From Heliomicrobium modesticaldum Ice1 (lineage in GTDB: Bacteria; Bacillota; Desulfitobacteriia; Heliobacteriales; Heliobacteriaceae): a DNA stretch of 64,000 bases. The stretch covers positions 1,187,001 to 1,251,000 of the forward strand of contig NC_010337.2 of assembly GCF_000019165.1 (NCBI RefSeq), written 5' to 3'. The notes under the pieces were generated by a model. It saw nothing but the letters and a program-made list of their open reading frames with translations, was not told where the DNA came from and searched no databases. Of this stretch, positions 1 to 64,000 are shown in pieces. The translations under genes were made by a program, and so were the position numbers. The number at the start of each line of letters is the position of its first letter. Position 1 is the stretch's first letter.

Positions 1-105
1 CTGATCCTGACGGTCGTCAACGAGGCGCTGCGCAAGGCCCGGGAGATGGTCAGTCAGGAGATGTCCAAGGTCACAGGCGGTCTGAAGATTCCCGGTATGT
101 TCTAA
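1..105 (+). CDS. ybaB: YbaB/EbfC nucleoid-associated protein, C-terminal end (partial)
   Basis: The window opens inside this frame. The last 34 residues are visible, with the helical run EALRKAREMVSQEMSKVTGG and the ending LKIPGMF. This is the typical C-terminus of the YbaB/EbfC family, small DNA-binding proteins of about 100 residues that coat the nucleoid. The gene sits 3 nt before recR, the standard dnaX-ybaB-recR arrangement, so the two are probably co-transcribed. The N-terminal two thirds lie outside the window. Confidence 0.85.
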   Translation: MILTVVNEALRKAREMVSQEMSKVTGGLKIPGMF

Positions 106-108
106 TCG

Positions 109-708
109 ATGCGCTACTATGCGGAACCGGTCGGACGGCTGATTGAGGAACTGTCCAAATTGCCGGGGGTGGGACCGAAAACGGCCCAGCGGCTCGCCTT
201 TCATCTGCTCCATGTACCGCGGAATGAAGCCGTTGCCCTCGCCAAGGCCATCGTGGAGGCCCATGACAAGACCCTCTACTGCTCCGTCTGCACGAACCTG
301 ACTGACCGCGACCCGTGCCGGATCTGCAGCGACGCGAACCGGGACCGAGCTGTCATCTGTGTCGTCGAGGAGCCTCGTGACGTGGTAGCCGTAGAAAAGA
401 CGCGGGAGTACCGCGGTCATTACCATGTGCTCCACGGTGCCCTGTCACCCATCGAGGGCGTCGGTCCCGAGCAGCTGCGGATCAGCCAACTGATGGCCCG
501 GCTGGCCGATCCGGAGCTAAAGGAAGTGATCGTCGCCACCAACCCCACTGTCGAGGGGGAAGCGACGGCGGCCTACCTGGCGCGGCTGATCAAGCCCATG
601 GGCGTCAAGGTGACGCGCATCGCTCACGGCCTGCCGGTGGGCGGCGACCTGGAGTACGCCGATCAGGTGACGCTGCTGCGGGCGATGGAAGGCCGGCGCG
701 AGTTGTAG
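109..708 (+). CDS. recR: Recombination mediator protein RecR
   Basis: RecR works with RecO and RecF to load RecA on gapped DNA. The 199-residue length is normal. Order of elements: N-terminal helix-hairpin-helix ([17 protein letters not shown], about residues 17-33), a C4 zinc finger with CSVC and CRIC (about 57-72), then a Toprim domain with VVEEPRD and the segment from [18 protein letters not shown], and the C-terminal [13 protein letters not shown] motif. The ATG lies 3 nt after the ybaB stop, consistent with one operon. A strong terminator follows directly. Confidence 0.97.
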
Positions 709-715
709 AATCGAC

Positions 716-760
716 AACCGGCTTGAGGGCGGAACGAGCGCCCGCAGCCGGTTTTTGTTT
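716..760 (+). terminator. Intrinsic terminator after recR
   Basis: An 8-bp stem, AACCGGCT (716-723) with AGCCGGTT (746-753), is followed by TTTTTGTTTTG. It ends the ybaB-recR unit and separates it from bofA. Confidence 0.85.
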
Positions 761-873
761 TGTCTCTTTTCCCCTTTTCGTTCTGAAATGGCGGGACAAG
801 CGTAGATTGGGTAGTGGGAGCCCCCTGCTCCTTCGGGGCTCCGCCGCAATCTGGAGAAAGGGGAGGGAGAACC

Positions 874-1146
874 GTGAATCTCACGACAGAACAGGTGGTT
901 CTGATCGGCGCCGGTGTGTTGCTGCTCATGGTGACCGGCCATCTCTTCTTACGTCCCATGCGATGGCTCTTTACGTTGGCCTTCAACTCGCTTCTGGGGG
1001 TGCTGTTGCTCGGGGGAACGAACCTGCTGGGCGCGCCTTTCGGCTTGACCTTGCCGCTAAACCCGGCTAGCGCGCTCATCGCCGGTTTCTTGGGCATCCC
1101 GGGCATGGTGCTCCTGATAATGTTGAAATATTTCATGATCTCGTGA
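874..1146 (+). CDS. bofA: Pro-sigma-K processing inhibitor BofA family protein
   Basis: A 90-residue membrane protein of the BofA/SigK-processing-inhibitor family. In spore formers BofA holds the SpoIVFB protease inactive in the outer forespore membrane until the mother cell gets the engulfment signal. The start is taken as GTG at 874, because GGGAGGGAGA stands just ahead of it; an upstream in-frame ATG at 814 has no such site. Two or three hydrophobic segments are visible (IGAGVLLLMVTGHLF; LLGVLLLGGTNLLG; the last about residues 62-85), with the family's conserved NxxxG and LGIPG elements. Position after recR matches the Bacillus recR-yaaL-bofA order, without yaaL. Confidence 0.85.
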   Translation: MNLTTEQVVLIGAGVLLLMVTGHLFLRPMRWLFTLAFNSLLGVLLLGGTNLLGAPFGLTLPLNPASALIAGFLGIPGMVLLIMLKYFMIS

Positions 1147-1282
1147 ACGCTTGCCATAAGGCAACCCTTTCGCTATAATTTTTTTGGGGATCCCGACGGG
1201 CATCGGATAGATCCGGATTTTATTTGAAGAACCCTCTCTTTTTTGCGCAAAAAAAAGGAGGAAAAAGTCGGGTGTCGAATAA

Positions 1283-4885
<3,603 letters not shown>

Positions 4886-5082
4886 GGGTTTCTCTGAGGC
4901 GGCTCTGAAAACAGCCTAAGAACAGCCGCTGGACTTTTGCAAAAAAGGCGCTCACCGGGGAGATCATCATCGACGAGATCGATGGTCATGTGGATCGCGA
5001 ATTTCAATGTAGAGATTGGGTTGAACCTGTTGAAATTCTAGATTCTAGCGGTATCGATACTTGTTCACTTATCGTCATTCTC

Positions 5083-5126
5083 GCCTTTCTGTCACCTTTG
5101 TGGGAAACAGAAAGGCCTTTCTTTTT
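5083..5126 (+). terminator. Intrinsic terminator after nifJ
   Basis: GCCTTTCTGT (5083-5092) pairs perfectly with ACAGAAAGGC (5107-5116), followed by CTTTCTTTTTCC. It lies about 200 nt past the nifJ stop. The 4886-5082 stretch before it holds no credible gene. Confidence 0.7.
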
Positions 5127-5379
5127 CCAGCTAAAGTCCGTTAATTTTGAATTCAATCCTCAAACTTGCAACGTTCAGATCAAATTGATAATCTATCGTT
5201 GACTGGTATCCAATGTTTCACTACAATTGGGTGACGTAGCCATAATGATAACATCGCCATATCTCATCAAGGGGGTTCTCCTCCTTTTCTTTTGCGCCTC
5301 GATGCCCTGTAGAAAGGTAAGATCGCCCCATCGCCGGGCATGAATTGTCAATGGCCGGGAAAAATACACGCTAGCGGAG
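5127..5379. other. Intergenic stretch without a recognised gene
   Basis: Between the nifJ terminator and the next gene nothing convincing is coded. A 70-codon frame at 4990-5202 has no ribosome site, odd composition and runs through the terminator. The stretch probably holds the promoter for the 2-oxoacid oxidoreductase operon, but no clear -35/-10 pair was found. Confidence 0.5.
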
Positions 5380-6069
5380 GTGGTGACCATTTCCGGCACG
5401 GAACGCCAACGGGTCGTCGAGGCCTATGTTGGCGAGTATGCCAGCGGAAAGAGTGAGAATGCCGTCAACCGCGCCCTGGAACTGCTGACGCAAGGCCGGC
5501 AACCAGTGACGATCGTCGACCTGGACATCGTCGAACCCTTTTACACCCTTCGGCCGATCAAAAAGGAGTTGGAGGAGAAAGGTTTGCAGGTGGTCGCCTG
5601 GGAGACGCGCGCCACCATGGGCCTCGGCGAGGCGGGGACCTTGATCCGGGGAGACATGCTCTGGTCTTTGCGCCGCGAAGGCGACCTGGTGCTGGATATC
5701 GGCTACGGTGTCGAGGGCTCCAAGACGCTCAACCTGCTCCACGGCGCCCATGAAGACCAGGACCTGCGCATCATCGCCGTCATCAACGCCTCCCGGCCCA
5801 TGACCTCCTCTGTCGAGGAGATCGTCGACCATGTGCGCGGCCTCGGGCCTGTTCACGGCCTGCTCAACAACACCCATCTGGCCGAGGAGACGGACTTGGC
5901 GATCATCCGGGAAGGGGCGCGTCTCGTCGACGGCGCCGCCCGGGAACTGGACCTCCCGGTGGTGGCCAACGCCGCCGACGAACGTTTTCAGGGGAAACTG
6001 ACGCCGGAGGACGTGCTGGGTCATCCGGTGCGTTTTTTGCAGCGCTTCATGCCCCGATCCTTTTGGTAA
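5380..6069 (+). CDS. P-loop nucleotide-binding protein of the 2-oxoacid oxidoreductase operon
   Basis: About 229 residues. Near the N-terminus is GEYASGKS, a GxxxxGKS Walker A motif (about residues 17-24), then IVDLDIVEPF, resembling the switch/Walker B region of the CobQ/MinD-like P-loop class. No known enzyme family could be named. It is the first gene before the alpha subunit of the oxidoreductase, so a role in assembly, cofactor loading or control of that enzyme is inferred. The start is unclear: GCGGAGG at 5374-5380 overlaps GTG 5380 and GTG 5383, which leaves almost no spacing. A rare ATT at 5389 is at the ideal distance. Confidence 0.7.
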   Translation: MVTISGTERQRVVEAYVGEYASGKSENAVNRALELLTQGRQPVTIVDLDIVEPFYTLRPIKKELEEKGLQVVAWETRATMGLGEAGTLIRGDMLWSLRREGDLVLDIGYGVEGSKTLNLLHGAHEDQDLRIIAVINASRPMTSSVEEIVDHVRGLGPVHGLLNNTHLAEETDLAIIREGARLVDGAARELDLPVVANAADERFQGKLTPEDVLGHPVRFLQRFMPRSFW

Positions 6070-6163
6070 CAGCAGTTTTAGAGGCTGGGCCAATCGGGAC
6101 AATCGTCGCCCGAAGCATTCGTACGACGAGCCAACATACACGTTCAGGAGGTGTGCCTGACCT

Positions 6164-7249
6164 ATGGCAAACAAGCCGATTCAAGGCGAAAAGCGGATGT
6201 TCATGACCGGCAATGAGGTCTGCGCCTACGCGGCCTTGGCCGCTGGCGCGGACATCATGTACGGCTACCCCATCACGCCGCAAAACGAGATCATGCACTA
6301 CTGGACACGCCTGGCGCCCAAGTACAACCGGAGCTTTTTGCAGACCGAGGACGAGATCTCAGCCGGTTTTACCACCTGCGGCGGCGTCCTCTCGGGCAAG
6401 CGGGCCTTTACGGCTACGGCGGGCCCCGGCAATACGCTCATGCAGGAGCCCATGTCGATGGCCGAGATGATGCGCATCCCCGCCGTCTTCATCATCCAGC
6501 AGCGGGGCGGCCCGTCGACGGCTACCGTCATTTATTCCCAACAAGAAGTGACCATGACCTGCTACGGCGCCAACGGCGAAGGCTTGCGCATCGTCTATTC
6601 GACGGCCAACCACCAGGAGCTCTACGATTACACGATCAAGGCCTTCAATACGGCCTGGAAATACCGCTTCCCCACCTTCGTCCTCGGCGACGGCTACCAA
6701 GCCAAGATGCGCGAGTCGCTGACCATCTATGACCCGGAACTGCAGGGCATCCAGATGGTCGATACCTACCCCCTCGTCGGCCTGCCCGGCAAAGCCGGAG
6801 CAGACCGCGACCCGGCCCACCTGCGCAACACCTACAATACGGAAGAGGAGCTCTATGAGGTTGTCAAGGATCTGGTGACGACGTACGAAAAATTCGCCCC
6901 CGAGATCGTCGAGCACACGACGAAGGAATGCGATGACGCCGAAGTGGTCATCCTCTGCCACGGCATCGTCTCCCGCGCCGCCGTCGAGGCCATCGGCGAA
7001 TTGCGGGCCGCAGGCATCAAGGCCGGCATGTTCCGTCCCATCACCCTGCGCCCCTTCCCGACAGCGCCGCTGCGCAACGTCGTCCAGAAGGCGAAAAAGC
7101 TGCTCATCGTCGAGTCGGCGGAAGGGCAGTTCGCCCGACTGGCGCTGCCGTCTCTCTACGGCCTCACCACGCCGATGGAGACCATCTTCAAGCCGGGCCA
7201 GGGCATCACATCTGACGAAATCGTCAAGAAAATCAAGGATATGGCCTAA
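6164..7249 (+). CDS. korA: 2-oxoacid:ferredoxin oxidoreductase, alpha subunit
   Basis: A 361-residue pyrimidine-binding chain of a four-subunit 2-oxoacid:ferredoxin oxidoreductase. Visible are MTGNEVCAYAALAAGADIMYGYPITPQNEIMHYW at the N-terminus (positions 6201-6303), ATAGPGNTLMQEPMSMAEMM and the QQRGGPSTAT motif that shapes the substrate pocket, then the C-terminal CoA-type domain. An AGGAGGTG site precedes the ATG. Substrate cannot be fixed from sequence: 2-oxoglutarate (Kor) fits the operon layout and the absence of a fused chain, branched-chain 2-oxoacids (Vor) are the alternative. It is the second gene of a tight alpha-beta-gamma-delta operon. Confidence 0.9.
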   Translation: MANKPIQGEKRMFMTGNEVCAYAALAAGADIMYGYPITPQNEIMHYWTRLAPKYNRSFLQTEDEISAGFTTCGGVLSGKRAFTATAGPGNTLMQEPMSMAEMMRIPAVFIIQQRGGPSTATVIYSQQEVTMTCYGANGEGLRIVYSTANHQELYDYTIKAFNTAWKYRFPTFVLGDGYQAKMRESLTIYDPELQGIQMVDTYPLVGLPGKAGADRDPAHLRNTYNTEEELYEVVKDLVTTYEKFAPEIVEHTTKECDDAEVVILCHGIVSRAAVEAIGELRAAGIKAGMFRPITLRPFPTAPLRNVVQKAKKLLIVESAEGQFARLALPSLYGLTTPMETIFKPGQGITSDEIVKKIKDMA

Positions 7250-7264
7250 GGGGAGGGTGACGCG

Positions 7265-8029
<765 letters not shown>

Positions 8030-8031
8030 CC

Positions 8032-8601
8032 ATGGCCAAAGTTATCAAAATCGCCCTCGCCGGCGAAGGCGGCCAGGGTGTACAGTCCGTCGCTGAGATC
8101 CTCACCGAGGCGGCCAACGAGGAAGGAAAGGAAGCCCTCTATATCCCCAACTTCGGCGTCGAACAGCGGGGCGGCGTCTCCATCGCCTTCGTCCAGATCT
8201 CGGACAAGGAGAAGGTGGGCTCGCCCAAGTTTGAGAAGGCCGACATCGTCATCGCCCTCTCTGACCGCGCCATCCGCCGCTGCGCCCAGTATGTCGACGG
8301 GAACACGGTCTTTGTCTATGACACCTTCATCGAAGGCGTCGAAGACGACCTGCCGAAAGGCGCCAAAAAGGTCATCGGCATCCCCGCCATCGAAACGGCC
8401 AAGAACGAACTGCACCCTCGGGTGTTCAACATCATCATCATGGGCGCCGTTGTCCGCGCCACCCACGTCGTCAGCGAAGAGCGCGCCAAACAAGCCCTGG
8501 AAGACAAGCTGGGTTACAAGTTCGAGCAGGACCCCAAACTGCGCGAGCTGAACTACCGCGCCCTGGAGCGGGGCATGCAACTGGTGGAGGGGCAATTGTA
8601 A
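8032..8601 (+). CDS. korC: 2-oxoacid:ferredoxin oxidoreductase, gamma subunit
   Basis: The 189-residue gamma chain starts with the family's IALAGEGGQGVQSVAEIL and continues with YIPNFGVEQRGGVSIAFVQIS, the typical nucleotide/CoA-side motifs of the POR gamma family. Its ATG is 2 nt after the beta stop, with AGGAGGGG inside the beta coding end, so the two are translationally linked. Length is usual for the family. Function is as a partner of the alpha and beta chains in one cytoplasmic complex. Confidence 0.92.
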   Translation: MAKVIKIALAGEGGQGVQSVAEILTEAANEEGKEALYIPNFGVEQRGGVSIAFVQISDKEKVGSPKFEKADIVIALSDRAIRRCAQYVDGNTVFVYDTFIEGVEDDLPKGAKKVIGIPAIETAKNELHPRVFNIIIMGAVVRATHVVSEERAKQALEDKLGYKFEQDPKLRELNYRALERGMQLVEGQL

Positions 8602-8725
8602 GATTGCACCGCCATAAAGAGGACGGAAGCGACGAAGGCTGTATCGTGAACCGTCCCCCAAAGGGCAGGAAAGCCCGGCAGGGCAATGGGATTCGGAACC
8701 GCATAGACAAGGAGGTGCGTCTTCC

Positions 8726-8998
8726 GTGGCTGAATGGAAGGTCTATACGATTGAGAGCGGCAAAGGGCGCCACAGCGTCTTCCCCGGCCTCTGCAAAGGC
8801 TGCGGGCTCTGCATCGAAAAGTGCCCGACCGACACGCTCACCTGGTCAAAGAAACTGGGCGTCTACGGCACCCCTGCCGTCGAGGTGCAGCAGGACCCCG
8901 CCTGCATCGCCTGCGGCATCTGCCAGCACGTCTGTCCCGACTGCGCCATCGTCGTCGAGAAGCTGAAGCCGGAGGAGCAGAAGAAGCCGAAGGCGTAA
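8726..8998 (+). CDS. korD: 2-oxoacid:ferredoxin oxidoreductase, delta (ferredoxin-like) subunit
   Basis: A 90-residue 2[4Fe-4S] protein. CKGCGLCIEKCP (about residues 23-34) and CIACGICQHVCP (about 62-73) are the two cluster motifs. The GTG start at 8726 is set by GGAGGTG at 8711. It lies 124 nt after gamma, in a gap without a visible gene or terminator. In the complex it hands electrons from the catalytic beta chain to free ferredoxin. A charged Lys/Glu-rich tail ends the protein. Placing delta last, rather than first, is common in Firmicutes. Confidence 0.92.
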   Translation: MAEWKVYTIESGKGRHSVFPGLCKGCGLCIEKCPTDTLTWSKKLGVYGTPAVEVQQDPACIACGICQHVCPDCAIVVEKLKPEEQKKPKA

Positions 8999-9117
8999 GG
9001 GTAAAGCCGATCGGCAGGATGGGCTGACCAGAATAGGCTGACAATACCGAAGCCGAAAGACAAGGGCAAAGCATAAAGGGCAGAACAGCGCTGATCGGCT
9101 CAACCGTCTATGGATTA

Positions 9118-9158
9118 AAAAGGAGGCCTCTGGCACTTGCATCGGGCCTCCTTTTGCG
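9118..9158 (+). terminator. Intrinsic terminator before tRNA-Ala
   Basis: AAAAGGAGGC (9118-9127) pairs with GCCTCCTTTT (9146-9155). It ends the oxidoreductase operon and carries the tRNA promoter's -35 box in its loop. Confidence 0.8.
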
Positions 9159-9165
9159 ATATAAT
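9137..9165 (+). promoter_or_regulatory. Sigma-A type promoter of tRNA-Ala
   Basis: TTGCAT (9137-9142), a 17-nt spacer, and a perfect TATAAT (9160-9165), ending 14 nt before the tRNA 5' end. The -35 box is in the loop of the upstream terminator. Confidence 0.75.
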
Positions 9166-9179
9166 ACTTTTCGTCACGT

Positions 9180-9255
9180 GGGGGTGTAGCTCAGCTGGGA
9201 GAGCGCCTGCTTCGCATGCAGGAGGCCAGCGGTTCGATCCCGCTCATCTCCACCA
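9180..9255 (+). tRNA. tRNA-Ala, anticodon CGC
   Basis: A full cloverleaf of 76 nt including an encoded CCA end. Acceptor GGGGGTG (9180-9186) pairs with CATCTCC (9245-9251) using two G-U pairs; anticodon stem CCTGC/GCAGG encloses the loop TTCGCAT, giving anticodon CGC, which reads GCG codons; the T-arm holds GGTTCGATCCC. The commoner alanine tRNA has TGC. A CGC species suits a GC-rich genome. A promoter is at 9137 and a terminator at 9271. Confidence 0.96.
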
Positions 9256-9270
9256 ACATGCAATAATTGA

Positions 9271-9313
9271 AACCGTTGTATTTTGACTTAGGCTCAGAAT
9301 ACAACGGTTTTTG
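9271..9313 (+). terminator. Terminator after tRNA-Ala
   Basis: A 12-bp perfect stem, AACCGTTGTATT (9271-9282) with AATACAACGGTT (9298-9309), ending in TTTTTG. Confidence 0.85.
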
Positions 9314-9460
9314 CGTTTGTGTCCTATTTCTGCTATTTGTTTAAAAATTAAAACAAAGTGATTATATTGCTTTATTATATTCACATTTTTTCTAGCTATT
9401 GTAATTATGTTGACTTTTTGGAGTTTTAGTTTAAAAATAGACATGAAAGGGGTGAGCGCG

Positions 9461-10051
9461 GTGTCGGATAAGTGTGCAATTTTCATTGATGGTGGATACC
9501 TAGACAAAGTTTTTCAAGATGAGTTTGGTTCTCCAAGGGTAGACTATCTTAAATTGTCCAAGTGGCTTTCCCGGGGAACGAGTATTTTTCGGACATATTA
9601 CTATAACTGCTTACCTTATCAAAGTAATCCTCCTACAACTGAAGAAAGTCAGCGGTTTTCCAAAAAACAGGCTTTTTACGGACGGTTAAAACAACTTGAG
9701 CGGTATGAGGTTCGTTTGGGAAAACTAGAATTTCGTGGAAATAGGCAGGATGGAACACCGATTTTCGTGCAAAAACGTGTAGATATTTTGCTAGGCGTTG
9801 ACTTAGCGTTGCTTGCTGCAAAGAACAGAATAACACACGCAACAATTTTTGCTGGAGATAGCGATTTTTTACCGGCTATTAGTGTAGCTAAAAATGAGGG
9901 CGTGTTAATTACCTTGGCCCATGGAGGAGCGAGTAATCCTCCTCACGACGACTTGTGGCGCGAAGCAGATGAAAGAATTCAATTAGATACAACGGTCGTA
10001 AATTCTATTCTAAGGCAGAACCCACGCATCTTTAATAAAAAAGTCTGCTAA
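9461..10051 (+). CDS. NYN/LabA-like (PIN-fold) domain protein
   Basis: 196 residues when started at GTG 9461, which AAAGGGGTGA precedes; an ATG at 9443 is less well placed. AIFIDGGYLDKVF near the N-terminus holds the first acidic residue. KRVDILLGVDLALLA and IFAGDSDFLPAISVAKNEG supply the other acidic active-site residues of NYN (DUF88) domains, predicted Mg-dependent RNases related to PIN. Base composition is clearly more AT-rich than the flanking genes and the gene sits between a tRNA and a transposase, so it was probably acquired. Its target is unknown; NYN proteins act in RNA processing or as toxins, and no antitoxin-like partner is visible. Confidence 0.8.
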   Translation: MSDKCAIFIDGGYLDKVFQDEFGSPRVDYLKLSKWLSRGTSIFRTYYYNCLPYQSNPPTTEESQRFSKKQAFYGRLKQLERYEVRLGKLEFRGNRQDGTPIFVQKRVDILLGVDLALLAAKNRITHATIFAGDSDFLPAISVAKNEGVLITLAHGGASNPPHDDLWREADERIQLDTTVVNSILRQNPRIFNKKVC

Positions 10052-10147
10052 TCCCCTGTCTGAGGCGCTGTTGGAGAATTGTCATGAAAACGCGACAATT
10101 CCCACGGGAAAATGGATGTAATTAGATTAATTTCCAGAAAATTTTAA

Positions 10148-10214
10148 AGGATTCCCGTTACCTTTGTCGAAGTGAGTGGTTGCAAAGCAAAACACTGAAC
10201 AAAGGGGGAATCCT
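10148..10214 (+). promoter_or_regulatory. Hairpin masking the transposase ribosome-binding site
   Basis: AGGATTCCC plus CCTTTGT (10148-10167, 4-nt bulge) is complementary to ACAAAGG plus GGGAATCCT (10199-10214). The 3' arm contains the AAAGGGGG ribosome site of the transposase start at 10217. Some IS elements use such a stem to prevent translation from read-through transcripts. Here that role is inferred. Confidence 0.5.
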
Positions 10215-10216
10215 CA

Positions 10217-11578
10217 GTGCAAAGCGTAGCACAGCCACTCGAAGAAGTCCAGAAAATTTTTTGTAGAACACCTGGTGGAAAAAAAGCGGGCCGACTAATT
10301 CAACATTTTACGCAGTACGCCTCAAAGGTATATGGCTTTTCGCAGATGGTCCGTCAAGCAAAGGATGGTCGCAAACAACCCCGTATCAAAGCCCCAGCCA
10401 TTTTTACCGTCGCTTTTTTTGGCGCCTTTTTCTGTATGGAAAGTATGGAGCAGATGGACCGTTGGCAAAAAACCGGGGTATTCCGTCAATTGGTTCCCAA
10501 AAACATTCGATTGCCATCACATGATACGGTGCGACAAGCCTTGATGAAATGGGATCTAAAAGAGCAACGAAAGCAGCATAACTGTGTGATCCAGCGATAT
10601 AAGGAGCAACGCGGCCCGCAGAAGGAAAGCATCAATGGTTGGCGAGTGACTGCCATCGATGGCGTGGAGTTATTCCACACCAAGGCCTATCGTTGTCCCG
10701 AATGCCTTACGCGCGAACACCGCGACAAAACCACCGACTATTATCATGCGGTCGTAGTCGCTCAACAGGTTGGCGGCAACGCGAACCTGATTTATGACTG
10801 GGAAATGCGAAAGCCTCAGGATGGGGTGGACAAGGATGAAGGAGAAACCACCGTCGCCCAACGATTGATCCGACGTATGGCCGAGACCTATGGAAAAATA
10901 ACGGATGTATACACGTTAGACGCGCTGTTTGCCAAAGCACCCGTCATTCATGCCGCTCTGGATGCAGGCGCTCATGTAGTTGTTCGCATGAAAGAAGAAC
11001 GTCGACGGATAATGAAAGAGGCAAATGCCTGCTTTGCGAACCGGCTTCCGGACTCCACTTGGGAAGAAAGAGATGGAAAAGGGAATACCGTTTACGTTCA
11101 AGCTTGGGACGAAGAGGGATTGGCACAATGGCCGCAAGTTCGCGTGCCCATGCGAATCGTAAAAATCATTCGTCATACCAACAAGACAGTCATCGAAGCA
11201 AACAAAGAAGTCTTTGTCACTGATGTGGTGGAGCGCTGGATAGCAACCACATGCTCATCCGAAAAAGCGGATACCCAGACGATCGCACAAATTGCCGCCG
11301 CTCGTTGGGATATTGAGAATATTGGATTTCGCAACCTTAAGACGTTCAACGCCTTGGACCACTGCTTCGTGCACGATTCGGTGGCGATCAAAGCGATGAT
11401 CGGATTTCAAGTGCTGGCTTTTAATCTTAAGCGATTGTTTTTCTTTCACCACCTCCCTGCCTCTCGTCATCGAGATGTGCCGCTTCGATATCTCATTGAT
11501 GAGATGCGCGAAGCGACGAGGTGGGTATCTTTACATCTATATCGTTGGGTCTGGGAGTGGGGCTTATCTACTGCCTAG
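10217..11578 (+). CDS. IS4-type DDE transposase
   Basis: 453 residues, intact. The acidic triad can be read as D in VTAIDGVELF (about residue 150), D in VYTLDALFAKAP (about 235) and E in AARWDIENIGFRNLK (about 370), the fold of IS4-like DDE transposases with an inserted beta-strand domain. GTG 10217 is chosen because AAAGGGGG lies 8 nt upstream; an internal ATG would remove conserved sequence. The exact ends of the insertion sequence could not be fixed: no convincing terminal repeats or target duplication were found by eye in 10052-10216 and 11579-11700. It lies in an AT-richer accessory stretch with other mobile debris. Confidence 0.85.
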   Translation: MQSVAQPLEEVQKIFCRTPGGKKAGRLIQHFTQYASKVYGFSQMVRQAKDGRKQPRIKAPAIFTVAFFGAFFCMESMEQMDRWQKTGVFRQLVPKNIRLPSHDTVRQALMKWDLKEQRKQHNCVIQRYKEQRGPQKESINGWRVTAIDGVELFHTKAYRCPECLTREHRDKTTDYYHAVVVAQQVGGNANLIYDWEMRKPQDGVDKDEGETTVAQRLIRRMAETYGKITDVYTLDALFAKAPVIHAALDAGAHVVVRMKEERRRIMKEANACFANRLPDSTWEERDGKGNTVYVQAWDEEGLAQWPQVRVPMRIVKIIRHTNKTVIEANKEVFVTDVVERWIATTCSSEKADTQTIAQIAAARWDIENIGFRNLKTFNALDHCFVHDSVAIKAMIGFQVLAFNLKRLFFFHHLPASRHRDVPLRYLIDEMREATRWVSLHLYRWVWEWGLSTA

Positions 11579-11912
11579 CTGACCAAGGGTGAAAGGGTGG
11601 GATTGCCTATCGAAGCACTGGTATAAACAAGGTGTTTTTTTCCATAAACTTGCGTAGGATAAATGCAACTGTCGACTGGATAATTTAAACATTTAAAGAG
11701 AGAATTGGTATCGCCATTAAATCGGTTAACCGTAAGAGGTCGCTCATTTGCTTGGTGCTATTTCGATTGCGTAGGTTCTGATTCTAAGGCCATAAAGAGC
11801 CAAATATTTCTCGGAAAAAGTTTTTAATTGCGTATTGACTTTATCGCCGTTGGGAATAGAATAAGGTATAGAATACTTACTAGCGTTCGCGAGGACGTTA
11901 GGCAGAATGAAC
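11579..11912. other. Intergenic stretch downstream of the transposase
   Basis: About 330 AT-rich nt with no credible gene on either strand. It probably contains the undefined right end of the IS element. A possible promoter, TTGACT-16 nt-TAGAAT, lies at about 11835-11862, pointing toward the hairpin at 11913; a short transcript of under 100 nt could arise here, but nothing conserved was recognised. Confidence 0.4.
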
Positions 11913-11950
11913 AGCTCCCCTCCTTTCTTTTTGAGAAGGGGGGCTTTTCC
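11913..11950 (+). terminator. Terminator-like hairpin
   Basis: AGCTCCCCT at 11913-11921 pairs with AGGGGGGCT at 11937-11945, followed by TTTTCCTTTG. No gene clearly ends just before it. Confidence 0.5.
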
Positions 11951-11979
11951 TTTGTTTTCGGCAAAACACAGAACCTACT

Positions 11980-12267
11980 GTGAGCGGTCATTGGACCAGG
12001 TGCACGGTCGACGTCATCTACGATCCGGCCGATATCGCCGAATTGACCATCGAATACGCCGACCATGCGCCTTGGAAAGCGCGGCGACTCGTCATTGGCG
12101 AGCGCACCGGCCCACGGCCGAAACTGCCGGGGCGCCTCAGCCCGTAGAGCGCCGATTCATCGCGACTGCTCGCCGCGGCAACCCAACAAAAGGAGCAACG
12201 AAAAACGCGACAGGCCCCGGTTGTTTCCTACCGAACGGTGAGAAAGGAAGGGAACAAGGGTGTTTGA
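11980..12267 (+). pseudogene. Mu/TnsB-like transposase, C-terminal remnant
   Basis: One reading frame shows VDVIYDPADIAELTIEY, then WKARRLVIGERTGPRPKLP and, past an in-frame TAG at 12145-12147, SRLLAAATQQKEQRK...VSYRTVRKEG and a natural-looking stop at 12265. This is the C-terminal end of the Mu-type/TnsB-like DDE transposases that are paired with an ExeA/TnsC-like ATPase. The catalytic core is missing and the TAG interrupts what is left, so it is dead. Sequence upstream of about 11980 is unrelated. Identification rests on recognised family motifs; no database search was run. Confidence 0.7.
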
Positions 12268-12364
12268 ATCCTTTTTTGGCTTCACCCAAACGCCCTTTGC
12301 GCGGGACATTCCGACGGAGCAACTGTACTCCGACCCCTTCGGAGAGTGGACTATCCTTGTTTAA
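12260..12364 (+). pseudogene. ExeA/TnsC-like transposition ATPase, N-terminal remnant
   Basis: GTG at 12260 overlaps the stop of the preceding transposase remnant, as in intact two-gene elements. The frame reads MFESFFGFTQTPFARDIPTE then QLYSDPF, the standard N-terminus of the AAA+ ATPase partner (ExeA family). After about residue 27 the similarity stops and the frame closes at 12362-12364, inside the end of the oppositely oriented DUF190 gene. No Walker motifs remain. The breakpoint at about 12340 marks where the element was cut by recombination or deletion. Confidence 0.7.
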
Positions 12365-12680
12365 TGACATCGACATCAAAGGTAATGATTAAGCCCTTCT
12401 TCACCATTTCCGAAATGAAAGGCAAAACCCTGTCAATGGTTTCGCTGGTATCAACCGCCTCAATAATCATCGGCAAATCTGCCGATAAATCTAGAATTCG
12501 AGTCGTTCGGATACGGTTCGCGGCTCCATAGCTTTCCACACCACGAGAAACCGTCACCCCAGCCAATCCATTTTCTTTGAGTTTCAAAAGGATCGCATGA
12601 TATAAAGATTTATTCCCAAACTTCTCAGTTTCGCCTACATATATTTTCAGCATCTTCGCTTTTCCCGATGGTAACGTCAT
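12351..12680 (-). CDS. DUF190 protein (PII-like fold), fluoride operon
   Basis: 109 residues. The segments LKIYVGETEKFGNKSLYHAIL, AGVTVSRGVESYGAANRIRT and DLPMIIEAVDTSETIDRVLP are typical of DUF190, a PII-like family frequently encoded beside crcB. It is the last gene of the minus-strand operon that starts at the fluoride riboswitch, 15 nt after the second crcB. A sensing or channel-modulating role for CrcB is inferred from genomic association alone. The ATG follows GAGGAAGTGACGAA. The end of the gene overlaps a truncated transposon remnant on the other strand but the coding frame is complete. Confidence 0.85.
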   Translation of the reverse strand: MTLPSGKAKMLKIYVGETEKFGNKSLYHAILLKLKENGLAGVTVSRGVESYGAANRIRTTRILDLSADLPMIIEAVDTSETIDRVLPFISEMVKKGLIITFDVDVIKQG

Positions 12681-12695
12681 TTCGTCACTTCCTCG

Positions 12696-13064
12696 TCAAA
12701 TGAATTTCAGGCTGATTCCTATCAAACAAGCAACCAATCCAGCGATTGTACTCCCTGCTGTGTATAGAAAAAAAATCATCCATTCCCCTTCTTCGATCAG
12801 TCGGATCGACTCATAGGTAAATGTCGAAAAGGTCGTATAGGCGCCTAAAAAGCCGACTTGAAAGCCATACTTTTCAATAAGGCCACCTGTAGGATGCTGA
12901 ACCATATTCATTGCCAACAATCCTAGAAAAAATGATCCGGTAACATTGATCAAGAACGTTGCCGTGGGAAATGAAAGGAAAGCGATCCTGGACAGGTACT
13001 TACCAATGGCATATCGGCTCAACGCCCCGGCAATCCCGCCAATTCCAATAATCAGTATCTCCAT
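12696..13064 (-). CDS. crcB: Fluoride ion channel CrcB/Fluc, second subunit
   Basis: 122 residues with four hydrophobic segments. GGIAGALSRYAIGKYLS, FPTATFLINVTGSFFLG and VGFLGAYTTFSTFTYES carry the GRxxxG-like, TxxxN and TTFSTF signatures of Fluc fluoride exporters. It follows the first crcB by 10 nt, with TTAGGAGTT as ribosome site. Two adjacent, diverged Fluc genes usually form a heterodimeric channel with dual antiparallel topology. Expression should rise with fluoride through the riboswitch 3 kb upstream. Confidence 0.93.
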   Translation of the reverse strand: MEILIIGIGGIAGALSRYAIGKYLSRIAFLSFPTATFLINVTGSFFLGLLAMNMVQHPTGGLIEKYGFQVGFLGAYTTFSTFTYESIRLIEEGEWMIFFLYTAGSTIAGLVACLIGISLKFI

Positions 13065-13074
13065 TTATGAACTC

Positions 13075-13512
13075 CTAACGACCTGTGGCGTTTTCCGAGA
13101 GTTCTTCCTCTTCGCCAAATTTATTTCTTCGATATTCGGCAATGGCTCTTGCGGTGAACAATCCAAAAGCAGACATGGCGATTCCAAGCAACACACTGGA
13201 GAAGATGTAGATTCCAAAACTCCAGTATTGCCCTTGTTGAAGCAGCTGAATGCTCTCCAATGCAAAGGTGGAGAAAGTGGTATATGCACCTAAAAACCCC
13301 GTAGATACGCCCAATCGAAGATTCGGATTTATCGAAACAAAATCCAATGTGAGTGTTAAAAATAAAGACAACGTAAAACATCCAGTAAGATTGATGATCA
13401 ACGTACCCCAGGGGAATCCACTCTGTTGTACGAAAGACGAAAAAAAATGTCCGATTTCAAACCGTAATAGGGCTCCCACAAAACCGCCTAAAGCGACTGC
13501 CAGGTAACTCAT
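13075..13512 (-). CDS. crcB: Fluoride ion channel CrcB/Fluc, first subunit
   Basis: 145 residues with four predicted membrane spans. GGFVGALLRFEIGHF, FPWGTLIINLTGCF and STGFLGAYTTFSTFALES are the hallmark Fluc motifs. The C-terminus is longer and more charged than in its partner (RRNKFGEEEELSENATGR). The ATG lies one nucleotide after the stop of the GGGtGRT gene, so translation is probably coupled. It pairs with the crcB copy immediately downstream. Confidence 0.93.
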   Translation of the reverse strand: MSYLAVALGGFVGALLRFEIGHFFSSFVQQSGFPWGTLIINLTGCFTLSLFLTLTLDFVSINPNLRLGVSTGFLGAYTTFSTFALESIQLLQQGQYWSFGIYIFSSVLLGIAMSAFGLFTARAIAEYRRNKFGEEEELSENATGR

Positions 13513-13513
13513 C

Positions 13514-14530
13514 TTATCTGGTTATATCCTTTCCATGCAGTGCGGCATCGACCATGACAGCCAGCGCGACTGTTGCACCGACAATCGGATTATTCCCCAT
13601 ACCGATAAAACCCATCATGTCAACATGAGCCGGAACCGAAGACGATCCTGCAAATTGCGCATCGGAATGCATCCGGCCCATCGTATCCGTCAGCCCATAG
13701 GATGCTGGGCCTGCCGCCACATTATCCGGGTGAAGGGTCCTCCCAGTACCGCCGCCGGAGGCCACGGAAAAGAACGGTTTGCCCTTTTCGAAACACCATT
13801 TTTTGTATATGCCGACACAGGGATGCTGGAATCGAACCGGGTTCGTCGAATTGCCGGTAATGGAGACATCTACCGATTCATGTTGGAGGATTGCGACGCC
13901 TTCATCAACCGAAAAAGTTCCATAAACCTTAACTGCAGCACGTTCCTGCTTTGAATATCTTTTTTCGCCGAGTATTTCAAGCGTAGCCGTTTTGAAGTCG
14001 TATGCTGTCTCGACAAAGGTGAAGCCCGTCATTCGGGCGATAATGTGGGCCGCGTCTTTCCCCAAGCCAACCAAAATGACCTTCAGGGGTGCTTTTCTTG
14101 CACGGTTTGCATATTTAACTACCCCCAAAGCCCCTTCCGCTGCCGCAAAGGATTCGTGACCCGCCACAAACGCAAAGGTTCGGGTTTCTTCTTTGAGCAG
14201 CATCGCGGCGAGGCGACCATGCCCGATCCCAACTTGTCGTTGATCTGCCACGGAACCTGGAACCGTAAAGGCCTGCAACCCCTCGCCGATTTTTATGGCG
14301 GCATCGATCGCATTCCTCACAGACCCTTTTAGGGCTAGCGCCACGCCTAATGTATATGCCCACAAGGCATTATCAAAGGCAATAGGTTGGATGTTTCGAA
14401 GGGTTGCCTCCACATGAATACCCGCCTCATCACAGACCCCTTTCGCCTCTTGTAAATCGGCAAGAGAAGCGGCCGCTAATGCAGCTTGAATGCGAGATTC
14501 CCGCCGTTCATATCCCTCAAACAACCTCAT
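13514..14530 (-). CDS. GGGtGRT protein
   Basis: 338 residues. The family signature GGGTGRT is present within FFSVASGGGTGRTLHPDN (about residue 263), near VAGHESFAAAEGALGV and the closing MGFIGMGNNPIVGATVALAVM. The family is conserved in anaerobes and usually encoded beside the NifU-like protein seen here directly upstream. Its biochemical function is not established as far as I know. Start ATG 14530 follows GGGGAGGAAG. It lies 14 nt after the scaffold gene and 1 nt before crcB, inside a fluoride-riboswitch operon, which suggests a link to fluoride or to damage caused by it. Confidence 0.88.
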   Translation of the reverse strand: MRLFEGYERRESRIQAALAAASLADLQEAKGVCDEAGIHVEATLRNIQPIAFDNALWAYTLGVALALKGSVRNAIDAAIKIGEGLQAFTVPGSVADQRQVGIGHGRLAAMLLKEETRTFAFVAGHESFAAAEGALGVVKYANRARKAPLKVILVGLGKDAAHIIARMTGFTFVETAYDFKTATLEILGEKRYSKQERAAVKVYGTFSVDEGVAILQHESVDVSITGNSTNPVRFQHPCVGIYKKWCFEKGKPFFSVASGGGTGRTLHPDNVAAGPASYGLTDTMGRMHSDAQFAGSSSVPAHVDMMGFIGMGNNPIVGATVALAVMVDAALHGKDITR

Positions 14531-14544
14531 ACATCTTCCTCCCC

Positions 14545-15216
14545 CTATTCCTCGCGAGGATCAATAAAGGTCTTGCCTTCCGAATAGCGTCCGTATGTAC
14601 CGGTAGCCTTTTTCAGGGCTTCCGCAGCCTCGGTGCCCTTCCGGATGAAATGCATCATGGCGCCAAGATTGACGTATTCGTATCCGATGATTTCGTCGTT
14701 TTCATCTAAGGCAAGTCGAGTCACATAGCCCTCTGTCATCTCCAGATAACGTGGCCCTTTGCTTTTAGAGCCGATATGGGTACCGACTTGAGAACGGATA
14801 AATTTTCCCAGTTCTTCCGCAGCAGAACCCTCCGGAAGTCCACCTTCTGAAAAAGCCGTTTGAGTGCGACCATAGGAAATTTGCAAAAACAACTCCCGCA
14901 TGGCCACGTTAATAGCGTCACATACGAGGTCGGTATTTAGAGCTTCCAGCACCGTTTTGCCAGGTAGAATCTCAGCAGCCATTGCTGCTGACTGTGTCAT
15001 TCCGGAGCAGCCGATTGTTTCTACCAAGGCATCCTCGATAATCCCATTTTTTACATTAAGCGTTAGTTTGCAAGTCCCTTGTTGCGGAGCACATGCGCCC
15101 ACACCATGCGTTAAGCCGTTGATGTCTTCAATCCTTTTTAGCGAAACCCATTGGCCCTCTTGGGGAATAAGGGCCGGGCCTCGTTGGGGACACCCCCGGA
15201 TCACACTGTGTAACAT
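14545..15216 (-). CDS. NifU-like iron-sulfur cluster scaffold family protein
   Basis: 223 residues. TIGCSGMTQSAAMAAEILPG resembles the NifU/IscU core, with GACAPQQGTCKLTLNV as a further cysteine region and VCDAINVAMRELFLQ, the pattern of the scaffold-like proteins that accompany GGGtGRT proteins. The ATG at 15216 follows CGGAGGAATTAAGG. It lies 31 nt after the permease and 14 nt before the GGGtGRT gene. Binding of an iron-sulfur cluster is inferred from the family and the conserved Cys positions; it has not been shown here. Confidence 0.75.
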   Translation of the reverse strand: MLHSVIRGCPQRGPALIPQEGQWVSLKRIEDINGLTHGVGACAPQQGTCKLTLNVKNGIIEDALVETIGCSGMTQSAAMAAEILPGKTVLEALNTDLVCDAINVAMRELFLQISYGRTQTAFSEGGLPEGSAAEELGKFIRSQVGTHIGSKSKGPRYLEMTEGYVTRLALDENDEIIGYEYVNLGAMMHFIRKGTEAAEALKKATGTYGRYSEGKTFIDPREE

Positions 15217-15247
15217 CCTTAATTCCTCCGTTTCTTTTTATAAAAAA

Positions 15248-15961
15248 CTAACGGGCGAACAGAAGTTGTAGCCCCGCGAGAACCAAGAGCAACGATACAA
15301 CCTTTTTGAATACACTTTTGGGTAATCGCTCGATCACCTTTCTTCCTGCCCATGTTCCCGCGATCATCGAGATACCTATGCCGAACCCGATCGCGATAAC
15401 CGCAGGGCCAATATCAAGATATCGTTGGTATATGATGATCTTCGTAACATGCATCATAACAGCAGTGACTGCTTCACTGGCAATATAAGATAGGGGAGGC
15501 AGATTAAGTGAAAAAAACAACATTGCCCCCAATGGTCCTGCGCTTCCGACCAAGCCCGATAACAAACCGACAATGCCGCCTCCGATCACCATTACCCGGG
15601 CATTATTTGGAATATCGATCTTTTTGAAATGTTGTAAGATCACAAAGCCGATAACCGCCAAGCCAATCGCTTTTGTAATAAGCTCTTTGGGAACCGTGAC
15701 AAAAGAAAATGCTCCGAGACAACTCATAGGAATGGCGCCCATTATGAAAAAGCCAACAGGCCTCCAAGAAATTTCTTTGTATCCGAAATATACTCTCGAA
15801 AGATTCCCGATTAATTGAGCAATCGTTAAGACAGGGACTGCGACGGTAGCTCCAACTGAATGGGTCAACACGGGTAGCAATAATAATGCCCCCCCGAATC
15901 CGACTGCTCCCGATACGGCTGCGGCAATAAAGCCACCGAGAGCGAATAAAAGGATGGTCAA
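15248..15961 (-). CDS. TauE/SafE-type membrane permease
   Basis: 237 residues, almost entirely hydrophobic, about eight spans. GGFIAAAVSGAVGFGGALLL and the second-half repeat GGGIVGLLSGLVGSAGPLGA are the duplicated motif of the TauE/SafE (sulfite/organic anion exporter) family. The start is taken as TTG at 15961, with TAGGAGG ending 10 nt upstream; no ATG is available in place. It is the first gene behind the fluoride riboswitch, so it is probably induced by fluoride. The substrate is unknown; export of an anion related to fluoride stress is inference. Confidence 0.82.
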   Translation of the reverse strand: MTILLFALGGFIAAAVSGAVGFGGALLLLPVLTHSVGATVAVPVLTIAQLIGNLSRVYFGYKEISWRPVGFFIMGAIPMSCLGAFSFVTVPKELITKAIGLAVIGFVILQHFKKIDIPNNARVMVIGGGIVGLLSGLVGSAGPLGAMLFFSLNLPPLSYIASEAVTAVMMHVTKIIIYQRYLDIGPAVIAIGFGIGISMIAGTWAGRKVIERLPKSVFKKVVSLLLVLAGLQLLFAR

Positions 15962-16019
15962 ACAAGAACAACCTCCTACAGAGAATGGCTGCTTACATAC
16001 AAAAGAATGACCACTTTCA

Positions 16020-16100
16020 CAAAAAGACAGACTCCCACCCGAAAAATCGAGTAGGAGTCATCATCCGCAAAACGGCTTTACCGCGAACTCCATCGCGTAT
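16020..16100 (-). ncRNA. Fluoride riboswitch (crcB motif) with expression-platform terminator
   Basis: Read on the minus strand, 16100 to about 16050 gives ATACGCGATGGAGTTCGCGG, then a short second stem and GATGATGACTCCTAC. This is the fluoride aptamer: P1 CGCG/CGCG around ATGGAGTT, with GGAGT free to form the pseudoknot with ACTCC. The same GACTCCTAC segment pairs over 13 bp with the segment ending GGTGGGAGTC, followed by TGTCTTTTT, a terminator (16020-16059). Fluoride binding should favour the pseudoknot and prevent termination, switching on the operon from 15961 down to 12351. crcB genes in that operon agree with this reading. Confidence 0.9.
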
Positions 16101-16126
16101 TCCCTTTGGTGAGTCACTCTACATAC

Positions 16127-16155
16127 AGTTTATTGCTCCTCTTGGCTATCGTCAA
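16127..16155 (-). promoter_or_regulatory. Promoter of the fluoride operon
   Basis: On the minus strand TTGACG (16155-16150), 17 nt, TAAACT (16132-16127). Transcription would begin about 20 nt before the riboswitch aptamer. Confidence 0.7.
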
Positions 16156-16371
16156 GAGAAGATGAGAAAAAACTGTAAATGCGAAACATTACCGGTGGGC
16201 ACTTTGCCATCCTTGTGTTCAATCCATAAAAGAAAGAATCAACACGGCCATGACCTTCGGCTTTTGAAAGATCAGGGTCTATGGTAGAATGACTGTAGCG
16301 CGTAGACATAGTCAAAAAATAACGCTGGGGGGGAGACAGCTGCTTCCTTACGGGGATAGCTGGTAACGCAG

Positions 16372-16524
16372 ATGTCGAAAATCGGACGAAACGGTCAATG
16401 TCATTGCGGGAGCGGAAAAAAGTATAAAAAATGCTGTATGGCCAAGGATGAAGCTATCGAAGCGCAGGTGAAGGACGCGATGGAGGTAAAAAAAAAAGAG
16501 ATCAGTTCAGACTGGACGACATGA
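16372..16524 (+). CDS. SEC-C zinc motif mini-ORF, probable N-terminus of the next gene
   Basis: 50 codons. MSKIGRNGQCHCGSGKKYKK followed by CCMAKDE is a textbook SEC-C motif (CxCxSGKKxKxCC), a zinc-binding module first known from the SecA C-terminus. The frame runs into ten A at 16488-16497 and closes with TGA at 16522-16524. The next gene's ATG at 16521 overlaps this stop as ATGA. Reading one base back at the A run makes the frame continue as KKKRDQFRLDDMIEAYREAY, joining it to the TPR protein. So it is either a separate translationally coupled peptide, a frameshifted gene, or half of a slippage product. Confidence 0.75.
   Translation: MSKIGRNGQCHCGSGKKYKKCCMAKDEAIEAQVKDAMEVKKKEISSDWTT
16488..16497 (+). 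other. A10 run: possible slippage site
   Basis: Ten consecutive A in the codons after GAG GTA. Insertion of one A in the transcript, or a -1 ribosomal step, would fuse the SEC-C frame to the downstream 698-codon frame. The fused sequence across the junction (EVKKKRDQFRLDDMIEA) is smooth and free of stops. Confidence 0.5.
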
Positions 16525-18617
16525 TCGAAGCTTATCGAGAAGCTTATTGTAAAGAGGAAAAGACGGTTGACTTTGATCCGTCAACCATGTCGGTGGCGAA
16601 ACTATTGGATCTCGGCTATCGCTTCGTGGATCAACAAAATGCCTTTGAAGGTTGTCGGGCCTGGTGGTGGGCGTGGACAAAGTTGCGCCCCCTCATCGTG
16701 GAAAAGGGTATTGATGATATCGACGCCGTAGACAAGGTGGTTAAAAGTCCGGACTATATGAGCAATTGGTGTCAGGACTTTGATGACCACTTGATTAACG
16801 AAGCCCAAAAACGTTGGATCTTTGCCATCATGCGCATCGCCTATGCCCAAGATTTTGTTCGCCTGTTGCCGAAGAGTGATCTTTTGATCATTCAAAATAT
16901 GCGGCTAGCAGTGGCTGAATCTTACGCGATTCTAGGACAGTTCGATAAGAGCGAAACGGAGTTTCGCCAGTTGATCAAGGATTACCCGCAGTGGACATGG
17001 GGATATGTGGGATGGGGAGACCTGTACAGCTATAACAAACCCGATGACCGGGAGGTCGATGTTCAGCGGGCGAGAGAAATCTTTGCGGCGGGCTTGGATG
17101 CCGGCGTCGATGAGCCGGAGTATTTAGAGCAACGAATTCGAGACCTGGATGCGTTCGTCAGCTCTGAGAAAAAGCACCGCATCGCAACACCCGTTCTAAA
17201 AACATCGAACAAATCGGGTAAAAAATGGCGCCAGTGGTATCGACAACTGCCTTTGGACCAACAGGTCGAAGTGATGATCGCGGCTATTCAGCAATCGGAC
17301 CCTTGCCTCTGGGGTGACGAATCGGATTATGGCTTGGACGATCTTTGGGATGAAAAATTGGACGATCTTTGGGACGAAGAAACAGACGATCTTTGGGCTG
17401 AAGAAGCAGACGATCTCTTTGCAAATGGGGAGGAAATGTCCGCTGGCGGAGAGAAGGCCGATGTGATGAAAAACATTGAACAAGCAGGAGAGAAGCCCGA
17501 GGAAGATGATTTGGCGGACGATCAGGACGCATGGATCATTGCCATGAGCGAGAGTCCAGCCTTGAGCGAACAACTAGAGGAGACGCTGGACGAACTGTAT
17601 CAAGAAAAGCGCTTTGCCCTTATCGCAAGACTTGTTGCCGCCCATCGGGATCATGTGGGGAGAGGAAACAGGCAAGTCTTTTGTTATTGCGCTGAGGAAC
17701 TGGCTTACTATTACCTGTATCGCCGCGAATGGGACGAACTGCGAATCCCTCTGCGATGGCTGGTCGATGCCCCGGAACATAACATCAACCAGATTCTACC
17801 GGTGCTGAGCACATTGGTCGCTTCCGGAGAAACCGCCCTGGCCGTTTCTTTCGCTACATCTGTCCGCCAGTCCATCTTAGAGACCGAGGGATTGATGTGG
17901 GGCGTCGATGACGATATCGTGGCGGTGCTCCGCGCTCGCCGATTAGAGCAGACATATGATCAACTTCAAGGAGGCCAAGGGCCTGATTGGAAAGCCCTGG
18001 TCGCTGATCTTGCCCAAGTGGGATGTAAGACGACGCCGAATTCTCTGGCGATGCTCAAGGCGGGCCTGACAGATGATGTGTCCGGCGATGTCCTCCGTGA
18101 AGGGTTGTGTAGCTCACTGGTGGGTGGGCTCGAATCGTTATCTTACGGTTTTTATCGGTTCATGCGCCAGAAAAAGAACATGGACTTCACCTGCGCTGAC
18201 CTGATCTGGAGACGGTTTGTCTTTTTTATGACCTGTTATGTTCAAAAAAAGAAAGCGACGGACAAGCTGAGGTTCCGATTCACCAAAAAAAAGCTGGAAT
18301 CTGCACTGATGGACTGGCTTGGTCTGAATTCTATGGGCCTTTCGAACAAAAAACCAGACAGCGTCGTTTTGCTGTGGGGGTTGCCCTATGTCTATGATTA
18401 CCTGAAAACCACCGGATTGATCGATGAAGATTGCTGGCAAAAGACGGTGGATCTTGTAGCAGTCGTTAAGGACGAAATTCTCTATGTTCTTGACGGGGAA
18501 CTCTGGAAATACGCTTTTGTTCTACAATGGACACCGGCAGATGCGGTGGGGGAGACGCCCTGGCTAGAAAAGGAATGTTTCGGCTATTGCCTTCGCGATA
18601 TCCGGTCCCGACAATAA
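16521..18617 (+). CDS. Large acidic TPR-like protein linked to a SEC-C motif
   Basis: 698 residues from ATG 16521; soluble. A TPR-like stretch, VAESYAILGQFDKSETEFRQ, lies at about residues 130-150, and a very acidic insert with four 8-residue DDLW-type repeats at about 272-304. The family was not recognised, but SEC-C motifs at the N-terminus of long TPR-like proteins are common, which supports the frameshift model for the upstream mini-ORF. The SNF2 helicase gene follows 140 nt later, past a terminator-like structure. No enzymatic motif is visible. A role as an adaptor or scaffold is a guess. Confidence 0.7.
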   Translation: MIEAYREAYCKEEKTVDFDPSTMSVAKLLDLGYRFVDQQNAFEGCRAWWWAWTKLRPLIVEKGIDDIDAVDKVVKSPDYMSNWCQDFDDHLINEAQKRWIFAIMRIAYAQDFVRLLPKSDLLIIQNMRLAVAESYAILGQFDKSETEFRQLIKDYPQWTWGYVGWGDLYSYNKPDDREVDVQRAREIFAAGLDAGVDEPEYLEQRIRDLDAFVSSEKKHRIATPVLKTSNKSGKKWRQWYRQLPLDQQVEVMIAAIQQSDPCLWGDESDYGLDDLWDEKLDDLWDEETDDLWAEEADDLFANGEEMSAGGEKADVMKNIEQAGEKPEEDDLADDQDAWIIAMSESPALSEQLEETLDELYQEKRFALIARLVAAHRDHVGRGNRQVFCYCAEELAYYYLYRREWDELRIPLRWLVDAPEHNINQILPVLSTLVASGETALAVSFATSVRQSILETEGLMWGVDDDIVAVLRARRLEQTYDQLQGGQGPDWKALVADLAQVGCKTTPNSLAMLKAGLTDDVSGDVLREGLCSSLVGGLESLSYGFYRFMRQKKNMDFTCADLIWRRFVFFMTCYVQKKKATDKLRFRFTKKKLESALMDWLGLNSMGLSNKKPDSVVLLWGLPYVYDYLKTTGLIDEDCWQKTVDLVAVVKDEILYVLDGELWKYAFVLQWTPADAVGETPWLEKECFGYCLRDIRSRQ
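17337..17432 (+). repeat. Four 24-nt tandem repeats coding DDLW(D/A)E units
   Basis: Units start at 17337, 17361, 17385 and 17409, each beginning GACGATCT. They encode DDLWDEKL, DDLWDEET, DDLWAEEA and DDLFANGE. The repeats stay in frame, so unit number may vary by replication slippage without breaking the protein. Confidence 0.85.
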
Positions 18618-18628
18618 AAGAGACGAGT

Positions 18629-18706
18629 GCTCCTGGAATACGAGGGCGCCATTTGCGGCCATTGTGGAGACTCATGACGTCTCATGTCAGGAGCCTCCTT
18701 TTTGTT
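18629..18706 (+). terminator. Probable terminator after the TPR gene
   Basis: GCTCCTG (18629-18635) pairs with CAGGAGC (18688-18694), with an inner stem GAGAC/GTCTC (18667-18683), followed by CTCCTTTTTGTTTTT. Confidence 0.5.
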
Positions 18707-18760
18707 TTTATGATAGAATAAAAGTCAACGCATGCCCGCAAACAGGTGGTGAAAAAACAG

Positions 18761-21028
18761 ATGAACAAGCAGATTGCCTTTTCTGTCTCACCGGAGGCGT
18801 TGCAGACGAAGGGCCTGCTCTTGCAAGGGGACATTGCCAAATTGCTTTCTCCCTTTGCCGGGAAAACGATTTACTTGCAAGATCCCATTTTGAATTGGAT
18901 CAGGTGTAAAGTCAATTCCCAGGGAACCCTTCTCCAAAGCCCTCAATTGGGGAAGTTTCTAAAAAATATGGGCTCCTCCACCTTTGCAATACGACAGATA
19001 GGCAGTGAGGAATTTTTCGTTTTTCCCGTCGCTCTTCGGCAACCGAGCCCTCGGGCGAATCGGGCTGGAGCAGAACGCTCAGCCGCCCAAAAGGGGACGA
19101 ACAGGGAAAGCACGAAAAAAAGGATGGCGACCCTGAGCGCGAAGGCAACTGCAGCGGTCGCGGCACAGCGGGCGTCCGCCGTGACACCAGCGTCAACAAG
19201 TGAAAAGACACAGGGAACCAGTCTGCTCGACCCGGTCCAACAGCTTGTCCAGGAGTTTGAGCAGGGCTCACGAGGCAATGTTGTGGAGATCCGCCTCGAC
19301 CGGGAGAAGGGAAGGCCGCTTGTTGAAAAGATCATCAACGGCCATGGGGCCAGCGTTGACGATCTGTACCTGCGCCGGCAGGCCCTGCAGTTTTCCTTGC
19401 ACCCGGGTTTCGACACGCTCCTGTCCTTAACGGCTGTTCGCGATATGACCCCCTTTGACTACCAGATCCGGACGGTCCGTCATGTGCTGGCGAACCTGCG
19501 CGGGCGGGCGCTCCTTTGTGACGAAGTGGGGATGGGCAAAACAGTCGAGGCCGGATTGATCGCCCTGGAATACATGCTGCGCGGCTTGGCCCGGCGTGTG
19601 CTCATCCTGGCGCCACCGTCGCTTGTCTCACAATGGCGCGAGGAGATGCAGGTCAAATTCAACCTTGATTTCATCACCTATGATGATCCGGCCTTTAAGG
19701 CCCATCACGAGCCTTGGACCTTTTTCCCGCGCATCATCGCCTCCATCGACACGGCAAAGCGGGAGAGTCATCGACTACAGATCGGCGCTGCCGCCTTCGA
19801 TCTGGTCATCTGCGATGAGGCCCACCATCTGAAGAATCGCCGTACGCAGGCTTATCAATTGGTGAGCCAACTGCAGAAGAAGTATATCCTTCTGCTGACA
19901 GCGACGCCGGTGGAAAACGATCTGGAAGAGTTGTTCAATTTGATCACGCTGCTTTTACCGGGGCAGCTGGAGACAGCGGCAGCCTTTAAGAAAAAATACA
20001 TCACCCGCGGCGATGCCTTAAAACCAAAAAATACGGAGGAACTCAAGGCGCTCGTTCGTGAGGTGATGGTCAGAAACCGCCGTTCTGAAACAGGGGTCAT
20101 TTTGAGCCGCCGCTATGCTGAGACGATTCGGTTGCAGCTGAGTCCGGAGGAGATGGCTTTTTACCGGCGGCTCACTCATTTTGTCCGAGGCTTTTTTATC
20201 GATGGGCAGGACAAGCCCCAGGGCGGGGCGAGTTTGCTGACCCTGAAGGTGCTGCAGCGGGAGATCGGCAGCAGCATTGAAGCGGTGTTGCCGACGCTGA
20301 CCAAGATGGCCGAGCAGCCATCTTACGCGCCGGAGATGCGCCGGCTTTTTGCCGCATTGCTGGAGCAGGCCAAAAAGGTGCCGCATCGGGCAAAGGCCGA
20401 CGCGCTGGTGCAACTATTGAGAGGGCTCAACGATAAGGTGATCGTCTTTACCGGTTTTTCGGAGACCCATCGCTACCTGGTTCGCCGGCTGACTGAGGCG
20501 GGCTTTGCGGTGGCCCAGCTGCACGGCGGCATGAAGCGGTTGGAAAAGGAAGAGCAGGTGCGCTATTTTGCCGACGTGGCCCAAGTGCTCCTGTCTACGG
20601 AAACGGGCAGTGAAGGACGGAACCTGCAGTTTTGCCGCTGTCTTGTCAATTATGATTTGCCTTGGAATCCCATGCAGATTGAGCAGCGCATCGGCCGGAT
20701 TCATCGCATCGGCCAGGAGCGGGATGTCTATATCTACAACCTGTCTGCTCAGGATACGTTGGAAGCCCACATGTTGGAACTGCTGGATGCCAAGATCAAC
20801 ATGTTCCAACTGGTCGTCGGCGAGTTGGATATGATCTTAGGCAACCTCAAGGAGAACCAGGGCTTTGAGGATATGGTGTTGAACGCTTGGCTGCAGTCGG
20901 CCGACGAGCGGGAGATGGAGGCCCAGATGGACAAAGTGGGCGATCAACTGCTGGAGGCAAAAAACCACTATCTCGCCGTCAAGGCTATCGATGAGCGGCT
21001 ACTGGGAGAGTTGGTGCCTGATGAGTGA
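18761..21028 (+). CDS. SNF2-family DEAD/H-box helicase
   Basis: About 755 residues. ATG 18761 is preferred, with AGGTGGTGA ahead; GTG 18746 is possible. An N-terminal region of about 220 residues precedes the motor. Motor motifs: LLCDEVGMGKTVEAGLIALE (Walker A, about 252), LAPPSLVSQW, VICDEAHHLKN (Walker B DEAH), LLTATPVEND, then the second RecA lobe with VIVFTGFSETH, LSTETGSEGRNLQFC and WNPMQIEQRIGRIHRIGQ. This is the SNF2/RapA branch of ATP-driven DNA or nucleoprotein translocases. The next gene overlaps its stop, so the two products probably work together. RapA-like remodelling or phage defence are possible; no DISARM or other defence partner is nearby. Confidence 0.9.
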   Translation: MNKQIAFSVSPEALQTKGLLLQGDIAKLLSPFAGKTIYLQDPILNWIRCKVNSQGTLLQSPQLGKFLKNMGSSTFAIRQIGSEEFFVFPVALRQPSPRANRAGAERSAAQKGTNRESTKKRMATLSAKATAAVAAQRASAVTPASTSEKTQGTSLLDPVQQLVQEFEQGSRGNVVEIRLDREKGRPLVEKIINGHGASVDDLYLRRQALQFSLHPGFDTLLSLTAVRDMTPFDYQIRTVRHVLANLRGRALLCDEVGMGKTVEAGLIALEYMLRGLARRVLILAPPSLVSQWREEMQVKFNLDFITYDDPAFKAHHEPWTFFPRIIASIDTAKRESHRLQIGAAAFDLVICDEAHHLKNRRTQAYQLVSQLQKKYILLLTATPVENDLEELFNLITLLLPGQLETAAAFKKKYITRGDALKPKNTEELKALVREVMVRNRRSETGVILSRRYAETIRLQLSPEEMAFYRRLTHFVRGFFIDGQDKPQGGASLLTLKVLQREIGSSIEAVLPTLTKMAEQPSYAPEMRRLFAALLEQAKKVPHRAKADALVQLLRGLNDKVIVFTGFSETHRYLVRRLTEAGFAVAQLHGGMKRLEKEEQVRYFADVAQVLLSTETGSEGRNLQFCRCLVNYDLPWNPMQIEQRIGRIHRIGQERDVYIYNLSAQDTLEAHMLELLDAKINMFQLVVGELDMILGNLKENQGFEDMVLNAWLQSADEREMEAQMDKVGDQLLEAKNHYLAVKAIDERLLGELVPDE

Positions 21029-22091
21029 TCGCCATCTGGATCGGCCGACCGCCCACGGCGACATCAAGCCCTTCGTCCGCGATTGTCTCCGTCGCTCCGG
21101 CGCTGTCGTAGAGGAAAGCGGTTATGAGCTCTGGGAGGTTTTGCTCAGTGACGACCTATCGCGGCGCTGCCGGGAGGAGCATCTGTGTTTGACCTTTGAC
21201 GCCGAGGTGGCCCGTGAATCCCCCGATGCTCTCTTTGTCACCTATGGAAGCCCCTTTCTCGACGCGGTAGTGGAACAGGCGAAGGTATATGGCGATTATA
21301 CGCAGCTCTATTGGCCGGGAACGTCGGCGCAGCCCCCGCAGAACCTGCTCAAGAAGATTCACGATCAGATCCAGTTTCAGCGTTGCCGTCCGCCGTCGGT
21401 GGAGATGGTTTGGACGGCGGAGCACCGCTTTTATGCCTTCTTTTTTCTCTGTACCTTTCATTCTTTCGAGAAGACGGAAGTGCTGTTGCCGGTGGTGATC
21501 GACGGATACCGGGGGGAACGGCGGGAAGACTTTTTTCAATGGTGGGACACCGTGCTCCCGGCAGAAACTCCAGCCTATAATTATACCCCGGCGCCGGCGA
21601 TGTCGCCGGAAGCCGCTTATCTCGCTGCTTGCTCGATAGCCGAGCAAGACGCCCAAGAGCAGGCGCAGGCCATCTATAATCGTTCTGCCGCCTTTCGACG
21701 GCGTGAGTTGGGCAAGATTGCCGCCTATTATGTGGAGACGGAGGCGGCCCTGCAGAAGAAGCTCGAGGCTGCCGATACGGCGGAGAAACGCGCTCGTTTG
21801 ACGGCTCAGATCGATGCGACTCGGGCGGATCGCGAGCGCCGGCTTCTCGATGCCCAGGATCGGTACCGAGTCAAGGGGGATGTGCGGCTGGATCACGTCA
21901 TGACGCTGGCCATGCCGCGCATCCATGTGAAGTTGAACCTGCAGCTGGGAAAACAGGTATTTCAGCCGGTGGTCTTGTACAATCCGATCAATGGCCAGGT
22001 GGAGCCGTTGCGTTGTGAACGTTGTGGAAAGACCGTGACGGCGGTGTTGCCCGATAGAGAGGGGAAGCTTATCTGCGGGCAGGGATGTTGA
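21021..22091 (+). CDS. Coiled-coil/zinc-ribbon partner of the SNF2 helicase
   Basis: 356 residues from ATG 21021, which overlaps the helicase stop (ATGAGTGA), a clear sign of translational coupling. No family recognised. A charged coiled-coil stretch of Lys/Glu/Ala/Arg occupies about residues 230-285 (AALQKKLEAADTAEKRARL). The C-terminus carries CERCGK and CGQGC, likely a four-cysteine zinc ribbon. Similar partner proteins accompany SNF2 helicases in other Firmicutes, as far as I recall; that they act as targeting or regulatory subunits is inferred. Confidence 0.7.
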   Translation: MSDRHLDRPTAHGDIKPFVRDCLRRSGAVVEESGYELWEVLLSDDLSRRCREEHLCLTFDAEVARESPDALFVTYGSPFLDAVVEQAKVYGDYTQLYWPGTSAQPPQNLLKKIHDQIQFQRCRPPSVEMVWTAEHRFYAFFFLCTFHSFEKTEVLLPVVIDGYRGERREDFFQWWDTVLPAETPAYNYTPAPAMSPEAAYLAACSIAEQDAQEQAQAIYNRSAAFRRRELGKIAAYYVETEAALQKKLEAADTAEKRARLTAQIDATRADRERRLLDAQDRYRVKGDVRLDHVMTLAMPRIHVKLNLQLGKQVFQPVVLYNPINGQVEPLRCERCGKTVTAVLPDREGKLICGQGC

Positions 22092-22189
22092 GAAAAGGAA
22101 AGCCGCCACGTTGACGGTAAACGCCATCGGCGCCCGGACTTACCTTGCGATCTTTATACCCAATCAGCTCATGGATTCAGGAAATATTT

Positions 22190-22217
22190 AAAATCCCCCG
22201 AAAGGGGGATTTTTTTC
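22190..22217 (+). terminator. Intrinsic terminator
   Basis: AAATCCCCC (22191-22199), loop GAAA, GGGGGATTT, then a T run. It ends the helicase unit and insulates the protease gene. Confidence 0.9.
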
Positions 22218-22268
22218 GATCTCTTGCCTTGATTACAATGAGCACAAATATGAAGAGGGGGGAATGGG

Positions 22269-24515
22269 ATGAGAGGAAGGGCCATTGGAAAAGGTCTGAC
22301 AAAAATCCTTTTCGGCGTTTTTGCACTGATCGTGACGGCGCACCTAACAGGGTGTGCCGGTGGTGATGCAGGCGAGAAAAATCTGTCCCTCTCCAGCCGC
22401 CCGGCCATACAACTTGGCAAGGCGGAGATCAAGCCGTTAAAACGCGAAAATTGGACAAACCTGGAAGGCGTTGGTCTTGTTCCGGCAGATCGCGTCATGG
22501 TCGTCTTAAAAGAAGGTGCCGGACCAAGTGACGCCGACCGGGTGGCGCAGTCGATAGGCGGAAAAGTCGTTGGTTTCTTTGATTATATCCACCTCTATCA
22601 AATTGAGACTGTCGGTAAGACTGCCAGTGATCTGATCCGGCACATTCAGGCGGCCCGCCAAGACAGCGCAGTGGAGCTTGCTTTTCCCGACCAGTCGGTC
22701 AGCCCTGATGTTACGATAGTCGGCGTCCAATGTTCCCCGCTGGATGATCCCCTTTATACGAAGGATGGACGCAATAAAGGGTATGAGATGGTTGGCGTGG
22801 AACGGGCTTGGGCCTTGATCCGCGCTTCTAAACTGAAGCTGTCTGATGTGCACGTCGGCGTTGTCGATGACGGGATCTATAAAAAGACGGACGAGTTCGA
22901 TGGAGAAACGACAGTCGATGTGACGGATCCGGATGGGGAACTGGCAACCCCGACAAAAGTTGAGGATAACGTTCATGACGACCCCTATGGGAGCCACGGT
23001 ACGGCAGTCACCTCGATCATCGCTGCCAATCCGAAAAACGGCGGTTTGACCGGCGTGGCTTCCAACTTGGGAAATAAGCTGCATGTATCCGTTGCGAATA
23101 TGTATGGGCCTCCTTATGGAGACCGTTGGACCAACGCGCCTGACCCGAATGATCCGACTAAGGTGACTTACAGCAACGGCTTTACCCAGGTGCTGGGACC
23201 CCTTATGGCGATCAAGAAACAGATCGAAAGCGGTGCCACCATCATCAACTGTTCTTGGGGAAACAGCAACGCCCATCCGGAAACAGCTGCCGCCTACCGG
23301 AGGTTCTTTGAGAAAATGGCGCAGGAACACCCGAACATTCTCTTTGTCTGCTCTGCCGGCAACAATGGCAAAGTGCTTGACGGAAGCCGGCGCTATCCGA
23401 GCGGCTTGAATCTGCCGAACATGATCACCGTGGGCAATGTGAGAAATGACGGCACCCGCGCCAACTCCAGCAATATGGCGGGCCCGAACTATGAGGTGAC
23501 GATCGCGGCGCCTGGACAACAGGCTGTCCATGGGGTGAGCAAGGATGGCGTCGTTGTCAACGACCATGGAGGAACAAGTATGGCTACACCGCATGTGGCT
23601 GCCGCGGCGGCGTTGCTTCGTTCGATCCATCCAAAGCTCAGCGCCGGTGATATCAAAGCCATCTTGAAAAAAACTGCCTTGGAGGGCGTGACCGTCGGTG
23701 ATCGCTCTAACCTGGCGCCACCGGAGTTAGGGGGCGGGATCTTATCGATCGATCAGGCGGTGCTCTATGTGCTCAATGACCTGCGTAGGGAAAAGGGGCT
23801 GGCCCCGTTGAGTATGGATGCGGCACTGATGTCGACGAGGATCGATCTGATTGCAGAAGGTGGGCCGAAAGAGTGGAAGGTAAGCGCAACGATCCCTGCT
23901 GTCGGCACGGACGGGACAGATGTCGACTTTGAGTTGCAAGGAGAGGGCGCTGTTGGCGGCAACAGCAAGAAGCATCTGGACAATGACGGGACGCTGAAGT
24001 GGGACGTAACGCTGGCCAAGACGACAGGAACTGTTCACATCAAACGGATGGACTCAAACTCCTGCTGGAAGGTGGAACTGGCGCCTGATTTCTCCGGAAC
24101 TTGGGAGGGGACCATCGTCGTATCCCGAACGCCGTCGCCTTCGCAGAAACCACCTGTCAACAACGGGGAGTGCGAAGGCGTCAACATCGACTTTTCTCAA
24201 TTGCAAGGGCAGTCGAGACCGATACAGCTGATCATCGACAAGCCAGAAAGACCTACGGACCTGTACAGCGGTTCTTTTTCCAGCGGAGAAGGCAAGGAGA
24301 AGAAAGAGATCCCGCTGCAGATAGCCGTCGACGGAGATTCGGTGCGTTTTCAATTGGAGGACAGAGGGTTCAGCGCGCCGTTCTACGGCAGCCTGTCCAG
24401 CAGAGAAGGTACAGATACGCTCTCTGGTTCCTGGAGTTTTATGGTGCCGATAGAGGGGGGAGGCACGGCGGAGTTTCTTGGCGGTGAGTGGACGGTGACC
24501 AGGAAGGCCTCGTAA
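22269..24515 (+). CDS. Subtilisin-like (S8) serine protease lipoprotein
   Basis: 748 residues, exported. The N-terminus has basic residues, a hydrophobic run and the lipobox LTGC, so lipid anchoring at Cys (about residue 28) is expected. Catalytic triad of S8: Asp in VGVVDDGIY (about 198), His in YGSHGTAVTSII (about 242) and Ser in GGTSMATPHVAAAA (about 436), with the oxyanion Asn in CSAGNNGK. Between the signal and the catalytic domain is an inhibitor-I9-like propeptide region (VVLKEGAGPSDADRVAQSIG). About 230 residues of beta-rich C-terminal sequence are unrecognised. GAGGGGGGAATGGG precedes the ATG. The gene right after it is an Lgt-like transferase, the enzyme class that lipidates such a Cys. 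Confidence 0.92.
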   Translation: MRGRAIGKGLTKILFGVFALIVTAHLTGCAGGDAGEKNLSLSSRPAIQLGKAEIKPLKRENWTNLEGVGLVPADRVMVVLKEGAGPSDADRVAQSIGGKVVGFFDYIHLYQIETVGKTASDLIRHIQAARQDSAVELAFPDQSVSPDVTIVGVQCSPLDDPLYTKDGRNKGYEMVGVERAWALIRASKLKLSDVHVGVVDDGIYKKTDEFDGETTVDVTDPDGELATPTKVEDNVHDDPYGSHGTAVTSIIAANPKNGGLTGVASNLGNKLHVSVANMYGPPYGDRWTNAPDPNDPTKVTYSNGFTQVLGPLMAIKKQIESGATIINCSWGNSNAHPETAAAYRRFFEKMAQEHPNILFVCSAGNNGKVLDGSRRYPSGLNLPNMITVGNVRNDGTRANSSNMAGPNYEVTIAAPGQQAVHGVSKDGVVVNDHGGTSMATPHVAAAAALLRSIHPKLSAGDIKAILKKTALEGVTVGDRSNLAPPELGGGILSIDQAVLYVLNDLRREKGLAPLSMDAALMSTRIDLIAEGGPKEWKVSATIPAVGTDGTDVDFELQGEGAVGGNSKKHLDNDGTLKWDVTLAKTTGTVHIKRMDSNSCWKVELAPDFSGTWEGTIVVSRTPSPSQKPPVNNGECEGVNIDFSQLQGQSRPIQLIIDKPERPTDLYSGSFSSGEGKEKKEIPLQIAVDGDSVRFQLEDRGFSAPFYGSLSSREGTDTLSGSWSFMVPIEGGGTAEFLGGEWTVTRKAS

Positions 24516-24546
24516 TTATCGAGAAGGGGAATGAGGTGCGGGCACT

Positions 24547-25353
24547 ATGTGGCCGGTGCTGTGGCGATGGGGGAGCGGCGCCGACGCTGTCGGCGTCCGC
24601 GCCTACCCCTTTTTCATGATCATCGCAGCGCTCATCGCGCTGGTCGGTTCCTACAGGTTGGCTTGCAGGAAGGATTTTCCCAAATCAAGGGTGTTGGCGA
24701 CGTTGGCGGTGATGGCACTGTCTGTGCCGGTAGGTGCCCGGATGCTGAATTTGTGGCTCCGTCCTGACTTGTATCAGGGGAACCCCGCACAGGTGTTTTC
24801 CCTGGAGCCGACAGGTTTTTCCCTGTACGGGGGTCTGCTCCTTGCCGCCATAACGGGGACTCTCGCCTGTAGAATCTTAAAATTGCCCTTGCTCCAACTC
24901 GCCGATTCAACAGCCCCTCCCCTCGGCTTGGCGATCGCCATGATGCGGCTGGGCTGTTTCTCTGCCGGCTGTTGTTTTGGGAATGTGACAGACCTCTCTT
25001 GGGGCGTCATCTTTCCCTTGTTCAGCCTCGCCCATAGAGCCCAGATCCGCGATGGGATGGTCACCGGGCTGTTCTCCAGCCCTTTACCCGTTCACCCAAC
25101 CCAACTGTACGAGCTTATCGGCGCACTGCTTGCTTCCGCCTTAGCCTACTGGCTATGGCGCCGAAAGATGCATGACGGTACCGCCTTCGCCGCTTTTGTT
25201 TTGCTATTCACAAGTTTTCGTTGGGCCAATCGCTCATTCCGCTATGAAGCACTGCAAGCATTGCCGCCGTCCTTTTACCCGGCTCTTTACATGACGATCC
25301 TGATCGTTTCCGGCACCTATCTGGTTCTACGCAAGCGCGCTGACGACGGGTGA
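24547..25353 (+). CDS. Prolipoprotein diacylglyceryl transferase family protein (Lgt paralogue)
   Basis: 268 residues, about seven spans. RLGCFSAGCCFGNVTDLSWG, VIFP and HPTQLYE are the conserved features of Lgt-type membrane enzymes, which transfer diacylglycerol from phosphatidylglycerol to lipobox Cys. The Lgt signature Arg/Gly loop is altered by an extra cysteine pair (GCC), as in paralogues annotated only at family level. GAGGTG lies 9 nt before ATG 24547. It is 31 nt behind the lipoprotein protease, so an operon with a dedicated maturation role is likely. Whether it is the housekeeping Lgt or a specialised one cannot be told from the window. Confidence 0.8.
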   Translation: MWPVLWRWGSGADAVGVRAYPFFMIIAALIALVGSYRLACRKDFPKSRVLATLAVMALSVPVGARMLNLWLRPDLYQGNPAQVFSLEPTGFSLYGGLLLAAITGTLACRILKLPLLQLADSTAPPLGLAIAMMRLGCFSAGCCFGNVTDLSWGVIFPLFSLAHRAQIRDGMVTGLFSSPLPVHPTQLYELIGALLASALAYWLWRRKMHDGTAFAAFVLLFTSFRWANRSFRYEALQALPPSFYPALYMTILIVSGTYLVLRKRADDG

Positions 25354-25391
25354 TATAACTGCTCTATGAGAGCGATTTGAACACAACTTGC

Positions 25392-25418
25392 ATATCCCCC
25401 TTTTGGGGGATATTTTTA
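25392..25418 (+). terminator. Intrinsic terminator
   Basis: ATATCCCCC (25392-25400), loop, GGGGGATAT (25405-25413), then TTTTA. It directly abuts the group II intron fragment at 25419. Confidence 0.9.
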
Positions 25419-25484
25419 GTGCGCCCGGCATAGGCCTTGCCATACGGTGCAAGTCCCGAATAAGTTGGAACGGCGGTCTTAAGG
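25419..25484 (+). mobile_element. Group II intron 5' fragment
   Basis: GTGCGCCCGGCAT at 25419 and AAGTCCCGAA further on match, with scattered changes, the first 60 or so nt of the complete intron at 58806. Nothing after about 25485 resembles intron sequence, and no reverse transcriptase is near. As at 58806, it begins directly after a terminator hairpin. It is a remnant of a second insertion, truncated at its 3' side. Confidence 0.75.
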
Positions 25485-25579
25485 ATATTTTCTCCCCGAA
25501 TGGGCCTGTTCTTGTTATACTAGGAGCGAAGTGTTGGAATAGTGCGTAAATGCCGGGGGGATGGGTGCCGGTGCGGGAC

Positions 25580-26965
25580 ATGAAAGAGAGCCATTGCAGC
25601 ACCATCAGTGTAGATCTGTATCGCGGCAACCTGGGCAAGCGGGAGGCGGTATTGCGGTTTCTTCAAAGGGCACTTTCATTGGAAAGGCCGACACGGTTAC
25701 TGCTCACCAGCCAGGAGGATATGACCTGGTTAAGCGGCGACCGCGATTTTCTGGAGACGTGGAAAGCCCTTTTGCATCAAGTGATTGAATCGGGCCATAA
25801 GATCGTCATCATTCACAGTTTCGACCGGAGTCTTTCCAGCCTCCTTTTTATCATGGACTATTGGTTGCCGATGCATCTGACCGGTCAGTTAGATGGCTAT
25901 TGTTACAGCGATTTTGCCTTCGACCGTTCTAAGACAACCTTGTTTATCCTTGAAGAGCAGGCCTGCATTTTCTCTCGTACCTACGAAGGCGCCGAACACC
26001 AGCAAGCCTTTTACTTTACTCAAAAAGATGTCATTCGCATGTTCGAAGAGTCCTTTTGGGCAAAAATTCGGAGTTGTCGGCCTTTGATGAAGCGGTTGCC
26101 GTCAGCTCCCATGGAACGCATGCAGGAGATCGCTGCTTTTGAAAAAAAGAACTGTGCCTGTGTCGCTTTTGCACAGACCATGTCAGCTTGGACGATGCCT
26201 GTTCATATCTACGAAAAAGTCCTTGGCCGTTTGGACATCGACCCGATTGAGTTGAAACGGCGCAGCAACTTCCACCGCAAGCGCCAAGCCGATTTCATCA
26301 GGGCGATTAAAGAGCAGAGATATTCATTGCTCTACCATATAGACAGGTTGGAGGAAATCGTCCATCGAGGCGGAGTCACATACGGCGGGGGGGAGTTCTT
26401 TGAATCGGAAAACATAATCGTCCCTTCAGCCGATTTTGTAGAGCATCTGATCTACATCAGCGACTTGCTGGAGATGAATCCATTATTGGAAGTTTCGCTG
26501 GTATGTCGGGAAAACACGGCGTTGAAAATGAAGGATTACGGCTACATCTTAAAAGAAGGCGACCAGGTGATCCTGACGCCTGGTCGCCGGCAAAGGTCGA
26601 CATCCGTTTACGTAGCATCGGATGAGCCGACGGTGATGCGTGCCGTCAGCCTTTGCCACCAGTACCTGCAGCAGAGCGTCTCGCCGGAAGACAGAGACGT
26701 GAAAACGATGGCGCTCATATTCCGGCAAGCTGCAACGACGGCACCCCTCGATCCCTCTTCCTGCTTTTACGGTCTACTGACGGAGCGAGAATATGAGATT
26801 GCCTTGATGATCGCCGAAGGATTGACCTCAAGGGAGATCGCTGAAAAAACCTTCATCAGTCTGAATACAGTCAAGAGTCACATCAAAAACATCTACCGCA
26901 AAATCGGTGTGAGTACGAAAGTGGAACTCACCAAGCTGATCAGCAGCAAAAAGGAATCGGTCTGA
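25580..26965 (+). CDS. LuxR-type transcriptional regulator with large N-terminal sensor region
   Basis: About 461 residues. The C-terminal 60 residues are a LuxR/FixJ helix-turn-helix: LTEREYEIALMIAEGLTSRE followed by IAEKTFISLNTVKSHIKNIY. The 390-residue N-terminal region contains no recognised domain. It has a beta/alpha pattern early (TRLLLTSQEDM, HKIVIIHSFDRS) that could be a degenerate nucleotide or sensor fold. Start uncertain between ATG 25550, GTG 25571 and ATG 25580; only the latter two are near the GGGGGG at 25555. The gene stands alone, with the next operon converging. Target genes are unknown. Confidence 0.85.
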   Translation: MKESHCSTISVDLYRGNLGKREAVLRFLQRALSLERPTRLLLTSQEDMTWLSGDRDFLETWKALLHQVIESGHKIVIIHSFDRSLSSLLFIMDYWLPMHLTGQLDGYCYSDFAFDRSKTTLFILEEQACIFSRTYEGAEHQQAFYFTQKDVIRMFEESFWAKIRSCRPLMKRLPSAPMERMQEIAAFEKKNCACVAFAQTMSAWTMPVHIYEKVLGRLDIDPIELKRRSNFHRKRQADFIRAIKEQRYSLLYHIDRLEEIVHRGGVTYGGGEFFESENIIVPSADFVEHLIYISDLLEMNPLLEVSLVCRENTALKMKDYGYILKEGDQVILTPGRRQRSTSVYVASDEPTVMRAVSLCHQYLQQSVSPEDRDVKTMALIFRQAATTAPLDPSSCFYGLLTEREYEIALMIAEGLTSREIAEKTFISLNTVKSHIKNIYRKIGVSTKVELTKLISSKKESV

Positions 26966-27006
26966 ACCGGGTTGCAAGGCGCTGCGCCGGAATGTCTGGA
27001 AGGGCA

Positions 27007-27050
27007 AAGAAGAGAGACACTGCGGTGAGGTCAGTGTCTCTCCTCTTCTA
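27007..27050. terminator. Bidirectional terminator between converging units
   Basis: GAGAGACACTG (27012-27022) pairs with CAGTGTCTCTC (27032-27042), extended by AAGA and TCTT flanks. It serves the LuxR gene and, on the other strand, the arsenic cluster. Confidence 0.7.
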
Positions 27051-27338
27051 CAAACGATCTGTCTTGGCCACCATCTGGGGATTATCGGCGGCGAAACAGT
27101 CACAAACGGTTTCGCCGCTTTTTTCAACGGCCTTTTGTACATTCTTCAGTTGTTGCATGATCATGACCAAACAGAAAAAAATCAGAAAGACCACAATGCC
27201 AGAGGATATATAGACCAATGTGATCAACCAACGGCTTGTCTCCAGAAACTCATAAATACCGCCGCTGAGTCCTGCCAGTAAAAAAATCACCGCCAAGACC
27301 TTCATCAGCTTTTGCGTTTTACCGATTAACGCTAACAA
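27048..27338 (-). CDS. Small membrane protein, last gene of the arsenic/redox cluster
   Basis: About 96 residues. Two membrane segments are evident: VLAVIFLLAGLSGGIYEF and LITLVYISSGIVVFLIFFCL. A short cytoplasmic tail with CDC follows (GETVCDCFAADN). TTG at 27338 fits the AAGGAGT ribosome site best; GTG 27347 is too close to it. Family not recognised. It is 22 nt downstream of the Cys-rich ferredoxin and probably co-transcribed with it. Confidence 0.6.
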   Translation of the reverse strand: MLALIGKTQKLMKVLAVIFLLAGLSGGIYEFLETSRWLITLVYISSGIVVFLIFFCLVMIMQQLKNVQKAVEKSGETVCDCFAADNPQMVAKTDRL

Positions 27339-27369
27339 CGGGACCACTCCTTACCATATGAGCAATCGA

Positions 27370-27612
27370 TCAGCATGGCGAAGAACAACAGCAGCCGCCG
27401 CCTTGTTGACGTCCGTCATCACCTGCGTAGGAAATCGCCCCAGAGGAACAGCGTTTCTGACAGCCACGGCAACCGTGAACACAACCGACAGGAAAAATGA
27501 CGATGGGCTTATTATTGTCATTGCCGTAAACGCCACGAGAACAATGGTTGATACATACGCCGCAGCCAGTGCACCGATCATAATCAATCACGGGATACCA
27601 TGTTTCGGACAT
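27370..27612 (-). CDS. Cys-rich 4Fe-4S ferredoxin-type protein
   Basis: 80 residues from the ATG at 27612, which has GAGGAGGAATTAATC ahead. It shows a first cluster motif CTGCGVCINHC, a second CVHGCRGCQKRC with irregular spacing, and a very cysteine-rich end GGGCCCSSPC. The tail looks like a soft-metal or metalloid binding site. Position after CcdA and thioredoxin-fold genes in an ars cluster suggests it relays electrons or holds As/metal in that pathway. Specific function unknown. Confidence 0.8.
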   Translation of the reverse strand: MSETWYPVIDYDRCTGCGVCINHCSRGVYGNDNNKPIVIFPVGCVHGCRGCQKRCSSGAISYAGDDGRQQGGGCCCSSPC

Positions 27613-27637
27613 GATTAATTCCTCCTCATCACCATGA

Positions 27638-28375
27638 TCAGGCATTCCAGAGCATAAATAAAGCGAGCAAGATCAGCAGTCCTCCGGCGCCGCGCTCTAG
27701 CCGAGGTCCCCATGGGGCGATGCGGGGGATGAAACCGGCGAACCCCGTCACCGTTCCGATCGCGATCAGCGGGACGCCCCGCCCAATTGCGTACAAAAAT
27801 AGCAACATCGCCCCGTACAACAATGCGCCCTGGCTGAGCACATAACCAAGGATCGCCAGCAGCACCGGAGTCCCGCACTGAGAACCGGTAAGCCCCAAAA
27901 ACAATCCAAGGAAAAAAGCGCCGCCATGACCGCGAAATTGGCGGCCCTTATTGCCCATGCCCTGACCCAATCGGCCGAACAGGCCGCTGAGTGAAGGGAC
28001 CACATCGGGCAGCGCGCCGACCATCACCAGTCCCATCAGCAGACAGACGAAGGCAGCCAGGTAGATGAAGGCTTGCTGGGCAAAACCGAAAAGGCCACCG
28101 ACGAAGGCGATGAGCAGGCCCAGGAGAACAAAGGTGCAAGCAGTACCCAGCGTAAAAGACAGGGAAAGTGTCAAGCCCCGCCGCCAGTCGCCCCTCGAAG
28201 GCCCCTGTTGTTCATTGAGTCCCGTCCCGGCAATGTAAGCAAAAAGCACCGGCGCCATCGACAGGTTGCAAGGACCGATACTTGTCAATAGGCCGCCTAA
28301 AAAGACGAACAGCATGGCCAGCCAGTGTCCTTGCATTACAACGGTCTCAATGAATGCTGTCAGGCTCTCGATCAT
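27638..28375 (-). CDS. ccdA: CcdA-family cytochrome c biogenesis/thiol-disulfide transmembrane protein
   Basis: 245 residues, about six spans. GGLLTSIGPCNLSMAPVLFAY and GLTGSQCGTPVLLAILGYVL hold the paired membrane cysteines that pass reducing power from cytoplasmic thioredoxin to the outside (CcdA/DsbD-beta family). The ATG at 28375 overlaps the TGA of the preceding thioredoxin-like gene (ATGA). The pair therefore forms a small electron-transfer module. In ars clusters such modules may keep exported thiols or a reductase reduced; this is inference. Confidence 0.88.
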   Translation of the reverse strand: MIESLTAFIETVVMQGHWLAMLFVFLGGLLTSIGPCNLSMAPVLFAYIAGTGLNEQQGPSRGDWRRGLTLSLSFTLGTACTFVLLGLLIAFVGGLFGFAQQAFIYLAAFVCLLMGLVMVGALPDVVPSLSGLFGRLGQGMGNKGRQFRGHGGAFFLGLFLGLTGSQCGTPVLLAILGYVLSQGALLYGAMLLFLYAIGRGVPLIAIGTVTGFAGFIPRIAPWGPRLERGAGGLLILLALFMLWNA

Positions 28376-28836
28376 GACGCACCGGCCAAGCGTTCCAGTC
28401 GGTTCCGCAGTTCCGCTTCTGCGATGGCGCCGACGCGGACCCAATGCTTTTCACCGTGTCCGTCCAATAGCACTGTTGTCGGGATCATGCGAACCTCAAA
28501 ATTGCGAAGCAGGTATTTGTTGGCCGGGTCGTTCACATCGACGTCAACAAAGGCGATTTTTTGATTCAGTTCAGGCTCGATTTTGCGAAAGAGCTGCTCC
28601 ATTTCCACACAAGATTGGCATGTTTGTGAATGGAAGAGGATCCATGCCGGTTTTTTGGCCTTTTTTGCATTTTCGATAACGATGCTGGCATTGACGAACT
28701 CTGTTTTTTCTGACTGAAAAGGTGTCGAAGAAAGCAGACGATCACTGCCGGTGGTTTGATACTCTTTGTAGGCGAGGATACTCGCAACAGCAAAAAACAC
28801 GAGTCCAAGAATGGCCCAACGGACGGTCTTGCTCAT
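28372..28836 (-). CDS. Membrane-anchored thioredoxin-like protein
   Basis: 154 residues from ATG 28836 (GGGGAGGATGCC ahead). An N-terminal membrane anchor, VRWAILGLVFFAVASILAY, is followed by a thioredoxin fold with WILFHSQTCQSCVEMEQLF (redox-active CQSC), FVDVDVNDPANKYLL and the cis-Pro loop VRMIPTTVLLDGHG. It faces the cell exterior. It is the probable partner of the CcdA protein whose gene it overlaps by 4 nt. Confidence 0.88.
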   Translation of the reverse strand: MSKTVRWAILGLVFFAVASILAYKEYQTTGSDRLLSSTPFQSEKTEFVNASIVIENAKKAKKPAWILFHSQTCQSCVEMEQLFRKIEPELNQKIAFVDVDVNDPANKYLLRNFEVRMIPTTVLLDGHGEKHWVRVGAIAEAELRNRLERLAGAS

Positions 28837-28870
28837 GGCATCCTCCCCTAAAAGGATGATTCGGAAAGCG

Positions 28871-28944
28871 AGACAAAACAAGGTGCCTTTTGCACCTGCT
28901 GTACCGACAACTGGCCGACCATTGATGAACAAGGTCGGCCAGTT
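28871..28944 (-). terminator. Two hairpins between the redox genes
   Basis: A strong 12-bp stem (AACTGGCCGACC 28909-28920 with GGTCGGCCAGTT 28933-28944) lacks a T run. Next, in minus orientation, AGGTGC-AAAAG-GCACCT is followed by TGTTTTG, giving a weak terminator. These may lower read-through between the two halves of the cluster, or protect the 3' end of the upper mRNA. Confidence 0.5.
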
Positions 28945-28984
28945 GCACGGACAAGTCAGTCGCAGTGTATCGGCAAAAGCGGGA

Positions 28985-29215
28985 TCAGCCCAAAAAACTT
29001 TTTACCTCGGCGGCGGAAGGAATCCTCCCCGACACCTTCACCTTCCCGTCCACAACCAGGGCCGGCGTCGCCATGACGCCGAAGGACATGATCGTCGGGA
29101 AGTCAGTCACCTTTTCCACGTTCGCTTCCTTGCCCAGTTCCTGGAGCGTTTGCTTGACGAGCGCTTCCAACTGGTTGCATTTGGCGCAGCCTGCGCCCAA
29201 GACCTTGATTTCCAT
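28985..29215 (-). CDS. Small thioredoxin-fold (redox-active) protein
   Basis: 76 residues of the glutaredoxin-like 'thioredoxin family' often found beside ArsP/DUF318 permeases. GAGCAKCNQLEALV holds the CAKC active site and ATPALVVDGKVKVSG the cis-Pro loop. ATG 29215 follows GGGAGGAATATCGTG; GTG 29218 is the only other option. It is 24 nt downstream of the permease gene, which supports a shared role, for instance reducing the metalloid substrate or a metallated cysteine in the transporter. Confidence 0.88.
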   Translation of the reverse strand: MEIKVLGAGCAKCNQLEALVKQTLQELGKEANVEKVTDFPTIMSFGVMATPALVVDGKVKVSGRIPSAAEVKSFLG

Positions 29216-29239
29216 CACGATATTCCTCCCGTTAATGGT

Positions 29240-30187
29240 TTATAGGATGGCGTTAAAGAGATACCCTACAAAGGTAATCGTTACCGCCATGATCCCCACG
29301 AATACACCGATCAGCTTCGGCTTCAGCACCTGCTTCAAAATGATCATCTCCGGCACGGAAAGGGCGGTGACGGCCATCATGAAGGCGAGCACCGTGCCCA
29401 CGGCCATGCCCTTTTCCATCAACACATGGACGATCGGAATCGTTCCTGCCGCGTTGGAGTATAAGGGAACGCCGATGAGCACTGCCAGCGGCACGGCGAA
29501 GAGGTTGTCAGGTCCGGCATAACGAACCAGGAAGTCCTCCGGCGCGTACCCGTGAATCAGGCCGCCGATGGCGATGGCGACGATGACATAGATCCAGATC
29601 TTTTTCAGGATGTCTTTCGTATACTGCAGGGCATAGTCGTGACGCTGTTGCCATGTGAGCGATTCAATCTCTGTCTCCGGCAGTTTGACCTGGTAGACAT
29701 AGTCAGCAACCTGATCCTCCATCTTGGCCCGACCGATCATCATCCCGCCGACGACAGCGACGGTCAAGCCGGTGGCCATGTAAATGCCCGCGATTTTCCA
29801 CCCGAACAATCCGAACAACATGACCAGGGCGACCTCGTTCACCATCGGGGAAGAGATCAGAAAGGAGAAGGTGACGCCCAGCGGAACGCCGGATTCGACG
29901 AGTCCGATAAACATGGGGACGGCCGAGCAGGAGCAGAACGGGGTGACCACGCCCAGCAGGGCGGCAACAATGTTGCCTAAAAACTCCCGTTTGTGGGACA
30001 GGATCTTTTTCGTTCGCTCCGGAGGGAAGAAGCTGCGGATGATCGAGACGGCGTAAATGATCACCGTCAGCAAGAAGAGGATCTTCATGACATCGTAGAT
30101 AAAAAAGTGCAGCGCTTCTGTGAGGTGCTCTCCTTTGGTGAGGCCGATCCACTGGTACACGACGAGGTCGGCAATCCATTCAAACAT
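29240..30187 (-). CDS. ArsP/DUF318-type permease
   Basis: 315 residues, about eight spans in two halves. VTPFCSCSAVPMFIGLVESGVPLG carries the family's CxC-like FCSCS motif, and FSFLISSPMVNEVAL and GVPLYSNAAGTIPIV complete the signature of the SO_0444/ArsP family of metal or organoarsenical exporters. It follows arsR by about 65 nt in the same orientation. Substrate in this organism cannot be told; trivalent organoarsenicals are the best documented for the family. Confidence 0.85.
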   Translation of the reverse strand: MFEWIADLVVYQWIGLTKGEHLTEALHFFIYDVMKILFLLTVIIYAVSIIRSFFPPERTKKILSHKREFLGNIVAALLGVVTPFCSCSAVPMFIGLVESGVPLGVTFSFLISSPMVNEVALVMLFGLFGWKIAGIYMATGLTVAVVGGMMIGRAKMEDQVADYVYQVKLPETEIESLTWQQRHDYALQYTKDILKKIWIYVIVAIAIGGLIHGYAPEDFLVRYAGPDNLFAVPLAVLIGVPLYSNAAGTIPIVHVLMEKGMAVGTVLAFMMAVTALSVPEMIILKQVLKPKLIGVFVGIMAVTITFVGYLFNAIL

Positions 30188-30251
30188 GGTTTTCCATCTC
30201 CTAACAGTGTCGATTCATCGAGAATTTTTGATGCGATAAGGCAAAAAAAGA

Positions 30252-30545
30252 TTACGAACCAAACAGTTGGCCCATTGTGTGGAGGTAGGCCTGCAGGGTG
30301 TCCCGGTTCACGTTATAGTAGTTCCATTTCCCTCGGGCCACTTCGGAGATCAAGCCGGCCTCCTTCAGCTCTTTGATGTGGTAGGAAACCTTGGATTGGA
30401 GCAACCCCATGCCTTCGACCAAGTCACAGACGCAGACGCCCGGTTTGTCTGTCTCGTAGAATGCCGCTTCCCGGTTGGCGATACGCAAGAAGATCTGCCA
30501 ACGCAAGGGGTCCGAGAAGGCTTTGGCGATTTTGACGACGTCCAT
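30252..30545 (-). CDS. arsR: ArsR-family metalloregulatory repressor
   Basis: 97 residues. The winged-helix core SDPLRWQIFLRI...LLQSKVSYHIKELKEAGLISEV is intact, and GVCVCDLVEGM contains the CxC metal site seen in As(III)/Sb(III) sensors. It is expected to repress the operon until arsenite binds. A long palindrome overlapping a TATAAT box lies directly upstream (30563-30592). Divergence from typical order: the ACR3 gene lies upstream in the same direction, so arsR and the genes after it may form a separate transcript. Confidence 0.93.
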   Translation of the reverse strand: MDVVKIAKAFSDPLRWQIFLRIANREAAFYETDKPGVCVCDLVEGMGLLQSKVSYHIKELKEAGLISEVARGKWNYYNVNRDTLQAYLHTMGQLFGS

Positions 30546-30562
30546 CTGATCAACTCCTGCTC

Positions 30563-30592
30563 CTATTATATCAAAAAAAATTGATATTATAA
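30563..30592 (-). promoter_or_regulatory. Probable ArsR operator over the arsR promoter
   Basis: The palindrome ATATCAA-A/T run-TTGATAT (about 30568-30587), extended by TTAT/ATAA on both sides, is 20-50 nt before the arsR start. It contains TATAAT in minus orientation at 30565-30570. AT-rich dyads of this form are typical ArsR sites. Confidence 0.65.
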
Positions 30593-30637
30593 CCCTGCAG
30601 ACGGAGGTTTCTTTTGTTGAATAAGCCGAAAAACAGG

Positions 30638-31702
30638 CTAGGATTCACTCGAACTCGCTTTTTCAAAGTATTTCTCTTTAAATCGCAATGCCAGGTTGAC
30701 GAGGGCGATCATGACAGGCACTTCAATCAACGGACCGATCACCGCAGCAAAGGCGGCGCCTGATTCAATGCCGAAGACGCCGACAGCGACGGCGATGGCA
30801 AGCTCGAAGTTGTTGCTGGCGGCCGTAAAGGCCAGGGTCGTCGTTTTGGGGTAATCGGCGCCCGCTTTTTTCCCTATCGCAAAAGAGATCAGAAACATGA
30901 TGAGGAAGTAGAGCAGGAGCGGAAGGGCGATGCGAAGGACGTCCAACGGCAGTTGCAGGATGACTTTTCCCTTGATGGAGAACATGACGATGATGGTGAA
31001 CAACAGCGAAACCAACGTGAGCGGACTGATTCGGGGGATGAACTGGCTTTCATACCACTGACGTCCCTTGGCCTTCAAGAATAGGGCGCGGGTAGCCATG
31101 CCGGCGATGAAGGGAATCCCCAGGTAGATGAAGACACTTTCTGCGATTTGGCCGATCGTGATGGTCACCTCCAGGCCTTGCAGGCCGAACCAGCCCGGCA
31201 TGACAGTGATGAAGGCGAAGGCGTAGAAGGAGTAAAACAACACCTGGAATAGGGAGTTGAAGGCCACTAAGCCGGCCGCATACTCGGTGTCTCCCTTGGC
31301 GAGGTCGTTCCAGACGATCACCATGGCGATGCATCGGGCCAACCCGATCAGGATGAGGCCGATCAGGTAGTCCGGGTAGTCCTTGAGAAAGATCAGCGCC
31401 AGCGCAAACATGAGGATCGGCCCGATCAGCCAGTTTTGAACTAAGGAGAGAGCCAGCACCTTGTAATTGCGAAAGACTTCCCCCATCTTCTCATAGCGCA
31501 CTTTTGCCAGTGGCGGATACATCATGAGGATCAGACCTATGGCGATGGGAATGGATGTGGTTCCGACCTGATAGCGATGAATCACGTCAACAAGGCCTGG
31601 GACATAATTGCCCAAGGCTACCCCAACCAGCATCGCCAAAAAGATCAGGGGGGTGAGGTAGCGATCGAGGAGGGACAGTCTTTTTCCCACAGTTTCCGGC
31701 AT
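30638..31702 (-). CDS. arsB: ACR3-family arsenite efflux transporter
   Basis: 354 residues with ten predicted spans. [18 protein letters not shown] contains the conserved cysteine of ACR3 (about residue 129), and [20 protein letters not shown] is the second signature. The start ATG 31702 fits AAAAGGAGTGA; an upstream ATG at 31726 does not. Arsenite export driven by the proton gradient is well established for the family. A TATAAT on the minus strand at 31772-31767 could be its -10 box. Confidence 0.93.
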
Positions 31703-31959
31703 GGATGGATCACTCCTTTTTATCATTCATTCCGACACCGCTGAAAGCGCGGACCCTTTGTCTGAGATTATACATTGAAAAAGTGGATAAGAGCGCATCG
31801 CATCAAGAGTATTTGTTATGTTTGTGTAAAGTATGTTCAGGTGACGAAGTGTATTCGACAGTGTTTTTCGAAGTTACCCCTAGCGCGCGTAACAGTCCTG
31901 TGGTATAGTGATCTCAATCAGCCTTTCCGAGGGTTGAGCGCGGTTTCGGGGGAGCCTCG

Positions 31960-32031
31960 GAGCCGGAGTAGAGATGAGTGGAGAGCACAATTGCATAAGA
32001 GAGGAGTTGAGCCGAGTTGAGTTGAGCCGAG
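31960..32031 (+). promoter_or_regulatory. GAG-triplet array, predicted TRAP-binding leader of trpP
   Basis: Twelve GAG triplets: 31960, 31966, 31971, 31976, 31981, then after 15 nt 31999, 32004, 32009, 32014, 32019, 32024 and 32029. Spacers are 2 nt except one of 3. RNA made of about 11 NAG triplets with 2-3-nt spacing is the known ligand of TRAP, the tryptophan-activated 11-mer MtrB. CCGAGTT at 32012-32018, inside the array, can pair with AACTCGG at 32097-32103 in the terminator that follows, forming an antiterminator. Tryptophan-bound TRAP would block it and allow termination before the transporter gene. A TATAGT at 31904 may be the -10 box. Confidence 0.8.
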
Positions 32032-32086
32032 AAGCGCTTTAAAACGGAGTATTTCGGAGCGATTGGAGCATCCTATTTGCCACTCA

Positions 32087-32115
32087 AGCCAGGCCAAACT
32101 CGGTCTGGCTTTTTT
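32087..32115 (+). terminator. Attenuator terminator in the trpP leader
   Basis: AGCCAGGCC (32087-32095) pairs with GGTCTGGCT (32102-32110), followed by a T run. It lies between the GAG array and the gene at 32231, with no gene ending before it, so it is a leader terminator. Confidence 0.85.
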
Positions 32116-32230
32116 GGTTTTCTCGGCAAATATCGGGCCGTTCATTAACCAAGCCGATTAAAACCACGGAGAACAATCTTCAAGTCCAGGAGAGCATCAA
32201 TGGAATCAGAACAATCAGGAGGGGTTCAGA

Positions 32231-32797
32231 ATGAACGGAGACAATCGTCCCGTCGCCTTGAATAATGAGGCCCAATACGCCCAGACAGGCGCTGGCCGGA
32301 CGAAACAACTGGCCGTCGTGGCCATGCTGATCGCCATCGGCGCTGTCCTGCGCATGGTTGCGCCGCCCATCTTCGGCATCACGCCGAACTTCGTCATCGC
32401 CATGTACTGCCTGTCCATCGTCCTGGTCCGGCCCAAGTTCGGGGAAGCCCTGGCCATCGGCATCATCGGCGGCGCCCTCAGCATGGTCACCTCCAAGTCG
32501 CCGATCCCCTACATCAACCTGGCGTCTGAACCGGCGGGCGCCCTGGCCTGCGCCATGATCGTCGCCACCCTCTCCGACGTGACCATCGGCCGCTACTCCC
32601 TCAAACCCCTCGTCGCCACTGTCATCGGCACCCTGGTCAGCGGTTCCCTCTATGTCTTGATCAACAAGTTCGCCCTGAACCTGCCGGCCGCTGCTGCCCA
32701 GGGCGCGCTGGTTGGCGTCGTTCTCCCGGTGACCTTGTTCAACGCCGTCATCGCCCAGGCCGTCTACCTGCCGGCCAAGAAGTTTCTGCGGCTGTAA
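32231..32797 (+). CDS. trpP: TrpP-like tryptophan transporter
   Basis: 188 residues, about five spans. The run LAVVAMLIAIGAVLRMVAPP, then GITPNFVIAMYCLSIVL, PKFGEALAIGIIGGALS, and PIPYINLASEPAGAL resemble the TrpP family, itself similar to ECF S components. AGGAGGGG stands 7-14 nt before the ATG. The TRAP-type leader supports tryptophan as substrate, since Bacillus trpP is a TRAP target. An alternative is an S component of the ECF module encoded 120 nt downstream. Confidence 0.75.
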   Translation: MNGDNRPVALNNEAQYAQTGAGRTKQLAVVAMLIAIGAVLRMVAPPIFGITPNFVIAMYCLSIVLVRPKFGEALAIGIIGGALSMVTSKSPIPYINLASEPAGALACAMIVATLSDVTIGRYSLKPLVATVIGTLVSGSLYVLINKFALNLPAAAAQGALVGVVLPVTLFNAVIAQAVYLPAKKFLRL

Positions 32798-32919
32798 TGG
32801 TTCGCCTCCACCGATAAAAGGCTTTGCCGTGATATTCCGAACCAGCAATATCGATTGTGAATAATGATTGCGATCTGAAATTCTGAAATGATCAAGCAGA
32901 ACACGGGGAGGTAACGCCA

Positions 32920-33819
32920 GTGCCGGCCATCCACATAGAAAACCTGTCTTTTCGATACCCCGATGCGGCCTCGCCGGCGTTGAGCGAAGTCAACCTGTCG
33001 ATTCAATCGGGCGAATTCGTCGTCGTCACCGGCGCGACCGGGGCAGGCAAAAGCACCCTGCTCCGCTGCATCAACGGCGTCATCCCCCACTTTCAGCCGG
33101 GAAGCCAGCAGGGACAGGTCTGGATCGAGCCGGAAGGGCAGGGACGTCTGGCCGTCGCCCGGATCGCCCCCCCTCATCTGGCCCGCCTGATCGGCAGCGT
33201 CTTTGACGACCCGGAAGGGCAGATCGTATCGCCCATCGTCGAGGAAGAGATCGCCTTCGCCCTCGAAAACACCGGCGTCGCCCCTGCGAAAATGGAGGCG
33301 CGCATCGTCAGCGCCCTGGCCGCCTGCGGCATTGCAGACCTGCGTCATCGGCCCACGAAGGGCCTTTCGGGCGGTCAAAAACAGCGGGTGGCCATCGCTG
33401 CCGCTCTGGCGCTGGCGCCTGCCATCCTTGTCCTTGACGAGCCTACATCAGAACTGGATCCGGACGGGACGGAAGCGGTGCTGCACGTCCTGGCCGAATT
33501 GAACCGACAGCAGGGGATCACGGTGATCATCGCCGAACAGAAGGTGAGCCATCTGGCGCTGTTCTGCGATCGACTGATCCTCCTGGATCAGGGTCGCGTC
33601 GCCCTGGAGGGACCGCCCCGGCAGGCGCTGCTCCAGGGGAGCGTCTTTGAAAAGCTGGGGATTGAAATCCCGGCTCCCGTCCGGTTGGGCCAGGCGCTTG
33701 TCCGCGAAGGTCTGATCCCGGCCTTCGGATCGCCCGGCGCGCCGTCCCTGCCCTTGACGGTCGATGAAGCCTTTCAACTGACGCGCCGACTGCTCGAACC
33801 GGAAGGGCCGGAGTTATAA
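32920..33819 (+). CDS. ecfA: ECF-type transporter ATPase, first copy
   Basis: 299 residues. Walker A GATGAGKST (about 39-47), a Q-loop replaced by VFDDPEGQ, signature LSGGQKQRVA, Walker B ILVLDEPTSELD and the switch His region IIAEQKVSH, with Gln in place of the usual His. The protein family is CbiO/EcfA, whose two ATPases power vitamin or amino-acid uptake through EcfT and an S component. The GTG start at 32920 follows GGGGAGGT. The next gene encodes the second ATPase 19 nt later. Confidence 0.9.
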   Translation: MPAIHIENLSFRYPDAASPALSEVNLSIQSGEFVVVTGATGAGKSTLLRCINGVIPHFQPGSQQGQVWIEPEGQGRLAVARIAPPHLARLIGSVFDDPEGQIVSPIVEEEIAFALENTGVAPAKMEARIVSALAACGIADLRHRPTKGLSGGQKQRVAIAAALALAPAILVLDEPTSELDPDGTEAVLHVLAELNRQQGITVIIAEQKVSHLALFCDRLILLDQGRVALEGPPRQALLQGSVFEKLGIEIPAPVRLGQALVREGLIPAFGSPGAPSLPLTVDEAFQLTRRLLEPEGPEL

Positions 33820-33838
33820 AAAGGGGGAGGAAAAGCCG

Positions 33839-34849
33839 ATGGATCTTATTCGCGGCGGCAAAGGGAGCAGTGACAAGTCAGTGCCTGGCAAAACAGCGCA
33901 CGACAGTACAGTGCACGGCAAGGCCGTTCACGATAGGTCAGCTTACGGCAACGGGGCGCACGATAGGTCGGCTTGCCGCAACGTCATCATTGAGGCGCGC
34001 CGTTTGCGCCACGCCTACCGCTCCGGTCGGGAGGCTTTGCAGGGCGTGGACGTGACCATCGGCGCCGGCGAGATGATCGCCCTCATCGGTCGCAACGGCG
34101 CCGGGAAGACGACGCTGACCAAGCATTGCAACGGCATCTTGAAGCCGACGGCCGGGACGGTTCTTGTCGCTGGCCAGGATACGCGCAATGTCCCCGTCGC
34201 CCGCCTCGCCCGGACGGTGGGCTATGTGTTCCAAAACCCCGATCACATGCTCTTTCATGAGACCCTTTTTGACGAGGTGGCCTTCGGTCCCCGCAACCTT
34301 GGCATGACCGGCGCTGATGTGACAGCCCGGGTGGAGGCAGCCCTATCTGCCGTCGGGTTAGCGGGCTTTCGGGACAGCGATCCGGCGTTCCTCAGCCGAG
34401 GCCAGCGTAAACGGGCAGCCCTCGCCGCTGTGCTGGCCATGGAGACGCCGGTGCTCATCGTCGATGAACCGACCGGCGGCCAGGATTACCGGGAGGCCCG
34501 GCAGATCATGGCGATCCTGCAGCAATTGAACCGGCGCGGCCACACTGTGCTGTTCATCACCCATGACATGGATCTGGTCCACGAGTACGCCCACCGGGTG
34601 CTCCTATTAAATGATGGCCGGATCACCCTTGACGCCCCGCCGGCGGAACTGTTCCGCCATGAGGCGGCCCTGCAAGCGGCGGGACTGCGGTTGCCGCTGG
34701 CAGCGGCGTTGGGCCGCCGGTTGGCACCCTTCGGCGTTTCCCCATCTGTCGATTCGGTGGACGCCCTTGCCGCCGCCGTCGCTCGGCTGGCCAGGGGATG
34801 CGCAGGCGGCCAAGAGGCGATGGCAGGGAGGGCGGCCGCATGTCAGTGA
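33839..34849 (+). CDS. ecfA: ECF-type transporter ATPase, second copy, with N-terminal repeats
   Basis: 336 residues. Walker A GRNGAGKTT, VFQNPDHMLFHETLFDEVAFGPRN, signature altered to LSRGQRKRAA, Walker B VLIVDEPTGGQD, switch FITHDMD. The first 48 residues are unusual: three 10-residue units starting HDSTVHG, HDRSAYG and HDRSACR, coded by 30-nt repeats at 33901, 33931 and 33961, with no counterpart in the first copy. It overlaps ecfT by 10 nt. It forms the ATPase pair with the preceding gene. Confidence 0.9.
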   Translation: MDLIRGGKGSSDKSVPGKTAHDSTVHGKAVHDRSAYGNGAHDRSACRNVIIEARRLRHAYRSGREALQGVDVTIGAGEMIALIGRNGAGKTTLTKHCNGILKPTAGTVLVAGQDTRNVPVARLARTVGYVFQNPDHMLFHETLFDEVAFGPRNLGMTGADVTARVEAALSAVGLAGFRDSDPAFLSRGQRKRAALAAVLAMETPVLIVDEPTGGQDYREARQIMAILQQLNRRGHTVLFITHDMDLVHEYAHRVLLLNDGRITLDAPPAELFRHEAALQAAGLRLPLAAALGRRLAPFGVSPSVDSVDALAAAVARLARGCAGGQEAMAGRAAACQ

Positions 34850-35613
34850 CGATCGAGTATGTCCCTGCGTCATCGCCGGTTCACCGTTTGCATGCGCTGA
34901 CCAAGCTCGCGGCAGCGCTGGCGGTGCTGACGATCAGCCTCTTGCTCCGCGATCCCCTCTCCCTGTCGGTCCTGCTCTTGTCCCTGCTGGGCCTCTCTGC
35001 TGTCGCCGGCGTCGGCCGTGAAACGCTGCTCGCCGTCAAGGGGCTCTTCAAGGTGGCCCTCATCCTCATCTTCTTGCAGGTCTTTTTCGTCACCGAAGGC
35101 AATGTCATCGTCGGTCCCATTGCCGGCGTCTCCTGGCTGGCCGTCACCGACGCAGGGCTGCTGTTCGGGATCGCCATGGCTCTGCGCATGACCACCATCG
35201 TCACCAGCTTCCTGCTGTTTTTGCTGACGACACCCATGCGCAGCACCGTGCTGGCGCTGGTGGAATACCTGAAAGTCCCCTATGACTACGCCTTTTTGTT
35301 CATCACGTCGCTGCGCTTCATTCCCACATTCCTAGAAGAGGTGCGCCTGATCCGCGAGGCCCAGGAGGCGCGGGCCCACGACTTCGGCGGCGGCTCGCTG
35401 GCTCGGCTGAGGGCGATCTTCCCGCTGGCCCTGCCCCTGGTGAATCTGTCACTGCAGCGAGCGGAACGGATGGCCATGGCTATGGAGACGCGAGGCTTTG
35501 GCCTGCCCGGTCGCACCTACTATCGCACCGAGAAACCGGGGGCTGTGGACATGGCGGTCATTGCCGGACTCCTGCTGGTGATTGCGGTGATTGGGCTGTG
35601 GCAGTTTGGCTAA
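34840..35613 (+). CDS. ecfT: ECF transporter transmembrane protein EcfT
   Basis: 257 residues with five or more spans. The coupling helices carry REAQEARAHDF and AMAMETRGFG, the two A-R-G/E-R-G type motifs that contact the ATPases. Start ATG 34840, inside the end of the second ATPase gene, with GCAGGGAGGG ahead. Together the three genes encode an ECF energy-coupling module. Its S component could be the upstream TrpP-like protein or one encoded elsewhere. Confidence 0.9.
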   Translation: MSVTIEYVPASSPVHRLHALTKLAAALAVLTISLLLRDPLSLSVLLLSLLGLSAVAGVGRETLLAVKGLFKVALILIFLQVFFVTEGNVIVGPIAGVSWLAVTDAGLLFGIAMALRMTTIVTSFLLFLLTTPMRSTVLALVEYLKVPYDYAFLFITSLRFIPTFLEEVRLIREAQEARAHDFGGGSLARLRAIFPLALPLVNLSLQRAERMAMAMETRGFGLPGRTYYRTEKPGAVDMAVIAGLLLVIAVIGLWQFG

Positions 35614-35816
35614 ACTGCGCCGTTACGGAGATGCCGAGCCGAGAAGAGGCGCCGCGAACTGAATAGGCGAAAAGTCGTGCTAACCGTAGGCGGCGTGGTG
35701 CTTTTTTGGCAGGCACTTGCCTTGACTTTTGCGTTGATTTTATTGAAGGAAAATGACAGGCCGACATGAAATAGAAGAAGATGAGGCAGCACAAGATGAA
35801 TCCGAGGTGATCGCCT

Positions 35817-36482
35817 TTGAAGACGGAGAAGGAAAAAGGCCCTGTCTACGACCCGGCCCTTTCGGCGCTCCGCCAAGCAGCGGAAGGCGGCGACGCAGAG
35901 GCCCAGTACCAGTGGGCCCTCCGCTGCGAAGAAGGCCGGGGGGTTCCCCAAAGCGCAAAACAGGCCGTCGAATGGTTTGCCCGCGCGGCCGAACAGGGAC
36001 ACGGACTGGCCCAACTCAGCCTGGCCATGCTCTATGAGGATGGAACGGGCTTGGCCCCTGATGAGGCGGAGGCGGCGCGCTGGTACGAGAGAGCGGCGGC
36101 CCAAGGGATCGCGGAGGCGCAGTTATACCTGGCGCGCCTTTTTGCCGAGGGACGCGGCGTCGATCGCGACGACAGCCGCGCGCTGGCGTGGTACCGGAAA
36201 GCGGCTGAACAGGGTGAGGCCGATGCCCAGTTTGAATTGGCTCTTCTCTACGCCCTTGGCCAGGGTGTGGAAAAAGATGACGCCGAAGCGGTGCGCTGGT
36301 ATCGCCTAGCGGCGGAACAGGGCCACATGGACGCCCAGTTCAACCTGGCCTTCATGTATGAGGAGGGTCAGGGTCTCCCGCAAGACCGGAAGGAAGCCCT
36401 GGCATGGTATCGCAAGGCGGCGGAGCAGGGCGACGAGGAGGCCCAGAAAAAAGTGGCCGCCCTCTCCGGTAGGAGACGATAA
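35817..36482 (+). CDS. Sel1-repeat (SLR) protein
   Basis: 221 residues made of about five Sel1-like repeats of 36 residues, each with the pattern GDAEAQYQWALRCEEGRGVP...AVEWFARAAEQG. Four copies are near perfect, suggesting recent or constrained duplication. No signal peptide, so probably cytoplasmic. TTG at 35817 is used because GAGGTGA lies 6 nt upstream. Sel1 proteins act as scaffolds for protein-protein contacts; its partner is unknown. A terminator follows before pglX. Confidence 0.85.
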   Translation: MKTEKEKGPVYDPALSALRQAAEGGDAEAQYQWALRCEEGRGVPQSAKQAVEWFARAAEQGHGLAQLSLAMLYEDGTGLAPDEAEAARWYERAAAQGIAEAQLYLARLFAEGRGVDRDDSRALAWYRKAAEQGEADAQFELALLYALGQGVEKDDAEAVRWYRLAAEQGHMDAQFNLAFMYEEGQGLPQDRKEALAWYRKAAEQGDEEAQKKVAALSGRRR

Positions 36483-36496
36483 TCGGGAACAGGAAG

Positions 36497-36542
36497 GCCC
36501 CCGGAAAGACCGTAAGGGATTTCACGGGGGCGCCCTTGTTTT
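36497..36542 (+). terminator. Terminator-like hairpin before pglX
   Basis: GCCCCCG (36497-36503) pairs with CGGGGGC (36525-36531), followed by GCCCTTGTTTTC. Confidence 0.55.
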
Positions 36543-36571
36543 CAAAAAGTATGGCCGAGACGGAGGCGTCG

Positions 36572-39500
36572 ATGAACAAAGGAGCCTTAAAGAATTTTGC
36601 CGTCCGCGCCCGGGCGGAACTGGTCCGCCTGGTTGCGCAAGCCGCCCAAGGCACCGGTGCGGCCGATGCCACTAGCGCTGGCGCGCCGAATGCTGTTGAA
36701 GCCAAGGCCAAGGCACCTCATGCGGATGCATCTACCGTCGAAACCGTCGCCTATACCTGGTTTATCCGCTTGATCGCCTTGCGCTTCCTGGAAGTGAGGG
36801 GCTACTTGGGGCGGGACGATCAAGGGCAGAACCACTGCCGGCAGGATGGACAAGGGGCAGAAAGGGAGGGCTTGCGCCTGAACGACCCGGGGGACGAGCG
36901 GCGACGCATGATCGAACAGTGCCGCTTCTGGCAGTCGATTACAGACCTCTTCGCCGATCCCTGTCCTCCCTGGACGGAGCGATGGCTGCCGGAGGCGATC
37001 TGGGAAAGGGAAGGTGTAGCCCACCGCCTCTATGGGGAGATCCCGGAGGAGGACTTTCGCCATGTGGAGGTGCTGGGTTGGCTGCACCAGTTCTACTGGG
37101 CAGAGAAAAAAGATGAGGTCTTCACCCGTCCTGCAGCTCACAAGATCGCAGAGGCTGATATCCCGGCAGCGACCCAGTTGTTCACACCCCACTGGATCGT
37201 CCGGTTCATGGTCGAGAATTCGCTCGGGCGGCTCTGCGCGCAAGGGGATCGCCACGGGCGCTGGACCAGCCGGTGGCGCTATTTTCTGCCTGGTGAAGGG
37301 GAAGCGGGACGGGCTGCAGATGGGATGAGGCAACCGGGAACGATGATGCCGGGAGCGAGGAGACTTGAATCCATCCGGCTGCTCGACCCTGCTTGTGGCA
37401 CCGGTCATATCCTGGTCTACGCCTTCGACCTGCTGGCTGACCTGTATGAAAGCTGCGGGCTCCCCCCGGAAGACTATGTCCCGATCATTTTGGAGAAGAA
37501 TCTGGCTGGTCTTGATGTAGATGAGCGTGCGGCCCGTCTCGCCGTTTTTGCATTGCTCATGAAAGCGAGGGAACGGACCCCGCTGGTTTTTCAACAGCCG
37601 CCGCGAGTCAGGGTATTCCCATTGCAGGAGACGAAAGGGATGGATGTCCGCGCGATCGCCTGTTTGCTTGCCGGAGCAGATGGAGCGGTCGAAGGGGAAG
37701 GTGCGGACGAATCAGCGGACAAAAAGCCTTGCGAAGACAAGCCCGACCAGAGTGAGCGCGGCTCTGACGCATTGGCCTCACTGCTGTCGCTCTTTGCAGA
37801 GGCCAACCACTTCGGTTCTCTGCTGCGACCCGTAAAGATCGCTTTCGACTACTGGGAACAGCGGCTCGACGCGATCGAGCGGGAACGACGGAATCGATGG
37901 GGCGCCGAAAAAACAGTCAGCGATGACGGGTCGCCTCTGAATGACAGGTCACTGGACGACGTTTTGCTCCAGGTAAGAAAAGTGTTGCGGCAGGCGCGGA
38001 TGCTGACAAAAACCTATGATGTGGTGATCACCAACCCGCCCTATATGGGCATCCGCAACATGAATCCCGAACTGCGTCGCTTCCTTCGGGAGCACTATCC
38101 CCGGACGAAGGGCGATCTCTTCGCCGCTTTCATGGAACGGATGGAGTCCCTTGTTGCGGAAGGCGGCTACCATGTGACTGTCACCATGCAGTCTTGGATG
38201 TTCCTGACCACCTATGAGGAATACCGGCGGCATCTGCTTCGGGAGTACGGGATCATCGCCATGGTTCATATGGCCAACATGGTCATGGGTATCGCCTTCG
38301 GCACTGTGGCGACGGTGCTGCGCAAAGGCGATCCGAAGGCGGTGGGAACCTTTGTTCACGTGGCCCCGGAGGATCTGGAAGGTGACGCGCCGAGCGCTTT
38401 TCCACCGATGGGCAAGCGGTATCTCCATCGCGGCGGAGAGGCTTTTCTCGCCATCGCCGGTTCACCTATCGCCTACTGGGTCTCCGCGGCGGTACGGGCG
38501 GCCTTCGCAAAGAACCCGCCCCTGCGCCGCTTGGCAGAGCCCAAGCAAGGATTGGCCACCGCCGACAACGACCGCTTCCTCCGGCTCTGGCATGAGGTCA
38601 GTGTCGCTGATATCGGCTTCGACTTGACAGGACCGGAGGCGGCGCTCGCTTCGGGGCGGCGATGGATCCCCTATAACAAGGGTGGGCGTTACCGCAAGTG
38701 GTACGGAAACCAGGATTATGTGATCGATTGGTCCGGTGACGGCGAGGCGGTGCGGCAGCACGCCCCTTCGGTGATCCGCAACCGCGACTGGTACTTTCGG
38801 GAAGGGATCACCTGGTCTTTTGTCAGTTCATCCAAATTCGGCGTTCGCTATACGCCGCCGGGATTCATCTTCGATGTGGGGGGGTCATCCCTTTTTCCGA
38901 AAGATCAGGACCGGCTGTTCCTGCTCGCTTTCCTGTGCAGCAAACTGTCCTTCTATCTGATGCGGGTCTTGAACCCGACACTCAACTTCCAGGTCGGCAA
39001 TATCGCCGCCCTGCCTGTCCCCGACTGCCCGCCCGAGGATCGACGACGGCAGGCCATCGAGCGCCTGGCTGAGGAAAACGTCCGGCTGGCTCGGCGGGAT
39101 TGGGATGACCGAGAAAACTCCCGAGATTTTGATGCGCACCCTTTTTTGACGTATCGGCGAGGGGCCGTGACGCTGGAAGACGCCTTCTCCCGCTGGCAAA
39201 AGGAGGCCGAAAAGCGATTGGAGCAGATGCGCGCCAATGAGGAAAAGGTCAATGCCCTGCTCCTGTCCTTGTACGGCCTTGATGGGGAGATGTCTCCGGC
39301 CGTCAGTGACGATGACATCACCCTCGCCCGGGCGGACCGCGAAGGGGATGCCCGCTCCTTTCTGTCCTATGCCGTCGGCTGTATCCTCGGGCGTTACTCG
39401 CCCGATCGGCCGGGTCTGATCTATGCCGGCGGTGTTTACGACGAAGGGGCGTATGGCCCCTTTCGACCTGTACCGGACGGCATTCTCCCGATCGACGAAC

Positions 39501-40003
39501 GGCAAAGCGGCGCCGATGACGTCGTCAGCCGGTTGCAGTCATTCCTGGCCTACGTCTTCGGTGAAGAGACGGTCGAGGAAAACCTAAACTGGTTGGCCGA
39601 CGCCCTCCGCCGCAAAGGCGGCGAGACAGGGGAGGAGCGGCTGCGTCGCTATTTTCGCAGTGAGTTCTATGGCGATCACATCAAGGCCTACCGCAAGCGA
39701 CCCATCTACTGGCTCTTCGCCTCTTCCCCGTCGAGAGCCTTCCAGGCCATCGTTTATCTGCACCGCCTGGGGCCGGATACACTGGAGCGGCTCCGGCGTG
39801 ATCACCTGGCGCCCCGGTTGGCGGCGGTGCAAAGCAGGTCGGTAGCAGAGGAAATGGCGGCTTATGCGAGGCAACTGACGGAGTTTGCCCGGAAAGAGAT
39901 CGCCATCTCCCTGGATGACGGCGTATTGCGGAACTACGGGCGCCTGCGCCCCTTGCTGGCCGATTTTGACCCATTCTCCCGTCGTGCCGTGAAGATGTGG
40001 TAA
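36572..40003 (+). CDS. pglX: BREX-type adenine-specific DNA methyltransferase PglX, solitary
   Basis: About 1143 residues. ATG 36572 is preferred, with GGAGG ahead and the family's NKGALKNFAVRARAELV start. Region 200-240 has ATQLFTPHWIVRFMVENSLG, then the SAM motif LLDPACGTGHILVYAFDLL (about 269), NLAGLDVDERAARLA, and the catalytic NPPYMGIRNMN (about 489). The long C-terminal half matches PglX target-recognition and coiled regions. In BREX, PglX methylates a non-palindromic adenine site to mark self. None of BrxA, BrxB, BrxC, PglZ or BrxL is in the window; the neighbours are a Sel1 protein and a dehydrogenase. It may be an orphan methylase or a type IIG-like enzyme. Confidence 0.88.
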   Translation: MNKGALKNFAVRARAELVRLVAQAAQGTGAADATSAGAPNAVEAKAKAPHADASTVETVAYTWFIRLIALRFLEVRGYLGRDDQGQNHCRQDGQGAEREGLRLNDPGDERRRMIEQCRFWQSITDLFADPCPPWTERWLPEAIWEREGVAHRLYGEIPEEDFRHVEVLGWLHQFYWAEKKDEVFTRPAAHKIAEADIPAATQLFTPHWIVRFMVENSLGRLCAQGDRHGRWTSRWRYFLPGEGEAGRAADGMRQPGTMMPGARRLESIRLLDPACGTGHILVYAFDLLADLYESCGLPPEDYVPIILEKNLAGLDVDERAARLAVFALLMKARERTPLVFQQPPRVRVFPLQETKGMDVRAIACLLAGADGAVEGEGADESADKKPCEDKPDQSERGSDALASLLSLFAEANHFGSLLRPVKIAFDYWEQRLDAIERERRNRWGAEKTVSDDGSPLNDRSLDDVLLQVRKVLRQARMLTKTYDVVITNPPYMGIRNMNPELRRFLREHYPRTKGDLFAAFMERMESLVAEGGYHVTVTMQSWMFLTTYEEYRRHLLREYGIIAMVHMANMVMGIAFGTVATVLRKGDPKAVGTFVHVAPEDLEGDAPSAFPPMGKRYLHRGGEAFLAIAGSPIAYWVSAAVRAAFAKNPPLRRLAEPKQGLATADNDRFLRLWHEVSVADIGFDLTGPEAALASGRRWIPYNKGGRYRKWYGNQDYVIDWSGDGEAVRQHAPSVIRNRDWYFREGITWSFVSSSKFGVRYTPPGFIFDVGGSSLFPKDQDRLFLLAFLCSKLSFYLMRVLNPTLNFQVGNIAALPVPDCPPEDRRRQAIERLAEENVRLARRDWDDRENSRDFDAHPFLTYRRGAVTLEDAFSRWQKEAEKRLEQMRANEEKVNALLLSLYGLDGEMSPAVSDDDITLARADREGDARSFLSYAVGCILGRYSPDRPGLIYAGGVYDEGAYGPFRPVPDGILPIDERQSGADDVVSRLQSFLAYVFGEETVEENLNWLADALRRKGGETGEERLRRYFRSEFYGDHIKAYRKRPIYWLFASSPSRAFQAIVYLHRLGPDTLERLRRDHLAPRLAAVQSRSVAEEMAAYARQLTEFARKEIAISLDDGVLRNYGRLRPLLADFDPFSRRAVKMW

Positions 40004-40096
40004 AAACATCTGCCCCTTGCATGGCAGGCTCCTTATTTTGCGGCACCGGCGGCTCTCTCGGCGCTGGTCTGCACTATAATCAGCACAATAGAAGGC

Positions 40097-40125
40097 TCGA
40101 CAAGTCTCACCCTTGGCGGTATGAT
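40097..40125 (+). promoter_or_regulatory. Promoter of the dehydrogenase gene
   Basis: TCGACA (40097-40102), 17 nt, TATGAT (40120-40125), 42 nt before the ATG at 40168. One base off consensus in each box. Confidence 0.6.
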
Positions 40126-40167
40126 CATAGTGTTCGTCCTTCTTTGAACGTAGAAAGGAGCGCCTCG

Positions 40168-41154
40168 ATGAACCATTCACTGCGCCCGAAAGTGCTCGTT
40201 ACACGGGAGATACCTCAGCCGGCTCTCGACCGGATCAAGGAGTTCGCCCGCCTCGATCTCTGGCCGGCCTTCCCGCCGCCGGAAAAAGGTGAACTCCAGC
40301 GGATGCTCGCCGACGCTGACGCCTTGCTCTGCATGATCACCGACCCCATCGACGACGATGTCATCGAAGCCGGTAAAAAGCTGCGCGTCATCGCCAATTA
40401 CGGTGTCGGTTATGACAACATCGATATCGCCGCTGCGACCCGGCGCCGGATCGCCGTCACCAATACACCGGATGCGCTCACCGAAGCCACCGCCGACCTG
40501 GCCTTTGCCTTGCTGCTGGCAACGGCCCGCAACCTGATCGCCGCAGACCGGTTCACACGGGACGGCTTCTGGATCGCCTGGCATCCCCAACTGTTGCTAG
40601 GGCGGGATGTCTTCGGCTCAACGCTGGGCATCGTCGGCCTCGGACGGATCGGCGAGGCGGTGGCCCGCCGGGCCCGCGGCTTTAACATGCATGTTCTCTA
40701 CACCGCCCGCCGTCGCAACCCGAAAGCCGAGGCGGAACTGGGGATTGAGTACTGCACCCTTGAGGAACTGCTGCGCCGGTCGGACTTTGTATCCCTCCAT
40801 ACGCCGCTGACCCTGGAAACGCGCCACCTGATCGGCGCCAAAGAGTTGAATATGATGAAGCCGACGGCCATCTTGATCAACACGGCCCGCGGCGGCGTCG
40901 TGGATCAAGAGGCGCTGACCGAAGCGCTCCAGCAAGGGGTGATCGGCGGCGCCGGTTTGGATGTCTTCGCTGAAGAGCCCGTCGCTCCGGAGGAGGCGCT
41001 GCTGGAATTGCCCAACGTCGTTGTCTCCCCCCATATCGGCAGTGCCACCGTGGAAGCGAGGACGCGGATGGGCTTGATGGCGGTGGAAAACATCCAGGCC
41101 GTTCTGGAGGGACGCCGTCCACCCAATCTGGTCAACAGCGAGCTGTTTTCATAA
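40168..41154 (+). CDS. D-2-hydroxyacid dehydrogenase, glyoxylate/hydroxypyruvate reductase-like
   Basis: 328 residues. NAD(P)-binding GIVGLGRIGEAVARRARGF (about 150), catalytic Arg in NTARGGVVDQEAL, Glu in VFAEEP and His in SPHIGSAT show the complete active site of the 2-hydroxyacid dehydrogenase family. VIANYGVGYDNIDIAAATRR and ATADLAFALLLATARN match the glyoxylate reductase subgroup. Likely reduces glyoxylate or hydroxypyruvate in the cytosol. GAAAGGAGCG precedes the ATG, a promoter is at 40097 and a terminator follows, so it is monocistronic. Substrate choice cannot be settled by sequence. Confidence 0.9.
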   Translation: MNHSLRPKVLVTREIPQPALDRIKEFARLDLWPAFPPPEKGELQRMLADADALLCMITDPIDDDVIEAGKKLRVIANYGVGYDNIDIAAATRRRIAVTNTPDALTEATADLAFALLLATARNLIAADRFTRDGFWIAWHPQLLLGRDVFGSTLGIVGLGRIGEAVARRARGFNMHVLYTARRRNPKAEAELGIEYCTLEELLRRSDFVSLHTPLTLETRHLIGAKELNMMKPTAILINTARGGVVDQEALTEALQQGVIGGAGLDVFAEEPVAPEEALLELPNVVVSPHIGSATVEARTRMGLMAVENIQAVLEGRRPPNLVNSELFS

Positions 41155-41189
41155 CCGGCACTTTTTATAGGTGAATCATTGAATTAGGA

Positions 41190-41225
41190 AAAAAGCGGAT
41201 TGAGGCGCCCTCAACCGCTTTTTTG
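41190..41225 (+). terminator. Intrinsic terminator
   Basis: AAAAAGCGG-A-TTGAGG (41190-41205) pairs with CTCAACCGCTTTTTT (41210-41224), one bulge. Confidence 0.85.
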
Positions 41226-41308
41226 CATAGGAAAAAACAGATAAAATCAACAGGAGTGGAAATCTGGTTTGGCTTTAGTATAATGAATGCAGAGGTGAGG
41301 CGATAACT

Positions 41309-42367
41309 ATGGCAGGATTTTTCAGCAAGCTTTTTGGCGGATCCGGCAAACCCGCCGGCGGGACAGTGCCGCAAGCCGGGACCGCGAAGGCTGCGGCGGC
41401 CGGTTCCCCTGTTGAGGCTGTCCGGGCGAAGGAATCGCGATGGAACCTGTTCAGCCTGACGCAGCCCATGCCCTACTATCGATTGGGCGATATCAGCATC
41501 GTCGATGCCATCCGTGATTTTTATGTCGACGTGCCGGAGGACATGAAAGCTGCCTTCCGCGCCAAAAACCCTGACATCGTCTTTCATCGGGACAAGTCCT
41601 TCGACGGTTTTCATTACTACTCCGACATTCCCATGCGCTCCGGCATCTATGACTTGGTGGAACGGATCAACCGCCACCGCCTGCTGGCCGCCCAGGAATG
41701 GCTGGCCTCCGGCGAGGTCCCTGTCAACCGGCCCAAACTGGGCGTCCTGCACATTAACCCCTACGGCAAGACAGGCAGAGCCGGTGAAAACGCCCTTGAA
41801 TTGCAGATCTTCCGCACCGATGCGTTCACCCACCGCGTCTTCCGGTCCGTCTATAAAGAGCTGCAGGCGGCCAACCATGAGATGCTCACCATGAAAACAG
41901 CCACGGAAGTCAACCGCTACAACGCCTTCCTGACGGAACTGAAGGTACATGCCTGGGTGACCCTGCCGAGCGACGGCAGCGAAGCTATCGTCCCCGGTAG
42001 CCAGACGCCTGCCGGCGCGACCTTGTACGGCGAACTGCTGGAAGAGGACCTGCAAGCGGGAACGTCCCATTTCAGCCTCGTCCGATGGCTCTCCCGCCAC
42101 CTGGCCGAGGCGGCGGGAAGGGCGCCAAGCGCCTTTTCCGAGCTCGAAAGCGCCATCCGCGGCTATGAGTTGTTCGTGGACAAGGCCGATTACAGCGTTT
42201 GCCTGACCGTCTCCGTCGCGCTGAAGGATGCCCCGCCGGCCCTTGCCGATAAGGCCGTTCCCTTCACCGGTGATGAAGTGGCCCGGCTTATCCAGCAGCC
42301 GATGAGCCCTGCCGGCGAGTACACCCTCCGGTTGGTGGCGGCGCGCAAGGGCATTGACCTTGACTAG
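41309..42367 (+). CDS. Unrecognised cytoplasmic protein
   Basis: 352 residues, no family recognised. The N-terminus MAGFFSKLFGGSGKPAGG is followed by an Ala/Gly/Thr-rich linker to about residue 45, then a folded-looking region with YRLGDISIVDAIRDFYVDVPE, RDKSFDGFHYYSDIPMRSGI and NPYGKTGRAGENALELQIFRT. A C-terminal part repeats a similar size again. No signal peptide, membrane span or known motif. An amphipathic N-terminal helix could bind a membrane. TATAAT at 41279-41284 and GAGGTGAGG before the ATG support expression. Terminators bound it on both sides, so it is a single-gene unit. Confidence 0.75.
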   Translation: MAGFFSKLFGGSGKPAGGTVPQAGTAKAAAAGSPVEAVRAKESRWNLFSLTQPMPYYRLGDISIVDAIRDFYVDVPEDMKAAFRAKNPDIVFHRDKSFDGFHYYSDIPMRSGIYDLVERINRHRLLAAQEWLASGEVPVNRPKLGVLHINPYGKTGRAGENALELQIFRTDAFTHRVFRSVYKELQAANHEMLTMKTATEVNRYNAFLTELKVHAWVTLPSDGSEAIVPGSQTPAGATLYGELLEEDLQAGTSHFSLVRWLSRHLAEAAGRAPSAFSELESAIRGYELFVDKADYSVCLTVSVALKDAPPALADKAVPFTGDEVARLIQQPMSPAGEYTLRLVAARKGIDLD

Positions 42368-42443
42368 CCAATCGGCATTACAGGAAAGTCTGTCTGCACC
42401 ATCGAGGTGCCCCTACATCTATAGCAAATAATCTTCGCACATT

Positions 42444-42477
42444 CCCTTGCATCTTGCCCGCAAGGGGCTTTTTTTTC
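42444..42477 (+). terminator. Intrinsic terminator
   Basis: CCCTTGC (42444-42450) pairs with GCAAGGG (42460-42466), then GCTTTTTTTT. Confidence 0.85.
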
Positions 42478-42544
42478 GCAAATGACGGAAGAATATTTAC
42501 TGAATATGGAGGTATTGCCTCTCGGGCAGACAAGTGCTAGGATA

Positions 42545-42576
42545 AAATAAGAATAATCTTATTTAGGGTTATTCTT
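42545..42576 (+). promoter_or_regulatory. Overlapping palindromes upstream of the zinc-binding protein gene
   Basis: AAATAAGA-ATAA-TCTTATTT (42545-42564) overlaps a second dyad AAGAATAA...TTATTCTT (42549-42556 with 42569-42576). They lie 40-70 nt before the ATG. A Zur-like or other metal-responsive operator is suggested by context, but the sequence does not match the common Zur box. Confidence 0.5.
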
Positions 42577-42615
42577 GCGCAAGATGGAATAAACAAAAGA
42601 AAGGAGTAGCCTAAG

Positions 42616-43656
42616 GTGAAGAAGGCGGTACATATTTTCGGCGCTGGGCTGTTATCACTGGTCCTGTTGGCCGGTTGCGTCTCGAAAGGGCTGGTGTCAA
42701 AGCCGAACGATACTGCGCTCGCTGTGAACAAGCTCAAGGTGGTGACCAGCATCTACCCCATGTATGAATTCACTCGGCAGGTCGGCGGGGATAAGGTAGA
42801 CGTGGTCAATCTCGTCCCGCCGGGGGTTGAGCCGCATACCTGGGAACCGACACCCAAGGACATGGAGGCGATAGCGAAGGCCAACCTGCTTGTCGTCAAC
42901 GGCGGCATGGAAAGCTGGCTCGACAAGGTGATGAACTCCGGCAGCCTGAAAAACGTGACGGTTGTAGAGGCGGGCAAAGGGCTGGAACGGCTGCCTGCCG
43001 ATGAACATGATGAAGAGGCGCACAAGGCCGACGGGCACGCCGAAGACGATGGTCATGAGGAAGACGACAACAAGGCAGAAGCGCATCAAGAAGATGCCCA
43101 GGAGGCGGGAAAAGAGGGCCATCATCATGAGTATGATCCCCACTTCTGGGTGTCGCCGAAGCAGGCCAAGGCAGAAGTGGAAAACATCAAGCAGGGCCTC
43201 ATCGCCGCCGACCCGGCCAACGGGGAGCACTATGAAAACAACGCCAAGGACTACATGGACAAGCTGGACGCACTGGATCAGGAGTTTCGCGAAGGCCTGG
43301 CCGGTGTGCAAAAGAAGGCCTTTATCGTCACCCACCGCGCCTTCGCCTACCTTGCCCGCGACTACGGACTGCAACAGATCGGCATCATGGGGGTCAACCC
43401 GGAGACAGAACCGACACCGAAAACGATGGCCCAGATTGCGGACTTTGCCAAGGCGCATCAGGTCAAGTACATCTTCTTTGAAGCGCTGATCAGCCCCAAG
43501 CTGGCCGAGGCCATCGCCAAGGAGGCCGGCGCCCAGACCCTTGTGTTGAATCCGCTGGGCGGCCTCACCGAAGAGCAACTGAAAGCCGGCAAGGATTACA
43601 TCGCCATCCAACGGGAGAACCTGAGCAACCTCAAAAAAGCCCTCAACGGGGAGTGA
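42616..43656 (+). CDS. znuA: Zinc/manganese ABC transporter substrate-binding lipoprotein (ZnuA-like)
   Basis: 346 residues. Signal with lipobox LLAGC, Cys about residue 21. The SBP core begins KVVTSIYPMYEFTRQVGGDKV, with metal His in GVEPHTWEPTP, in HFWVSPKQA and in VTHRAFAYLARDYGL, plus a Glu/Asp at FFEALISPK. A His/Asp/Glu-rich loop (about 130-172, HAEDDGHEEDD type) is the hallmark of zinc-scavenging ZnuA. No permease or ATPase gene (znuB, znuC) is adjacent; those must be elsewhere or another transporter is served. AGAAAGGAG precedes the ATG. Confidence 0.92.
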   Translation: MKKAVHIFGAGLLSLVLLAGCVSKGLVSKPNDTALAVNKLKVVTSIYPMYEFTRQVGGDKVDVVNLVPPGVEPHTWEPTPKDMEAIAKANLLVVNGGMESWLDKVMNSGSLKNVTVVEAGKGLERLPADEHDEEAHKADGHAEDDGHEEDDNKAEAHQEDAQEAGKEGHHHEYDPHFWVSPKQAKAEVENIKQGLIAADPANGEHYENNAKDYMDKLDALDQEFREGLAGVQKKAFIVTHRAFAYLARDYGLQQIGIMGVNPETEPTPKTMAQIADFAKAHQVKYIFFEALISPKLAEAIAKEAGAQTLVLNPLGGLTEEQLKAGKDYIAIQRENLSNLKKALNGE

Positions 43657-43755
43657 CCTGTTCAGGCTTGCCGATGGCAGCCAAATAGATGCCCCTTTCC
43701 TCACGGCCGTCAACGCTGGTGATCGTATCACTCGATTGAAGCGTTCCGAAGAATG

Positions 43756-43803
43756 GGAAAAAGCCTTTCGACGTATCCATCGGATGCGTCAAAAGGCTTT
43801 TTG
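43756..43803 (+). terminator. Intrinsic terminator after znuA
   Basis: AAAAAGCCTTT (43758-43768) pairs with AAAAGGCTTTTT (43791-43802), inner CGACG/CGTC pairs. May act on both strands. Confidence 0.8.
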
Positions 43804-44026
43804 GCTTGCGGTAAACCGAGTCAAGAGGAGCCATCTGGTTCCATTTTGCCCCATCTTGTGTGCAACCCTGATGATGTAATCGTAAAGGGAAATAGCCGCC
43901 GCGTCAATGCCCGAAGGCTCGGCAAAAGCCCCAGGCGATCTCCGCTTTTTGAGGGTCCCTCCGGGGGGCTTCCCCATAACCTGTATAGGGGACGCTCTAA
44001 CATTTTTGAAGGAGGGGTTGATATCC

Positions 44027-44188
44027 TTGATCACATTGCGCCTGTGTTCGTCCAGTTGCTGTCCTACCGTTCATGTTTTCCAGGGGATGGTCGTCATCAC
44101 CGACGATGACGGGGGCCAGGTGACGCTGACGAAAGAGCAATTGAAGCTTCTCGTCGACCGATACGATGATATCGAGGCGATGAAGTGA
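44027..44188 (+). CDS. Small CCPTV-motif protein
   Basis: 53 residues, read from TTG 44027, which lies 10 nt past GAAGGAGGGG; TTG 44018 is too near. The start CSSSCCPTVHVFQGMVVITD with GGQVTLTKEQLKLLVD resembles short Cys-containing proteins seen in clostridia and their phages, function unknown. Its stop overlaps the next ATG (TGATGG), so the two are coupled. The 220 nt before it (43804-44026) have stems but no recognised RNA class. Confidence 0.6.
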   Translation: MITLRLCSSSCCPTVHVFQGMVVITDDDGGQVTLTKEQLKLLVDRYDDIEAMK

Positions 44189-44490
44189 TGGCCGCCGAGT
44201 TGCTGGCTGCCCTGAGCATACGCTTTTTCCTCTTCGATTTCATTCTCTTTAAGCCCGTTCGGGAGCGGCTCAAAAAAGTCCATTACTTCTTTCGCAAGCT
44301 CCTCGGCTGCCCCTTCTGCCAGGGATTCTGGTGCGGATTGTTCATCTACCTGCTCAACCATCCCATCGAGTCTTGGATCGCCTTCTTGCAGTTCGGATTC
44401 ATTTCGGCGATCCTATCCTTATCCTGGAGCATCGCCGCTTATCCCTTGCTGAAACGGTATGAAGAGAACCACGATATTCCGCTGACATGA
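44188..44490 (+). CDS. DUF1360-like small membrane protein
   Basis: 100 residues. LLGCPFCQGFWCGLFIYLLN contains the CPFCxGFW motif typical of the DUF1360 family of small membrane proteins. Two or three spans (FLFDFILF; GFWCGLFIYLL; FGFISAILSLSWSIAAYPLL). The ATG overlaps the stop of the preceding small gene. DUF1360 members are frequent in spore formers and some phages; function is not known to me. A strong terminator follows. Confidence 0.7.
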   Translation: MAAELLAALSIRFFLFDFILFKPVRERLKKVHYFFRKLLGCPFCQGFWCGLFIYLLNHPIESWIAFLQFGFISAILSLSWSIAAYPLLKRYEENHDIPLT

Positions 44491-44513
44491 CGGACGAGGG
44501 CCCGACAGAAGAT

Positions 44514-44538
44514 AAAACCGGCCTGCGGGCCGGTTTTT
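44514..44538 (+). terminator. Intrinsic terminator
   Basis: AAACCGGCC (44515-44523), loop TGCG, GGCCGGTTTTT (44528-44538). Confidence 0.9.
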
Positions 44539-44674
44539 GCTTGTACATCTGCATGTTTTGGTATTACACTAAAACTGGTAAAGAATTGAAGCGCGCTTGT
44601 CGAGTCATCGGTCGACGAAAGAGGAAGGTCGGCGTGGTGATAAACTGCCATGAAGAGAGGAATGGGAGCGAAAG

Positions 44675-46003
44675 ATGCGAAGATGGGCGCTGGCGGCGAA
44701 AGAACTGGAGGACAGCCTGTATCTGCCTGCAACGGCCTTGGACGCTATGGCGAGTCGGTTTCAACAGGCCATGGAACAGGGCCTGACGGGGAAAGGCGGC
44801 TCACTGAAGATGCTGCCATCCTACCTGGCCGGACCGACAGGGAAAGAGCGAGGAACCTTTCTGGCCCTCGATTTCGGCGGGACGAACGTGCGCGTAGCGC
44901 TGATAGAGCTCGCGGGCGGTCAGAGCCGGGTCTTGAACCGTCTCAGCCGGCCAGTCCGGGCGGCGGACGGGCGTTACGACTACAGCCGCCAGTCGGCGAC
45001 GGCGGAGGAACTCTTTGACTTTCTGGCCTCCCTGATCGCCGAAACGATCGGCGATCATCAGGGGCGTTTTTACCTCGGCCATACCTTTTCTTTCCCGGCT
45101 CGTCAGGAAAACATCGGTCAGGCCACGCTGATCCGCTGGGCCAAGGAGTTTCACACCACCGGCGTTGAGGGCCATGATGTGGGGCAGCTTCTGAGCGACG
45201 CCTTGGCCCGCAAAGGCCTGAAGGAGCGGGTGATCCCGGCGGCCATCATCAATGACACGGTGGGAACGCTGCTGACGGCTACCTACAGCGATCGCCACAC
45301 CCGTATCGGCTCCATTATCGGCACCGGCCACAACAGCTGTTACCTGGACCGTTTCGTCCCGGCCTTTCAGGCGCCTATGGTGATCAACATGGAATCAGGC
45401 AACTTCGACGGCGCGCCGGCTTCGGTCTTCGATGAGCGGCTCGACGGACAGAGCGCGCAGCCGGGGGCGCAGCGCCTTGAGAAGATGGTGTCCGGCCTTT
45501 ACCTCGGTGAGCTGCTGCGCCTGATCCTGCTCGAACTCATACAGACGAAGGGGCTCTTCGGGGGACAAGCATCGCCGGTGCTGGAGCGGCCCTATTCGCT
45601 GTCCGCCGCCGATCTCTCCGACCTCCAGGCCGATGGTTCCGCCGAGCTGAGCCGGGTCGGCGATTGGCTACAGGCGCGCGCCGCCATTGAGGCGAGCGAG
45701 AGGGAGGAACGCCGGTTGTTGCAGCGGATCGCGGCGGCAACAGCCTGCCGTTCAGCTCGCCTGGTGGCGGCGACCTACCTGGCGGTGCTGCGCCATGAAG
45801 ACCCGGCCTTGACCTTGCGCCATACCATCGCCATCGACGGCTCCCTCTACGAGAAGATGCCCGGCTACGCCGGCGCCCTCGAGCGCGCCTTAGCCGAATT
45901 GCTCGCAGAAAAGGCGGGACAGGTCTCTGTCCGGTTAGTAAAAAACGGCTCCGAGGTGGGCGCCGCTATCGCCGCCGCCATCGTCGCCGCCGCTTCAGAT
46001 TAA
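44675..46003 (+). CDS. Hexokinase of the eukaryotic type
   Basis: 442 residues, the full length of a single hexokinase unit. The phosphate loop LALDFGGTNVRVALIEL (about 66-82), the glucose-binding LGHTFSFPARQENIGQA with KEFHTTGVEGHDV, the catalytic Asp in INDTVGTLL (about 193), IIGTGHNSCY and NMESGNFDG follow the order of Hexokinase_1/Hexokinase_2 domains. It is not of the bacterial ROK or Glk types. Expected reaction: ATP-dependent phosphorylation of glucose or another hexose. GGGAG stands before ATG 44675. It ends 3 nt past the stop of an opposing gene. Bacterial cases are rare, so horizontal origin is possible. Confidence 0.9.
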   Translation: MRRWALAAKELEDSLYLPATALDAMASRFQQAMEQGLTGKGGSLKMLPSYLAGPTGKERGTFLALDFGGTNVRVALIELAGGQSRVLNRLSRPVRAADGRYDYSRQSATAEELFDFLASLIAETIGDHQGRFYLGHTFSFPARQENIGQATLIRWAKEFHTTGVEGHDVGQLLSDALARKGLKERVIPAAIINDTVGTLLTATYSDRHTRIGSIIGTGHNSCYLDRFVPAFQAPMVINMESGNFDGAPASVFDERLDGQSAQPGAQRLEKMVSGLYLGELLRLILLELIQTKGLFGGQASPVLERPYSLSAADLSDLQADGSAELSRVGDWLQARAAIEASEREERRLLQRIAAATACRSARLVAATYLAVLRHEDPALTLRHTIAIDGSLYEKMPGYAGALERALAELLAEKAGQVSVRLVKNGSEVGAAIAAAIVAAASD

Positions 46004-46263
46004 TTTACCTTTCCGTTGGCCGGAGTCAGCCCTTCGGAGAAGTGTTTGAAATCCTGTGTCAACCCGTTTGATTCAATGTAGGCCAGGAAGAGATTGTTCA
46101 AGGAGATGGCTTCGTCCAGACGCAGCACCAGATCGTGCACCCGTCTTTGCAGTTCCTCTGTCCGGGACTCTACATCCTGAAGCCGCCGGTTGAGCGTCGC
46201 CGATTCCTCTTCCAGGCGCTTGGCCCGCTCTTCCTGCAGACTGTCCAATGTTGACGAGGTCAT
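46000..46263 (-). CDS. Small coiled-coil protein
   Basis: 87 residues from ATG 46263. Nearly half is a heptad-rich coiled coil: LDSLQEERAKRLEEESATLN and RRLQDVESRTEELQRRVHDL. The C-terminal tail ISLNNLFLAYIESNGLT is followed by a flexible end. The ribosome site is GGAAGGGGCGGG somewhat far upstream; a longer reading to 46410 has a non-coding look. No family recognised. It is encoded 140 nt downstream of the transglycosylase on the same strand; the stops of this gene and the hexokinase overlap tail to tail. Confidence 0.55.
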   Translation of the reverse strand: MTSSTLDSLQEERAKRLEEESATLNRRLQDVESRTEELQRRVHDLVLRLDEAISLNNLFLAYIESNGLTQDFKHFSEGLTPANGKVN

Positions 46264-46406
46264 GAGGATTCCCGCCCCTTCCATGTCGCTGCTGTGGTTA
46301 TGGTTTGTCCATGCTTCATAAGGACATTGTAAACGTGCTGCGCCAGATTGTCGATACGCTTGGCGTCGCCGGATGAGGAAAAAGCCGTCGCGCGCTGCGA
46401 CGGCTT

Positions 46407-47123
46407 TCAACCGACGGCTTGGCCCGAGGAAGCCAGGCTTTCCTGCTGATAGCGGAGCACCCGAGGCACGTAGGCCTGGGTCTCCGCAAAGGGCGGGATC
46501 CCCTTGTATTTTTCCACGCTGCCGGGGCCGGCGTTGTAGGCGGCGAGGGCCAGGTCGACGCGGCCGCCAAAACGATCCAGCATCTGTCGGAGGTAACGGA
46601 CGCCGCCGTCGATGTTCTGGGCCGGGTCAAAGGCGTCTTGGACGCCGAGAGAGCGGGCGGTGCCGGGCATCAATTGCATCAGTCCCATCGCGCCGGCGGG
46701 CGAGACGACACGGGGGTTGAAGTTCGATTCCGCCTTGATCACACCTCGGATCAATGAGGCGGGGACGTTGTATCTCTGCGCCGCCCGGTCGATCAGGTCG
46801 GCATATTTGTCGGCGTGGATGCTTGTCTGCGCCGAGTAGGCCTGTCCCGCCTGCGGGCGGCCATGAGCAGACAGGCTCTTCGCGCCGCCAGTCGAGGCGA
46901 CGCCAAAATGGTTGAACAGCGCCGAAGTGACTGCCGACATCCCCGTATTGGCAAATGTTGCTGATGGGGAGATCGTCGGCAGCGGGGGAAGGCTGACGTT
47001 CTGTCCGAGGGCCTGCGCCTTGATGGCGGCTGCCAGGGAATCGGAGAAATCGGCAAAGGATTGTCGCTTGGGACACTGCGCCTGAATCTGCTGGCGGATC
47101 GAATCAATCCCGACGATGGTCAC
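46407..47123 (-). CDS. SLT-domain lytic transglycosylase
   Basis: 238 residues. From about residue 105: [46 protein letters not shown] (seen at 46680-46817), with catalytic Glu in KAESNF, then [13 protein letters not shown] and [15 protein letters not shown]. This is the goose-type/SLT fold that cleaves the MurNAc-GlcNAc bond to leave 1,6-anhydroMurNAc. The first 100 residues form a low-complexity linker without a signal peptide, so export may use a non-classical route or the true start may differ. GTG 47123 follows GGAGGTG. Confidence 0.88.
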
Positions 47124-47334
47124 GTCCTACACCTCCCCGTTTCACTATACCCGAGCAGGGGTTCCCCTGTAAAGGGTGAAAGAACAGCCATCCTGTCAGA
47201 ATAGGGGACCGAAGGGCAGGTGCTTTTCGGAACAATAGTTCAGGCAGCTCCATAGGATATAGCCCGACTGTTTCTCTGCGGAACAACCTTGTCAATACTT
47301 GATGATGGGGAAATGCTTTATTGAGGTGAGCGGG

Positions 47335-47565
47335 ATGAAAAAAGCCGCCTTGTTGCCGCGCTGTTCCACCTGCCGGCAGGTGCCGCCGGAAGGGATCGCC
47401 GGCGGGCTCTGGATCCGCGGTGTTTTTCTCTGTAACCGTTGCCTGACTGCCTTGCCCTCCTGGACGACCGACAATGTGTCCTACCGGACCTTGAAAAACT
47501 CCTTGGACCGGCTCTGGCGGCGTCCCGATTGGCGGTGCCATTTGGCCTCGGGCGGCCGCCCGTGA
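47335..47565 (+). CDS. gin: Sigma-G inhibitor Gin (CsfB) family protein
   Basis: 76 residues. Two cysteine pairs, CSTC (about residue 10) and CNRC (about 34), form a zinc finger, with GLWIRGVFLCNRCL and YRTLKNSLDRLW resembling Gin, the small anti-sigma protein that keeps sigma-G (and sigma-E) inactive at the wrong time in the forespore. ATG 47335 follows GAGGTGAG. Its place just before yaaO and tmk is exactly that of Bacillus csfB, which strengthens the call. Confidence 0.8.
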   Translation: MKKAALLPRCSTCRQVPPEGIAGGLWIRGVFLCNRCLTALPSWTTDNVSYRTLKNSLDRLWRRPDWRCHLASGGRP

Positions 47566-47601
47566 TACAATGATGAGAAAGGTTGTTGCGGGAGGCGTAA
47601 G

Positions 47602-49047
47602 ATGGGGGAGCGGCCTTTATGGCAGGCGCTGCAAGCAGACTATCAGGAGGGCGCGTTGGGCTTTCACACGCCCGGCCACGGCAGGGGGCGCGCGCTGGCG
47701 GGCCTGGGGATCCACCTCGATACGACCGAGTCCCCCGGCCTCGATGACCTCCACGCGCCGGAAGGCGTGATCGCCCATGCCCAGCGCCTGGCGGCCCGGG
47801 CCTTCGGCGCCGGGGCCACTTTTTTTTTGGTGCAAGGGGCGACCGTCGGCATCCACGCCCTCTGCCTGGCCGGCTTGCGGCCGGGGGATCGCCTCGCCCT
47901 GCCCCGGCACAGCCACCGGTCGGTGTTTGGCGGCTTGGTCCTGAGCGGGGCCGTTCCCCGCTACCTTCCGCCGCTCTGTGAAAAGGAGACGGGACTTCCC
48001 CTCGCCGTTGATCCCTCCGGCTTGGAAGCGGCGGCCGAGGGCGCGGCGGCGCTGCTGGCCTTGCGTCCCTCCTATTGGGGAACGGCGGAGGATTTGAGCC
48101 CCTGGCGGCAAGCCGCCGAGCGGCAAGGGGCTGCTCTCTGGGTCGATGAGGCCCACGGCGCGGCCTATGTGTTTTCATCGCAGCTGCCCGACGCGGCCTT
48201 GCGCCTCGGCGCCCACGCCGTCGTTCACGGCAGCCACAAGACCCTGCCCGCCCTCACCCAGGCGGCGATGCTCCATATCAACGCCGGCGCTGCTGTCCAG
48301 GAAGTCGCCCGCGCGCTGGCGCTGTTGCAGACGACCAGCCCCTCCTATCTGCTGATGGCTTCCCTCGATGAGGCCCGCCGCCGGATGGAGGAGGAGGGCG
48401 AGATGCTCTGGCACAAGACGGTTGAACGGGCGCAAAGACTGCGCAAAGACCTCAATCACCTCAAAGGAGTTTTTTGTTGGGGTGAAGAAATAATCAATTA
48501 TCCTGCCGTCTCCGGCTGGGATCCGACGCGCCTGCTCGTGGTGCTGCGCGGGGCTATGCCGTCAGGCTACGCGGCGCGCAAGTGGCTGCGGCGGGTTCAC
48601 GGAATCGAAGCCGAATTGGCTGGACCGAACTACCTGCTCTTTTTGCTCTCGCCCTTTGACCCCCCTGACGCGGACGCCCGCTTGCGGGCAGCCTTCCGCG
48701 ATCTGTCGCTAGAGGCCGCCTATGGGGCTGTGGCGAAGCCGAATCGGATCAGCGCCTTCGCTTCAGGACCGTTGCTGAAAGCGGCTTACAGCAGCTGTCC
48801 GGAAAGGGTCTTGTCGCCGCGGGAGGCCTTCCATGCCCCTCGCCGCCGGGTGAGTTGGCCTGAGGCGCGCGGTCGCCTGGCCGCCGAGTTCATCTGTCCC
48901 TATCCCCCCGGGATCCCCCTGGTCGCCCCCGGGGAGCGCATCACCGCTGACATCGCCGAGACTGTCGAGGCCTTGCGCCGCGCCGGCGCTCAATGGCAGG
49001 GCGCCGCCGATCCGGGTCTGTGCGAGTTGTTCATTATTGATGAATAG
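47602..49047 (+). CDS. yaaO: Orn/Lys/Arg decarboxylase-family PLP enzyme (YaaO-like)
   Basis: 481 residues. FHTPGHGRGRAL at the N-terminus, ESPGLDDLHAPEGVI, FFLVQGATVGIHAL, LWVDEAHGAAYVFSS (Asp for the PLP ring N) and the PLP lysine in GSHKTLPALTQ (about 213) are the class's conserved elements. In Bacillus yaaO lies at this place before tmk. Members decarboxylate Orn, Lys or Arg; specificity cannot be read here. A small C-terminal domain (from about 370) is typical of the short forms. It lies 36 nt after gin. Confidence 0.88.
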   Translation: MGERPLWQALQADYQEGALGFHTPGHGRGRALAGLGIHLDTTESPGLDDLHAPEGVIAHAQRLAARAFGAGATFFLVQGATVGIHALCLAGLRPGDRLALPRHSHRSVFGGLVLSGAVPRYLPPLCEKETGLPLAVDPSGLEAAAEGAAALLALRPSYWGTAEDLSPWRQAAERQGAALWVDEAHGAAYVFSSQLPDAALRLGAHAVVHGSHKTLPALTQAAMLHINAGAAVQEVARALALLQTTSPSYLLMASLDEARRRMEEEGEMLWHKTVERAQRLRKDLNHLKGVFCWGEEIINYPAVSGWDPTRLLVVLRGAMPSGYAARKWLRRVHGIEAELAGPNYLLFLLSPFDPPDADARLRAAFRDLSLEAAYGAVAKPNRISAFASGPLLKAAYSSCPERVLSPREAFHAPRRRVSWPEARGRLAAEFICPYPPGIPLVAPGERITADIAETVEALRRAGAQWQGAADPGLCELFIIDE

Positions 49048-49115
49048 ATCTTGTCGAGCCATTCTTCCCATCATCCATCATTGTAAACAAATCTACCATG
49101 CGAAGCAGGTGCGCT

Positions 49116-49778
49116 ATGCCGGGATTGTTCATCACGCTGGAAGGAGCCGACGGGGCCGGAAAGACGACCCAGGGCGCCCTGCTGGCCCAAGCCTTCCGCA
49201 TACTCGGTTATCCCGTTGTGGAGACGCGGGAACCCGGGGGGACACCCGTCAGCGAGGCGGCCCGCCGGGTCTTGCTCGATCCTTCCTTGAAGGGCATGGT
49301 GCCCATGGCGGAGCTGTTCCTCTACGCCACCGCCCGGGCGCAGCTGGTCAGCGAGGTCATCAGGCCGGCCCTCGCCTCGGGCGCTGTGGTGATCTGCGAC
49401 CGCTTTACCGACTCTACGCTGGCTTACCAGGGCTTCGGGCGGGGCCTTGATCTGGAACAGTTGGCTGCGATCAACGAGATGGCTACCGGGGGGTTGACCC
49501 CTGATCTGACGCTCCTGCTCGACATCGACACGGGCGAAGGGCTCGTCCGGGCGCGGCTGCGGCGGCCGGAAGGGACTAAGTGGCAAGGCGTCGATCGCAT
49601 GGAACTGGAAGAGGCGGCTTTTCACGAGCGGGTCAGACGGGGCTTTCTCCAACTGGCCGAGAAGGACCGGGCGCGCATCTGCCCCATCGCGGCCGGCGGC
49701 GCCATCGCCGAGGTTCACCGACGGATCATCGACGCTGCGCGCCGATTGGTGCCCGACCTGCCCTACTGTCACGGATAG
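49116..49778 (+). CDS. tmk: Thymidylate kinase
   Basis: 220 residues. P-loop EGADGAGKTTQ (about 9-19), ETREPGGTPVSEAAR (dTMP binding), VICDRFTDSTLAYQGFGRGLD (DRY-like DRF motif) and a lid with RARLRRPEG. Phosphorylates dTMP to dTDP. ATG 49116 is chosen because GCAGGTGCGCT precedes it; the frame is open 18 nt further up. Followed 4 nt later by holB with yaaQ and yaaR of the Bacillus order missing. Confidence 0.95.
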   Translation: MPGLFITLEGADGAGKTTQGALLAQAFRILGYPVVETREPGGTPVSEAARRVLLDPSLKGMVPMAELFLYATARAQLVSEVIRPALASGAVVICDRFTDSTLAYQGFGRGLDLEQLAAINEMATGGLTPDLTLLLDIDTGEGLVRARLRRPEGTKWQGVDRMELEEAAFHERVRRGFLQLAEKDRARICPIAAGGAIAEVHRRIIDAARRLVPDLPYCHG

Positions 49779-49781
49779 GTC

Positions 49782-50843
49782 ATGGCCGACGGGAAGAAAA
49801 TCAATCATTGCCTAGGAGAGATGGCGGTGCGATTATTGCAAATCACGGGCCAGGAACGGGCCATCCGGCAGTTGTCCCGGGGCCTTTTGGCGAACCGGGT
49901 AGCCCACGCCTACCTGTTTTCCGGACCGCAGGGCGTCGGCAAAAAGACAGCCGCCCGCGCCTTCGCCCAGTCTGTCCTCTGCCTGGAACGGGCAGGAGGC
50001 GATGCCTGTGCATCCTGTCCCGCCTGCCGGCAGTTCCAGGGCGGCAGCCATCCTGATCTCTTCAGCCTGTCGCCTGAGGGGACAACCCTCAAAATCGAAC
50101 AGATCCGGAACCTGCAAAAGCGCATCCGCTACCGCCCTTACCTGTCGTCCCATCAGGTCGTCTTGATCGAACAGGCGGAGACGATGCAGGGTCCCTCCGC
50201 CAACGCCCTGTTGAAGATCCTGGAGGAGCCGCCGGGACCGACTGTCTTTATCCTGATCACCGACCGCGGTCACGGCATCCTGCCCACGATCCGCTCCCGT
50301 TGCCTGCCCGTCTATTTTCAACCTGTCCCGAGCGGGGAGATCGCCCGCTTTTTGAAAGAAAAGGGCGTTTCCGCAGGCCATGTTTCCCTGCTGACGCTGC
50401 TGGCTGACGGGCGCTGGGACCGCGCCGCCCGGCTGGCCGCCGAGGGATTGCCGGCGGGGCGGGAAAGAGCGCGCCAGGTGCTCGACGGACTGGCCCTGAC
50501 CGGTGACAGCCGCATCTTTCAGCTCGCCGAGGAGTGGGACAAGGATAAGGAAGGCATCGCTGAGTTTTTTGATTACCTGACGCTCCTGCTGCGAGACCGC
50601 TTGCTGATCGCCGGCGCCGGCGGGGCGGAGGTGCCTGTGATCAACGGCGACATCACCGGCGGCGCTGACCGGTGGCCCCTGCCGGTCCTGTTGACCGCCT
50701 TGGACACGGTCATGGCGGCACGCCGTCTGTTAGATACGAACGCCAGCGCGCGGCTGCTGGTGGAGGACACGCTGCTGAAGCTGCGCGATCTGGCCCGGGG
50801 AGAGCCCCTGACGCCCTTGACTGCAGCCAAAGTTAACCTATAG
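49782..50843 (+). CDS. holB: DNA polymerase III delta' subunit
   Basis: 353 residues. Clamp-loader AAA+ module: GPQGVGKKT (about 48), zinc-finger cysteines in CLERAGGDACASCPACRQ, HPDLFSLSPEGTTLKIEQIR, the SRC-like ILPTIRSRCLPVYFQP. It lacks the DExx/SRC catalytic set needed for ATP hydrolysis, as is normal for delta'. A start at GTG 49827 (AGGAGAG ahead) is possible and would drop 15 residues. Gene order tmk-holB-ricT-yabA agrees with the conserved block. Confidence 0.92.
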   Translation: MADGKKINHCLGEMAVRLLQITGQERAIRQLSRGLLANRVAHAYLFSGPQGVGKKTAARAFAQSVLCLERAGGDACASCPACRQFQGGSHPDLFSLSPEGTTLKIEQIRNLQKRIRYRPYLSSHQVVLIEQAETMQGPSANALLKILEEPPGPTVFILITDRGHGILPTIRSRCLPVYFQPVPSGEIARFLKEKGVSAGHVSLLTLLADGRWDRAARLAAEGLPAGRERARQVLDGLALTGDSRIFQLAEEWDKDKEGIAEFFDYLTLLLRDRLLIAGAGGAEVPVINGDITGGADRWPLPVLLTALDTVMAARRLLDTNASARLLVEDTLLKLRDLARGEPLTPLTAAKVNL

Positions 50844-50905
50844 ATTCACGAGGATAACCAAAAGGCCGGAACGAATCGGCCCAAAACCTTGAGGAGGAAA
50901 GGTCC

Positions 50906-51607
50906 TTGGTCAAGATTGTCGGTGTCCGATTTAAGAAAACGGGGAAGGTGTATTACTTTGACCCGGGTGACCTGAATCTCCCGCTGCAGGAAAAGGTGAT
51001 CGTCGAGACGGCGCGCGGCATCGAGTTTGGCGAAATCGTCATCTCCCCCCGGGAGGTTCCCGAAGATAGCCTGGTCAACCCCTTAAAGCGAGTGCTGCGG
51101 GTCGCCACGCCGGAAGACGTCAAACAGGTGGAGGAGAACCGCAACAAAGAGACCTCCGCCTATGAGATCTGCCAAAAAAAGATCGCCGCCCATCAGCTGC
51201 CGATGAAACTTGTCGATGTGGAGTACACCTTTGATTCCTCGAAGATCATCTTTTATTTCACTGCCGACGGCCGCGTCGATTTCCGGGAACTCGTCAAGGA
51301 CCTGGCCTCTGTTTTCCGCACCCGCATCGAGCTGCGCCAGATCGGCGTCCGCGACGAGGCGAAGATGATCGGCGGCATCGGCTGCTGCGGCCGCGTCCTC
51401 TGCTGTGCCTCCTTTTTAGGCGACTTTGAGCCCGTGTCGATCCGGATGGCCAAGGACCAGAACCTGTCCCTGAATCCGACGAAGATCTCGGGCATCTGCG
51501 GCCGGCTGATGTGCTGTCTCAAGTTCGAAAACGACTGCTACGAGCGCAAAGAGATGGGAAAGCGCAGAGAAAAACTGCCGGAAACGCCAGGGCCGGAAGT
51601 CCGGTAA
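50906..51607 (+). CDS. ricT: RicT/YaaT, PSP1-domain protein
   Basis: 233 residues. The PSP1 core includes [34 protein letters not shown], and the cysteine motifs [18 protein letters not shown] and [13 protein letters not shown]. With RicA and RicF, RicT forms an Fe-S containing complex that, in Bacillus, directs RNase Y and helps sporulation phosphorelay. TTG at 50906 is the start: GAGGAGGAAAGG is ideally spaced and no ATG is available. It is followed after 43 nt by yabA. Confidence 0.93.
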
Positions 51608-51650
51608 TCGATCGAGGCGAAGGACCCCTCTTGATGCGGAGGTGGATCAG

Positions 51651-51965
51651 ATGGACAAACGACTGACGGCCAGGGTGATCGCCTTAGAAGAACAACTGCG
51701 GGAGATGCTGGCCGAGATCGAGGCTCTGAAGATGGAGATCTATACCCTCGAAGAGGAGAATGACCGCCTGCGGGCGGAACGGGCCAATATGACGCCCGAA
51801 GCGGTGGGCCGGATCAATGAAAACGTGCGCCAACTGCAGGGTGAAGGCTATGAAAACCTGAGCCGCCTCTACAAGGAGGGCTTTCACATCTGCCATGTCA
51901 ACTTCGGTCAGCCCCGCAGGGGCGACGACTGTCTCTTCTGCGTGAACTTTCTTCATAAGGAATGA
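51651..51965 (+). CDS. yabA: Initiation-control protein YabA
   Basis: 104 residues. An N-terminal leucine-rich coiled coil ([20 protein letters not shown]) precedes a short linker and a C-terminal zinc-binding module, [20 protein letters not shown]. YabA binds DnaA and DnaN to hold back replication initiation in Firmicutes. ATG 51651 has GGAGGTGGATC upstream; GTG 51642 is less good. Ten nucleotides separate its stop from rsmI. Confidence 0.92.
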
Positions 51966-51975
51966 GGCCCTCTTG

Positions 51976-52986
51976 ATGAATGACCATGACGCTGAAGAAA
52001 ATCAGGAAAGCCTGTCCGAAGACCGGCCGGCAAAGCCGGCGGGGACGGGGAAACTGATCCTCTGCGCCACACCTATCGGCAATCTGGAGGACATCACCCT
52101 GCGGGTCTTAAAAGCCCTGCGAGAGGCCGACCTGATCGCCGCCGAGGACACCCGCCACACGCGCAAACTGCTGAGCGCCTTTGACATTCACGTTCCCCTC
52201 ACATCCTACCATGAACACAACCGCCGCCAAAAAGGCGCGGCCATCCTCGACCGGGTGGCGGAAGGCGCCACGGTGGCCCTAGTCTCCGATGCCGGTCTGC
52301 CCGGCATCTCTGACCCTGGCGAAGACATCGTCCGGGAGTGTGTCGACCGCGGACTTCCCTTGGAGGTGCTGCCGGGGCCGACCGCATCGCTGACGGCGCT
52401 GGTGCTGTCCGGGTTGCCTACAAGTCGCTTTGTCTTTGAAGGGTTTTTGCCGCGACCGAAAAAGGAGTTCCGGGAGCGGCTTCGCCGTCTGGCCTTCGAG
52501 GATCGCACGATGATCCTCTATGAGTCCCCTCACCGCATTCTGGAGACCGTCGAGAGCCTTTGCGACGCCCTCGGAGCGGATCGTCCCGCTGCCCTGGTGC
52601 GGGAACTGACAAAAAAGTTCGAAGAGGTTCGCCGCGGTTCGCTGGCGGAACTGGCCGCAGCGGTCCGTGATGGTGTGCGCGGCGAATGTACCCTCGTCAT
52701 CGCCGGCCGCTCGCCTGCTGCCGAATCGGCTGACAAAACCGGGGGGACCGCCGATCTTTGGAACGAAGCGACCGCCGGCGGCTTTTTAGGCCTTCCGCCG
52801 CTGCCGGAGGGCGAGAGCGAGCGGGCGGCGGTGCTTCTGCAGCGGCTCCGGCTGCTCGAAGATCGGGGGATGGACAGCAAGGCCGCCCTCAAGGCGGCGG
52901 CGCAGGAGCTGGGCATACCGCGCCGGGAGGCTTACCGACTGCGCGTACTCGTCGCAGAGGCAAAACGCGTCTCCGAAAACGAATAA
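51976..52986 (+). CDS. rsmI: 16S rRNA (cytidine1402-2'-O)-methyltransferase RsmI
   Basis: 336 residues. After a variable N-terminal 25: LILCATPIGNLEDITLRVL, EDTRHTRKLL, SYHEHNRRQK, VALVSDAGLPGISDPGE (SAM site) and VLPGPTASLTALVLSGL, YESPHRILETV. This is a tetrapyrrole-methylase-fold enzyme that 2'-O-methylates C1402 in the decoding centre. A short C-terminal helical HTH-like segment (KAALKAAAQELGIPRREAYRL) is common in Firmicutes. ATG 51976 fits the GAGGCC site. Confidence 0.94.
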   Translation: MNDHDAEENQESLSEDRPAKPAGTGKLILCATPIGNLEDITLRVLKALREADLIAAEDTRHTRKLLSAFDIHVPLTSYHEHNRRQKGAAILDRVAEGATVALVSDAGLPGISDPGEDIVRECVDRGLPLEVLPGPTASLTALVLSGLPTSRFVFEGFLPRPKKEFRERLRRLAFEDRTMILYESPHRILETVESLCDALGADRPAALVRELTKKFEEVRRGSLAELAAAVRDGVRGECTLVIAGRSPAAESADKTGGTADLWNEATAGGFLGLPPLPEGESERAAVLLQRLRLLEDRGMDSKAALKAAAQELGIPRREAYRLRVLVAEAKRVSENE

Positions 52987-52987
52987 A

Positions 52988-53015
52988 CGGGATGGGCGCA
53001 AACCCATCCCGTCCT
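52988..53015 (+). terminator. Hairpin after rsmI
   Basis: CGGGATGGG (52988-52996) pairs with CCCATCCCG (53003-53011). There is no T run, so termination is uncertain. It is placed just where rsmI and the opposing abrB gene converge. Confidence 0.45.
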
Positions 53016-53074
53016 GTTGCAACGGAAGATCATGACCTTTTGATTGGCTGGAAATAATGGTATTATGTAGCCAG

Positions 53075-53326
53075 TCAGCCGACCGCGTTTTGCGCCATCG
53101 AAACGGCGCACTCCCGGCAGACAATCTTGCCGCGGAAGTTCTGAACCTGAACAGCGCTGCCGCAGAAGACGCAGGCAGGCTCGTATTTTTTGAGGATGAT
53201 CTTCTCGTGGTCGACGTAGATTTCCAGCGCATCCTTCTCATCGATGCCCAGGGTTCTGCGCAGTTCAATGGGGATGACAACGCGACCCAGTTCGTCAACC
53301 TTCCTTACGATACCCGTAGATTTCAT
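53075..53326 (-). CDS. abrB: AbrB-family transition-state regulator
   Basis: 83 residues from the ATG at 53326. The swapped-hairpin DNA-binding domain STGIVRKVDELGRVVIPIEL is nearly identical to Bacillus AbrB/Abh. The C-terminal part has CVFCGS and CREC, which suggests a zinc finger, as is common in clostridial AbrB. GGGAGGCC precedes the ATG. Location between rsmI and metG on the opposite strand is as in Bacillus. Confidence 0.92.
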   Translation of the reverse strand: MKSTGIVRKVDELGRVVIPIELRRTLGIDEKDALEIYVDHEKIILKKYEPACVFCGSAVQVQNFRGKIVCRECAVSMAQNAVG

Positions 53327-53546
53327 CGAAAAAGGCCTCCCTTCTGAATGACTCAACAAAATTCGACAACGACTACCAACCTAATGATACCATTCGTTCC
53401 AGGAACAGTCAACCTTCCTTTTGAAAAAAATCGAACAAATGCCGTATCGTCCTTCCTTTTCCCGATATAAAGATACTTCGATCCAGGGAAGATTTTTTTG
53501 CCTCGGTAGACCCATCTCATCGAAGATTTTGCGCGAGGAGGTCCCC

Positions 53547-55553
53547 ATGGTGAATCAGCCCCGACCCACTTTCTACATCACCACGCCCATTTACTACCCC
53601 AGCGGCAACCCTCATATCGGTCACGCCTACACGACGGTGGCCACCGACACGATGGCCCGCTACAAGCGGTTGCGCGGCTGTGACGTCTGGTTTTTGACAG
53701 GATTGGACGAGCATGGCCAGAAGATCGAGCGGGCGGCTCAAGGGAAAGGCATGGCGCCCATCGACTACCTCGATCCTGTCGCCGTCACCTTTAAAAAGCT
53801 TTGGGAGCGGTTGGAGATCACCTATGATGACTTCATCCGCACCACTGAGGAGCGCCATAAAAAAGCCGTTCAGGTCATCTTCCAGAAGATCTGGGATAAG
53901 GGCGACATCTACAAATCGGAGTACGAAGGCTGGTACTGCACGCCCTGCGAGGCCTTCTGGCCGGAGCGGCAACTGAAGATAGGCGAGAAGGGGGAAAAGC
54001 TCTGCCCGGACTGCGATCGCCCTGTCGAGCGGATGAAGGAAGAGAGCTATTTCTTTCGCATGTCCAAGTACGCCGACCGGCTGCTGCAGCATATCGAGGA
54101 GAACCCCGAATTCATCCAGCCCGTCAGCCGGCGCAACGAGATGGTCAGCTTCATCAAACAGGGTTTGGAGGATCTCTGCGTCTCCCGGACGACCTTCAAG
54201 TGGGGCATCCCTGTGCCGATCAACGCTAACCATGTTATCTACGTCTGGTTTGACGCCCTCTCCAACTACATCACCGCCCTCGGCTACGGCAGCGACGACG
54301 ATGAGAAGTACCGCCGGTACTGGCCGGCCGACATCCATCTTGTCGGCAAGGATATCGTCCGCTTTCACACCATCATCTGGCCGATCATCCTGATGGCCCT
54401 CGGCGAACCGCTGCCGAAACAGGTCTTCAGCCACGGCTGGTTCCTGCTTGAGTCAGGGAAGATGTCGAAATCGAAGGGCAACGTCGTCGACCCTTTCATG
54501 CTCGCCGACCGCTACGGCGTCGACGCCTTCCGTTACTTCCTCATCCGCGAGATGATCGGCGGCCAGGACGCCCTCTTCTCTGAGGAAACACTGATCAGCC
54601 GGATCAACACAGACCTGGCCAACGACCTAGGCAACCTGCTTCATCGCTCTTTGTCCATGGTGGAGCGCTTCTCCGGCGGTATCGTCAGAGCGCCGGAGGC
54701 GGCTGCCGAAGGACCGCTGGAGAAGGAGATCCGGGAACTGACTGCCAAAACCGTCGCCGACTTCGGCGCCTTGATGGACCGCTTCGAACTGGCCAACGCC
54801 CACAGCGCCCTTTGGAAGTTGATCGGCCGCATGAACAAGTACATTGATGAGCGCGCCCCCTGGTCCTTGGCCAAAAAACCGGAGGCTAAAGCCGAACTGG
54901 AGGCCGTCCTGTACACAATGGTCGAAAGCCTGCGCATCACGGCGATCCTCTTGCAGGCCGCTATGCCCAACGTCGCCGGCAAGATCTTCGCCCAACTGGG
55001 TCTGTCGGGGGAGAACAGACCGGCCAGCTGCCTGATGACGTGGGATGCCGCCCGCTGGGGCCTCTTCCCCGACGGCGTAAAAGTGGCGAAGGGCGATCCG
55101 ATTTTCCCGCGCATCGACCCGACGGCGATCCTGGCGGAGGGCACCGAGACCGAGCCGGTCCAAGCGGGAAAAGCAGAGGCCACCGTCGCCGAAGCCGCTG
55201 CTGAAAAGCCCGCCATGGAACCCCTCCTGCCGGAGATCTCCATTGAAGACTTCGCCAAGGTCGACCTGCGGGTGATCGAGGTGTTGGCCGCCGAAAAAGT
55301 GCCCAAAACGGACAAACTGCTCAAGCTGCAGGTCAAACTGGGCGACGAGACGCGCACCGTCGTCTCCGGCATCGCCCAGCACTACACGCCGGAGGAATTG
55401 GTGGGCAAAAAGCTTGTCTTGGTGGCCAACCTGAAGCCGGCCAAACTGCGGGGCATCCTCTCGCAGGGCATGATCCTGGCGGCCTCCAAGGACGGCGTGC
55501 TGGAGGCGCTCACCGTTACCGCCGACATCCCCGCTGGCGGTCGGGTGAAATAG
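53547..55553 (+). CDS. metG: Methionyl-tRNA synthetase with C-terminal tRNA-binding domain
   Basis: 668 residues. Signature HIGH as NPHIGHAYTT (about 21), zinc cysteines in CTPCEAFWP and CPDCDRP, KMSKSKGN (about 305). The C-terminal domain (from about 565, VDLRVIEVLAAEKVPKTDKL...TRTVVSGIAQHYTPEEL) is the EMAP/Trbp111-like tRNA-binding OB fold. It charges elongator and initiator tRNA with methionine. ATG 53547 after GAGGAGGTCC. No T-box is visible in the short leader. Confidence 0.96.
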   Translation: MVNQPRPTFYITTPIYYPSGNPHIGHAYTTVATDTMARYKRLRGCDVWFLTGLDEHGQKIERAAQGKGMAPIDYLDPVAVTFKKLWERLEITYDDFIRTTEERHKKAVQVIFQKIWDKGDIYKSEYEGWYCTPCEAFWPERQLKIGEKGEKLCPDCDRPVERMKEESYFFRMSKYADRLLQHIEENPEFIQPVSRRNEMVSFIKQGLEDLCVSRTTFKWGIPVPINANHVIYVWFDALSNYITALGYGSDDDEKYRRYWPADIHLVGKDIVRFHTIIWPIILMALGEPLPKQVFSHGWFLLESGKMSKSKGNVVDPFMLADRYGVDAFRYFLIREMIGGQDALFSEETLISRINTDLANDLGNLLHRSLSMVERFSGGIVRAPEAAAEGPLEKEIRELTAKTVADFGALMDRFELANAHSALWKLIGRMNKYIDERAPWSLAKKPEAKAELEAVLYTMVESLRITAILLQAAMPNVAGKIFAQLGLSGENRPASCLMTWDAARWGLFPDGVKVAKGDPIFPRIDPTAILAEGTETEPVQAGKAEATVAEAAAEKPAMEPLLPEISIEDFAKVDLRVIEVLAAEKVPKTDKLLKLQVKLGDETRTVVSGIAQHYTPEELVGKKLVLVANLKPAKLRGILSQGMILAASKDGVLEALTVTADIPAGGRVK

Positions 55554-56330
55554 ATGCGGCTTTTTGACACCCATGCCCACATGGACGACAAGTCCTTCCG
55601 CGACGATCGGGAAGCAGTGCTGAAGCAGGCCCGGGCGGCAGGTGTGGAACGGATCGTCAATGTGGGATATGACATCCCCTCTTCGGAACGCTCCGTCCGC
55701 TTGGCTGAGGACTACCCCTTCATCTACGCGGCCGTCGGCATCCATCCTCATGACGCCGCGAGTGTAGAGGAAGACACCTACGAAAAATTGGAGCAGATGG
55801 CTGCCCATCCCAAGGTGGTCGCCATCGGCGAAATCGGCCTCGACTACTACCGCGACCTGTCTCCCCGGGACCGCCAGCGCACCGTCTTCGTAGACCAACT
55901 GGCGCTGGCGCGGCGGCTTGATAAGCCGGTCATCATCCATGACCGGGAGGCCCACGGCGACATCATGGCGATCCTGAGCAAAGAGGGCCGGGGCCTTTCC
56001 GGCGTCTTGCACTGCTTTTCCGGCAGCAGGGAGATGGCCCAATTCTGCCTCGATCTCGGCTTCTACATCTCCCTGGCCGGTCCGGTCACCTATACAAACG
56101 CGCGGGGCCTTCTCGACATCGCCCGGCTGGTCCCACGGGACCGTCTGCTTGTCGAGACCGACGCGCCTTATCTGTCGCCCCATCCCCTGCGGGGAAGGCG
56201 CAACCACTCGGGCAACGTGGCCCTGGTGGCGCAAAAAGTGGCCGAACTGCGCGGCGAAGACCCGGAGGAACTGTCAGAACAGATGCTGCGCAACGGCTGC
56301 GCCCTCTTTCGGATCCCTTTCCCTTCATAA
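55554..56330 (+). CDS. tatD: TatD-family metal-dependent hydrolase/nuclease
   Basis: 258 residues. FDTHAHMD, GIHPHDAAS, GEIGLDYYRD, VIIHDREAHGD, LHCFSGSREMAQ and ETDAPYLSPHPLRGRRNHSG give all metal-ligand motifs of the TatD family, which acts as a 3'-5' exonuclease. The start codon follows the metG stop with no gap, so expression is coupled. Known as yabD in Bacillus at this location. A terminator follows. Confidence 0.95.
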   Translation: MRLFDTHAHMDDKSFRDDREAVLKQARAAGVERIVNVGYDIPSSERSVRLAEDYPFIYAAVGIHPHDAASVEEDTYEKLEQMAAHPKVVAIGEIGLDYYRDLSPRDRQRTVFVDQLALARRLDKPVIIHDREAHGDIMAILSKEGRGLSGVLHCFSGSREMAQFCLDLGFYISLAGPVTYTNARGLLDIARLVPRDRLLVETDAPYLSPHPLRGRRNHSGNVALVAQKVAELRGEDPEELSEQMLRNGCALFRIPFPS

Positions 56331-56358
56331 CAGGCCATGCGGTCATCGCCGCAAGCCG

Positions 56359-56391
56359 GACCCCCTGACAGCGGGGGTTCTTTTTTTTTTC
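56359..56391 (+). terminator. Intrinsic terminator after tatD
   Basis: GACCCCC (56359-56365) and GGGGGTTC (56373-56380), then a run of ten T. Confidence 0.85.
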
Positions 56392-56462
56392 GCCCCTTCA
56401 TATGTTGGACCATCGCCGCCTTGTCCGCAAGACAATCCTGTGCGCCGGGGAGGGGTTGGAAG

Positions 56463-57509
56463 ATGACCATAGCGGCTGTCACAACAAAGGAGAAGGGAAG
56501 CTACGCCGCGCCTTCGGCTATCGTTGTGGCGATGTCCCTCGCCTTGACTGCCGTGCTTTTTTTGGCCCCCTTGTTTGATGGCCTCCTGGGAAAAGCGATC
56601 ACACTGGAGGTCGACGGTCAGACAAGGATCGTTCACACCTCCAGTCGCACTGTCGGCGGTATGCTGAAAAGCCTGGGGATCGCCTGCGAGCCCGGCGATC
56701 AGGTCTATCCCGATGTGCAAGAACCGCTTCAGCCGGGGATGTCAGTGCAATTTCGCAAGTCCCGCTGGGTCGAACTGCTCGTCGACAACCGGCGCATCAC
56801 CTTCCGCCAGGTCGGCGGCCTATCGGCGGAGCGACTTGCCGAACTGGGTATCTCGATCGGGCAGGCAGACCGCCTTGACCGGCTTGACGGCGCCGACGAA
56901 GACAGCGCCTGTCGCTGGCATCTGGTCCGCTTGGCCTGGAGCACCCGCGAACGGCGCGAGCCGGTCACCTTCTCCCGGCAAGTGATCTACGACAGCACCC
57001 TCCCGGAAGGGGTGGAGCGGGTGGCCATGGCCGGCGCCGATGGTGTCGCCCTCCTTCGCGAACAGGTCACCTTCGAGGACGGTCGTGAGGTCTTTGCTGA
57101 AGCGCTGGAACGACAGGTCATCCAGAGTCCCCGACCGGAAGTGGTCATTCGAGGGGGCGCCCCACCTACCGACCGCCTGCTGATCCCGTCGCGCGGCGGA
57201 AGCGGCGCGGCATCAGGCGATGAAAGGGGCATAGGGCAGACTGTTGCCTCCCTGCGCATGGAGGCGACAGCCTACACCCATACAGGGAACCGCACAGCGA
57301 CAGGCCTCTGGCCCCATGTGGGCATCGTCGCCGTCGACCCCGGCGTGATCCCGCTGGGCACCATGCTCTATGTAGAGGGCTACGGGATAGCCCGTGCGGC
57401 GGACACGGGCGGCGCCATCCGGGGACCGATTATCGATGTCTTTTTCGACAACAACGAGAAGTGTATTCAATGGGGAAGGCGGAAAGTGACTGTTTATATA
57501 CTCGAATAA
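56463..57509 (+). CDS. yabE: YabE-like G5/3D-domain cell-wall protein, first copy
   Basis: 348 residues. An N-terminal membrane segment (AIVVAMSLALTAVLFLAPLF, about 20-40) is followed by ubiquitin-like DUF348 repeats (LEVDGQTRIVHTSSRTVGGM), a G5-like region (TFSRQVIYDSTLPEGVERVA), and the C-terminal 3D domain with TAYTHTGNRTATG, VAVDPGVIPLGTMLYVEGYG and the Asp motif ADTGGAIRG...IDVFF. The class resembles resuscitation-promoting, peptidoglycan-cleaving transglycosylases such as YabE, YocH and Rpf-like proteins. GAGGGGTTGG is ahead of ATG 56463. Confidence 0.88.
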   Translation: MTIAAVTTKEKGSYAAPSAIVVAMSLALTAVLFLAPLFDGLLGKAITLEVDGQTRIVHTSSRTVGGMLKSLGIACEPGDQVYPDVQEPLQPGMSVQFRKSRWVELLVDNRRITFRQVGGLSAERLAELGISIGQADRLDRLDGADEDSACRWHLVRLAWSTRERREPVTFSRQVIYDSTLPEGVERVAMAGADGVALLREQVTFEDGREVFAEALERQVIQSPRPEVVIRGGAPPTDRLLIPSRGGSGAASGDERGIGQTVASLRMEATAYTHTGNRTATGLWPHVGIVAVDPGVIPLGTMLYVEGYGIARAADTGGAIRGPIIDVFFDNNEKCIQWGRRKVTVYILE

Positions 57510-57618
57510 AAAAGCCGCCGCTGTAATAAGCAACGCCTCTTCAAAGGTGCAAGTAAAATATTGATTAAAAACGTCGAATAAAATTTGGATCTACTCCTAT
57601 TATTCTACATTATTGGCT

Positions 57619-57647
57619 TTGACAAGCCCCCTTTCCTTCAGTAAAAT
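57619..57647 (+). promoter_or_regulatory. Sigma-A promoter of the second yabE copy
   Basis: Perfect TTGACA (57619-57624), 17 nt, TAAAAT (57642-57647), 46 nt before ATG 57693. Confidence 0.85.
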
Positions 57648-57692
57648 GAGAACACACCACCGGTAAGCACTTGGTCGAAAGGGGAATCCGTC

Positions 57693-58736
57693 ATGCGGGA
57701 TGACACCACTGATCTGACCGAGCGACTTCAACCGGGCCCGCTGCGGCGGGCCAAACGACTCACCGATCCACCGCCATCCGGCGATTGGCGGCGGTGGGGA
57801 ACGGCCCTGGGCATCTTCGCCGGCATCGCGATCATCCTCTTCGGCATCTACAACCTCCTGCAAAAAGACATCATCCTCGACGTGGACGGTGAACAAAGAG
57901 CCGTCGGGACCTTCAAAGCCACAGTCGGGGAAGCCCTGGCGGAAGCAGGCGTGACCCTGGCCGAAAAGGACAGGGTCGATCCGCCTGCGCAGACCCTGCT
58001 GAAAGACGATATGACCCTACATATCATCCGCGCTTTTCCCATCACCGTTTTTGCGGACGGAAAAAGCCATGAGCTCATCACCACGCCTGCCTCCGTTCGA
58101 GACATTTTGGCCCAAGCGGCCATCCAACTGGGCGCCCTCGATCGTGTCGAACCAGCGCTCGATGCAACGGTGGACAAACCTTCCACCGTCCGTGTCGTTC
58201 GCGTCACCCAGGAGGAGGTCGTGGAAGAGCAGTCCGTCCCGTTCCGGACGGAACAGAAACCGGACAACACCTTGGAAAAGGGCCTCCGCAAGATCGTTTC
58301 CCGCGGCCGCAACGGCTTGGAACGGAACAAAATGCTCGTCACCTACGAAGACGGCGAACCGGTGAAAAAAGACCTGATCGCCCAGCAGATCGTCCGTTCT
58401 CCCGTCAACCAGGTGGTGGCCATGGGCACCATTGACCACGTCTCACGGGGCGGCCTCGATTTCCGCATCCGCGAGGCTCGTTACATGGTGGCAACCGCCT
58501 ATACCCACACGGGCAGGAACACCGCCTCCGGCGCTTATCCGGAGGTGGGGATGGTGGCCGTCGATACGACGATCATCCCCATGGGGTCCCGTCTCTATGT
58601 GGAAGGGTATGGCTTCGCCCGCGCCGCCGACCGCGGTTCTGCCATCGTCGGAGAGCGCATCGACCTCTTCATGGAATCGCCGGAAGAGGCGAGGCGCTGG
58701 GGAAAGCGGACGACAAAGGTATACGTCATCGAATAA
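57693..58736 (+). CDS. yabE: YabE-like G5/3D-domain cell-wall protein, second copy
   Basis: 347 residues. One membrane span (ALGIFAGIAIILFGIYNLL, about 38-56), DUF348 segments (ILDVDGEQRAVGTFKATVGE; ITVFADGKSHELITTPASVR), a G5 domain with EEQSVPFRTEQKPDNTLEKG and a 3D domain with TAYTHTGRNTASG and RAADRGSAIVGERIDLFM. Note RG for TGG in the Asp motif. Closest to Bacillus YabE; a paralogue of the previous gene with only moderate identity, so the duplication is old. It has its own strong promoter, 57619. Confidence 0.9.
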   Translation: MRDDTTDLTERLQPGPLRRAKRLTDPPPSGDWRRWGTALGIFAGIAIILFGIYNLLQKDIILDVDGEQRAVGTFKATVGEALAEAGVTLAEKDRVDPPAQTLLKDDMTLHIIRAFPITVFADGKSHELITTPASVRDILAQAAIQLGALDRVEPALDATVDKPSTVRVVRVTQEEVVEEQSVPFRTEQKPDNTLEKGLRKIVSRGRNGLERNKMLVTYEDGEPVKKDLIAQQIVRSPVNQVVAMGTIDHVSRGGLDFRIREARYMVATAYTHTGRNTASGAYPEVGMVAVDTTIIPMGSRLYVEGYGFARAADRGSAIVGERIDLFMESPEEARRWGKRTTKVYVIE

Positions 58737-58775
58737 AAGCGCCTTTTCAGCGCCAGCTGTCAAACTGCCTGTTGG

Positions 58776-58805
58776 CCCGCCCCGGTCCGGGGCGGGTTTG
58801 GTTTG
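58776..58805 (+). terminator. Intrinsic terminator, group II intron target
   Basis: CCCGCCCCGG (58776-58785) pairs perfectly with CCGGGGCGGG (58787-58796), then TTTGGTTTG. The group II intron begins at the next base. Confidence 0.85.
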
Positions 58806-60689
58806 GTGCGCCCGGCATGGGCGTTGTCTCTAGGGTGGAAGTCCCGAACGCCGAAGGTGGCAGTAGGCGTTAGCTTAAGGCAAGGGTGTCCGCCGCGAGG
58901 CGGAATCTGAAGGAAGCCAGCGGCAAACCTCCGGCCCGAGGACCACGAACCCCAGGTGAGGCTAGCGGCAGTTGGATGAGCTTGCCGAACAAAGCGAAGT
59001 CCTTGTCACCGAAGGCTGCCGAGAGTAAATGGGGCGGGTAGATGGAGGGAAAGGCAACGTTCTTACCCGGGGAGGCCTGCCGGGGGACCAAGTAACTTGG
59101 GAAACCACGCCGAAAGGCGTGGCTGAACCGGCAGGAGTCAGCAGAGGTCATAGTAGGCTGGCCCGACGTCCGGCCAGATGAAGGACCGAACATGATGGAA
59201 GGGGAAGCGACGATGCGTTCGCGTGACGCGCAGAGACAGCCGAATATCCCGAAAGGGAACTGCCAACGGGAGGAAGCGGTGAATCCGCAGGGGACCGGTG
59301 GAGTGCCGAGCGCGTTACCGGCACAAGAAGCGAAGCAACCCCGCGAAGAGACGTATGACCTGATGGAGAAAGTCGTCGAACGAGGGAACATGACGGAAGC
59401 GTATAAGCGAGTCATGGCCAACAAAGGCGCGGCCGGAATCGACGGTATGGGGCTAGAATCCCTGCGCCCGTACCTAAAAGAGGAATGGTCGCGCATTAAA
59501 CAGGAATTGTTGGAGGGGACCTATCGACCGCAACCGGTCCGGCGGGTTGAAATTCCCAAACCCCAAGGCGGAACACGGAAGCTGGGCATTCCCACTGTCG
59601 TCGATCGACTGATCCAACAGGCCCTGAACCAGATCCTGATGCCGATCTTCGACCCTGACTTTTCCACGAACAGCTACGGATTTCGTCCGGGAAAGAGTGC
59701 GCACCAAGCGGTGAAGAAAGCGAAGGAATACATCGCCGACGGCTACCGATGGGTGGTTGACATGGACCTGGCCCAGTTCTTTGATCGCGTCAATCACGAC
59801 ATTCTCATGGCGCGCGTAGCGCGCAAGGTGAAGGACAAACGAATCTTGAAGTTGATCCGAGAATACCTCAAGGCCGGGGTCATGCTCAACGGGATTCGTG
59901 TGAAGAGCGAGGAAGGAACACCCCAGGGAGGTCCACTCAGCCCTTTGCTGGCGAACATCATCCTGGATGATTTGGATAAGGCACTGGAAAGCCGGGGACA
60001 TCGCTTCTGCCGGTACGCCGACGACTGTAACGTCTACGTCCGCAGTCGACGGGCAGGGCAACGAGTGATGGAGGGTATGGCAAAGTTTCTGGAGGGGCGG
60101 TTAAAACTGCAGGTCAACTGGGAGAAAAGCGCAGTCGACCGACCCTGGAACCGAAAGTTTCTGGGGTTTTCATTTACGTGGCATAAGGCAGCAAAGATTC
60201 GGCTCGCCCCCCAAACGGTGAAACGGGTGAAAGAGAAGATTCGCCAGTTCACTGGGCGGAACCGAAGCATTGCGATGGAGGACCGACTGGTCACCCTCAA
60301 CCAATACCTGAAAGGCTGGATGGGCTACTTTCGACTCATTGACACGCCAAGCGTACTTAAAGAGTTGGATGAGTGGCTTCGCCGACGACTGCGGATGTGC
60401 CTGCTCAAGCAATGGAAGCGCCCGAAGACACGAAGACGAAACTTAGTGGCGTTGGGGATCCCGGAGGAATGGGCATGCAACATCAGCGGCTCACGAAAAG
60501 GATATTGGCGTCTGTCCTTGACCCCGCAAATGAATAAAGCCCTTGGCCTCGCCTACTGGCGGGAACAGGGCTTAGTCAGTTTAGTCGAAACATACCAATC
60601 TCATCGTCAACCAGCATGAACCGCCGTATACCGAACGGTACGTACGGTGGTGTGAGAGGACGGGGGTTAATCACCCCCTCCTACTCGAT
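58806..60689 (+). mobile_element. Complete group II intron
   Basis: The 5' end GTGCGCCCGGCATGGGCG is a typical group II boundary. Domain I structures run to about 59190, the reverse transcriptase frame lies in domain IV, and after its stop the domain V-like hairpin (GAACCGCCGTATACCGAACG with GGTACGTACGGTGG) and domain VI with the branch region GGGGGTTAATCACCCCC lead to a 3' end near 60689 (CTACTCGAT). Total about 1.9 kb. Insertion immediately after a terminator stem is a habit of class C introns. The exact 3' boundary is an estimate. Confidence 0.85.
59213..60619 (+). CDS. ltrA: Group II intron reverse transcriptase/maturase
   Basis: About 468 residues. RT domain: VEIPKPQGGTRKLGIPTVVD, QQALNQILMPIFDPDFSTNS, YGFRPGKSAHQAV, DMDLAQFFDRVNHDIL, GTPQGGPLSPLLANIIL and the catalytic YADDCNVYV (about 272). 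After it the maturase X domain (FLGFSFTWHK...LNQYLKGWMGYFRL). No H-N-H endonuclease domain at the C-terminus, so mobility uses the RT alone. ATG 59213 follows AAGGGGAAGCG; ATG 59192 is also open. Intact, so the intron may be mobile. Confidence 0.95.
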   Translation: MRSRDAQRQPNIPKGNCQREEAVNPQGTGGVPSALPAQEAKQPREETYDLMEKVVERGNMTEAYKRVMANKGAAGIDGMGLESLRPYLKEEWSRIKQELLEGTYRPQPVRRVEIPKPQGGTRKLGIPTVVDRLIQQALNQILMPIFDPDFSTNSYGFRPGKSAHQAVKKAKEYIADGYRWVVDMDLAQFFDRVNHDILMARVARKVKDKRILKLIREYLKAGVMLNGIRVKSEEGTPQGGPLSPLLANIILDDLDKALESRGHRFCRYADDCNVYVRSRRAGQRVMEGMAKFLEGRLKLQVNWEKSAVDRPWNRKFLGFSFTWHKAAKIRLAPQTVKRVKEKIRQFTGRNRSIAMEDRLVTLNQYLKGWMGYFRLIDTPSVLKELDEWLRRRLRMCLLKQWKRPKTRRRNLVALGIPEEWACNISGSRKGYWRLSLTPQMNKALGLAYWREQGLVSLVETYQSHRQPA

Positions 60690-60710
60690 TTCGCAAACGG
60701 GGAAAACCGA

Positions 60711-60717
60711 CTATGAG
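60711..60717 (+). repeat. 7-bp target-site duplication (left copy; right copy 62630-62636)
   Basis: CTATGAG at 60711-60717 and again at 62630-62636 flank the IS element exactly, the mark of a single insertion event. Confidence 0.85.
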
Positions 60718-60868
60718 AGGCCGTCTAGAAAATAAGCAAATTCCCTAGCCAGCCCTTGCAAAAGCATGATTTTTTAATACAAACAGCAAAAAACTAGAGT
60801 CTTTTTATCGGTCTCACCGGCCCTTTTTGAGGATTTTCCTCAAAAAGGGCAGATCTCCCCCTTGCACC

Positions 60869-62491
60869 TTATGCGGCTTTTTTGAAAGCAACACCGCGTA
60901 AGGCACTCACCTCCAACACCATGGTTGCATTCTTATCATTTCGTAGACGGTTGAGTTTTTGAAAGTTCGCCGCTAACGCGCTGAGCCGGGCGGCATAAGC
61001 CAGATTTCGTTTTCCGATACGGCGAACCCGGCGCAGTCCGTAACGGTTGACCAGTTCATTTTGCTTGGCTTCGATGCGGCTGCGAAGACGCATCTGTTCC
61101 TTATAGATTTTCGTTTGGGAGTGCTTTGCCGCCTCGAGCATGACACCATAGGCGTTGTGAATAAAAATCGTGCGCCGATGTTTCTTTTCTTTAAAACAGG
61201 TCGTGTAACGAGGGCAGTGCTTGCAATCATGGTCCTTGGCGCGAAGCACGAAGTTCTTCCCATCTGCCACTTCCGAATAGGTGGTGATGACTTTTCCTCT
61301 CGGGCAGATCAGTTGTGTTTGGTCTTCGGAAACTTGAAATCCCTCGCCCGCGAGGATATCACATTTTGTCTTTGGTGAAAGTGGCGCCACTACGTCAATG
61401 CCTTTTTCCTTGAGGGTGACACGGTCATCGCCCGCACCATAGTGGGTATCTCCAATGATCGTCGGGTTTTCTACACAATCGGTGGGAAGCTGATCCGCTA
61501 ACGGCACCAGACTGGAGCCGTCATAGTCGTTGGCTTTCATGGCCTCGGCGGCGGCGATAAATCCGGAATTTCCGACTTCGACGATGGCCATCTTATACCC
61601 GCGCCATTTCGTCTTGCCCTTACAACCGAAACGGGCTTCGCTGTCTACAGCCGAAACTATCATATCTTTGACAGAACCGCCGGGGGCTATCTCAAGAGTT
61701 CCATCATCTTTCCGAATGATTCGTTCACGGAGGATACGGCAAAGCAAAAGGGCGTAATGAATGACATCGGGCTTCTTCTTCCACGAAGCCTCCGATGACT
61801 CCACGTAGGCCAGCAGTTCGTCAGCCTCGCTGACCACTTCAACAAGCCGTTCCATTTTGGCCTTATCGTCCAGGTTATGCTCTTTCACTTCCGTCACTGT
61901 TTCCAGGTAACGTACCGCCCGAGGGGCATGGGGGATTGCATGCCATGGAACACTGTATTGCTTCGCCAAAAGACGCACCAACAGGCGCATGGCTTGGCGG
62001 ATCAGTTCGATGGTCGTGGGGGCACTGATGGGAGCTATGACATGGGTCGTGTCCGTTATCCAAGGTTCTTTCCCTGTCAAAACGCCCAGGTAGTACATCA
62101 ACCGGATAAAGCGATCGAGATAGACCTTATCAAGTTCCTTTTGGATGAGCCGTTGCCGGTGGACGCCAAAATTGGCGTGATCAATGCCCGGTTCATCGAG
62201 GGCCATTCCTAACGCAAACTTGACCTCGATGTTCACACGTGTCTGTGCTTCCATCCCCCGGTCTGTTTCGCCCAGCATTTCCTGTAACATGCAGGCCATC
62301 GTCATCTGCCGGGCCGCATGACTGGGACGTCCGTTGTCAAGGCAATAGAGACCTGTAAAATCCTCCGGTTGTATTAACAGGGGCGCCAATTCACGAAACA
62401 GGCGAAAGACGGAATCGGCAGGCACAAGTTGGTCCCAGAGGGCTGCAAAGTCGTAAAAGCTAACTTGGGGGTCCACATCGAATCGAAACAA
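60869..62491 (-). CDS. IS1182-family transposase
   Basis: 540 residues, intact. An N-terminal helical domain (MFRFDVDPQVSFYDFAALWD; GLYCLDNGRPSHAARQMTMA) precedes a DDE core: D in WITDTTHVIAPIS, D in IIGDTHYGAGDD and a late E. A cysteine cluster CKHCPRYTTC and the KKHRRTIF element near the C-terminus are typical of IS1182. The start is ATG 62491 in minus direction. The gene is encoded opposite to the surrounding genes. Confidence 0.92.
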   Translation of the reverse strand: MFRFDVDPQVSFYDFAALWDQLVPADSVFRLFRELAPLLIQPEDFTGLYCLDNGRPSHAARQMTMACMLQEMLGETDRGMEAQTRVNIEVKFALGMALDEPGIDHANFGVHRQRLIQKELDKVYLDRFIRLMYYLGVLTGKEPWITDTTHVIAPISAPTTIELIRQAMRLLVRLLAKQYSVPWHAIPHAPRAVRYLETVTEVKEHNLDDKAKMERLVEVVSEADELLAYVESSEASWKKKPDVIHYALLLCRILRERIIRKDDGTLEIAPGGSVKDMIVSAVDSEARFGCKGKTKWRGYKMAIVEVGNSGFIAAAEAMKANDYDGSSLVPLADQLPTDCVENPTIIGDTHYGAGDDRVTLKEKGIDVVAPLSPKTKCDILAGEGFQVSEDQTQLICPRGKVITTYSEVADGKNFVLRAKDHDCKHCPRYTTCFKEKKHRRTIFIHNAYGVMLEAAKHSQTKIYKEQMRLRSRIEAKQNELVNRYGLRRVRRIGKRNLAYAARLSALAANFQKLNRLRNDKNATMVLEVSALRGVAFKKAA

Positions 62492-62599
62492 GGTACATCG
62501 CCTCGCTATAAACAGTCTTTGTACCTATATCCTTCGACGCGAAGAGTCGAATTCCCTTTAAATTCCACCAATTTCCATATAAAAACGTCTTGCTTTTTG

Positions 62600-62620
62600 C
62601 CCTCTCTTGAGGGGGTTTTT
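62600..62620 (+). terminator. IS-borne terminator facing rnmV
   Basis: CCCTC (62600-62604), loop TCTT, GAGGG, then GGTTTTT. It would stop transcripts reading from the IS or from yabE into rnmV. Confidence 0.6.
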
Positions 62621-62636
62621 AGACAGACTCTATGAG

Positions 62637-63194
62637 GTGAACACGCTGTCTAGGGAAAAGATTCGAGAAGTCATCGTCGTCGAGGGCCGCGACGACCTGC
62701 TGGCGGTGCGGCGCGCCGTCGACGCCCAGGTGATCGTCACTCAAGGATTGGGCATCAGCCCGGAGACGATGGCAGTCATCGGCAGAGCCCAGGAACGGTG
62801 CGGCGTCATCGTTTTCACCGACCCGGACGGACCAGGTGAACGGATCCGCCGCTGGGTGACTGAGGCCGTTCCCGGCGCCAAACACGCCTTTTTGCCGGTG
62901 GCGCTGGCCAAGAAAGACGGCAAGGTGGGCATCGAACACGCCTCACCGCAAGCCATCCGTGAGGCCCTTGCGAAGGTGCGATCGCCGGGGACGCAACGGG
63001 AGCTCTACAACCGTGATGATCTACGGCAATGGGGCGTCGATGGCGTGCCGGGGGCAGGGCAGCGCCGGGAGGCCCTCGGCGAACGCCTCGGCATCGGCCG
63101 CGCCAACGCCAAGCAGTTTTTGCAGCGGGTCAACCACTTCGGCCTCAGCCGGAGCGAGATTGAGCAGGCGCTCAAAGCGATCGAAGAACAGTAA
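62637..63194 (+). CDS. rnmV: Ribonuclease M5
   Basis: About 185 residues. Toprim motifs EVIVVEGRDDLLAVRRAV (Glu) and IVFTDPDGPGERIRRW (DxDGxGE) show the RNase M5 family, which trims 5S rRNA precursors with ribosomal protein L18. The C-terminal part has GVPGAGQRREALGERLGIGRANAKQFL, as usual. The start is uncertain: GTG 62637 begins directly after the right target duplication, and GAGGTGA there could instead be the ribosome site for CTG 62646. Its original upstream region was separated by the IS at 60718-62629. Confidence 0.92.
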   Translation: MNTLSREKIREVIVVEGRDDLLAVRRAVDAQVIVTQGLGISPETMAVIGRAQERCGVIVFTDPDGPGERIRRWVTEAVPGAKHAFLPVALAKKDGKVGIEHASPQAIREALAKVRSPGTQRELYNRDDLRQWGVDGVPGAGQRREALGERLGIGRANAKQFLQRVNHFGLSRSEIEQALKAIEEQ

Positions 63195-63317
63195 AAACAG
63201 TGAAAGCAGCAGCGTAAAGGCGACAGAAAGAGCCGGCGCTTAGATGACAAGAAGGCGCCTTTGAAAGAATGGAGCTGCACGAGGATTTCGGCGATACGGA
63301 GATGGGAGATTAAATCG

Positions 63318-64000
63318 ATGGCTGGAGAACTTCGACAAAACCTCAGCCGATATGGCATTCGCGCCAAAAAAGGACTGGGACAGAACTTCCTGTCAGACCC
63401 GGTGTACGTAGGGCGCATCATCGCCGCCGCCGAGTTGGCTGCCGGCGACGTGGTCGTTGAGATCGGCCCGGGCCCGGCGACGCTGACGCGCGATCTGGCC
63501 GAAGCCGTCGGTCCGGGCGGCAAGGTGATCGCCGTGGAGGTCGATGAGCGCCTGCGTCCGCTGCTCGATGATCTCTGTCGCGACTACCCCCAGGTGGAGA
63601 TCCTCTGGCAGGATGCCTTGCAGGTCGACTACGACGCCGCGACCCAGCCCTGGCGGGGCGACAAGCCCTTCGTCCTCGTGGCGAACCTCCCTTACTACAT
63701 CACCACCCCCATCCTGATGCGCCTCCTGGAAGGTCGCTTCTCTGTGTCACGGCTGGTGGTCATGGTGCAGAAGGAGGTGGCCGACCGGATGCTGGCGCCG
63801 GCCGGTCACAGCGATTACGGCGCCCTTTCGGTGGTCATCCAGTACTACTGCGCGCCTTCGCTGGTCACCAAAGTCCCGCCGGGCGCCTTCATCCCGCCGC
63901 CGAAGGTGAGCTCCGCCGTCGTGCGCCTCGACCGCCGCGCAACGCCGCCGGTGGCGGTCGTTGACGAAGCCGCCTTTTTCCGCGTCGTCCGGGCCGCCTT
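63318..64000 (+). CDS. rsmA: 16S rRNA dimethyladenosine transferase RsmA (KsgA), partial
   Basis: The frame is open to the window edge, 227 codons seen. LGQNFLSDPVYVGRIIAAAE, VVEIGPGPATLTRDLAE (SAM motif I), VEVDERLRPLL, NLPYYITTPILMRLL (NLPY catalytic motif IV), MVQKEVADRMLAPAG and FIPPPKVSSAVVRL are all present. It dimethylates A1518 and A1519 in 16S rRNA. GGGAGATTAAATCG precedes ATG 63318. Neighbour rnmV upstream matches the Bacillus rnmV-ksgA order. The last 50 or so residues lie outside the window. Confidence 0.97.
   Translation, partial: MAGELRQNLSRYGIRAKKGLGQNFLSDPVYVGRIIAAAELAAGDVVVEIGPGPATLTRDLAEAVGPGGKVIAVEVDERLRPLLDDLCRDYPQVEILWQDALQVDYDAATQPWRGDKPFVLVANLPYYITTPILMRLLEGRFSVSRLVVMVQKEVADRMLAPAGHSDYGALSVVIQYYCAPSLVTKVPPGAFIPPPKVSSAVVRLDRRATPPVAVVDEAAFFRVVRAA

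Follow-up and report, generated by a model that had tools for sequence, protein, structure and literature searches.

The closest described relatives of the protein reported here are the BrxX/PglX methyltransferases of type-I BREX, a phage-defence system made up of several proteins. Neither BrxX of E. coli nor PglX of Acinetobacter methylates when expressed alone (PMC6326788, PMC9122589, PMC11842806), and the N-terminal domain (NTD), the C-terminal domain (CTD) or an insert in the methyltransferase domain (MTD) have been proposed as cis-inhibitory elements of BrxX (PMC11842806). The target-recognition domain (TRD) is the most variable part of PglX in BREX (PMC11842806). Persistent BREX-like methyltransferases have also been described from archaea, such as HG5 in Haloterrigena, with m6A in CTGGAG (PMC10609329). 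In the literature collection searched, we found nothing on the methylome of Heliomicrobium modesticaldum or on solitary PglX.

We analysed a 64-kb stretch of the H. modesticaldum genome (hereafter the window; positions 1,187,001–1,251,000 of the single 3,075,407-bp contig of this closed 3.08-Mb genome), which carries the only pglX copy of the genome. The mechanical open reading frame spans 36536–40003 from a TTG (1155 aa). The likely start is the ATG at 36572, which has ACGGAGG, a GGAGG-type ribosome site, just upstream and yields a protein of 1143 aa (36572–40003, + strand); the start at 36497 given in the initial annotation falls inside the gap between pglX and the preceding Sel1-repeat gene. 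The protein belongs to the NCBIfam family BREX_1_MTaseX (NF033452; 1016 bits against a cut-off of 500), scores 1053 bits with the PADLOC PglX model, and matches the solved BrxX/PglX structures 8c45 and 9ewz nearly end to end (E ~ 1e-170). It carries the SAM motif I DPACG (as DPACGTGH) and NPPY (as NPPYMG) and retains the equivalent of the catalytic T243, so that the full-length PglX with SAM and NPPY motifs described initially is a real and intact frame, which we annotate as a solitary type-I BREX-like adenine methyltransferase. An AlphaFold2 model of PglX built from six sequences was discarded (mean pLDDT 49.7).

A type-I BREX system, in which pglZ and brxC lie with brxA, brxB and brxL beside pglX, is not present at this locus. 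Profile searches detected no PglZ (PF08665), BrxC (NF033441) or BrxL (PF13337) in the whole closed genome, and our own profiles, run on the window, detected no BrxA or BrxB in its 64 kb. The initial observation that the 64 kb hold no BREX partner thus stands and, for PglZ, BrxC and BrxL, extends to the entire genome; the suggested search for a BREX locus elsewhere that lacks its own pglX returned none. These three proteins were likewise absent or under the cut-off in the four PglX-bearing relatives (G004, G003, G001, and G002). The annotation of a pglX as BREX-1 does not, then, imply that BREX defence is present. Of note, one further genome of the Heliobacteriaceae, in which neither type-I PglX nor BrxC was detected, encodes a BrxL-like ATPase near the start of a contig (G005:C28, 46–1482; L127).

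Such solitude is unusual, because nearly every type-I PglX in about 75 other neighbourhoods lies within a BREX cluster. In an even draw of Bacillota, 40 of 398 genomes had a type-I PglX over the cut-off. We inspected about 75 PglX neighbourhoods from this draw, other relatives, and plasmids with our own profiles of BrxA, BrxB, BrxC, PglZ, and BrxL, setting aside four contig-end or short-contig cases (L059, L060, L098, and L129). Within this sample, which is weighted to Bacillota and to the contents of the collections searched, only seven neighbourhoods were without BrxC, PglZ or BrxL: the window, four further Heliobacteriaceae loci (L018–L021), L065, and L097. The genomes of the last two also hold complete BREX clusters (L064 and L066 for L065; L092 for L097), and among these neighbourhoods a solitary PglX in a BREX-free genome was found in Heliobacteriaceae only. 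The L065 protein (G064:C1:3437000–3456900, PglX at 8372–11731), the third PglX of a closed genome, stands alone and has a broken metal site; it could provide the two clusters of that genome with an additional specificity or be another stand-alone enzyme. Candidate solitary copies on plasmids were rejected, since every plasmid neighbourhood opened in full contained BREX genes. Of two hits in viral contigs, one lay within a BREX cluster and the other on a 7-kb contig where no partner was found.

Orthologues of the window pglX occupy the same place in two congeners (G004, 87% identity; G003, 71%), and the sister genus (G001 and G002) has a solitary relative of 36–41% identity at a different genomic location; the full-length frame is intact in all five species. 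The three congeners (the species of the window and those of G004 and G003) share the same arrangement, with no cognate nuclease or partner alongside, which is the pattern of a solitary adenine methyltransferase conserved in its lineage. In the tree, the window protein forms one clade with L018 and L019 (support 100, stem 0.92 changes per column), while L020 and L021 form a separate clade (stem 0.89) placed elsewhere among BREX proteins. Constraining both Heliobacteriaceae groups to one clade was nevertheless not rejected (p-AU 0.27). We therefore dropped the claim that the two groups are certainly independent and count the solitary lineages as three or four, with one or two departures of PglX from BREX within Heliobacteriaceae.

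The dN/dS of PglX was 0.20–0.23 in both solitary clades (Nei-Gojobori, own script). For the pairs of the window with L018 and L019, it was 0.11–0.13 in the TRD, 0.10–0.17 in the two core parts of the MTD, 0.20–0.24 in the CTD, 0.30–0.38 in the NTD, and 0.34–0.42 in the MTD insert, the second half of the MTD being as constrained as the TRD; dS was modest for L018 (0.29) and higher for L019 (1.04), which makes the L019 figures rougher. Judged by these ratios, the window PglX is kept intact by purifying selection that is strongest on the target-recognition and methyltransferase domains.

We transferred domain borders and key residues from E. coli HS BrxX (PMC11842806) by alignment. The NTD (aa 1–164, 36572–37063, +) is followed by the MTD (aa 165–626, 37064–38449, +), which contains DPACGTGH, NPPYMG, and a variable insert (aa 351–480), by the TRD (aa 627–819, 38450–39028, +), and by the CTD (aa 820–1143, 39029–40000, +). 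Equivalents of the catalytic T243 and of N508-P-P-Y511 are present in every solitary PglX. Loop residues equivalent to F592 and I595, which touch the flipped adenine, are unaligned in the Heliobacteriaceae proteins, and some BREX proteins lack them too. At the base-reading positions of E. coli BrxX (681, 684, 751, 784, and 823), all three congeners have Q, A, R, V, and N, and because of this identity the recognition specificity seems to be fixed across them. We propose no motif, as the TRD shares at most 44% identity with the three compared enzymes of known specificity.

The two ends of the protein have changed. The NTD of the window PglX is shortened to 164 aa, and in all solitary PglX it spans 108–177 aa compared with 191–220 aa in BREX-linked proteins, every solitary protein being shorter than every BREX row. 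The CTD metal site (D997, D999, D1012, and Y1113 in E. coli numbering), a site conserved among BrxX although not a formal criterion of the PglX/BrxX family, is not kept: the window PglX has V, D, D, and H. At least two metal ligands were lost in 7 of 7 solitary proteins, one of which (L097) is degenerate as a whole, compared with 1 of 63 BREX-linked proteins when Asn or Glu was accepted in place of Asp. None of the 12 most divergent BREX proteins had lost two or more; counted by lineage, the loss occurred in 4 of 4 solitary lineages (p = 0.0005 against these 12), or in 3 of 3 (p = 0.002) with both Heliobacteriaceae groups taken as one. Under a strict definition (exactly D, D, D, and Y), 8 of 61 BREX rows also miss at least two ligands, and the contrast weakens (p = 0.0007). 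In addition, the CTD helical segment around R1145 and K1152, which contact the DNA tail, is shortened to 26 residues in the window protein and L018 against a median of 54. Since the contrast was framed after seeing the same data and comprises few lineages (three or four), we treat the degeneration of the NTD and metal site in solitary PglX as a lead from the alignments.

We think it probable that a type-I BREX methyltransferase lineage left the BREX machinery before the three Heliomicrobium species split, and that it now acts as an autonomous site-specific m6A methyltransferase. The TRD would recognise a single asymmetric sequence of roughly 6 bp that does not vary, and the NPPY pocket would methylate an adenine within it. 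No partner would be required, given that N- and C-terminal elements suspected in BrxX of keeping the enzyme inactive, or of docking BrxB, BrxC or PglZ, have degenerated. This is the simplest reading because there are no partners, catalysis and recognition are under selection, and the NTD and metal site are degenerate; the genome-wide solitude, the intact catalytic residues, the focused purifying selection, and the degeneration were each observed directly, and from them we infer that the window PglX methylates DNA and does so without partners. The mark would either serve the host as an epigenetic signal or passively shield its DNA from a restriction enzyme whose site overlaps. Among the four possibilities listed in the initial annotation, a stand-alone methylase is the one best supported by the absence of BREX, the kept catalytic residues, the signature of selection, and the genus-wide orthologues. 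Several points count against it: the best-studied PglX proteins are inactive alone, so that autonomy would be an exception; the losses in the NTD and CTD could reflect relaxed constraint after partner loss, without any gain of activity; the degeneration contrast comprises three or four lineages and was framed on the data that it was tested on; and the F592 and I595 equivalents are unaligned in the Heliobacteriaceae proteins.

The same inactivity of E. coli and Acinetobacter PglX in isolation (PMC6326788, PMC9122589), taken with the binding of E. coli BrxX to its site in the presence of SAM (PMC11842806), would fit a site-specific DNA-binding protein that has kept recognition with catalysis switched off and works as a regulator or roadblock. 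That the TRD is, together with the MTD core, the most constrained domain also speaks for such a protein. However, a pure binder would need neither the full set of catalytic residues, which is kept, nor a second MTD half as constrained as the TRD, and we regard this explanation as unlikely.

An autonomous methyltransferase must also be weighed against a modification arm serving restriction or exclusion, with its effector encoded at another place in the genome or belonging to no recognised type, and here the neighbouring genes bear on the argument. Both neighbours named initially were confirmed. Upstream lies a Sel1-repeat protein gene (35817–36482, +; 221 aa; Pfam Sel1, 181 bits), adjacent to pglX in G003 and G004 as well; downstream lies an ordinary D-2-hydroxyacid dehydrogenase (ORF 39997–41154, probable ATG at 40171). 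Between Sel1 and pglX we found a terminator-like hairpin (36485–36543, +; folding energy −40.6 kcal/mol, z-score −3.9) with a T-rich run after it. The two other congeners (L018 and L019) have this hairpin at the same place and with the same fold, and it has no Rfam match. Its position suggests that transcripts of Sel1 stop there or are attenuated ahead of pglX. The remainder of the flanking block is kept too, with other genes inserted on either side, and in the sister genus the dehydrogenase and the next ORF (41309–42367, +) also lie together, at a place without PglX or Sel1. That ORF encodes a 352-aa protein without a Pfam match that occurs in 8 of 9 Heliobacteriaceae genomes (43–91% identity to the window copy), which makes it a family-specific conserved gene.

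The proposed comparison of neighbourhoods therefore came out divided: Sel1 adjoins pglX in all three congeners, but no Sel1 lies within about 9 kb of the solitary PglX of the sister genus. Because the flanking block is conserved as a whole, the adjacency is to be expected, and because the conserved hairpin separates the two genes, a functional tie between Sel1 and PglX is weak, as is the suggested minimal system built on it. Other observations favour a modification arm more generally. Plasmids must be pre-methylated for H. modesticaldum, so active restriction exists (PMC9145376), and an SNF2-type helicase (18746–21025, +) that resembles PADLOC BrxHI and DrmD at 250 bits is encoded 15 kb upstream of pglX, although it is probably a general helicase. 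Against this, no nuclease was seen beside pglX in the three congeners, and DrmB is absent from the genome of the window. On balance we hold a modification arm to be improbable.

We consider it very unlikely that the gene is the decaying remnant of a BREX locus that was lost. The long stem branch and the lost conserved positions of the NTD and CTD point that way, yet the frame is full-length in five species, the catalytic residues are kept, and dN/dS has been about 0.2 since the species split, which disfavours the relic suggested initially. A type IIG restriction enzyme-methyltransferase that itself cleaves DNA, another of the initial suggestions, is scarcely credible: the PADLOC type IIG model gives 946 bits and REBASE formerly listed PglX proteins as IIG (PMC12707154), but the PADLOC PglX model scores higher, Pfam and NCBIfam searches returned methyltransferase families only, with no attached nuclease domain, and relative to BREX PglX the N-terminus is shortened rather than extended.

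Taken together, the solitary proteins raise a broader and more tentative idea, namely that PglX left BREX repeatedly, in three or four lineages, each time becoming a partner-independent methyltransferase and shedding the metal site of the CTD along with some of the NTD. We find this conceivable rather than likely. Were it true, the CTD metal site and NTD would be the switch that makes BrxX dependent on BrxB, BrxC, and PglZ, and natural, already relieved enzymes would be available for study. A PglX that has been maintained free of partners in no fewer than five species amounts to a natural experiment on why BREX PglX needs them. If the window protein methylates alone, its comparison with BrxX would indicate which elements inhibit the enzyme or dock its partners, the CTD metal site and the NTD being the foremost candidates.

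Several other features of the window were recorded. A 698-aa protein without any Pfam match (16521–18614) is encoded beside the SNF2-type helicase. The stretch 9001–19000 has a GC content of 0.43–0.53 compared with about 0.6 around it and is a possible island, with a tRNA-Ala alongside (9180–9255) and a DDE transposase (10217–11578). Two small CrcB-like membrane genes (12696–13512, −) lie about 2.5 kb from an upstream fluoride riboswitch (16045–16106, −; RF01734, 46.5 bits), with other genes between. Group II intron domains (58889–60619, +; RF02001, 132 bits; RF01998, 64 bits) precede an ORF (59192–60619) that is possibly an intron-encoded protein.

DrmMI of class-1 DISARM belongs to the same methyltransferase superfamily, and the PADLOC DrmMI model gives 716 bits on the window PglX. 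This is below the score of the PglX model, and of the class-1 DISARM set (drmA, drmB, and drmC) the genome of the window lacks at least DrmB. A congener does encode DrmB (G004:C35:2229–3962, 598 bits) and may have a DISARM-like system. The archaeal BREX-like enzymes resemble the window protein in being PglX-like methyltransferases kept across a genus, but they are archaeal and are likened here by description, not by sequence (PMC10609329). With BrxX/PglX of type-I BREX (E. coli HS, Salmonella, and Acinetobacter NEB394), the window PglX shares full-length homology, the order NTD-MTD-TRD-CTD, and the DPACG and NPPY motifs. It differs from them in the absence of PglZ, BrxC, and BrxL from its genome, in its shortened NTD, in a CTD that has lost metal ligands and some of its helical segment, and in a TRD that is conserved across the species of its genus where that of BREX is the most variable part. 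CamA, Dam, and CcrM are solitary (orphan) adenine methyltransferases conserved in their lineages without a restriction partner. The window PglX is like them in both respects, whereas they belong to different subfamilies, are considerably smaller, and act at known targets in known roles. We conclude that the window PglX is real, solitary, selected, and unusual, and is a variant within a known enzyme family.
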